Translations under genes and position numbers: made by a program
The notes under the pieces: generated by a model
The model's input: the letters and a program-made list of their open reading frames with translations, nothing else
What the model was told of the DNA's origin: nothing
Databases searched by the model: none
NCBI GenBank assembly: GCA_017541035.1
Contig: JAFXZW010000064.1
Coordinates: forward strand, 1-32,866
Source: Eubacterium sp.
Lineage (GTDB): Bacteria > Bacillota > Clostridia > Lachnospirales > Lachnospiraceae
DNA length: 32,866 bases
Direction: 5' to 3'
In this document: piece after piece, positions 1 through 32,866 of the stretch
Numbering within the stretch: the first letter of the stretch is position 1
Layout of the letters: each line of letters opens with the position of its first letter

Positions 1-6
1 GTCCAT
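1..6 (-). CDS. 5' start of a gene running off the left edge
   Basis: Only the first two codons (ATG GAC) lie in the window. A perfect AAAGGAGG ribosome binding site (complement of 14-21) sits 7 bases upstream of the ATG, and a plausible promoter lies further upstream. The start is therefore believable, but nothing can be said about the product. Confidence 0.55.
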
Positions 7-54
7 TTGGATACCTCCTTTGTTATTTGCAGTGCGGTTGGCGAACCAGCACCA

Positions 55-83
55 ATTATAACACTGGAGGTTTCTTGCTTGAA
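55..83 (-). promoter_or_regulatory. Likely sigma-A promoter for the gene at the left edge
   Basis: On the minus strand a perfect TATAAT (complement of 55-60) is preceded, after a 17-base spacer, by TTCAAG (complement of 78-83), a weak -35. Transcription would start near 48, giving a leader of roughly 40 bases before the ATG at 6. Confidence 0.5.
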
Positions 84-100
84 GCTAAAGCTGACTGGGG

Positions 101-130
101 ACCACCTGCATAGCAGGTGGTTTATTTTTA
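101..130 (+). terminator. Rho-independent terminator pointing right, with no gene before it
   Basis: A 9-bp perfect stem (101-109 with 113-121, loop ATA) is followed by a T-rich tract (TTTATTTTTATT) on the plus strand. No plus-strand gene precedes it within the window. It could end a small RNA or an unseen transcript, or be a remnant of a mobile element. A short weaker stem (GCTT/AAGC) lies just upstream at 77-90. Confidence 0.55.
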
Positions 131-143
131 TTGCTATACAACT

Positions 144-178
144 AAAAAAGGATCTGCCGCGAGGGCAGATCCTTTTTT
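144..178 (-). terminator. Terminator of the small heat-shock gene
   Basis: A 15-bp perfect inverted repeat (144-158 with 164-178, 5-base loop) has A-rich and T-rich flanks, so it can act in both directions. It starts 20 bases after the stop codon of the heat-shock gene on the minus strand. Confidence 0.85.
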
Positions 179-197
179 GGTACAGGAGGGGAAAATA

Positions 198-632
198 TCA
201 TTCGATAGTGATCATTTCCTTCTTCTCTTCATCCGGCTGCTTATTCACTGTAAGCGCAAGCACGCCGTCTTCGAATTTCGCCTTGATGCCGTCAGCCCGG
301 ATACCGCTGCCAACGTAGAAGTTCCTCTGCAGCTTGCCGGTATGACGTTCCTTACGGATATACTTCCCTTCAGAGGTTTCTTCCTTCGCTGCGGAATGCT
401 CTGCGGAGATCTTCAAATATCCCTCCTCAAGCTCTACCTTAACCTCTTCCTTCTTGTAGCCCGGGAGTTCCAGGTCCAGTTCATAGCGGTCATCGAATTC
501 CTTCACATCCGCAGTCATTCTGCCAAGGTTTTCGGGTATCTTTTTATCCTTTTCCAGATTGCAGGGATAACCGAACATCTCATTCATCAAGCCGTCCATC
601 CAGGTTCCTTTAAATACGTCAGGGTAATACAT
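198..632 (-). CDS. hsp20: Small heat-shock protein, Hsp20/alpha-crystallin family
   Basis: This is a cytoplasmic ATP-independent holdase chaperone that binds unfolding proteins. The 144-residue length is normal for bacterial Hsp20. Residues about 36-135 form an alpha-crystallin domain, with the conserved segment ELDLELPGYKKEEVKVELE and the closing beta-strand region GVLALTVNK. The start is the ATG at 632, preceded by AAAGGAGAG at suitable spacing. The gene is monocistronic, with its own terminator at 144-178. A CIRCE operator overlaps the promoter -35, so repression by HrcA and induction by heat or protein damage is expected. The family assignment is secure; control by HrcA is inferred from the operator. 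Confidence 0.96.
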   Translation of the reverse strand: MYYPDVFKGTWMDGLMNEMFGYPCNLEKDKKIPENLGRMTADVKEFDDRYELDLELPGYKKEEVKVELEEGYLKISAEHSAAKEETSEGKYIRKERHTGKLQRNFYVGSGIRADGIKAKFEDGVLALTVNKQPDEEKKEMITIE

Positions 633-730
633 AAGTCAACTCTCCTTTCATCTGTCCCGAAGTGATCCCTCCGGTTTGCCGGACATCTGCTTTAGAAACT
701 TTCGATGTCCTCTTCCTTAAGTCTGACTAT

Positions 731-759
731 GTTATACCATTTTTATCAGCACTCGTCAA
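731..759 (-). promoter_or_regulatory. Sigma-A promoter of hsp20
   Basis: On the minus strand TTGACG (complement of 754-759) and TATAAC (complement of 731-736) are separated by exactly 17 bases. The -35 hexamer lies mostly in the central spacer of the CIRCE element, so a bound repressor would block RNA polymerase. The leader to the hsp20 ATG is about 90 bases. Confidence 0.85.
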
Positions 760-772
760 TAGTGAGTGCTAA
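746..772. promoter_or_regulatory. CIRCE operator (HrcA binding site)
   Basis: The sequence TCAGCACTC, nine bases, GAGTGCTAA matches the CIRCE consensus (TTAGCACTC-N9-GAGTGCTAA) at 17 of 18 arm positions. The only deviation is the second base of the left arm. It overlaps the hsp20 promoter, as expected for direct repression by HrcA. CIRCE normally marks groESL and dnaK operons in Firmicutes; here it controls a small heat-shock gene. Confidence 0.93.
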
Positions 773-809
773 TAAATTGTGTGAACTTTTTGTGAACTGT
801 TATTTTCCG

Positions 810-838
810 TTGACCTTTCTCTTTTTTCGTTGTACGCT
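810..838 (+). promoter_or_regulatory. Possible promoter of the small lipoprotein gene
   Basis: TTGACC (810-815) is followed after 17 bases by TACGCT (833-838), a poor -10. A better-looking GATAAT at 839-844 is too far from this -35. It is the best candidate upstream of the lipoprotein start at 998, but weak. The rest of 773-997 shows no gene. Confidence 0.3.
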
Positions 839-997
839 GATAATGCAGCAGGAAAGAACGAAAATCAAGATAAAACCGTTCTCCGGTCTGCAGTGTATTT
901 TACGGAGCTGTTCATAAATCACTTTGCTTTTGGGCGCAGGACAGGCTCTTATAGGCAAAGAAGAAACTCTTCTCTTTTCAGGAAAGGAAATGTGATC

Positions 998-1204
998 ATG
1001 AAGCGTAAGATCATTATCATCGGCACATTATTGACTCTCGGTGCAGCTTCCCTTCTTACAGGCTGTGAACATAAAGTACCTCAGGTAGAGGAAGCCAGCA
1101 TCGGCACGAAGCTGATCGACCAGGCACGCGACGCCGTGGATCAGGCAAATCAGAGCATTCCATCGAATCCGGATGACCTTGTTCATTCCCTGACGGGAGA
1201 CTGA
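998..1204 (+). CDS. Small secreted lipoprotein of unknown function
   Basis: The 68-residue product starts at ATG 998 behind GGAAAGGAAATG. An in-frame upstream extension exists but lacks a better site. It opens with a lipoprotein signal: MKRK, a hydrophobic stretch, then the lipobox LLTGC with the acylated cysteine near residue 22. The mature part is only about 46 residues, acidic and Ala/Gln-rich, ending NPDDLVHSLTGD, with no domain I recognise. It should be anchored to the outer face of the cytoplasmic membrane. It is isolated on the plus strand between two minus-strand genes and ends before an 18-bp perfect hairpin. The lipobox makes it credible as a real gene; its role is unknown. Confidence 0.75.
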   Translation: MKRKIIIIGTLLTLGAASLLTGCEHKVPQVEEASIGTKLIDQARDAVDQANQSIPSNPDDLVHSLTGD

Positions 1205-1284
1205 TCAGACTCGTTGCCCCAACAGCTTATCTGCCGTGACAATTTCATCTCGTACAGCCGGCATTCAATCCATAACGGCACATT

Positions 1285-1330
1285 CACGGAAAAAGCAGGA
1301 GAAATGCAAACCTCTCCTGCTTTTTCCGTG
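1285..1330. terminator. Shared bidirectional terminator
   Basis: An 18-bp perfect inverted repeat (1285-1302 with 1313-1330, 10-base loop) contains internal A5 and T5 runs. It lies between the convergent lipoprotein gene and tatD and probably terminates both. Confidence 0.85.
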
Positions 1331-1373
1331 TCACCCACCGGTCAATTGTTTCTCCGCAAGCAGCGGGTCCTTT

Positions 1374-2168
1374 TCATCCCTCTTTCAGCCGGAATACTCT
1401 TCTTGTATTCTCCATAAGACAGGGGATCAGTTCTTCCTCGGAAATATGCATATACTCCGCCAGTGCTTTCACTACATAAATTACATTTTCAGGGACATTG
1501 GTCCTGCCAAGTCCGGACACGTTCCGCGGTGTCAGATACGGTGCATCCGTTTCCACAAGAATCCGGTCCTTTGGAATAACCTGTACAGCATCCCGCAGCT
1601 CATCGGCTCTCCTGTCATCAGTGATCCAGCCGGTGACTCCGATAGAAAAGCCCATTTCCAGATAGGCTTCCGCCGTCTTTCTGTCTCCGGTAAAGCAATG
1701 TACCACCGATCGTTCCGCCACCTTCGGTGCAGAACGAAAGATGGCGGTGAAATCATCCGCTGCATCTCTTTCATGGAGGAACATGGGGACTCCCCTCTCC
1801 TCCGCCAAAGCCACAAAGGCTTCCAGTGTATTCAGCTGGTTCTTCTTTTCACTGAACATGCGGTTATAATCGAGACCGCACTCTCCGACAGCTACAACCC
1901 GCGGATTCTCCGTAATGATCCGCCGCACCTCTTCCAGATCCTCTTTCCTGAAATCATCCGCATTATGGGGATGAAGGCCAGCGGTTCCGAATACCGTGAT
2001 CTCCGTGTGTTCCCGAAGAAAAGCATCAATCATACGGTTTTCCTTCGGATCCGATCCGGTGAGGATACAGGTCACCCCCTGCTCCGCAGCCCGTTGCAGC
2101 ACCTTTTCCGGATGCTTGAACTGCCGGGAGAACAGGTTCAGGCCGATATCATAGTATTTTCCAGTCAT
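1374..2168 (-). CDS. tatD: TatD family metal-dependent DNase
   Basis: This is a cytoplasmic TIM-barrel metallohydrolase with 3'-5' exonuclease/DNase activity in the family, linked to DNA repair and turnover. The 264 residues match the roughly 260 of E. coli TatD. The N-terminus YYDIGLNLFSRQF is of the TatD type proper rather than the YcfH THCHLD type. Likely metal and catalytic residues are H66/H68 (GLHPHN), E96 (GECGLDYNR), H132, H157 (HCFTGD) and D208 (ETDAPYLTP). I chose ATG 2168, preceded by AAGGAT; the open frame continues 25 codons upstream only through the repeat region. It is the last gene of the minus-strand series and ends at the shared terminator. Confidence 0.93.
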   Translation of the reverse strand: MTGKYYDIGLNLFSRQFKHPEKVLQRAAEQGVTCILTGSDPKENRMIDAFLREHTEITVFGTAGLHPHNADDFRKEDLEEVRRIITENPRVVAVGECGLDYNRMFSEKKNQLNTLEAFVALAEERGVPMFLHERDAADDFTAIFRSAPKVAERSVVHCFTGDRKTAEAYLEMGFSIGVTGWITDDRRADELRDAVQVIPKDRILVETDAPYLTPRNVSGLGRTNVPENVIYVVKALAEYMHISEEELIPCLMENTRRVFRLKEG

Positions 2169-2206
2169 AATATTTATATCCTTTTTTTTGCAGAAACCGG
2201 TTCTGG

Positions 2207-2390
2207 AATCCTGCAGGAACTCTCTCCCGCTACAGCCACTCACGGTCCCACAGGAATTCTCCCTCTTCTGCAGCCACTCAACAGTTCAAGAAATCCTACA
2301 GGAACTCTCCCTCCTCCTGCAGCCATTCAACGGTTCAAAAAATCCTACAGGAACTCTCCCTCCTCCTGCAGCCATTCAACGGTTAATTCC
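2207..2390. repeat. Decaying tandem copies of the 3' end of the upstream gene
   Basis: About four copies of a 37-49 bp unit lie head to tail. The core TCCTACAGGAACTCTCCC recurs at 2209, 2246, 2294 and 2343. The rightmost copy is the last dozen codons plus stop of the 124-residue gene. The next copy is nearly identical (period 49), and the two nearer tatD are diverged and shorter. The array fills the gap between that gene and tatD. Confidence 0.9.
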
Positions 2391-2719
2391 TCGGGTTTCA
2401 GCTTTCCTTCCCTGATCTCCCGGAACATTTCCGCCAACTCCTCATCCGTCATGGTGCGGATGTGGTCGCCCCGGGTAATGATCACCGGACGGTCATTCTT
2501 TGCGTCATCAGCCAGACCCTCCAGCTCCTCTTCCGTCACGTTGTACAGCTCCATCAGCACATAACGCATCTCCATGAGACGGCCGTACATATTCTCCAAT
2601 GTGATGAACGCATTCGGATCCGCAAGGCTCTCCAGATAGTTATGGAACATGATCCGGTAACGAATCTTATACAGATTCAGTGCCTGCTCAAAGCTGAGGG
2701 TTTCGCGCATTTCATCCAT
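2345..2719 (-). CDS. Small acidic helical protein of unknown function
   Basis: The 124-residue product starts at ATG 2719 with a clear AAGGAG nine bases upstream. It is hydrophilic, Glu/Met/Leu-rich and predicted mostly helical, with no signal peptide or membrane segment, so it is probably cytoplasmic. I do not recognise a family. The last residues, TVEWLQEEGEFL, are encoded by a segment duplicated several times just after the stop codon. It lies 46 bases after the ABC ATPase gene and before tatD on the same strand, so it is probably co-transcribed with them. It could be an accessory of the transporter or simply a housekeeping gene of unknown role. Confidence 0.8.
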   Translation of the reverse strand: MDEMRETLSFEQALNLYKIRYRIMFHNYLESLADPNAFITLENMYGRLMEMRYVLMELYNVTEEELEGLADDAKNDRPVIITRGDHIRTMTDEELAEMFREIREGKLKPEELTVEWLQEEGEFL

Positions 2720-2765
2720 AGTTTTCTACTCCTTCTTTATCACTTTTCGCACGTATAATGCTTTT

Positions 2766-3386
2766 TTAATCGTTCCCGGAGGCTACATTGATCCTTATCC
2801 AATCCGGGAAATGAAATCCCTCATGATCCGACGCAAGTACAATCCTTCCTTCACCCTTTTCGGAAATGTACTTCTTCACCAGATCACCCGCTCCCTCATC
2901 CAACCCGGAGAAGGGTTCATCCAGAAGGATTACTTTACTCTTCTGCAGCATGGCCCGTACCAGAGCAACGCGCCGCTGCTCTCCGCCGGAAAGCTTTCCG
3001 GCCGGCCGGTCCGGATCCGTTTCCGGCAAAACCTTCGACAGCTCCTGCCGGATAGCCGCATCAGCTATTTCATTCCGCAATGTGATACGAACATTTTCCA
3101 CTGCACTCCGCTCCGGAAGAAGGCGGTTTTCCTGAAAAAGAAATCCGATTCCTTCCTGATCCCGGAAACTCTGCGGCGTAAGCTCTCCCTTTTCCTCTGA
3201 CCAAAAGACAGCCTTTCCCCGGTACTCCAGCTCCAAACCTGTCAGCACACGGAACAGGGTAGTCTTTCCGCTGCCGGAGACACCCGTTACCACGGCATGG
3301 TCTCCGTCTTTCAGATGAAAGCTGATTGCTCCAAGGCGGCAGTTTTCTTCTGTATGTACACTCAGATTCTCAACGATGATCTCCAT
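2766..3386 (-). CDS. ABC transporter ATP-binding protein, NitT/TauT (SsuB/TauB) type
   Basis: This subunit hydrolyses ATP on the cytoplasmic face to drive import through the permease encoded upstream. The 206 residues are short for the family (usually about 240-260), but all core motifs are present: Walker A GVSGSGKT (35-42), Q-loop Q85 in FLFQENRLLP, signature LSGGE (132-136), Walker B VILLDE (152-157) and H-loop H188. The start ATG 3386 is the only option downstream of an in-frame stop. Its AAGGAG lies about 14 bases away, a longer spacing than usual, and belongs to the last unit of a 32-bp repeat array. The substrate-binding and permease genes precede it. The ligand cannot be read from the sequence. 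Confidence 0.93.
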   Translation of the reverse strand: MEIIVENLSVHTEENCRLGAISFHLKDGDHAVVTGVSGSGKTTLFRVLTGLELEYRGKAVFWSEEKGELTPQSFRDQEGIGFLFQENRLLPERSAVENVRITLRNEIADAAIRQELSKVLPETDPDRPAGKLSGGEQRRVALVRAMLQKSKVILLDEPFSGLDEGAGDLVKKYISEKGEGRIVLASDHEGFHFPDWIRINVASGND

Positions 3387-3390
3387 AGCG

Positions 3391-3511
3391 GGAAACTATT
3401 CTCCTTCATCACACGCCACATCGGAAACTGTTCTCCTTCATCACACGCCACACCGGAAACTGTTCTCCTTCATCACACGCCTCATCGGAAACTGTTCTCC
3501 TTCATCACACG
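3391..3511. repeat. Four 32-bp tandem repeats carrying ribosome binding sites
   Basis: Units at 3391, 3423, 3455 and 3487 (the last about 25 bases) are nearly identical; each starts GGAAACTGTTCTCCTTCATC. Read on the minus strand, every unit contains ATGAAGGAGAACAGTTTCC, that is, a Shine-Dalgarno-like AAGGAG inside a mini-ORF opening MKENSF. In the middle units the mini-ORF stop overlaps the next ATG as TGATG. The array lies between the permease and ATPase genes. The rest of the 181-base gap (3512-3567) shows nothing recognisable. Confidence 0.93.
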
Positions 3512-3567
3512 ATCGATTCCTCGCTTCCGCCCGGGATAACACTAATTTTGTGGCCGAAGAATCTGTT

Positions 3568-4308
3568 TCAACTCTCCGGCGTCCGAAGAAATCCTGCTTT
3601 CTTCAGCACCAGAAAAAGGATCTTCTCAACAACCCATGACAGCAGGATCACTGTTGCTGTCCAGGCAAAAAGCTCTGCCGTTTCCAGATAGATCTTGGCG
3701 CGATACATCTCATTTCCGATGGTCAGCCGTGCCTGGCCGATCACCTCCGCTGCAATGCCGCTCTTAAAGCCCATGCCCACGGCAAGAGAAAAAGCCGCGG
3801 CAATCTGGGCCCGGAGCTGTGGCAGTTCCACATAGGTAAACCTGCGAAAGCCCGTGATCCGATACACCAGTGTCAGCTCCGTCAGCTCCCGGCTCATCCC
3901 CTGAAGCCCCTTCTGTATATTCAGATAAGCGATGGGAAATGTCACCAGGACAACCACCGCAAAGGCTACCCATTCATTTCCGAACCAGATGAGAAGCAGG
4001 ATGACAAAGCTCGCCACCGGTATTGCTTTTCCGAGACTGATAACCGGTGACAGAAAATCCCCCAGCAGTTTCTTCCTGTGTCCCGCATAGGCAAGAAGAA
4101 AGCCCATGCCTGTTCCGAGAAGGATTCCCAAAAGGATCCTGCCAAGGGTACGAAGCATCGTCAGCCAGAAATCCCCGGTCAACGCCAGCTTTCCCAGCGC
4201 CTGTACGCTCTCCCACGGACCTGCCAGAAGCACGGAATTATGTACCAGCAGAGAAATTCCCTGCCAGAGCAGAAGCCAGATAAAAATGATCAGAAGCTTT
4301 CTTTTCAT
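3568..4308 (-). CDS. ABC transporter permease, NitT/TauT type
   Basis: This is the inner-membrane channel subunit of a binding-protein-dependent importer. The 246-residue length is typical. Hydrophobic segments lie near residues 5-22, 58-75, 96-110, 114-128, 172-190 and 212-232. The segment GKAIPVASFVILLLIWFG and the later EAA-loop-like region around GMGFKSGIAAEVIG identify the SsuC/TauC/NrtB branch. The start ATG 4308 has a modest site (AAGCGGGA). The gene begins 20 bases after the binding-protein gene and is followed by the repeat array and the ATPase. Substrates in this branch include sulfonates, nitrate and pyrimidine thiamine precursors; I cannot choose among them. Confidence 0.93.
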   Translation of the reverse strand: MKRKLLIIFIWLLLWQGISLLVHNSVLLAGPWESVQALGKLALTGDFWLTMLRTLGRILLGILLGTGMGFLLAYAGHRKKLLGDFLSPVISLGKAIPVASFVILLLIWFGNEWVAFAVVVLVTFPIAYLNIQKGLQGMSRELTELTLVYRITGFRRFTYVELPQLRAQIAAAFSLAVGMGFKSGIAAEVIGQARLTIGNEMYRAKIYLETAELFAWTATVILLSWVVEKILFLVLKKAGFLRTPES

Positions 4309-4328
4309 GAAAAATCCCGCTTACGTTC

Positions 4329-5357
4329 TTAATTACTGAAGTAAAAATCCTCCTGCGGCATGGCTCCACCCACCGACTTCGGATCCTGATCAAAAAGCAC
4401 CTGCAGATAACCGCTGACGATCCTCTTCATTTCCGAACCGGATATGGTAACGATATTGCACTCCGGGAGCGCCTTTTTCGCAATGGGTGCTTTTTCAATG
4501 ATCCCGTATTCCGCGATCAGTTCCGCGGTAGCATCCTCATCTGTCTTACCGCGTCCGGCACTCTTTACGGCTTCCTTCATAAACTGATCAACCGCATCCG
4601 GATACTTCTCCAGGATCTCGCTTCTCACGATGGTAACTCCCGTGATCAGCTCGGAATCCACATCCAGCTGATCCCAGGCATCCGTCAGGGAAAAGGCTTT
4701 CTTCACCGCATCATTCTGGACCTGCGCCACAGTGGCAAAGGGCTGGGGGAGAATGGCGATCTTTTTCGGATCTTCCTTCAGGATCGATGCGATCTCTGTT
4801 GCCTCGGATTTAAACTCGACATTGCAATCCGTCACCCCATACCCCTTCAGAAGGTATTTCAGTACATATTCCGGTGTCGTTCCCTGGCCTGTGGAAAGAA
4901 CGGTCTTCCCGGCAAGATCCTTGATGGATTTGATGCTTTCGTCTCCGGTCACACATTCCAGCACGCCCATGGTATTGATATAAAGCACCTTAACCTTGCC
5001 CTCGGTCTTCTTGTACAGAACCGCTGCCAGATTCGCCGGAACCAATGCGATATCCAGATCCCCGGAAATGACTCCCGCCGCGATCACATCCGCCTGGGTC
5101 TCCATGGTAAAGGAATATTTCCCTTCCGTTTCACCCTTCTCCGACCATTTCATCAGATTGACGAGTCCCATGGTTGTAGGGCCCTTCAGGGACCCGATGC
5201 GCAGAGTGACTTCCTCCTTTGCCTTTTCCGTCTCCTTTTCGGAAACCGCTTCCGTGGCTCCTCCTTCCTTATTCCCGCATGCACCAAGAATAAGAGTCAT
5301 CACTAGAATAAGGGTCAGCGAAAAAACCCTGAATACCGCCTTCTTTAACCTCTTCAT
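4329..5357 (-). CDS. Substrate-binding lipoprotein of the NitT/TauT-type importer
   Basis: This extracellular lipid-anchored receptor delivers ligand to the adjacent permease. The 342-residue protein has a lipoprotein signal with lipobox LGAC (acylated C27), then a short Glu/Lys-rich tether. The mature domain begins TLRIGSLKGPTTMGLVNLM, the usual opening of NMT1/TauA-like periplasmic-binding folds. Other landmarks are DIALVPANLAAVLY, GKTVLSTGQGTTPEYVL and ILPQPFATVA. It starts 21 bases after the esterase stop and leads the order binding protein, permease, ATPase. The esterase and NRPS upstream on the same strand raise the possibility that the ligand is related to their product, which is inference only. 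Confidence 0.93.
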   Translation of the reverse strand: MKRLKKAVFRVFSLTLILVMTLILGACGNKEGGATEAVSEKETEKAKEEVTLRIGSLKGPTTMGLVNLMKWSEKGETEGKYSFTMETQADVIAAGVISGDLDIALVPANLAAVLYKKTEGKVKVLYINTMGVLECVTGDESIKSIKDLAGKTVLSTGQGTTPEYVLKYLLKGYGVTDCNVEFKSEATEIASILKEDPKKIAILPQPFATVAQVQNDAVKKAFSLTDAWDQLDVDSELITGVTIVRSEILEKYPDAVDQFMKEAVKSAGRGKTDEDATAELIAEYGIIEKAPIAKKALPECNIVTISGSEMKRIVSGYLQVLFDQDPKSVGGAMPQEDFYFSN

Positions 5358-5378
5358 TTTCTCATTCCACCTCTATCG

Positions 5379-7028
5379 TCACTTCTTCTTCAACATTAGC
5401 AGGATACCGGTTCCGATACCTGCCAGCAGGAGGCACGTCGCCGCAGTCAACCCCTGCACATAAGGAACATTCAGATCCATATCCATGTATGATCCGTTCA
5501 AATGGTACTTCAGGATCGGCATCAGCTTCTGCCGCTGTCCCGGCTTGATGTGCTCCTTCATTTCCGCCTGCTCACCCAGAACCATCATGCTGCGGTGCTT
5601 CTTATACTCCCGCCAGGGAATGCCCTCCACGGAGGGGTTTCCCGTACGGGCAAAGTTCGCCCACATATCCATGGTCCGCTTCACCAGCTTCGGATCAGCA
5701 GGCTCGCCGGTATAGATCGTTTCCTGAGGATTTCCGAATACATACGCCAGCTCAACCGCATGACAGGCCCCTCGATAGGGAAGTGTGGAAGGAATGGTCC
5801 AATAATAAATGTACGCCTTCCCGCCATGATGAATATGTCCTTCCGCCTGTCGCAGCATGGGAAGCCGGAACATGATCTCTCCGTAGAATTCCGCCATCAT
5901 CCAGATGGGATGCTTCTTGCCTTCCTTGATGAAGCTTTTCACCCTCTGCTGGTCCCAAATGGACATCCTTTTCAGATTATTCTCAAACATCACCGGGAGA
6001 CCGAGACGATACGGCACGATGCCGCCAAGCTCACCAACCCAGTAATTGGATTCATTTGCATTGGTCCCCATCATAACATCCAAATGGGCCGTTTCACCTT
6101 CCAGCCAGCTCTTATACGGATTCAGGGGAATCAGCACTCCATCCCTCTGAGGAAAATTATTGTACTGATTGATCGCATGGTTCACTTTCCTGAGCTCGTC
6201 CTCCGAAAGCGCCATCAGATCATCCATCGTCCTGGCACCGCTTTCCTTAAGCAGTTTTTCCGTAAAGTTCCGGCATTCCTTCTTGGAATATGTCAGAGCC
6301 ACCGAGCCGCTCTCCGCGATCACACGCCGGAACAACCCCCGGGCAGCCGGAGTGATGGGAAGCAGGGAAACGCTTCCTCCTCCCGCCGACTCCCCGAAGA
6401 TCGTTACCGCATCGGGATTTCCTCCAAAGGAACGGATATTCTTTTTTACCCACCGAAGCGCGGCGATCTGATCCCAGATACCAAGGTTCGGTGCATCAGG
6501 ATAATCCTCTCCTCCCGGAACATCGGAAAAATCAACAAAACCCATGAGTCCGGTCCGATAGCCCACAGTCACCATAATGATATCCGGATTCGCACGGACA
6601 AAATTCGTACCGTCGTAAATCGGATCCGCAGTCCCGCCCCAGCCGTAGGAGCCACCATGGAAAAAGACCATGACGGTCTTATTCTTCTCTGTATTGGCGG
6701 TATTCACCCAGATATTCAGATACAGGCAATCCTCTCCCTGGGGATAGTAGGATGCTCTTTCTGTCTCCCACTCCGTTTGAATGGGACTTTTCCCGTTATA
6801 ATACGCTTCATAAACTCCGGCATCATGACCGGCAAGACGAGGCTTCTTCCAGCGAAGCGCGCCCACCGGCGGCTTGGCAAAGGGAATCCCCTTAAAAATC
6901 AGAATCCCATCCTCTGTCTTTTTCCCGACAAAAGTACCATTATGGCACTTCGCAGCAAGCGAGGGATCAAAATCCCCCGCCAGCAGTTTATTGACGCCGA
7001 AGCTGTCATGTATTTCCTGATTTGTCAC
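5379..7028 (-). CDS. Type-B carboxylesterase with C-terminal membrane anchor
   Basis: This alpha/beta hydrolase cleaves carboxylic esters. The 549 residues show the type-B esterase/PnbA layout: oxyanion loop HGG (124-126), nucleophile S214 in GESAG, acid E326 in GTNANES and H423 in GACHAVEL, so the triad looks intact. No signal peptide is visible. The last 25 residues form one hydrophobic helix (about 525-546) ending KKK, which suggests a tail anchor with the enzyme on the cytoplasmic side. The start is GTG 7028 with AGGAG six bases upstream. It follows the NRPS after a 72-base gap containing a strong hairpin and precedes the importer by 21 bases. Its natural substrate is unknown. Confidence 0.92.
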   Translation of the reverse strand: MTNQEIHDSFGVNKLLAGDFDPSLAAKCHNGTFVGKKTEDGILIFKGIPFAKPPVGALRWKKPRLAGHDAGVYEAYYNGKSPIQTEWETERASYYPQGEDCLYLNIWVNTANTEKNKTVMVFFHGGSYGWGGTADPIYDGTNFVRANPDIIMVTVGYRTGLMGFVDFSDVPGGEDYPDAPNLGIWDQIAALRWVKKNIRSFGGNPDAVTIFGESAGGGSVSLLPITPAARGLFRRVIAESGSVALTYSKKECRNFTEKLLKESGARTMDDLMALSEDELRKVNHAINQYNNFPQRDGVLIPLNPYKSWLEGETAHLDVMMGTNANESNYWVGELGGIVPYRLGLPVMFENNLKRMSIWDQQRVKSFIKEGKKHPIWMMAEFYGEIMFRLPMLRQAEGHIHHGGKAYIYYWTIPSTLPYRGACHAVELAYVFGNPQETIYTGEPADPKLVKRTMDMWANFARTGNPSVEGIPWREYKKHRSMMVLGEQAEMKEHIKPGQRQKLMPILKYHLNGSYMDMDLNVPYVQGLTAATCLLLAGIGTGILLMLKKK

Positions 7029-7050
7029 TTTTTACTCCTGACTGCCCTCA

Positions 7051-7073
7051 CCCCGGATGCCGAGCATCCGGGG
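7051..7073. other. GC-rich hairpin between NRPS and esterase genes
   Basis: A 10-bp perfect stem (CCCCGGATGC with GCATCCGGGG, loop CGA) lies between the NRPS stop and the esterase ribosome binding site. No U-tract follows on the minus strand, so it is not a standard terminator. It could be an mRNA processing or stability element, or partly attenuate transcription. Confidence 0.6.
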
Positions 7074-7100
7074 TTTCAGGATACTGAACCAATATCCATG

Positions 7101-10091
7101 TTACCGTTTTCTGCGAAAACGGCTTGCGATCTTGATAAAGAAATTCCCCTTATCGTCCAGCTTCTTCCGCAGTTCACCGATGGTCACATCATTCTGTGAA
7201 TTATGCGTTACCAGAGCCTGTGCCGTCTTAACGTAAAGCTCCTTAAAATGATCCATACTTTCATCCCGGTAAAGGCTGGCCGCATAGTCCATCATCAGCA
7301 TCAGGCCTTCCTCACCGTCCAGGATTTCCATATCCAGCACGGTCTGGGAAGCCGCCTGATTCTGGCGGATCTCCACGGACTCCACATCCATTCCTTCCAT
7401 TCCGCCCATATCACGGATATCCTGCTGATAAAGAAGGTAAGCGCACTCGCCTTCACCCACCTGATTACGGGTGTCAACGTACGGATAACAGCTGTGCTCG
7501 ATACCCTTCTGTACCTGATCATGCACATCTGCGAAAAGATCGCGGAGAGTCATTTTATCATTAAAGCGGATACCTACCGGCAGATCCCGGAAAAGCAATC
7601 CCACGGTGGACATCATCTGCATATCCTCGCGTCCGTTGTAGATCCAGGACAGCTTGATATCATTTGCTTTGTTGTAAATGGAAATGGCCAGTGCCGCAAC
7701 AGCAATAAAGAATTCGTTCCGGCTGATCTTGTAGATACGCTCCACAGCCTTCATCTGCGGCTGCTCGATACCCAGATCGGCAAAGATTTCACCCATGTCA
7801 TTTTCACGGGACTTCGTATCCATCTTCGGATAGCTGGACCATTCGACACTGTCATAACGATCTTCAAAGTACTTTTTGCTTTCTTCATAGAAGGCCGTTC
7901 CGATGTCATCCTCACGCTTCTGAAGCATCAGATAATAGAAATCCGGATCCGGCTGCATACCCGCGTAGATCTTGCCGATATTTCCCATAAATACCTTCAG
8001 ACTGGTGCCGTCAAAAAGGGTATGATGTACATCAAAGAAGAGATATCCGTACTTTTCCGTTTCAAAAACGCGCACGCGGTAAAGCGGGCTGTTGATGATC
8101 TTGAATGGCTGTACCAGAGTATCCTTCACACTGGCCAACTCAAATTCACTCAGTTTTTCAACGATTATCTCACGTTCTACCTCAGGCGTATACCTCTGAA
8201 CGACATTCCCGTCCTCGGTAAAATGATAGGTGGTCAGCAGGGCCGGGTGATTACGGATTACCGTTTTCATGGAATCCACCAGCTTCTCTATCTCAAACAT
8301 TTCCTTATCGAATCTGGTCATGGAGAAGAGATTATACATGGTGGACATGGGAGTGTAGAGCTGATAATCCACCATATACAGCTGCTCGGCCGTAAGAGGA
8401 TGATCCTTCTTCATGGCCTCCGCATTTTTCTCCTCCGGAGACTCTCCGTCGCTTTCCGCTGCCTTTGCCTCATACAGCTCGGCGATCTTCTCCGGTGTAC
8501 GTCCGCGGAAGATCTCGCTGGCCTGCAGTCCGGGCAGTCCGCTCTCTACGATCACCTTGATGGAAGCAAGGGAATCTCCGCCCAGCTCATAGAAATCATC
8601 ATGGATTCCGACCTGATCCACCTTCAGCACCTTGGCCATGGCAAGGCACAGCTTCTCCTGTGTTTCATTCTCCGGTGCCACATACTCTGTCCGGAAATCG
8701 GAAGCATCCGGCTGGGGAAGAGCCTTGCGGTCCATTTTCCCGTTCGGCTTAAGAGGAACGGAATCAATCTTCATGTAATAGGCCGGGATCATGTAATACG
8801 GAAGACGTTTGGACAGCTCCTCCCGCATGAAACCGGAATCCACCTTCACATCTGCTGTATAGTAAGCGCAGAGATAGCTCTTGCCGTTCTCTTCAAAGCC
8901 TCTGGCTGCCGCCCAGTCAATACCCAGAACCTGCTTTACCGCTGCCTCGATCTCTGCCGGCTCGATACGGTTTCCGTTGATCTTGATCATATCACCGGTC
9001 CGTCCCAGCAGAACGTAATTTCCGTCTTCCTGCTTCCGCGCAAGATCTCCGGTGTGGTAAACGCCGTTCACGAAGGCCTTTGCACTCTCCTCCGGCAGGT
9101 TGATATAACCGCGTACATAGGGATTCTCGAAACAGAGCTCACCCATTTCACCGTCTGCCACCTCATTTCCATCCTCATCCAGCAGGGTGATCTTCGTCTC
9201 CACCTCCGGCTTTCCGATGGGGCAGGATTCATAGGAGCGGTCAATCTTGAACACGCCGACAGCAAAACCGCTTTCGGAGCATGCGTAGATGTTGATCAGA
9301 TCCAGTTTCTTGTTATAGACGTTATTTGCCGGTTCACTTCCCACAAAGAGCATGCGCAGGAAGGGGCCGGTTGTATTGCCCAGCATACGGACGTAGGAAG
9401 GAGTCAGGAAGGTAATGCTGATCCTCTTCTCCAGGAATAAGCGCCTCAATGCTCCGGGGTTCTTGATGGTTGCATAGCCAACTACATATACCCGGACATT
9501 CGGAACACTGAGACAACGCAGGATCACAATGACCGAAGCGACAAAGTTAAAGGGTGCAAGCAGCGCCAGACGATCCTTCTCCGTAAAGGGTTCCTTTCCA
9601 TCCAGCATGATGGAATCGATCGCTCTTCCCAGATTACCGAATTCGTGCAGCACGCCCTTGGGATTACCGGTAGTTCCGGAGGTGTAGATTGCATAAGCCG
9701 CGTCATGTTCATCCACGGGTTCATGCCCACTCAGTGCATCGAAATGCATGACCTCTTCCCAGTTCGCCATGGAAAGTTCTGCCTTACAGCCGCAGTCCTC
9801 ACGAATATAGGCAATTCTTTCAGGGGCATAGGTATCCTCCACCAGAGCCCAGGCCGCTCCGGCCTTCCAAACACCCACCATCGCCACAACAGGAAGGACA
9901 CCACGAGGCAGATTGATCAAAACAAAATCTTCTTTTCCGATTCCGTTCTTTTTCAGATAGGCATAAACCTTGCCGGACATATCATCCATCTGAGCATAGG
10001 TCAGACCTTTTGTATAAACCTCGTCATAAATAAATGCATGGCTTGGATTATTCTGTGTATACTGCTCCAGCTGATCTAAAATGTACTGCAT
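7101..10091 (-). CDS. Single-module nonribosomal peptide synthetase, A-T-C
   Basis: The 996-residue enzyme activates an amino acid, loads it on a carrier and probably condenses it with an acceptor. The adenylation domain (about 1-465) has YTSGTTGNPKG (136-146), YHTGDLA (345-351), GRTGDMIKINGNRIEP (363-378) and NGKMDR (450-455). Its A5 motif, ACSESG (270-275), departs from the usual YGPTE type. The carrier domain (about 475-545) has GGDSL with phosphopantetheine site S507. The condensation domain (about 565-985) has HHTLFDG (689-695), an intact HHxxxDG. No thioesterase or reductase follows. ATG 10091 is preceded by AAGGAG; an in-frame ATG 15 codons upstream lacks a site. A phosphopantetheinyl transferase is needed in trans. 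Amino acid and acceptor are unknown. Confidence 0.93.
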   Translation of the reverse strand: MQYILDQLEQYTQNNPSHAFIYDEVYTKGLTYAQMDDMSGKVYAYLKKNGIGKEDFVLINLPRGVLPVVAMVGVWKAGAAWALVEDTYAPERIAYIREDCGCKAELSMANWEEVMHFDALSGHEPVDEHDAAYAIYTSGTTGNPKGVLHEFGNLGRAIDSIMLDGKEPFTEKDRLALLAPFNFVASVIVILRCLSVPNVRVYVVGYATIKNPGALRRLFLEKRISITFLTPSYVRMLGNTTGPFLRMLFVGSEPANNVYNKKLDLINIYACSESGFAVGVFKIDRSYESCPIGKPEVETKITLLDEDGNEVADGEMGELCFENPYVRGYINLPEESAKAFVNGVYHTGDLARKQEDGNYVLLGRTGDMIKINGNRIEPAEIEAAVKQVLGIDWAAARGFEENGKSYLCAYYTADVKVDSGFMREELSKRLPYYMIPAYYMKIDSVPLKPNGKMDRKALPQPDASDFRTEYVAPENETQEKLCLAMAKVLKVDQVGIHDDFYELGGDSLASIKVIVESGLPGLQASEIFRGRTPEKIAELYEAKAAESDGESPEEKNAEAMKKDHPLTAEQLYMVDYQLYTPMSTMYNLFSMTRFDKEMFEIEKLVDSMKTVIRNHPALLTTYHFTEDGNVVQRYTPEVEREIIVEKLSEFELASVKDTLVQPFKIINSPLYRVRVFETEKYGYLFFDVHHTLFDGTSLKVFMGNIGKIYAGMQPDPDFYYLMLQKREDDIGTAFYEESKKYFEDRYDSVEWSSYPKMDTKSRENDMGEIFADLGIEQPQMKAVERIYKISRNEFFIAVAALAISIYNKANDIKLSWIYNGREDMQMMSTVGLLFRDLPVGIRFNDKMTLRDLFADVHDQVQKGIEHSCYPYVDTRNQVGEGECAYLLYQQDIRDMGGMEGMDVESVEIRQNQAASQTVLDMEILDGEEGLMLMMDYAASLYRDESMDHFKELYVKTAQALVTHNSQNDVTIGELRKKLDDKGNFFIKIASRFRRKR

Positions 10092-10231
10092 TCTCTTTCT
10101 CCTTCCTGTTATGCAAAATATTCTAGTTATCCACACTGTAACGTCTCAGGTTTCTATCCTCCCAAATAGTCGTGCTTTAACTTCTCTATTTTATCATATT
10201 CCCCTCATCCGGTACAAGGCTTTTTCCCACC

Positions 10232-10260
10232 TTGAATCCTTTTTTCAAAAGTGCTATGAT
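10232..10260 (+). promoter_or_regulatory. Sigma-A promoter of the antiporter gene
   Basis: TTGAAT (10232-10237) and TATGAT (10255-10260) are 17 bases apart, and the -10 ends 26 bases before the ATG at 10287. The gap 10092-10286 is divergent. No clear promoter was found for the NRPS on the other strand. Confidence 0.7.
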
Positions 10261-10286
10261 TAGCCTCAACAAAAGGAGAAATAGTC

Positions 10287-11510
10287 ATGGATACGTTGGA
10301 TATTTTACGGCAACTCTGTATCATTATCGTTGCAGCCAAGATCTTCGGATTACTGGCGCGCAAAATCAAAGCGCCTCAGGTCGCCGGCGAGATCATCGCA
10401 GGTCTTCTGATCGGTCCCAGTGCCTTCGGCTGGGTGCAGTCCTCGGACTTCCTGTCCGGTCTGGCGGAAGTGGGCGTGATCATCCTGATGTTCACCGCCG
10501 GTCTGGAGACGAATATCTCCGATCTGAAAAAAACAGGTGTCAAGGCCACCATCATCGCCTGTGCCGGCGTATTCATCCCCCTCGTCTGCGGCACTCTGCT
10601 CTACATGGCCTTTTACGGATGGTCAGCAGTCGGAACGGAGGAATTCTACCGTGCCATTTTCATCGGCACCATCCTGACGGCAACCTCCGTCAGCATCACT
10701 GTGGAAACCCTTCGGGAAATGGGTAAGCTCCAGGGAGAACTTGGCCAGACCATCATGAGTGCGGCCATTATCGATGACGTGATCGGCATCATCGTACTGA
10801 CGGTCGTGATCGGTTTCAAGAAACCCGACTCGGCAGTCACCAGCGTACTGCTCCGCACGGGCGCCTTCTTCCTGCTTGCTCTGGTGCTTGGCGTCATTAT
10901 CTACAAGCTATTCAAATGGTATGACAGCCGCCATCCCCACACACGGCGTATCCCGATCCTCGGAATCGCTCTTGCCTTTGCCCTTTCCTACGTTGCGGAT
11001 AAATACTTTGGCGTAGCGGACATCACGGGAGCGTATGTAGCCGGTGTCATTCTCTGCCAGCTGCGGGATTCGAAATACATAACCGAAAAAATGGATATCA
11101 ATTCCTACATCATTTTCGGTCCCGTCTTCTTCTGCAGTATCGGACTGTCTACTAACGTCCGTACTCTGGATATGACTATCCTCTGGTTCTCTCTGGCTTT
11201 CGTGGCCGTAGGACTCGTGTCCAAGATCATCGGCTGCGGGATAACCGCTCGTATTCTGGGATTTAAGGGACACAACGCCCTGAAGGTAGGCTGCGGAATG
11301 ATGACACGCGGCGAAGTAGCCCTCATTGTAGCCCAACGGGGTCTGAAAGCAGGCATGCTTGAGCCGGCTTACTTTACCTCCGTCATCCTGCTGATCATCA
11401 CCAGTTCCATCCTGACGCCGCTTCTGCTAAAGGCACTGTATGCAAAGGATCCCCCGGAGGAAAAAGCGGTTCAGACGAATGTACAAAAAGAAAATGAGCT
11501 GCGGGTTTAA
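10287..11510 (+). CDS. Monovalent cation/proton antiporter, CPA2 family
   Basis: This integral membrane exchanger swaps Na+ or K+ for protons for pH and ion homeostasis. The 407-residue protein is hydrophobic throughout, with about 12-13 helices. Family marks are the TATSVSIT segment (131-138) in the discontinuous helix region and SAAIIDDVIG with adjacent aspartates D163-D164, the ion-binding pair of electrogenic CPA2 exchangers such as NapA. There is no C-terminal TrkA-N domain, unlike KefB/C; the tail after the last helix is short and polar. The start has AAAGGAG before ATG 10287. It is the only plus-strand gene in a long minus-strand stretch, transcribed divergently from the NRPS. Which cation it carries is not visible. 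Confidence 0.93.
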   Translation: MDTLDILRQLCIIIVAAKIFGLLARKIKAPQVAGEIIAGLLIGPSAFGWVQSSDFLSGLAEVGVIILMFTAGLETNISDLKKTGVKATIIACAGVFIPLVCGTLLYMAFYGWSAVGTEEFYRAIFIGTILTATSVSITVETLREMGKLQGELGQTIMSAAIIDDVIGIIVLTVVIGFKKPDSAVTSVLLRTGAFFLLALVLGVIIYKLFKWYDSRHPHTRRIPILGIALAFALSYVADKYFGVADITGAYVAGVILCQLRDSKYITEKMDINSYIIFGPVFFCSIGLSTNVRTLDMTILWFSLAFVAVGLVSKIIGCGITARILGFKGHNALKVGCGMMTRGEVALIVAQRGLKAGMLEPAYFTSVILLIITSSILTPLLLKALYAKDPPEEKAVQTNVQKENELRV

Positions 11511-11519
11511 GCCCGCAGC
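11498..11519 (-). terminator. Terminator of the VTC/DUF4956 operon
   Basis: An 8-bp GC-rich stem (11498-11505 with 11512-11519) is followed on the minus strand by a T-rich tract (TCATTTTCTTTTTG). It overlaps the last codons of the convergent antiporter gene. A second hairpin (11556-11568 with 11578-11588) lies directly after the DUF4956 stop but lacks a U-tract. Confidence 0.65.
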
Positions 11520-11588
11520 CCAAAGAGGGGGGATTAATAAGAGATTGTCGCTTTTCTCCCGCTTTTTCAGTGTGTCAGAAAAAGGGAG

Positions 11589-12272
11589 TCAGAGATTATC
11601 TGCTACTGTCACCGGCCTTGAAACGGATATTTCCAAATTCCCGTTTCCTGTCCGGAGTTCATCGATCATTTCCTTCAGGGAAACGCCCGGCTTCACCGTC
11701 ACAAGATAACTGATCTTGTACAGGCTTCCCATGTTCGTTGTCTTCACTTCTTCAATCCTGTAAGAAGAGAGATATTTATCAAATGTACTGTCAAACTTTC
11801 CTTCGAAATCCAGGTTCTCCGGCACCATGATCTTCAGCATACGCTCCCCGTCACTTCGTCCGCCGAAGCCGCTTATATCAAGCACCAGCATCAGCACGGA
11901 GATCACTATCGTGAAGACGCCTGCGATTCCCAGATACCCCATACCGGTTGCCAGACCGACTGCCATAGCTTCAAAGATTGCCGCAATCTCCTGCCCCTTT
12001 CCCGGTACGGAACGGAAACGGACGAGACTGAAGGCACCGGCTACTGCCACGCCGGCTCCCAGATTGCCGTTTACCAACATGATCACCATCTGTACGGCAG
12101 CGGGCAGTACAACCAGCGTTACGAGGAAGCTGCGGGAGGGCTTATTTTTGATCTTATACAGGAGGGCGATCACAAGCCCGCACACAACAGAGCAAAGTGT
12201 TGCCAGCAGAAAATCCTGCCCGGTCAAAGTTGTCGAAGTAAAAACCGAATCAAAAATCAAACTGTTAAGCAT
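11589..12272 (-). CDS. DUF4956 family membrane protein
   Basis: The 227-residue protein has about four hydrophobic helices in its first 140 residues (near 20-38, 48-66, 72-85 and 103-135). The conserved block GNLGAGVAVAGAFSLVRFRS followed by PGKGQEIAAIFEAMAVGLA is characteristic of DUF4956. A soluble C-terminal domain of about 90 residues follows. The function is not established, but the family is repeatedly found beside VTC-domain proteins, as here. Its ATG overlaps the end of the VTC gene by 8 bases, with AAAGGAG inside that gene, so the two are translationally coupled and probably act together at the membrane. Confidence 0.9.
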   Translation of the reverse strand: MLNSLIFDSVFTSTTLTGQDFLLATLCSVVCGLVIALLYKIKNKPSRSFLVTLVVLPAAVQMVIMLVNGNLGAGVAVAGAFSLVRFRSVPGKGQEIAAIFEAMAVGLATGMGYLGIAGVFTIVISVLMLVLDISGFGGRSDGERMLKIMVPENLDFEGKFDSTFDKYLSSYRIEEVKTTNMGSLYKISYLVTVKPGVSLKEMIDELRTGNGNLEISVSRPVTVADNL

Positions 12273-13038
12273 ACACCATCACTCCTTTCTTTCCAGCGTA
12301 AACTGCATGTTCATTTCGTTTTATCTGCTGCCTGAGAGACATCGCTCTCGCAGTCATCACCTCGTAACCCCTTCCGTATTTGGAGAAGGTTGCGGGGAAT
12401 ATCGAAAGCTCACTGAAGATCCTCGCCAGCTCCATGGGAAAGGCATTTGCGATCTTCACTTCCATCAGATACTGACCCGGCTGCAGAAGCTCTTCTCCCT
12501 GCGGACCGGATGTCAGCTCCAGGTCCTCTGTTCTCCAGCGAATCTCTCTGTCAAATGTGATCCGCAGCTCCGGATCTGCGATGCCCTTCATGGCAATCCT
12601 CTTATAGGATATCGCCATTGCCGGTCTCATCCCTTCATTTCCCGCAAGCATACTGTCGATCTCCGATTTGATCTGTGACCTTTTTGCAAGCTCCCCTTCC
12701 CCATCCAGGTATGTCTTAGCTTCACCGTAGGGCGCATCAATCCGTCTTTTATATACCACGCCATCGTATTTTTTCTTGATTTCGATAAAGGAGGTCTCTC
12801 TTCTGTCCTTCGGAGTCCCGTAGGTTCTGAGTCTTAACTTCTCCTTGTAAAGCGGTTTTTCCAGAGATCTCCGGATCAGCTGATAATCCGGTGTATCATA
12901 GTAAATATTCAGAATGTCCGTCTCCCCGTACTGATCCACTTCCGCGATGTCCTTCAGCCTGTTGCGAAGCAGAGTATACTGTTCCTTTGTAAGGAGATAT
13001 TTTACTTCCACTCTTTTGAATACTTCCTGAAACAACAT
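12265..13038 (-). CDS. VTC-domain protein (polyphosphate polymerase-like)
   Basis: The 257-residue protein matches the VTC/CYTH-like tunnel fold. In yeast Vtc4 this fold makes polyphosphate from ATP; bacterial members are annotated polyphosphate polymerase-like without firm proof. Visible marks are the opening EVFKRVEVKYLLT, a series of basic strand motifs (KLRLRTYG, EIKKKYDGVVYKRR, SYKRIAMKG, LRITFDREIRWR) and the acidic strand YLMEVKIANAFP, which would line the tunnel and bind nucleotide and metal. I prefer ATG 13038, placed 5-7 bases after GAGGTGA, over the GTG three codons upstream. No membrane helix is present, so the partner DUF4956 protein probably provides the membrane link. Confidence 0.88.
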   Translation of the reverse strand: MLFQEVFKRVEVKYLLTKEQYTLLRNRLKDIAEVDQYGETDILNIYYDTPDYQLIRRSLEKPLYKEKLRLRTYGTPKDRRETSFIEIKKKYDGVVYKRRIDAPYGEAKTYLDGEGELAKRSQIKSEIDSMLAGNEGMRPAMAISYKRIAMKGIADPELRITFDREIRWRTEDLELTSGPQGEELLQPGQYLMEVKIANAFPMELARIFSELSIFPATFSKYGRGYEVMTARAMSLRQQIKRNEHAVYAGKKGVMVYA

Positions 13039-13069
13039 GCGGATCACCTCTTTTCCATCACCGTTTTCT

Positions 13070-13098
13070 CTGTTACTGACGCTATCTTAACCTGTCAA
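13070..13098 (-). promoter_or_regulatory. Possible promoter of the VTC/DUF4956 operon
   Basis: On the minus strand a perfect TTGACA (complement of 13093-13098) is followed after 17 bases by TAACAG (complement of 13070-13075), a weak -10. It lies between the upstream operon's terminator and the VTC start, where a promoter is expected. Confidence 0.5.
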
Positions 13099-13141
13099 TC
13101 TGAAAGAAAGCTTAAAAAATAACGGATTTTTTTAATTTTTC

Positions 13142-13181
13142 AAAACAAAAAGACGGAACCCTTTTTCGGATCCCGTCCTTT
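13142..13181 (-). terminator. Terminator after the DegV/prion-like/TM-linker genes
   Basis: A 10-bp stem with two G-U pairs (13152-13161 with 13168-13177) is followed on the minus strand by a U-rich tract (TTTTTGTTTTG). It lies 20-60 bases after the stop of the 223-residue gene. Confidence 0.8.
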
Positions 13182-13202
13182 TGAATATTCACTCAGCTGC
13201 TG

Positions 13203-13874
13203 CTATTGTCTGTCGAAATATTTCTTTCCTCCGTTCGGATAGAAAAATGTGCGGATATAGCCATCCCGGGAAACAACTACAAAGGCATTGTCCCTTTCCC
13301 GGTAATAAACATCATCTCCATCTTCCTTTTCCAGTTTATGGAGACTTGCCGGATCCCTGATCACGTCATTGGCTGCCGCCACATAGGCTTTTGTATCCGA
13401 AAAGCCCATTTCTATACCGTGCTTCTCAAAATGTTCATCCAGAAGCTTCTTACTCCGAAAACGATACTCCTTATTCTCAGTCGACGCCTCGGTCTTCTTT
13501 TCGGTTTCCGACGGTTTTTCCGTTTGAACCTCGGTCTTTTCTTCGGTCTTATTCGCGGTCTTCTCTTCAGTCTTTTCTTCTGTCTTTTCTTCTGTCTTTG
13601 TCCCGGTCTTCTCTTCCGTCGGGGCTTCCGTATCCTTCCCGACCTGTGTCGACCCGGTCGCTTCCTGCGTATTCTCCTGCGAATTTCCCTTCTCCGTGGT
13701 AACAACGGTAAGTCCACCGTCCTGGCCGCCTGTACCGGAACCCGATGAATCATTATCCCGGAATTTTAATAAAAGGATAACTGCCGCTATGACAAGACCG
13801 ATCAGAATAACCGCAATCAGGATCTTTCCACTGAGATGATTATCTTCTTTTTTCGGATCGTTCTTCTGTCCCAT
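13203..13874 (-). CDS. Membrane-anchored protein with Thr/Glu/Lys linker and compact C-terminal domain
   Basis: The 223-residue protein has a short cytoplasmic N-terminus, one membrane helix (about 18-37), a disordered linker rich in EKT repeats (about 85-130) and a C-terminal domain (137-223) expected outside the cell. That domain includes LLDEHFEKHGIEMGF and ends FVVVSRDGYIRTFFYPNGGKKYFDRQ. I recall similar endings on hypothetical proteins of related bacteria and an overall look like small RNase-type (BECR-fold) toxin domains, but this is impression, not proof. No immunity gene is evident. Its ATG directly follows the TAA of the upstream Gly-Tyr-Gln gene, with AGGGTGA as ribosome site, so the two are coupled and probably partners. 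Confidence 0.85.
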   Translation of the reverse strand: MGQKNDPKKEDNHLSGKILIAVILIGLVIAAVILLLKFRDNDSSGSGTGGQDGGLTVVTTEKGNSQENTQEATGSTQVGKDTEAPTEEKTGTKTEEKTEEKTEEKTANKTEEKTEVQTEKPSETEKKTEASTENKEYRFRSKKLLDEHFEKHGIEMGFSDTKAYVAAANDVIRDPASLHKLEKEDGDDVYYRERDNAFVVVSRDGYIRTFFYPNGGKKYFDRQ

Positions 13875-15347
13875 TTATTCACCCTGACTGCTATCGTTCT
13901 GTACAAAAGCACTGTCCGTTACAGATTCATCCGTTATGCTCTCAGCCACAGAAAAGGCTGAATCCGCATCTCCCGGAAGATCATAGTCCTTCCGCCCTGC
14001 TTCTTCGGTTTGCTGACCATAGGCCTGTCCTGCGTCGGGCTGCTGACCATACCCCTGCCCTGCGTCGGGCTGCTGACCATAACCCTGTCCTGCGTCGGTC
14101 TGCTGGCCGTAGGCCTGTCCGGCATCGGGCTGCTGACCATAACCCTGTCCTGCATCGGGCTGCTGAACATAACCCTGCCCTGTGCCGGGCTGCTGACCGT
14201 AGGCCTGCTGCTGGTATGCTCCCTGCCCGCCGTAAGCCTGCTGATCATAACTTTGCTGGCCGTAACCCTGCTGCTGATAGGTTCCCTGCCCGCCGTAAGC
14301 CTGCTGGCCATATCCCTGCTGACCATATGTCTGCTGGCCGTAAGGTTGCTGGCCATAAGACTGCTGCCGGTATGCTCCCTGCCGGCCATAGTCCTGTTGA
14401 CCATATCCCTGTTGCGGATCGTAGGACTGCTGACCATAATTCTGCCGAGAGTAAGCCTGCTGGCCATATCCCTGCTGACCGTATGTCTGCTGGCCGTAAG
14501 GTTGCTGGCCATAACCCTGCTGACCGTAACCCCGTTGCTCATTCTGCTGACCATAACTCTGCTGTGCCTGCCAGGGTGCGTAGCCTCCCTGTGCCTGTGC
14601 CGGATACTGTACATTTCCCTGAGGCAGATCCCTGTTAAAGGGGGCATAGGCATTGGCTCCCGGTGCCGGTACGCCGCGCATGGCAGGAACCACACCGCTG
14701 TAAGGCTTCTTTGAAAGCATAAAGAAATATAATCCCGTAAAGAAAAACGCCAGTGTTTCAATAACCAGAATCGTGATGGTGATTCCTTTGCTTCCTGATG
14801 AGTAGAATATAGCATTGATGCTCTTGGTTGCGATCACGGTAACCATGACAAATGTGAGGCCGATCAGATAAAGGATCGTCGGAACGATCCACCCGTCCGG
14901 TCGATTGGTCCGGTCGAACTTTTTCGCCGATGTCGCCGAAACAATATAGGCGGCATAGGATAAGATGCCTCCGACGATAACCATATCAAACTTCCAGTCT
15001 CCCAGCGTGGTGGAAACATTTCCCTTGCTTCTGATAACAACATAGATGATCAGCATCACGACCTCAAGGATCAGGAAAATTCCGGTCATCATGATAAATG
15101 CAGAATACTTCCGGATATTTGCCACAAAAAGGACGACCGCAGCGGAAAGAAGCCCCAGCGTTGCAAGTGACTCCAGGATTGCCGCAGACAGATAAACAGT
15201 CTTGTCTCCTCCGTTGGCATATCTCGACTTCATCAATTCGACGGTCATCTTCCAGCTATCCACCAATGAGATTCCGCGAAGCACAGCCAGGGTAAGCCAG
15301 AAAAAACCGGCTGCCAGATTAAAGCCATTTTGTCTTTGATGATTCAT
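13875..15347 (-). CDS. Six-helix membrane protein with Gly-Tyr-Gln prion-like tail
   Basis: The 490-residue protein has six hydrophobic segments (about 8-28, 52-76, 83-105, 120-138, 153-173 and 188-211). A low-complexity tail follows (about 263-448), built from [11 protein letters not shown] and a 10-residue [10 protein letters not shown]-type unit, then an acidic end of about 40 residues. Residues KK after helix 6 suggest the tail is cytoplasmic. Such Tyr/Gln/Gly tails resemble eukaryotic prion-like domains that self-associate; that behaviour is inference here. I do not recognise the membrane domain. The start ATG 15347 follows AAGGAGGGGGC; an upstream in-frame ATG is less suitable. It lies 42 bases after degV and abuts the TM-linker gene, suggesting one operon. 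Confidence 0.87.
14004..14561. repeat. Coding low-complexity repeats (GYGQQ and 30-bp units)
   Basis: The tail of the six-helix protein is encoded by short degenerate 12-15 bp units. From 14007 to 14186 there are six 30-bp units encoding [10 protein letters not shown] variants. A longer block encoding the series [20 protein letters not shown] occurs twice (around 14470-14520 and 14310-14360). Length variation between strains would be expected. Confidence 0.92.
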
Positions 15348-15389
15348 AAGCCCCCTCCTTATCATCGATATGATACCCAACCGACTCGA

Positions 15390-16292
15390 CTATTCGCTAT
15401 CATCTCCCAAAATTGCCGGATCCAGGCCCTTTCGCGCAAGGAAGCCGAATCCCAAAGCATTCGGTCCGGTGTGAGCACCGATGGTATTATTAATGATCCC
15501 CAGCTTATACTCACGATCCACCTTGATTCCCATTTCTTCTTCTATGCGGTCTGCCAGCTCCTGAGCCGAGGGTTCATTGAAGGTATGCACAACATACATA
15601 TAACGCGGATCCGGATCCATTTCCTTTCCGATCCGGAGCAGCTCATTAATGGCTCTCTTCCGTGTCCGCACCTTTTTCAGAGGGAGGATCTTCCCCCCAT
15701 CCAGATGAAGAATGGGCTTGATATCGAGCATGGTACCGAAAGCTCCGCTGAAAGCGGAAAGCCGTCCGCCCCGTACCAGATATTTCAGATCATCCACCAC
15801 AAACATAGCCTTGAAATTCATTTTCACTGCCTCGATACGGTCCCGGATCTGCTCCATGGTCTTGCCTTCCTTCTGCATATCCCTCGCCATGTAAAGCATG
15901 AGGCCCGCTCCGCCGGATTCATTCAGGGAATCCATAACGATAATCTTGGATTCCGGATACTGTTCCATAAGCTCCTCAGCCACTCTGTGACAGGTGTTGT
16001 AGCTCATGGAAAGCCCGGAGGAACAGATGATGGCCAGAATGTCCTTTCCCTTCTTCAGTTCTTCCTCGAAAGTACGACGTGCGCGGTCGGGATTCACGCC
16101 CGAAGACTTGGCCGTTTCTCCCGCATCAAGCCGCTTGTAGAATGTCTCCTCATCCAGCAGGATCTCATCACCGTAGATCACATCATCTCCCTCAAAGTAA
16201 TAATACTGCGGGAGGATCAGGATGCCTTCTTTTTTTGCATACGCCGGATGTACGTCCGTATTGACATCCGTGATCAGTGTAAATTCCCTCAT
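15390..16292 (-). CDS. DegV family fatty-acid-binding protein
   Basis: The 300-residue cytoplasmic protein belongs to the DegV/FakB family, whose studied members bind fatty acids and hand them to the FakA kinase for phospholipid synthesis. Marks are the N-terminal strand FTLITDVNTDV, the SSGVNP loop in the position of the TSQP motif, ICSSGLSMSYNT, VMDSLNESGGAGLM, the central DLKYLVRGGRLS segment that contacts ligand, and the closing NTIGAHTGPNALGFGF with the usual HxGP. I chose ATG 16292 with GGAAGG upstream over an ATG ten codons earlier. No fakA is visible. It is the first gene before the prion-like membrane protein. Confidence 0.93.
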   Translation of the reverse strand: MREFTLITDVNTDVHPAYAKKEGILILPQYYYFEGDDVIYGDEILLDEETFYKRLDAGETAKSSGVNPDRARRTFEEELKKGKDILAIICSSGLSMSYNTCHRVAEELMEQYPESKIIVMDSLNESGGAGLMLYMARDMQKEGKTMEQIRDRIEAVKMNFKAMFVVDDLKYLVRGGRLSAFSGAFGTMLDIKPILHLDGGKILPLKKVRTRKRAINELLRIGKEMDPDPRYMYVVHTFNEPSAQELADRIEEEMGIKVDREYKLGIINNTIGAHTGPNALGFGFLARKGLDPAILGDDSE

Positions 16293-16362
16293 CTGATAAA
16301 CCTTCCTTGTCCCATATGTCATTGAATTCCAGTCATTCTGCCGGGGCAGAATCTCCCTCTAT

Positions 16363-16392
16363 ATTTTACAGGAAAAAGCACCGAAAAAGCAA
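16363..16392 (-). promoter_or_regulatory. Likely promoter of degV
   Basis: On the minus strand TTGCTT (complement of 16387-16392) and TAAAAT (complement of 16363-16368) are 18 bases apart, with TG just before the -10. A small palindrome (16335-16352, ATTCTGCC/GGCAGAAT) lies in the leader and could be an operator or hairpin. Confidence 0.55.
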
Positions 16393-16423
16393 CTTCTTTT
16401 TTTGCAGAATGCACAAACTCCGG

Positions 16424-16482
16424 AAAATACAAAAGGGACATTTTCATCGGTATCCTCTAAGGATACCAACCGAAAATGTCCC
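16424..16482 (-). terminator. Terminator of the STAS/HATPase operon
   Basis: A long interrupted stem (outer 11 bp: 16435-16445 with 16472-16482; inner 7 bp: 16449-16455 with 16461-16467) is followed on the minus strand by TTTTGTATTTT. It starts 24 bases after the STAS gene stop. Confidence 0.8.
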
Positions 16483-16506
16483 CTTATATGATCCTGCAGA
16501 CCGGAA

Positions 16507-16803
16507 TTATTCGATCGTCAGAATATCAGCGAAGCCTGTTACTTCAAATACTTCATTGACAACCTCGCTAACATTCTTTACAACCATGCTTCCATTCTGG
16601 TTCATGGTCTTCTGCGCCCAAAGAAGGACACGCAGTCCTGCGGAAGAAATATAATCCAGCTTCTCGAGATCCATAATCAGCTCAGTAATTCCATCCAGGG
16701 ATGACTTCAGCTCTGTCTCGAGCTCGGGAGATGTGGTTGTATCAAGTCTTCCCTCCAGAGCAACTGTGAGAACGCTGCCTTCCTGTGTTTTGTTGATCGT
16801 CAT
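16507..16803 (-). CDS. STAS-domain anti-sigma factor antagonist
   Basis: The 98-residue single-domain protein is of the SpoIIAA/RsbV type. In partner switching the unphosphorylated form binds the anti-sigma kinase and frees its target; phosphorylation on a serine reverses this. The phosphorylation loop LDYISSAGLRVLL is present. Aligning it with SpoIIAA DSSGL makes S54 the likely phosphoacceptor. The ATG at 16803 follows AAGGAGGTAAC. The cognate kinase gene lies immediately upstream (20 bases). No sigma factor gene follows, so the controlled partner is elsewhere or is not a sigma factor. Confidence 0.93.
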   Translation of the reverse strand: MTINKTQEGSVLTVALEGRLDTTTSPELETELKSSLDGITELIMDLEKLDYISSAGLRVLLWAQKTMNQNGSMVVKNVSEVVNEVFEVTGFADILTIE

Positions 16804-16823
16804 TTTTAGTTACCTCCTTTACC

Positions 16824-17249
16824 TTACAGGTTCTTCTTTATCGTTAAAATATTTTTACCATCTCGATACTCATAAGCAATATCATCCATGGTTTTTTTCA
16901 CCAAAAAGATTCCCAGTCCTCCGATGGGGCGCTCTGCTGCTCCCAACGTGATGTCCGGATCCTCCTTCTCCAGTGGATTATAGGGTTTTCCCTGATCCTG
17001 GAATGTGATCGCCACTTGAGCAGGTGACTCCGCACTTTTGCTAACCTCTATGGTGGCCATACCACCCTTTTGAGGATGATATGCGTAATTTGCGATATTA
17101 CCGAAAAGCTCGTCTATTGCGACATCGATCTGCATCTGTGTTTTTACAGAACAGCCCAGTTGTTCAAGCTCCTGATTAACAAACTCAGTCACTTTTTCAA
17201 CATTTTCTAGAACTGCTTCTACGGTGATTCGCTTAGACTCATCCCCCAT
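16824..17249 (-). CDS. Anti-sigma serine kinase-like ATPase (RsbW/SpoIIAB type)
   Basis: The 141-residue GHKL-fold protein is expected to phosphorylate the neighbouring STAS protein and sequester a sigma factor or other partner. The N-box is DVAIDELFGNIANYAY (E47, N51), the G1 box DQGKPYNP (D85) and the G2 box PIGGLGIFLVKK (109-119). The ATG at 17249 follows AAGGTGATAAG. It is the first gene of a two-gene operon with its own promoter and terminator. The family fits RsbW-like regulators of stress or surface behaviour; which one cannot be told. Confidence 0.92.
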   Translation of the reverse strand: MGDESKRITVEAVLENVEKVTEFVNQELEQLGCSVKTQMQIDVAIDELFGNIANYAYHPQKGGMATIEVSKSAESPAQVAITFQDQGKPYNPLEKEDPDITLGAAERPIGGLGIFLVKKTMDDIAYEYRDGKNILTIKKNL

Positions 17250-17291
17250 CTTATCACCTTCCCTCTCAGCCAGATTCCTCGTTGCGATATG

Positions 17292-17321
17292 ATTGTAGCA
17301 AAACTAACCCCCATCATTCAA
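17292..17321 (-). promoter_or_regulatory. Promoter of the STAS/HATPase operon
   Basis: On the minus strand TTGAAT (complement of 17316-17321) and TACAAT (complement of 17292-17297) are 18 bases apart, about 45 bases before the kinase ATG. No terminator for the preceding phosphorylase gene is visible in 17322-17383, which is AT-rich only. Confidence 0.65.
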
Positions 17322-17383
17322 GCTTTTTTCAAATATTTTTTTGATTGTACATAATAAAATACAAAATGATGGCTTTTTTTATT

Positions 17384-18553
17384 CTATTTGGACTCCATAA
17401 CCGCAAGATTCTTACGTATGAAGTCACAGCGCTGTTCAACACAGAGAACGGAACGCAGGGGATCCTCCGGCGTGTTGAAGACATAGTCCACAAGCTTTTC
17501 CACCGTAGTTGTCGCAACATGCATCCGCGTATCACTGGATGCGTAGTAAATGAATACTTCCCCTTTATCATTTACGACAGCACCGTTGGAGAAGACCACA
17601 TTTGACACATCTCCCACTCTTTCGCGTCCCAGAGGAGCCAGGAAATATCCCCCCGGTTCGGCGATCACCTTCGACGGATCCGCAAGATCCGTTGCGAAGC
17701 AGTAGAGTACATAACGAAGTCCCGCTGCCGTATTCCGCACGCCGTGGGCAATATGGATAAAACCCCTTTCGGTTTTGATGGGCGGCGCTCCCGCTCCGTT
17801 CTTAACTTCCGTGATAGTATGATATTTCCTCTTGCTGGTGATGATTTCTTCATCGATCACCGCATGTGTGATATCCTCGCAAAGACCGAAGCCGATGCCT
17901 CCGCCGGACCCCGTATCAATGAAGTCATCCATGGGGCGGGTATAGAAGGCATATTTTCCGTCAATGAATTCCGGGTGCAGAACCACATTCCTCTGCTGGG
18001 GAGAACGCTTTGTCCGGAGATTCGGCAGGCGCTCCCAATTGACCAGATCCTTCGTTCGAACGATACCTGCCGCAGCCACCGCAGCCGACAGATCGGATAC
18101 GCTTTCATCCTTTGACTCGGAACAGAATACCCCGTATATGTATCCATCCTCATGCTGGGTGAGCCGCATGTCATAGACATTCGTCTCCTGCTTCTCCGTA
18201 TCCGGAAGCAGGATCGGATAATCATGAAAACGGAAACCGTCAATGCCTGTCTCGCTCTCCGCCACAGCGAAGAAGCTCTTCCGGTCATTTCCCTCTACGC
18301 GAACAACCAGGTAATACCTGCCGTCTTTGTAAATTGCGCCGGAATTCATGACTGCATTGACGCCCAGGCGTTCCATGAAATAAGGATTCGTCTCCGGGTT
18401 CAGATCATATTTCCAAAAGAGCGGGATATGCTGGCGGGTCAGAACCGGATAACGGTAACGATCATAGATCCCGTTATAAAAATCCGTTTTCTCATTTTTT
18501 CTGGCCACAAGCTTCTCGTACTTTTCTTTTTCGATATAGTATCTTTCGTGCAT
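17384..18553 (-). CDS. mgp: 4-O-beta-D-mannosyl-D-glucose phosphorylase (GH130)
   Basis: This cytoplasmic enzyme splits mannosyl-beta-1,4-glucose with phosphate into mannose 1-phosphate and glucose, a step in mannan-derived disaccharide use. The 389-residue length matches GH130 subfamily 1 enzymes. Diagnostic stretches are [35 protein letters not shown], the catalytic region [13 protein letters not shown] (general acid D128), [27 protein letters not shown] and [15 protein letters not shown]. The ATG at 18553 follows AAGGAG. It lies 18 bases after the AlgJ-like gene, so it is probably the last gene of the MBOAT operon, an unusual setting: no epimerase, mannan transporter or mannanase is near. 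Reverse synthesis from mannose 1-phosphate is also possible. Confidence 0.93.
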
Positions 18554-18571
18554 ATTAACTCCTTACCAGAC

Positions 18572-20002
18572 TTACGGGAACAGTGCCAGGATCGTATTGG
18601 CACGGCTTACGGACAGCGCCTCCATATTGTTCAGGAGGATCACGTCATTCACCTTCTTATCCTTCACAAACTGAGTCAGATTTCCTTCATAGTAACGGTA
18701 ATCGATGACATAGACATACTGATAATGGTCAACCAGGAATGGAGCAAAGGCATTCCCGTAGGATTCCTTGATCAGCACGCAGGCAGAGCCGTCTGTGATC
18801 GTCGGATTCTCGATCACGGTATAGGGATTGTCACCACCGATAAAGCAGTTGTATTTGGACGTACGCGCCCATTCAGACACGTCCCGAATGACATTCCAGT
18901 TCATCTGCTCACCGTTATTATCCGTGAACACTTCATCATTTGTTCCGTTGGGCACGAAGGCCAGAACGGTATCGGGGTTATTTCCAAGCTTCGGGGACTG
19001 CTCGGAAGACGCATAGAAGGTTCCAAGGAAGCCGTCAAAACTGTAGGTCTTCTTGAAATAATCCGTGGAATGCGGTTCGATACCCTTGGACTTACACCAT
19101 GCTTCATACGCATAATAAGCGCCCATCACTGTCCAGTGGTGATCCGTCCGGAAATAAATGTACTCCGCATTGTGGCGGAGGATATTATCATGAGCGGGTA
19201 CCGCCTTAACCTTATCGTCCATCAATCCGTAAATGTAATTGATGGCCTCTTCCTGACTGGATCCGCCCAGTTCGTCCTGGATCTCCTTTCCCAGAAGCGC
19301 TCCCCAGGCAGTGGGTGCCAGGATATCATATAATGTCACATTATCCGGAAGCTTGGAACGTACGGTATTGACCATACTTGCATAGTATTCCGAATTATCC
19401 TTGTTGAAATAATAAATACTGAATGCCTGACCATCCATGATGTACAGCGTTCCGATGGTTTCCTCGAAATCGCCGTGCTTGGTACCGTCCGGCAGCTTCT
19501 CCGTGGTTGCCTCCGTCGTCAGAGGTTCCACCTGTTTTTCCGTGGAGGGATTTACCGCCTGGGTGGTATCTTCCTTCTTCGGAGCCGCTGTGGTTCCGGT
19601 ATCGATGATCCCCGCCTTTTTACCACTGTCCGGGCTGTCGGGGATATCATCCGCCTTCTTGGAAATGTCACCGTGGATCTCATTTCCATGCAGACCGTAG
19701 AGTTCCTTTACGCTGCTTCCCTGTCCCAGCATCTTCTCACGGGTGGGATAGGTATCCGTGTACCAGGTTCCCATATCCTGGAAGAAGCTTCCCTTCCAGA
19801 GTCCCGCCCAGGTGAGTTCCGGGAAGGTGGCAAGCTTACGCTTCTCGATCTCCGATTCCTCCGGCCGGAGCCAGATCAGGAATCCGATGATCATAAAAAT
19901 GATCAGCGTAAGATAAAAGCCGTAAACCCGTATCATGCTCCAAAACTGTCTGGAACGCTTCACACGGCGCTTATATTCCGGACTGATTTTTTTCTTAGCC
20001 AT
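18572..20002 (-). CDS. AlgJ/AlgX-like DHHW family O-acetylation protein
   Basis: The 476-residue protein has a basic cytoplasmic N-terminus, one membrane helix (about 27-45) and an extracellular SGNH-like domain. The DHHW motif (287-290, in FRTDHHWT) and the KESYGN segment with likely nucleophile S414 match AlgJ/AlgX-type proteins, which receive acyl groups from an MBOAT partner and place them on a polysaccharide. A Thr/Glu/Lys/Pro-rich stretch (about 115-180) splits the region before the catalytic part and looks disordered. The ATG at 20002 follows AGAGGAG. The MBOAT gene is 57 bases upstream. The acceptor polymer is unknown; no polymer synthesis genes are nearby. Confidence 0.9.
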   Translation of the reverse strand: MAKKKISPEYKRRVKRSRQFWSMIRVYGFYLTLIIFMIIGFLIWLRPEESEIEKRKLATFPELTWAGLWKGSFFQDMGTWYTDTYPTREKMLGQGSSVKELYGLHGNEIHGDISKKADDIPDSPDSGKKAGIIDTGTTAAPKKEDTTQAVNPSTEKQVEPLTTEATTEKLPDGTKHGDFEETIGTLYIMDGQAFSIYYFNKDNSEYYASMVNTVRSKLPDNVTLYDILAPTAWGALLGKEIQDELGGSSQEEAINYIYGLMDDKVKAVPAHDNILRHNAEYIYFRTDHHWTVMGAYYAYEAWCKSKGIEPHSTDYFKKTYSFDGFLGTFYASSEQSPKLGNNPDTVLAFVPNGTNDEVFTDNNGEQMNWNVIRDVSEWARTSKYNCFIGGDNPYTVIENPTITDGSACVLIKESYGNAFAPFLVDHYQYVYVIDYRYYEGNLTQFVKDKKVNDVILLNNMEALSVSRANTILALFP

Positions 20003-20059
20003 ATTTTCTCCTCTTCGAAGTAATTCCTCCGGGCACTTGGCTTCCGGAGCTGCCTTTTT

Positions 20060-21448
20060 CTAGAAATTGTTATACAGGAAGGGCTGGTATCCGCTTCCCG
20101 CCATGAAAATGACACCCAGAATCAGCGCCAGGAGCGAAATTACCGTCTTCCAGCCATACACAAGTCCGGCTGACATTTCCCTGCTTTTTACCACACCCTC
20201 AAAGGCCTTCCGGATATTGCGGAAGAGCGGCGTGCAGGCCAGGATCGCAATGATGAAAATGAAAATGTTATTCTGCAGTGTAACCGTGATCACCTGAGAT
20301 GAAAAGCCCTCTCCGAATCCGAAGAAGCCCTTCAGCGCCGTTCCCAGCTGACTGAAATCCGTGAACCGGAAGATCAGCCATCCCAGGTTGAAGACAAATA
20401 CCACATAGATATGCGCCAGTACCTTCGGCATCCTTATCTCTCTCTTGCTCAGCGCATTATCCAGAGAGATAAATACGAAATAATAGAAGCCCCAGATCAC
20501 GAAGTTCCAGGTCGCTCCATGCCAGACACCGGTCAGAAGCCAGACGATCAGAAGATTAACCTTCGTCCGTGCGCTGCCCTTCCGGCTGCCGCCCAAAGGA
20601 ATGTATACATAGTCCCGGAAGAAGAAGCTAAGCGTCATATGCCACTTGCGCCAGAATACCTTGATGGAATCCGCACAGTAGGGATAATCGAAGTTTTCCG
20701 GATAGATAAAGCCCGCCATCTGTCCCAGACCGATAGCCATATCCGTATAAGCTGAGAAATCGAGATACATCTGAAGTGAAAAGAAAATGGAACCTATCCA
20801 GATACCAAGGGTCGGCATTTTAGCCAGATCCTCCGACATGGGAAGCAGCGTGTCAGCCACCTTACCCATCTGATCCGCCAGGATCACTTTCTTGGCCAGG
20901 CCGAGAGAGAACCGATAGATACCCGCAGCCATATTGGCTGTGGAGATCTTTCTCCGTACCATACCGGCTTTCATATCGCCGTAACGGACGATGGGGCCCT
21001 GGGATACATGGTGAAAGCAGACAACGTACAGCAGGAAGTCACGGACATCATCCTCCGCGTCACATTTTCCCGTGTAGACGTCGGCTACATAAGAAATGAG
21101 TTTGAAAATGTAGAAGGAAAGACCAAGCGGCATAGCCACTGTCATGAAGAAGCCCGCGTACTTGAAGAAGGCAAGAACCGCCACCAGCATACCGATGGTG
21201 GTCCACAGCATCAGCGGGCTGCCCTCCGTTTTCTGGATCTGGCGTCCGCCGATCCATGCGATCAGTGTACAAAGGAACAGAACCAGCAATCCTCCGATAC
21301 CGGCGAACAGGTAGAAGATCAGAGAAAAAATGAGGAGCACCCTGTTCTGATACCTGACATTGGAATCCGTCCGCGTCAGCACGACCTGATTAACGATCAG
21401 GAAAATGGGCAAAAAGCATACTGTAAAGATTAATGTGGAAAATGACAT
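20060..21448 (-). CDS. MBOAT membrane O-acyltransferase (AlgI/DltB-like)
   Basis: The 462-residue polytopic protein moves acyl groups across the membrane. It shows the MBOAT core FWRKWHMTLSFFFRDYVYIP (H270) followed by the invariant histidine H310 in LLTGVWHGATWNF. The conserved LDFSAYTDMAIGLG lies before them, and about 10-12 hydrophobic helices are present. Pairing with a DHHW-type protein points to the AlgI/PatA branch (polysaccharide or peptidoglycan O-acetylation) rather than D-alanylation, since no dltA or dltC is adjacent. The ATG at 21448 has GGGGGA upstream. It is the first gene of the operon and has a strong promoter. Confidence 0.94.
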   Translation of the reverse strand: MSFSTLIFTVCFLPIFLIVNQVVLTRTDSNVRYQNRVLLIFSLIFYLFAGIGGLLVLFLCTLIAWIGGRQIQKTEGSPLMLWTTIGMLVAVLAFFKYAGFFMTVAMPLGLSFYIFKLISYVADVYTGKCDAEDDVRDFLLYVVCFHHVSQGPIVRYGDMKAGMVRRKISTANMAAGIYRFSLGLAKKVILADQMGKVADTLLPMSEDLAKMPTLGIWIGSIFFSLQMYLDFSAYTDMAIGLGQMAGFIYPENFDYPYCADSIKVFWRKWHMTLSFFFRDYVYIPLGGSRKGSARTKVNLLIVWLLTGVWHGATWNFVIWGFYYFVFISLDNALSKREIRMPKVLAHIYVVFVFNLGWLIFRFTDFSQLGTALKGFFGFGEGFSSQVITVTLQNNIFIFIIAILACTPLFRNIRKAFEGVVKSREMSAGLVYGWKTVISLLALILGVIFMAGSGYQPFLYNNF

Positions 21449-21530
21449 TTTAATCCCCCGTGATTTCAGGTTTCCGCCTGTGCGGAATACCCGATCCTGT
21501 TATCCTTATTTGGTCAGGACATACGAAGTG

Positions 21531-21559
21531 ATTATAGCATACTATTCCTGTTCTGTCAC
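21531..21559 (-). promoter_or_regulatory. Strong sigma-A promoter of the MBOAT operon
   Basis: On the minus strand GTGACA (complement of 21554-21559) and a perfect TATAAT (complement of 21531-21536) are 17 bases apart. The leader to the MBOAT ATG is about 75 bases and contains no obvious riboswitch-like fold. Confidence 0.8.
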
Positions 21560-21670
21560 GTTTTTTATGTTAACCCGATATGTCTATCTGTCATGACGTT
21601 CCTGATGCGCAGGCCACCCGCTGCGCCACATACCCGGCACCTTTTCGATCGATATGATTGAAACACCGTA

Positions 21671-21707
21671 ATCGAGCAGGAGGGGGATTATTCCTCTCCT
21701 GCTCGAT
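21671..21707 (-). terminator. Hairpin after the acyl-CoA synthetase-like gene
   Basis: A 12-bp perfect stem (21671-21682 with 21696-21707) lies 19 bases after the gene's stop. A proper U-tract is missing on both strands, so termination efficiency is uncertain, but its position fits an operon end. Nothing else is seen in 21560-21670. Confidence 0.6.
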
Positions 21708-21725
21708 TGTCAGATCAGCTGTATT

Positions 21726-23354
21726 TTACTCTTCTCTCTCCTCTCCCAAAGTCTGGTCGGGGAAAATGTTCTTCTTTCTTACGATCTTCATGCTGGCATT
21801 CTTGATAAACTCCTCATCACGAAGTTTGACACGAACGATCTGTTTATAAAGCGGGCGCCCCTTATTGACCTTGTCCTTGAGTTTCTCGAAGTAGGCCAGG
21901 TTGCCGCGGTGCTCTTCGTCAGGATAGATCTCAGCCACGATCTTGGACTGCTCTTCATAAACGAGAACCTCCGCTACAGCATCGTCCCTGGCAAGATCCA
22001 TTTCCAGCTCCTCAGGCGAAATGTTCTCGCCATTGCTGAGAATGATCAGATTCTTCTCCCGTCCCGTGAGGACGATGAAACCGTCTTTCGTAACGTAACC
22101 AAGGTCTCCGGTGCGGTACCAGCCGTCTTTTAACACCTCTTCGGTTGCTTCCTCATCCATGTAGTAACCCTTCATGACGAGATCGCCCCGGAACTGGATC
22201 TCTCCATCATCGGAAACACGAACGTCAATGCCGGGGACAAGCTGTCCGACGGAACCATCCAGATGGTGATGCGGCCGGTTTACAGCGGTACAGGGAGAGC
22301 ACTCGGTAGTTCCGTATCCGTTGAGGATCTCGATACCCCAGGTACGGAATTCCTTTACATATTTGGAGTCAAGGGGTGCTCCGCCGCAGATGATGTACTC
22401 CAGTCTTCCTCCGAAGGCTTCATGGATCGATGCATAGGTCTTCTTCCTTACATCTATTCCCATCTTAAGAAGCAGATTCGTGGACTGCATCAGAGCACGG
22501 AAAGCTTTCTCCTTTCCTCTTTTCCGGATCTCGCTCCAGATCTGACGATGGAAGAATTCAACAAAAAGCGGCACCAGGAACATAGTCTGAGGGCCAAAAT
22601 CCTGCATATCCTTCTTCACCTTTTTCAGGCTCTTGTTGATGTAGGCGGATGTCCCATGATTCAGGACCATAAGAATACCTACCACCAGTCCAAAAGCATG
22701 ATGGAAAGGAAGAACAGCGACTACCGATCCCTCCAACCGGAAAAGCTTACAGGTCTGATTGATTTCGAAGGTAATATTCCTGTTGGTAAGTTCAACCCCC
22801 TTGGAGGTACCGGAGGTACCGGAGGTAAAGAGGATGGCTGCGGTTTTATCGGGATCCAGCTCATAGCGCAGAAAATCATTCTTTCCTTTTGCGATCAGTT
22901 CCCTTCCTTCCTTCAGCATATCTTCGAATTCATCGAAGCCGAAGATCTTGCGCCCACTCTTTTTCTTCACCTTATCCTTAAAGGTTTCACTGATAAAGAC
23001 TGTATTGGCGTCTCCCTTCCGAAGCAGGTTCAGAAGCTCATCCTCCGGAAGTCCTTTGTCGATAGCTACAGCAACATTTCCACCCAGGATTGCTGCAAAA
23101 AAGGTAACGATCCACTCATAAGAATTCTCCCCGATAATGGCCAGATTCCTTCCCCTGAGTTTTTTCTGAAACATCCATGTTCCCAGGGCATTCACGTCAT
23201 TATACAGATCTCCGTAGGTCTTGCGTATCACCTGCTCTTCTTCAGGATAATAAAATGCCACTTCATCCGGTTGAGTTTCTGCCTTGCCGGCCAGCAGGTC
23301 CTTCAGATCGCGGATCTGCGTAAGCTCATAATAGGGATAAGCCTTGTTCTTCAT
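21726..23354 (-). CDS. AMP-binding acyl-CoA synthetase-like enzyme
   Basis: The protein (542 residues from ATG 23354) belongs to the ANL superfamily and probably activates a carboxylic acid, likely a fatty acid, as acyl-AMP and then acyl-CoA. Motifs are P-loop TSGTSGTSKG (177-186), NGYGTTE (345-351), GWYRTGD (411-417), GREKNLIILSNGENISPEE (431-449) and C-terminal NASMKIVRK with likely catalytic lysine K523. An in-frame start 22 codons upstream exists, but a hairpin falls in that stretch and family members usually begin like MKNKAYPYYE. The ribosome site at ATG 23354 is weak (GAGAAGAAA), so the choice is not certain. It lies 91 bases after hydA. Confidence 0.88.
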   Translation of the reverse strand: MKNKAYPYYELTQIRDLKDLLAGKAETQPDEVAFYYPEEEQVIRKTYGDLYNDVNALGTWMFQKKLRGRNLAIIGENSYEWIVTFFAAILGGNVAVAIDKGLPEDELLNLLRKGDANTVFISETFKDKVKKKSGRKIFGFDEFEDMLKEGRELIAKGKNDFLRYELDPDKTAAILFTSGTSGTSKGVELTNRNITFEINQTCKLFRLEGSVVAVLPFHHAFGLVVGILMVLNHGTSAYINKSLKKVKKDMQDFGPQTMFLVPLFVEFFHRQIWSEIRKRGKEKAFRALMQSTNLLLKMGIDVRKKTYASIHEAFGGRLEYIICGGAPLDSKYVKEFRTWGIEILNGYGTTECSPCTAVNRPHHHLDGSVGQLVPGIDVRVSDDGEIQFRGDLVMKGYYMDEEATEEVLKDGWYRTGDLGYVTKDGFIVLTGREKNLIILSNGENISPEELEMDLARDDAVAEVLVYEEQSKIVAEIYPDEEHRGNLAYFEKLKDKVNKGRPLYKQIVRVKLRDEEFIKNASMKIVRKKNIFPDQTLGEEREE

Positions 23355-23380
23355 TTTCTTCTCGCTTTCCGTAATGAGGA

Positions 23381-23400
23381 GCTGCCTTATACAAGGCAGC
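23381..23400. other. Hairpin between hydA and the acyl-CoA synthetase-like gene
   Basis: An 8-bp perfect stem (GCTGCCTT with AAGGCAGC, loop ATAC) without a U-tract lies 27-46 bases upstream of ATG 23354. It could protect or process the hydrogenase mRNA end, or limit read-through. Confidence 0.5.
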
Positions 23401-23445
23401 CCCCTATCTAAACACATCATCTTCCTGATTTCAAAAGTATTCGGA

Positions 23446-25224
23446 TTACCTCTTCACTTCGTTAAAGCCTTCCCGTGCTGCATAATGTGTATGCAGGAGC
23501 TTATGTGCCTTATGGGAATTGGGCTCATCGAGAAACTTCTCATACAGTTCGATGATCTGCGGATTATTGTGGGACTGGCGGATCTCCTGTCGCTCATCCT
23601 CTGAATACAGGGCCTGCGCTCTCTTCTCCTTGTAGGTATCGATGATGTCATCGTCCTCATTTGGAAGAAAACATGGCCGGATATAAGGCTGGCCGCCGCC
23701 ATTGATGCAACCGCCGGGGCATCCCATAATCTCGATGAACTGGTACGGGGAATTCCCCTCACGGATCTGATCCAGCAGTACCTTTGCGGATTTCATGCCG
23801 GATGCAATGGCTACCCGGACAGTTGTTCCGTTGATATCAACACTTGCTTCACGTATCCCGGCATCATGGCCGCGCACTTCCGTAAATGTGATCTCCTTCT
23901 TCTCCTGACCGGTCAGCTTGAAATAAACCGTCCGGAGAGCAGCCTCCATAACACCGCCGGTAACACCGAAGATTACGCCTGCACCGGAGTAATCTCCCAT
24001 GATATCCTGATCCCATTCTTCCTCGGGAAGACGCTGGAACATGATACCGCTGCGACGGATCATCCGGGCCAGTTCCCGGGTGGTGATGACTGCATCCACA
24101 TCCGGATAGCCGGTTGCCGCCTCGCCGTCTCTCTCCTTCTCGAATTTCTTTGCCACGCAGGGCATAACGGATACCACGAAAATGTCCTTCGGATCCACTC
24201 CATGCTGTTCAGCCCACCAGGACTTGATCACTGCTCCCTGCATCTGGTGCGGGGATTTACAGGTGGACAGATGCGGCAAAAGATCACCGTAATTATATTC
24301 CGCATAATTTACCCAGCCGGGTGAACAGGATGTGATCATAGGCAGAGTTCCGCCGTTCTTCAGGCGTCCCAGCAATTCCGTTCCCTCTTCCATAATGGTG
24401 AGGTCAGCGCCGAAATTCACATCATATACCTTTGCAAAGCCCAGTCTCCGCATAGCCGCTATCATTTTACCGGTCACCGGTGTTCCTACAGGATAGCCGA
24501 ATTCTTCACCCAGTGCCGCGCGGACAGCGGGTGCCGCCTGGGCGATCACAACCTTGCCGGAACGGAAGGCTTCATCCACCTTATCGATCTCGGAATGCTC
24601 CATCAAAGCACCGGTAGGGCACACATTGACACACTGCCCGCACTGGATACACGGAGAATCCGCAAAGCTGCGGTTTTCAGCCGGTGATACAATGGTATTG
24701 AATCCCCGGTTCTCAAAGCCCAGGATGCCCATACCGTGGGCGTTCTGGCAACGCGCAACACACCGTCCGCAGAGGATACATTTGGACGTATCCCTTACGA
24801 GTCCCGGAGCCAGATTGTCAAAATAGGTCTTTGTATGCGTACCGGCAAAGGCATCATCCCTTGCTCCGGTCAGCTTTGCTACATGCAGCAGCTCACAGTA
24901 TTCGTTCTTCTCGCACTGCTGACAGTTCTTGTTATGATTGGACAGCAGCAGCTCCACGCTGGAACGGCGGGCCTCCACAGCTGTCGGTGAGGAGATACGT
25001 ACCTCCATGCCCTCTGCCACGGGATAAACGCAGCTGGCCACAAGGCCGCGTGCGCCGGTAGCCTCCACCAGGCAGACACGGCAGGAACCCAGGTTGCACT
25101 CTCCGTGATTGAAGGTACAGAGGGAGGGAATTTCGTATCCGCAGGACTTTGCTGCTTCCAGTATGGTCATCCCCTCTTCCACTTCGTAGGGAATGCCTTC
25201 GATCTTGATATTTATCTTCGCCAT
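23446..25224 (-). CDS. hydA: [FeFe] hydrogenase catalytic subunit HydA (HndD type)
   Basis: The 592-residue cytoplasmic enzyme reduces protons to H2 using electrons from NADH and/or ferredoxin relayed by HydB/HydC. In order: an N-terminal 2Fe-2S domain (C36, C48, C51, C65), a His-ligated 4Fe-4S site (H97, C101, C104, C110), a two-cluster ferredoxin domain (C149/152/155/159 and C192/195/198/202), then the H-cluster domain with TSCSPGW (298-304), MPCVAKKFE (354-362) and MGCPGGCINGGGQP (500-513). A small-subunit-like C-terminal region follows. The second cysteine of the usual TSCCP is serine, a variant known in the family. ATG 25224 follows GGAGGAGAG, 20 bases after hydB. The maturases HydE/F/G are not in the window. 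Confidence 0.96.
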   Translation of the reverse strand: MAKINIKIEGIPYEVEEGMTILEAAKSCGYEIPSLCTFNHGECNLGSCRVCLVEATGARGLVASCVYPVAEGMEVRISSPTAVEARRSSVELLLSNHNKNCQQCEKNEYCELLHVAKLTGARDDAFAGTHTKTYFDNLAPGLVRDTSKCILCGRCVARCQNAHGMGILGFENRGFNTIVSPAENRSFADSPCIQCGQCVNVCPTGALMEHSEIDKVDEAFRSGKVVIAQAAPAVRAALGEEFGYPVGTPVTGKMIAAMRRLGFAKVYDVNFGADLTIMEEGTELLGRLKNGGTLPMITSCSPGWVNYAEYNYGDLLPHLSTCKSPHQMQGAVIKSWWAEQHGVDPKDIFVVSVMPCVAKKFEKERDGEAATGYPDVDAVITTRELARMIRRSGIMFQRLPEEEWDQDIMGDYSGAGVIFGVTGGVMEAALRTVYFKLTGQEKKEITFTEVRGHDAGIREASVDINGTTVRVAIASGMKSAKVLLDQIREGNSPYQFIEIMGCPGGCINGGGQPYIRPCFLPNEDDDIIDTYKEKRAQALYSEDERQEIRQSHNNPQIIELYEKFLDEPNSHKAHKLLHTHYAAREGFNEVKR

Positions 25225-25244
25225 AGTCTCTCTCCTCCCTTCCA

Positions 25245-27140
25245 TTACTGTTTGGAAATCGCACGCATGCGGCAGGTGCTGATGCAGGCGCCGCACTTGA
25301 TGCATTTCGTCGTGTCAATGGTATAGGAGGGAAGCTTATGACCTTCCGGTGTGTAATCGGTCTTTTGGATCGCGTTTACCGGACAGCCCTTGGCGCAGAG
25401 TCCGCAGCCCACGCACTTCTCCTTGTTGATCACATATTCCATCAAGTTCTTGCAGACATGAGCAGGACATTTCTTATCCCGGATGTGAGCAATGTATTCA
25501 TCACGGAAATGTTTCAGTGTGGAGGTGACGGGATTTGCCGCTGTCTGCCCAAGTGCGCAGAGAGAGTTGGTCTTTACGGTCTTTGCCAGCTCTTCCAACT
25601 GTTCCAGATCCTTCATGGTGCCGCGTCCTTCCGTGATACGGGTCAGGATCTCCAGCATGCGCTTGGTACCGATCCGGCAGGGGGAACATTTTCCACAGGA
25701 CTCATCGCAGATGAATTCCATGTAGAACTTGGCCACATCTACCATACAGTTATCTTCGTCCATAACAATGGCGCCACCGGAACCCATCATGGATCCCTTG
25801 GCTACCAGATTATCAAAGTCGATGGGCTCATCCAGGAATTCCTCCGTAAGGCAGCCGCCGGAGGGACCGCCCGTCTGGATAGCCTTGAATTTCTTACCAC
25901 CCGGAATACCGCCTCCGATATCATAAATCAGCTCGCGGAGTGTCGTTCCCATGGGAACCTCCACCAGTCCGACATTATTTACCTTACCGCCAAGTGCAAA
26001 TACCTTGGTTCCCTTGGAGCCTTCGGTACCGACCTTTGCGAATTCTTCGGCACCCTCCCGCAGAATAAAGGGAATGCATGCCAGAGTCTCCACATTATTT
26101 ATGATCGTGGGCTTTTCCCAAAGACCTTTAATGGCCGGGAACGGCGGACGAGGACGGGGCATACCTCTCTTCCCTTCGATGGAATTCAGAAGCGCCGTCT
26201 CTTCACCGCAGACAAATGCACCTGCGCCCAGACGCAGATGGCAGTCAAAGGAGAAATCCGTACCCAGAATATTCTTCCCGAGCAGACCTTCTGCCCGTGC
26301 CTGCCTGATTGCAAGGCGAAGACGCTGAACGGCAATGGGATACTCTGCACGCACATAGAAATAGCCGTTCTTTGCACCGATCGCATAACCTGCGATCACC
26401 ATACCTTCGATCACAGCCAGAGGATTCCCTTCCAGGATACTGCGATCCATGAATGCTCCCGGGTCACCCTCGTCACCGTTGCAGACAACGTACTTCTCAT
26501 CACTTTCCACATTATAGGCAAACTGCCACTTTCTTCCGGAAGGGAAACCCGCCCCGCCACGTCCGCGGATACCGGACTTCAGTACTTCATCGATTACCTC
26601 CTGACGGGACATGGAAAGGGCTCGGGCAAGTCCCTTGAATGCATCGAAGCCCAGTGCCTCATCGATTTCCTCCGGGTTGATCTCGCCGCAGCCATGAAGT
26701 GCAACGCGGCGCTGCTTTTTATAAAAGTTGATGTCATCCTGCTTGGAGACACGCTCATTTGTCTTTGTATCCACATAAAGCAAACGGAATACCACCGTGT
26801 GGTTAATGATATCCGTTTCAATGATCTCATCCACATCCTCGATCTTCACGAGGCGATACAATGTATTTTCCGGATAGATCTTCACAAATGGGCCCTGGGA
26901 ACAGAAGCCGAAGCAACCAACGATATTGACTGTCACCTGATCGGAAAGACCGCGGGCAGCAAGCCTTTCCTCGAAGCGTTCCTTGATAGCCATGGAGTTA
27001 TTGGAGAGACATCCGGTTCCTCCGCACAGCACGATATGACGTTTTCCGTCTGCGCCGGAGAACTTTTCATCCATTGCTTTGGTACAAACCGAAGTCCTCT
27101 CAGCGAGTTCCTCTCTTGTCGTGATCTTCTTCCCGCTCAT
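25245..27140 (-). CDS. hydB: NADH-binding hydrogenase subunit HydB (NuoF-like)
   Basis: The 631-residue flavoprotein oxidises NADH. It has an N-terminal thioredoxin-like 2Fe-2S domain (C39, C44, C76, C80), a NuoF core with FMN/NADH loop GRGGAGFP (193-200), a 4Fe-4S site SCGKCSPCRIGT (C482, C485, C488, plus C528) and a C-terminal two-cluster ferredoxin domain (C576/579/582/586 and C613/616/619/623). This is the architecture of the HydB/HndC subunits of trimeric NAD-dependent, often electron-bifurcating, hydrogenases. Its ATG overlaps the hydC stop by one base (TAATG) with AGGTGAGAT upstream, giving tight translational coupling. Whether it bifurcates cannot be decided from sequence. Confidence 0.96.
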   Translation of the reverse strand: MSGKKITTREELAERTSVCTKAMDEKFSGADGKRHIVLCGGTGCLSNNSMAIKERFEERLAARGLSDQVTVNIVGCFGFCSQGPFVKIYPENTLYRLVKIEDVDEIIETDIINHTVVFRLLYVDTKTNERVSKQDDINFYKKQRRVALHGCGEINPEEIDEALGFDAFKGLARALSMSRQEVIDEVLKSGIRGRGGAGFPSGRKWQFAYNVESDEKYVVCNGDEGDPGAFMDRSILEGNPLAVIEGMVIAGYAIGAKNGYFYVRAEYPIAVQRLRLAIRQARAEGLLGKNILGTDFSFDCHLRLGAGAFVCGEETALLNSIEGKRGMPRPRPPFPAIKGLWEKPTIINNVETLACIPFILREGAEEFAKVGTEGSKGTKVFALGGKVNNVGLVEVPMGTTLRELIYDIGGGIPGGKKFKAIQTGGPSGGCLTEEFLDEPIDFDNLVAKGSMMGSGGAIVMDEDNCMVDVAKFYMEFICDESCGKCSPCRIGTKRMLEILTRITEGRGTMKDLEQLEELAKTVKTNSLCALGQTAANPVTSTLKHFRDEYIAHIRDKKCPAHVCKNLMEYVINKEKCVGCGLCAKGCPVNAIQKTDYTPEGHKLPSYTIDTTKCIKCGACISTCRMRAISKQ

Positions 27141-27637
27141 TATCTCACCTCCCCTGTATGCTCTGCATCCTGATAGGAGGCTACAATATCATGAACCTGC
27201 GCTACTGAAACCTTCGGATATACCTTGCCGTTGATGGATACTGCGGGTGCGATACCGCAGGCACCAATGCAGCGTAAAGCATCTATGGTAAAAAGGCCAT
27301 CCTCTGTGGTCTGGCCGGGTCCAATGCCCAGAAGCTCGGAGAATTTATCGATCACCTGCTGGGCACCCTTTACATAGCAGGCGGTTCCCAGGCAGCAGCC
27401 GATCACATATTTTCCCTTCGGTTTCAGCGAAAAGAAGGAGTAGAACGTAACTACCCCATAGATTTCCGCCACGGATATTCCGGTTTTTTCCGATACAAGC
27501 TCCTGCACCTCCAGTGGAATATATCCATATTCATTCTGGATATCACTGAGGATCATCATAAGCGGTGTTTCCTCATCCTTGTACCGGTTACATATGGCGG
27601 TGATTTGCGCCGTAGCGGCAACAGTCAGTTTCCCCAT
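27140..27637 (-). CDS. hydC: Hydrogenase 2Fe-2S subunit HydC (NuoE-like)
   Basis: The 165-residue thioredoxin-fold 2Fe-2S protein relays electrons in the HydABC complex. Cluster ligands are C82 and C87 (CLGTAC) and C123 and C127 (CIGAC). The N-terminal helical bundle with ILSDIQNEYGYIP and the segment AEIYGVVTFYSFF are typical of NuoE/HndA. I chose ATG 27637, five bases after GGGAGG; a GTG two codons upstream is within the ribosome site. It is the first gene of the hydC-hydB-hydA operon, with a promoter at 27673-27701. Confidence 0.95.
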   Translation of the reverse strand: MGKLTVAATAQITAICNRYKDEETPLMMILSDIQNEYGYIPLEVQELVSEKTGISVAEIYGVVTFYSFFSLKPKGKYVIGCCLGTACYVKGAQQVIDKFSELLGIGPGQTTEDGLFTIDALRCIGACGIAPAVSINGKVYPKVSVAQVHDIVASYQDAEHTGEVR

Positions 27638-27672
27638 AAGCACCTCCCTGAAATGAAATAATAACTCATCCT

Positions 27673-27701
27673 ATCATATCAAAAAAAAACGAAAGCCTCA
27701 A
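27673..27701 (-). promoter_or_regulatory. Promoter of the hydCBA operon
   Basis: On the minus strand TTGAGG (complement of 27696-27701) and TATGAT (complement of 27673-27678) are 17 bases apart; the spacer is a long T-run. The -35 lies in the first copy of a direct repeat, so a second TTGAGG exists 31 bases further upstream. Confidence 0.7.
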
Positions 27702-27745
27702 CAAAAAAAACATCCAAAAGCGAAAGCCTCAACAAAAAAACATCC
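27690..27745. repeat. 26-bp direct repeat containing promoter and terminator parts
   Basis: CGAAAGCCTCAACAAAAAAA followed by a few A's and CATCC occurs at 27690-27715 and 27721-27745, period about 31. On the minus strand each copy holds the U-tract of the symporter terminator and a TTGAGG -35-like hexamer. Confidence 0.85.
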
Positions 27746-27771
27746 GTCTGTCAAAATGTGACAGGCGGATG
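27741..27771 (-). terminator. Terminator of the sodium/solute symporter gene
   Basis: A 13-bp stem with one G-U pair (27741-27753 with 27759-27771) is followed on the minus strand by TTTTTTTGTT. It begins 13 bases after the symporter stop codon. Confidence 0.88.
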
Positions 27772-27783
27772 CTTTCGGATTAT

Positions 27784-29325
27784 TTATTTTCCAAGATTCT
27801 CCGTTTCCGGAACGACAACCGTCTTATCATAGCAGGAGAATATCTCCTTAACCTTATTCTGATCCGGTTTTGGTGTAATGGCACTTACGATGGGCACGAT
27901 GATCAGTCCGGCGATCATGGTAACCGCTCCCGCATTGATAGGAGATTTAATAACCGGAACGAACATGTTGAAGATCGTAAAGCCAACGCCTAAGATATAG
28001 CTGGCCCAAACCGCTGCACGGGTGATATTTTTGGAATATAAGCCGTACATAAAGGGTGCCAGGAAGGCGCCGGCGAGAGCGCCCCAGGAATAGCCCATCA
28101 GCTGGGCGATAAATGTCGGCGGATTAAATGCCAGAATGACAGATACAGCGATAAATACAAGGACAAACAACTGCATCAGACGCAGCTGCATCTTGTCGGA
28201 CATTTCCTTCTTCTTTAAGGGCTTGATCAGATCCAGTGTCAGCGTAGAGCTGGAGGTCAGTACCAGTGAAGACAATGTGGACATGGAAGCCGAGAATACC
28301 AGAACCACTACGATACCTATGATGATATCAGGCAGGGAAGACAGCATGGTCGGAACAATGGAATCATATGCCACGGATCCGTCTGTCTTATAGATATCCG
28401 GATTGTCGGAGAAAAGGCGACCGAAACCGCCCAGGAAATAACATCCACCGGCAATCACGATGGCAAAGAATGTAGATACGACAGTACCGGTCTTAACAGC
28501 CTTCTCATCTTTAATCGCATAGAACTTGTGAACCATCTGAGGAAGTCCCCAGGTTCCCAGAGATGTCAGGATAACAACCCCCAGAAGACTCAGGGGATCC
28601 GGTCCGAAGAAGGAAGCAAAAAGTCCCTGTCCGCCCTGAAGCGCTTCGGTGGTTACGGACGCATCCGCCGGAACCATGGAAAGCTGACGCACTGCCTCGG
28701 TGAAACCACCCTTTCCGGCCAGTACGGCACCGATGACAAGGCAGATACCGATCAGCATGATGATACCCTGAATGAAATCATTCAGTGCCGTTGCCATATA
28801 TCCGCCGATCACCACATAAGCTCCGGTAAGGGCTGCCATGATGATAACGCAGATCCGGTAATCGATATCGAAGGCCATCCCAAACAGACGGGAAAGGCCG
28901 TTATACACCCCAGCGGTATAAGGTACCAGAAAAACAAAGGCAATGATGGAGCCTGCTATCCGAAGCGCCTTGGAATCAAAGCGCTTGCCGAAGTACTCCG
29001 GCATGGTTCTCGCATCCAACTGCTGAGACATAAGTCTGGTCCTGCGCCCCAAAACCAGCCAGGCAAGAAGACTTCCGATAAATGCATTTCCCAATCCGAT
29101 CCAGGTTGATGCCAGACCGAATTTCCATCCGAACTGACCGGCATAACCGATGAACACAACTGATGAGAAATAGGAAGTACCAAAGGCAAAGGCCGAGATC
29201 CACGGCCCTACTGTACGCCCACCCAGGACATAGTCATTCACGTTCTTTGCCTTATTCCGGGAATAAATACCAATACCCAGCATGACTGCAAAGAATACCA
29301 CCAGCAGGATAATCTTGATCGCCAT
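27784..29325 (-). CDS. Sodium/solute symporter, SSS family
   Basis: The 513-residue inner-membrane carrier couples Na+ entry to solute uptake. About 13 hydrophobic helices are present. Family signatures include the N-terminal YVLGGRTVGPWISAFAFGTS, GGYMATALNDFIQGIIM and SASMSTLSSLVLTSSS, whose serines correspond to the conserved Na2 site. The closest known types are proline (PutP) and pantothenate/related carriers, but the solute cannot be fixed. ATG 29325 follows AGAGGATGG. The gene is a single transcription unit with a perfect-consensus promoter and a strong terminator. It is the last clearly intact chromosomal gene before tRNA-Gln. Confidence 0.93.
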   Translation of the reverse strand: MAIKIILLVVFFAVMLGIGIYSRNKAKNVNDYVLGGRTVGPWISAFAFGTSYFSSVVFIGYAGQFGWKFGLASTWIGLGNAFIGSLLAWLVLGRRTRLMSQQLDARTMPEYFGKRFDSKALRIAGSIIAFVFLVPYTAGVYNGLSRLFGMAFDIDYRICVIIMAALTGAYVVIGGYMATALNDFIQGIIMLIGICLVIGAVLAGKGGFTEAVRQLSMVPADASVTTEALQGGQGLFASFFGPDPLSLLGVVILTSLGTWGLPQMVHKFYAIKDEKAVKTGTVVSTFFAIVIAGGCYFLGGFGRLFSDNPDIYKTDGSVAYDSIVPTMLSSLPDIIIGIVVVLVFSASMSTLSSLVLTSSSTLTLDLIKPLKKKEMSDKMQLRLMQLFVLVFIAVSVILAFNPPTFIAQLMGYSWGALAGAFLAPFMYGLYSKNITRAAVWASYILGVGFTIFNMFVPVIKSPINAGAVTMIAGLIIVPIVSAITPKPDQNKVKEIFSCYDKTVVVPETENLGK

Positions 29326-29383
29326 TTTTCCATCCTCTTACTTTTTTATTTTGACGCATTAACGCTTTAGCGCCATAAAGTGG

Positions 29384-29412
29384 ATTATACGCTCTTTCCT
29401 GAGGTCTGTCAA
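29384..29412 (-). promoter_or_regulatory. Consensus sigma-A promoter of the symporter gene
   Basis: On the minus strand TTGACA (complement of 29407-29412) and TATAAT (complement of 29384-29389) are exactly 17 bases apart, a full match to consensus. It is divergent to the tRNA promoter, with the two -35 elements 28 bases apart. Confidence 0.9.
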
Positions 29413-29440
29413 CATTTTCGACAGTTTTTTAAAAAATAGC

Positions 29441-29469
29441 TTGCATTTCGTAAAAAGCTATAATATAAT
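29441..29469 (+). promoter_or_regulatory. Promoter of tRNA-Gln
   Basis: TTGCAT (29441-29446) and a perfect TATAAT (29464-29469) are 17 bases apart. The tRNA begins at 29489, so the precursor has a 5' leader of about 12 bases. Confidence 0.85.
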
Positions 29470-29488
29470 GTCATTCGTTGCGAAACAT

Positions 29489-29560
29489 TGGGGTATCGCC
29501 AAATGGTAAGGCAACGGACTCTGACTCCGTCATTTCAAGGTTCGAATCCTTGTACCCCAG
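29489..29560 (+). tRNA. tRNA-Gln (anticodon CTG)
   Basis: The cloverleaf is complete: acceptor TGGGGTA (29489-29495) pairs with TACCCCA (29553-29559), discriminator G at 29560. The anticodon stem ACGGA/TCCGT encloses loop CTCTGAC with anticodon CTG, and the T-arm is CAAGG-TTCGAAT-CCTTG. UGGGGUA is the usual tRNA-Gln acceptor strand. CCA is not encoded. Confidence 0.96.
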
Positions 29561-29564
29561 TCGA

Positions 29565-29600
29565 GGGACATCAGTAGAAATGCTGATGTCCCTTTTCTGT
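29565..29600 (+). terminator. Terminator of tRNA-Gln
   Basis: A 10-bp stem (29565-29574 with 29583-29592) is followed by TTTTCTGTTTT. It begins 5 bases after the tRNA. Confidence 0.88.
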
Positions 29601-29783
29601 TTTCCTTGAAAAATCAAGGGATGTCAGACGTTTACCACTTCTGTTTCATTAAAAAGTGTTCAATTCTACCGAAAAGAAAATCAGAAAGAAAATCCTGAAT
29701 AATACGGTAAAAAACGGCTTATTTCGAAATGAATGATAACATCAATGATAACATGGCTGTGTCTCCGGAAGGAGATGATAGAC
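29601..29783. other. Non-coding stretch between tRNA-Gln terminator and polymerase gene
   Basis: No gene, promoter of good quality, or integrase is visible. A small stem (CCTTG/CAAGG) occurs near 29604-29619, and an 11-base direct repeat AATGATAACAT lies at 29732-29742 and 29744-29754 (period 12), just before the polymerase start. This is where an attachment site of an element inserted at the tRNA would be expected, but its partner is outside the window. Confidence 0.4.
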
Positions 29784-31634
29784 ATGAGAACCATGCCGTT
29801 ACCTGAACTTAATATCGTAAATCCCCTTCAGGCGGCAGCTCAGCATCCTGTGATTTTAAGGTACCCAATTTCCGATCCTCTGGCAGCAAAAGGCTGGAGA
29901 CGGAATTCTATGGGTAAGTTCCGCTCAAACGGAAAGATCCAGGATAAGAGGGGATTCAAACTCTATACCCGCAGACGGAATCTGCGGCGTTTCATTGACG
30001 ACTTTTCCAAAAAGTCGTCATTCACCTCATCCCAAAACACAGATAAATACTGGGGTTACGGGGCGGGGTCATGCTCGACTATGGGAATCCCCAACCCGAA
30101 AATGACCCCGCTTGCACTCTTGGAGGATCCGAGCAAAGTCTCATCCGATACAGAAAGCAAGCTGCCCTCATTATCTTCTTTTGCAGAGTACCCTTCTCTT
30201 GTAGCTGCAAGGAATGCTGATCCATGCCTTCTTATTGCATATGACTCAGAATGGCAGAATCTTGAGACGGACCGGGATATGCTGTCCTGGCAGTATGCCT
30301 TAGTGGATGGTGAAGATCTTGTGGAATTCCTTTTCCTTAAGGATGGAGATAAGAATCTTTCTCTGCAGGATGCCCTTGCCTGTATTCTGGATCACCTTGG
30401 CATCTATAAGCCCGTAGACGAGCGAAAGCTTCGAAGATACACATATTGTTCCGAATGGAAGGGAACCGAAGCGGTCGAGAAAACCACCGCTGATCTGGCA
30501 GAGGCAAGATCCTGTGCCAGATATGTATATCGCAAGGGTATCGGCTTCACGCAGGAACTGATCGTGGATAAGCCTGATCGATTCCACCACCGCGATACCC
30601 GTGACTGGGCATGGTTCCACACATTCCTGGACTACTCCATCGTGAAAAGCATCCGGATCAGCATTGTATGTCATGCAGCTGCAGTAGATCTCTCTGCACT
30701 AAGTTACGAATGGAAGAATGCCCTTCGGTATCTTACAGAAGTACAGGGCGGACTGGTATCGCTGAAGCCGATCCGATATGCCCCCAGAAGCCTCCAAAAT
30801 GTAAACAACACCAGCGTATATCCGATTTCTCTTTCCATCTCAGATACTATGTGTCACGCTCCGGCGGGAAAGAAGAAGTTGAAGAACCTTGGTGAAGTCA
30901 TCGGTGTTGAAAAGTTGGATATCGATGAACAGATCAAGGCGAATATGCGGGACCTGTTAGAGAAGGATCCTGTCCTTTTCTCAGAATATGCATCCACAGA
31001 CAGCATTGTCACCCTTCTGTACGCTTCAGCCTTATATGGGTATAACAATGCCCTGCCTGTCACGATAACAAGCGCTACTGCCAAAGTAATGAAGGAGATC
31101 ATGATGAATTATCTGAATTGTCCCACGACCGATGATTTCAACCGGGTTTACCGGGGATTAGAGAAGGTAAGCCACGGTAAATTCAAGTTTGAGGATCGTC
31201 CGGGCTTTGTGGAAGCCACCAGTCTTGAACCAATCTCTATTGATGCCAATGCAGTGCAAGACTGCGCTTCGAGGGCGTATCACGGCGGTTACAACATTTG
31301 TACTGAAGTCGGATTCTTTCCTTATGAGACCTATGACTATGACCTTCAGAATGCCTACCCCACAGCGATGTGTCTGGTTCCTGACATCAACTGGGAATGT
31401 CCGATCAGAAGTGAGATCATTCGCCGGGAAATGTCTCTCTCCGACTTTGCAGGAATCGGTGGAATCAACCCGATCACCCCCTTTGTTGGATATGTAAGGT
31501 TTGTATTTCCAGAAAGCTGTAAATATCCCTGTATCCCAATCAGTGTTGAAGGGATCCCACAGTATCCTCTTACTTCAGAGGGACTGGACGGAGTTTATGT
31601 GCTCTCATCATGTGATCAGCTTCCATGCAAATGA
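29784..31634 (+). pseudogene. B-family DNA polymerase (mobile-element type), 3' part lost
   Basis: The frame encodes 616 residues from ATG 29784, nine bases after AAGGAG. It matches the organellar/viral-type DNA polymerase B group carried by plasmids and integrative elements. The 3'-5' exonuclease motifs are visible: Exo I AYDSEW (D154, E156), Exo II CHAAAVDLSAL (D302) and Exo III EYASTD (Y402, D406). Polymerase motif A follows as YDYDLQNAYP (D520). Motifs B (KxxxNSxYG) and C (DTD) are absent. The polymerase frame reads naturally to GLDGVYV near 31600 and then runs out in eight unrelated codons because the DNA becomes relaxase sequence. The polymerase cannot be functional; an isolated exonuclease is possible but unlikely. 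Confidence 0.85.
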
Positions 31635-32637
31635 CTTTGTAACCCCAGCAGAGTGTTTGGAAATTGGCCAGACCTTCTGCCAGCAGTTCTTCCCGGACTT
31701 CCAGAGCCTGATCGCCGTTCACCAGGACAAGGATCACCTGCATATCCACATCGTAACCAATACGGTATCCTTTGTGGACGGACACAAGCTGCATCAGACG
31801 AAAGCGGAACTTCAGGCACAGAAGGACTTTACCAATCAGCTCTGCGAATCCAGAGGACTGCATGTTGCAGAAAAAGGAAAACACTTTGACGGATCCGAGA
31901 TTGAACCCGGTGAAATCCGAGCATGGAATAAGAATAAGTATCAGATGCTGATCGATGAAAAAAAAGAAAGCTACTTGATCGACTGTGCGGAAGCCATCGT
32001 TGAGACGGTACCGGAATGCTCCAACTCAAAGGAATTTGTTGTAAAGATGGAACTCCGTGGATGGATCGTGAACTGGAACGAAACGAAAGGTCATATCGTG
32101 TTTCGGAACAAGGCCGGAAAGACCATTCGGGACACGAATCTGACCGGAACATTTACATTTAACATAGGATTGGAGGAGATAATCGATGAATTTACAGACA
32201 CGCTTACCGAACTTGACAACGCAAGTGGATCCGCCGAGGAACTGTACGCCCGAAAGATCGGAGAACTCATCCTCTTTGTCGCAGACCTGCTCTTCAACGA
32301 GCTCAAGAAAGCCCTCACTCCTGACAATGCTGCAGGAAAGGGACGAGGAAATCAAAAAACTCCGGCAGGAACTGCAAGAGACGAAAGAGCAAAATTCGAT
32401 GCTTTTCTGGGAAAAATCAGTGCTCGAACAAGAGATTACAGAGAAAACGCTGATCTACTCATCCGAAATGCAGACGATGCAATCGAAGGTAGCCGAGATG
32501 ACCGACGAGTTAGCGATGCAGAAGCAGCAGAAATCGGAGATTCTGAAGCTCTGTCAAAGTTTGTTGAAGGAGAACGACGATCTCAGGAACAACAACGGGC
32601 TGCTCACAAGAGAACAAGAGGAATCGAACTTGGCTGA
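31597..32637 (+). pseudogene. Relaxase/mobilization nuclease, N-terminus lost
   Basis: From MCSHHVISFHAND (ATG 31597) the frame encodes a MobA/VirD2-type relaxase fragment. The metal-binding motif III is intact (HQDKDHLHIHIVTN; H42, D44, H47, H49, H51), followed by the usual segment AQKDFTNQLCESRGLHV. Family members have about 70-80 residues before HHVISF, carrying the nicking tyrosine; these are replaced by the broken polymerase gene. An in-frame ATG at 31501 only reads polymerase DNA out of frame. No ribosome site precedes ATG 31597. After about codon 245 (near 32330) this frame turns Arg/Asp-rich while an overlapping frame becomes a coiled coil, so the true relaxase frame may end or shift there. 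It is probably inactive. Confidence 0.82.
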
Positions 32638-32680
32638 GATTGCCCGGTTACAGTATGAGCTTGATTCGAACCGATACTAA
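32327..32680 (+). CDS. Coiled-coil protein or frameshifted relaxase C-terminus
   Basis: The 117-residue frame from ATG 32327 is Glu/Gln/Lys/Leu-rich with heptad character, for example EIKKLRQELQETKEQN and ILKLCQSLLKENDDL, and ends LQYELDSNRY. It overlaps the final part of the relaxase frame, shifted by +1. Its protein-like composition against the shadow-like composition of the other frame suggests this is the real coding frame here. It has no good ribosome site. It may therefore be either a small mobilization accessory gene or the original coiled-coil tail of the relaxase separated by an indel between about 32320 and 32360. Confidence 0.6.
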   Translation: MLQERDEEIKKLRQELQETKEQNSMLFWEKSVLEQEITEKTLIYSSEMQTMQSKVAEMTDELAMQKQQKSEILKLCQSLLKENDDLRNNNGLLTREQEESNLAEIARLQYELDSNRY

Positions 32681-32715
32681 ACACAATCATTTAGGTTATT
32701 ACCGATATGCATGAA

Positions 32716-32866
32716 TCATACCAGCATAGACTGCTGTGGGATGAATCCAACCTTCTCAAGAATCGCAAGGTCCTTCTTTCTGGTGTTCTTGAGCGTCCAT
32801 ACATTACCACGGCGTTCCATTTTCATACACCTTGCCATTAGCAGCAGATCACGAACAGATATCGTA
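32716..32866 (-). CDS. 3' end of an unknown gene running off the right edge
   Basis: The minus strand is open from the window edge to TGA at 32716-32718, giving 49 residues that look protein-like: it begins TISVRDLLLMARCMKMERRG and includes TRKKDLAILEKVGFIP before the end QQSMLV. It is convergent with the relaxase/coiled-coil frame, 35 bases away, with no terminator between. I do not recognise the family. It is likely part of the same accessory region. Confidence 0.6.
   Translation of the reverse strand, partial: TISVRDLLLMARCMKMERRGNVWTLKNTRKKDLAILEKVGFIPQQSMLV

Follow-up and report, generated by a model that had tools for sequence, protein, structure and literature searches.

What joined a DNA polymerase gene to a relaxase gene that has lost its head, and what kind of element is left at the site? 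The question is posed by the window, a 32,866-base stretch of DNA that makes up the entire contig C114 of the source assembly (2.98 Mb, 139 contigs, 95% complete). A preliminary description had placed a break there, joining the polymerase to a headless relaxase in another frame, and had named three possible causes: a deletion inside a mobile element, recombination between two elements, or a misassembly. Open reading frames, Pfam matches and alignment with an intact relative confirmed the break. This relative, L028, belongs to MAG RUG12082 of an uncultured Lachnospiraceae (genome G335, contig C29) and lies beside the same tRNA-Gln gene; it has both genes complete, as in the intact elements that the description had proposed to look for.

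The left side of the join holds the 5' part of a gene for a piPolB-like DNA polymerase of family B (29733..31601, + strand), which alignment A1 and comparison with L028 assign to residues 1–623 of about 1051. The open reading frame itself spans 29733–31634 (633 aa), its out-of-frame tail (31602..31634, + strand) translating into 10 foreign residues and a stop. In agreement with the preliminary description, translation and comparison with L028 showed that the polymerase is native as far as GLDGVYV (residues 617–623, ending at 31601); it shares 98.9% amino acid identity with residues 1–623 of L028. Three exonuclease motifs (Exo I–III) and motif A (residues 535–543) are present, and motifs B (690–699) and C (760–764), correctly described as missing, fall in the lost part; these motif names are ones we presume to apply to the window and L028 residues. 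All four intact relatives from the genus carry the full family-B set. Because motifs B and C are deleted, the window is regarded as holding a remnant of a pipolin-type element. The remnant had been called an exonuclease-only fragment: its exonuclease motifs are indeed kept, but it also retains polymerase motif A and is thus more than an exonuclease. The truncated protein matched nothing in Pfam or NCBIfam at E values up to 0.1 and nothing among phage records, and gave a weak DNA polymerase match in PHROGs (E 0.009).

On the right side, in a frame different from that of the polymerase, lies a headless relaxase gene of the MobA/VirD2 type (31597..32637, + strand) starting from Met69 of the intact protein, as established with PF03432, tblastn with residues 69–393 of the L028 relaxase and an alignment with four intact relaxases. 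The PF03432 match of the window relaxase (E 5e-23) covers only profile positions 45–132, whereas that of the intact L028 relaxase covers the entire profile (positions 1–132). With profile positions 1–44, or the first 68 residues, missing, the relaxase is without its N-terminal tyrosine region, as had been proposed. In the alignment the four intact relaxases have in common a tyrosine within the stretch ..(R/N/E)YVL.., which we take to be the catalytic one. A three-histidine motif, HQDKDHLHIHIVTN, is kept in the window relaxase and is presumably the metal motif (motif III). The ATG at 31597 was considered as an alternative start after the deletion and rejected, the tyrosine region being absent all the same. 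Relative to L028, the last part of the gene shows in-frame length changes. Among 200 genomes of the family, 85 gave matches to the window relaxase, most of them distant.

The 3' end of the relaxase gene is overlapped in another frame by a coiled-coil-like ORF of 164 aa (32186..32680, + strand; from the ORF list), with counterparts in L028, L047 and L048. An ORF overlaps this end in all five loci (window as above; L028:14419-14853, L047:8064-8579, L048:7705-8748 and L063:5196-6467). The ORFs of L028, L047 and L048 resemble one another (about 41–42%); that of L063 is longer, contains DUF6040 and was not matched by BLAST to the L028 ORF. The mobilisation module thus probably includes a genuine pair of overlapping genes, the relaxase gene and this ORF. 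In L028, 115 bp of the relaxase 3' end (14629-14743) are repeated at 14995-15109 with 84% identity, and the window matches both copies.

The intact locus L028 is arranged in the order polymerase (1051 aa, 9950-13105), oriT-like hairpin, gene for a MobC/NikA-like protein (153 aa, 13270-13731; PF21983 E 1e-10, PF05713 E 3e-7) and relaxase (393 aa, 13626-14807; PF03432 over the entire profile). The hairpin lies between the polymerase and mobC and has a z of -3.5 against 200 shuffles; inspection of the alignment by eye showed it conserved in L047 and L048, but only weakly so in L063. It resembles an oriT and may act as one. Window positions 29431-31601 align with L028 9649-11818 at 97.2% DNA identity, and positions 31597-32497 with L028 13830-14730 at 95.1%. 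Since window position 31601 corresponds to both 11818 and 13834 of L028, 2016 bp are missing relative to L028. The loss takes 428 residues from the end of the polymerase and 68 from the start of the relaxase, together with the oriT-like hairpin and the mobC gene. Base-by-base comparison with L028 near 11818 and 13834 revealed that both ends of the lost stretch have ATGTG in common, a 5-bp microhomology that forms the junction (31597..31601, + strand). By simple arithmetic, five or more shared bases are expected at about 0.5% of random joins. Two mismatches lie directly to the right of the join, consistent with the overall divergence of that arm.

More distant relatives also change at this point: the DNA match of G307 stops at window position 31600, and those of G304 and G331 start at 31598 and 31604, so that the break is no chance event. 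The join was observed in one assembly. With the two remnants in different frames, no fusion protein results. Neither remnant contains a stop or frameshift over the length compared (polymerase 1814 nt, relaxase 888 nt), suggesting that the deletion is probably young.

Of the three causes originally named, a deletion inside a mobile element fits best: both arms match L028 (97% and 95% identity) in the same order and beside the same tRNA, 5 bp of microhomology mark the join, and the missing stretch is unmatched in the source assembly, in a search that had no positive control. We consider it probable that a microhomology deletion in an integrated, mobilisable pipolin-type element explains the join. 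The window would then carry the left end of such an element, integrated in the chromosome beside tRNA-Gln. An intact element would rely on a polymerase of the primer-independent kind for replication, and on the oriT-like hairpin, the MobC/NikA-like protein and the MobA/VirD2-type relaxase for transfer through the conjugation machinery of a helper; in G317, and probably in G335, a tyrosine integrase would insert it at a tRNA gene. In the window copy, the missing 2016 bp (relative to L028) would have been flanked by two copies of ATGTG, and slipped replication or microhomology end joining would be the likeliest route of loss. Judging from the sequence, replication and transfer would have been lost with this stretch. 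Immobilisation, which the preliminary description expected if the join is real, is a reasonable inference; mobC and the oriT-like hairpin are also among the parts removed. With both genes whole in a close relative, the join most likely reflects ordinary decay and not a new fused gene.

A different origin, in which illegitimate recombination brought together halves from different parents, whether two related elements or duplicates of a single element, appears unlikely to us. The right arm is further from L028 than the left (30/582 against 28/1812 nt, p = 6e-6, the right-arm count being taken from the relaxase part before the overlapping ORF only), both at synonymous sites (18/121 against 22/412, p = 0.0013) and at nonsynonymous sites (12/461 against 6/1400, p = 0.0002), which speaks in favour of this origin. 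At fourfold sites alone, however, the step is not significant (left 11/278, right 5/66, p = 0.20). The 300 bp 5' of the polymerase are also more diverged from L028, at about 90% identity. Polymerase and mobilisation modules also seem to swap partners within the genus: between G331 and G317, residue identity is 82% for the polymerase but falls to 44% for MobC and 46% for the relaxase. An exchange between elements could have come at the join or before the deletion. Against recombination as the source of the join itself, L028 is the best match of both arms, in the same order and orientation, and the join falls inside both genes, away from the module border. Moreover, a second copy was not found in the source genome, whose two other relaxases are distant from that of the window (~31–32% identity).

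Still less probable is an assembly error or a chimeric template, by which the 2 kb would be present in the cell but absent from the contig. The assembly is a draft of 139 contigs, and C114 itself ends in a repeat (32674..32822, without strand assignment) that also occurs at the ends of contigs C86 and C11 with 98% identity over 145 bp; the contig stops 44 bases after it, and the repeat is probably the end of an insertion sequence. At the join, by contrast, only 5 bases are shared. Word sizes in common use for assembly far exceed 5 bases, and the overlap is too short for the usual assembly error. In addition, the missing stretch matched none of the contigs of the source assembly (G000), in a search that included no positive control; a DNA search of the same kind did recover both arms in G335.

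That the arrangement is real and functional as a fusion is scarcely credible: both remnants are open frames and an ATG opens the relaxase remnant at 31597, but the frames do not join, the polymerase frame stopping at 31634, which rules out a true fusion gene; both proteins lack catalytic parts; and the same layout in other genomes, which the preliminary description took as the sign of a real fused arrangement, was seen neither in the other 60 genomes of the genus (DNA search with at most four candidates scored per genome, and profile search) nor in an exact scan of viral_contigs for the join sequence (0 matches).

The flank 5' of the element is ordinary chromosome. It contains a sodium:solute symporter gene (27784-29325), located 5' of the tRNA-Gln gene, and three adjoining genes for an iron hydrogenase and its electron-transfer subunits. 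The tRNA-Gln (CTG) gene itself (29488..29562, + strand, ARAGORN) is the probable chromosomal attachment gene next to the element. The polymerase remnant is 98.5% identical to L028 at the nucleotide level, whereas a host symporter gene is 78.5% identical (dS 1.57, one host gene compared); the element thus seems to have moved recently relative to its hosts. Elsewhere, the contig encodes a 1011-aa protein with an amino-acid-adenylation-like region (7101-10136, - strand), along with proteins resembling DltB (20060-21448) and an acyl-CoA ligase (21726-23420). None of the three reaches an NCBIfam cut-off; they possibly form a small biosynthetic cluster.

The window contains only the tRNA-Gln end of the element, the right end lying beyond the contig edge. 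In G335, the polymerase on contig C29 adjoins a whole tRNA-Gln, and contig C44 (L049) carries a copy of the tRNA-Gln 3' half (7159-7274) beside a tyrosine integrase gene (7368-8636); we infer that the two contigs probably hold the two ends of one element. When the source assembly was searched with the integrase-att stretch of L049, only the window's own tRNA region matched, and thus no integrase of that type was seen in the source genome. In G317, about 12.6 kb of one contig look like a whole element, bounded by a tRNA-Pro (CGG) and, at the other side, by a second copy of the tRNA 3' end; from the tRNA-Pro onward there follow a tyrosine-integrase-like gene, an HTH regulator, cargo, relaxase, mobC and polymerase. 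Its repeat is exact over 17 bp, within a longer near-repeat recognised by eye, and its integrase-like protein is 49% identical to the L047 integrase, on which the Pfam scan was made. At least six members of the genus (G302, G304, G309, G319, G321 and G326) also have copies of the tRNA-Gln 3' part about 1 to 13 kb away from a fuller one (for example L050:1998-2197 and 4463-4515), and tRNA-Gln may be a frequent integration site for different elements in this genus. Loci L050 to L053 entered the analysis through BLAST comparison, with a tRNA scan of L050 and L051, and loci L054 and L065 through BLAST and a tRNA scan.

A polymerase profile search of 61 genomes of the genus gave six matches: four whole polymerases (in G335, G307, G331 and G317), the cut window copy and a small scrap with an internal stop close to a contig end in G346. 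The whole polymerases of G307 (L046), G331 (L048) and G317 (L063) comprise 1037, 1009 and 1031 aa. In three of the four intact loci (L028, L048 and L063) polymerase, mobC and relaxase are consecutive; L046 stops at a contig edge. Searching these 61 genomes at the DNA level, with at most four candidates scored per genome, recovered both arms 2 kb apart in G335, the left arm alone, up to the join, in G307, and the right arm alone, from the join, in G304 and G331; most other matches were to the tRNA. TadB/TadC-like divergent genes adjoin the polymerase in G307 (L046:3786-5923) and G331 (L048:440-2546), with a T2SSF match in L048 and similar genes in L046. No tRNA was found in these two scanned stretches, so the insertion site there may differ from tRNA-Gln. 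Locus L047 of G304 (2476-9841) holds a related mobC–relaxase module with an integrase gene beside tRNA-Pro. The profile search returned no polymerase match in G304, a complete genome, indicating that the mobilisation module also exists apart from the polymerase.

In a family sample the L028 polymerase protein was matched only in the source genome among 299, the other 298 including at least one of the same genus (G160), and the window fragment only in the source genome among 200. Class-wide, 3 of 391 genomes matched the L028 protein and 2 of 391 profile A1, the source genome being counted in both; the remaining matches (G457, G593 and G470) were short or weak. In G457, from another family of the class, a contig edge (L052:3-200) encodes a stretch resembling approximately the last 60 polymerase residues at about 50% identity, an indication that such elements occur outside the genus as well. 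Three protein scans of viral contigs confirmed no relative. We found no report of pipolin elements in Lachnospiraceae in the literature accessible to our search, which took in few subscription journals and is weak evidence of absence.

To which polymerases are the intact proteins related? The intact L028 polymerase gave no match to PDB sequences at E values up to 1 and scored 19.7 against PF03175, under its gathering score of 25.8, but matched phrog_11768 (DNA polymerase) with E 2e-11. Among annotated plasmids, 46 records matched it, all below 60% identity, including staphylococcal, Fusobacterium, Limosilactobacillus and Pseudosulfitobacter plasmids. A profile of the four genus polymerases scored 52–235 bits on six plasmid polymerases and 2–7.5 bits on three protein-primed phage polymerases. 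We built a tree of 13 polymerases (the four intact relatives, six plasmid polymerases and three pPolBs; the window fragment, RNA-primed PolB and E. coli piPolB were outside this set). All ten long polymerases split from those of phi29, Cp-1 and PRD1 with support 100/99, the pPolB rows filling only 43–45% of the kept columns, and the four polymerases from the genus formed one group. Three long branches (Helicobacter, L. fermentum and PRD1), together with the part-filled phage rows, make finer placement unsure. On this evidence the polymerase groups with the plasmid (pipolin-type) polymerases, apart from the protein-primed phage ones. The genus polymerases may be primer-independent.

The intact relatives are more interesting than the join: of the 61 genus genomes, 4 encode a whole polymerase. 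G317 combines polymerase, mobilisation and integrase-like genes on one contig, as G335 probably does over two, and the near-identical polymerase in diverged hosts argues for movement of the element between species. Tentatively, and with rather less than even expectation, we suggest one joint reading: the intact relatives would be integrative, mobilisable pipolins in which a primer-free polymerase is coupled to a relaxase, so that, once a single strand has been transferred, the element could itself begin second-strand synthesis in the recipient, independently of host primase; modules would be exchanged as units, and the window would be a copy disabled by loss of the module border. The relatives offer a place to ask whether a self-priming polymerase aids conjugative transfer. 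As for the join, it most likely represents ordinary decay, truncated pipolin polymerases having been described before (PMC7385651).

Protein-primed polymerases of phi29, Cp-1 and PRD1 share the family-B exonuclease and polymerase motifs with those described here but differ in length (553–572 aa), in their DTDS motif C and in their position in the tree. Plasmidic pipolins are closer. We compared S. epidermidis pSE-12228-03, L. fermentum pLME300, S. warneri p3GD01 and Fusobacterium pKCOM1250; we take the first two to be the plasmids meant as plasmidic pipolins, and the label rests on similarity for the other two. Like the relatives, these plasmids encode a family-B polymerase of about 1000–1150 aa that shares their motif set and has a motif C of the TDG type, and all four carry a relaxase on the same plasmid. 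Moreover, in the L. fermentum and Fusobacterium plasmids the polymerase is followed by mobilisation genes, as in the relatives. The plasmids differ in being circular, with an annotated recombinase in three of four (half of pLME300 looked at), whereas the element here is chromosomal at a tRNA gene; polymerase identity is 20–30%, and the window copy is broken. PMC9710591 reports that plasmidic pipolins carry relaxases and resolvases, and lists S. epidermidis and L. fermentum among their hosts.

Integrated E. coli pipolins resemble the apparent element of G317 and the presumed one of G335 in another respect: as described in PMC7385651 and PMC9710591, they are chromosomal, with att repeats over a tRNA gene and a tyrosine integrase. 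Truncated piPolBs and recombinases have been reported among them and might impair replication or mobilisation (PMC7385651), a situation to be set beside the broken copy in the window. Compared with the E. coli pipolins, whose likeness is taken from these descriptions, the relatives presented here add a relaxase–mobC module and an oriT-like hairpin.
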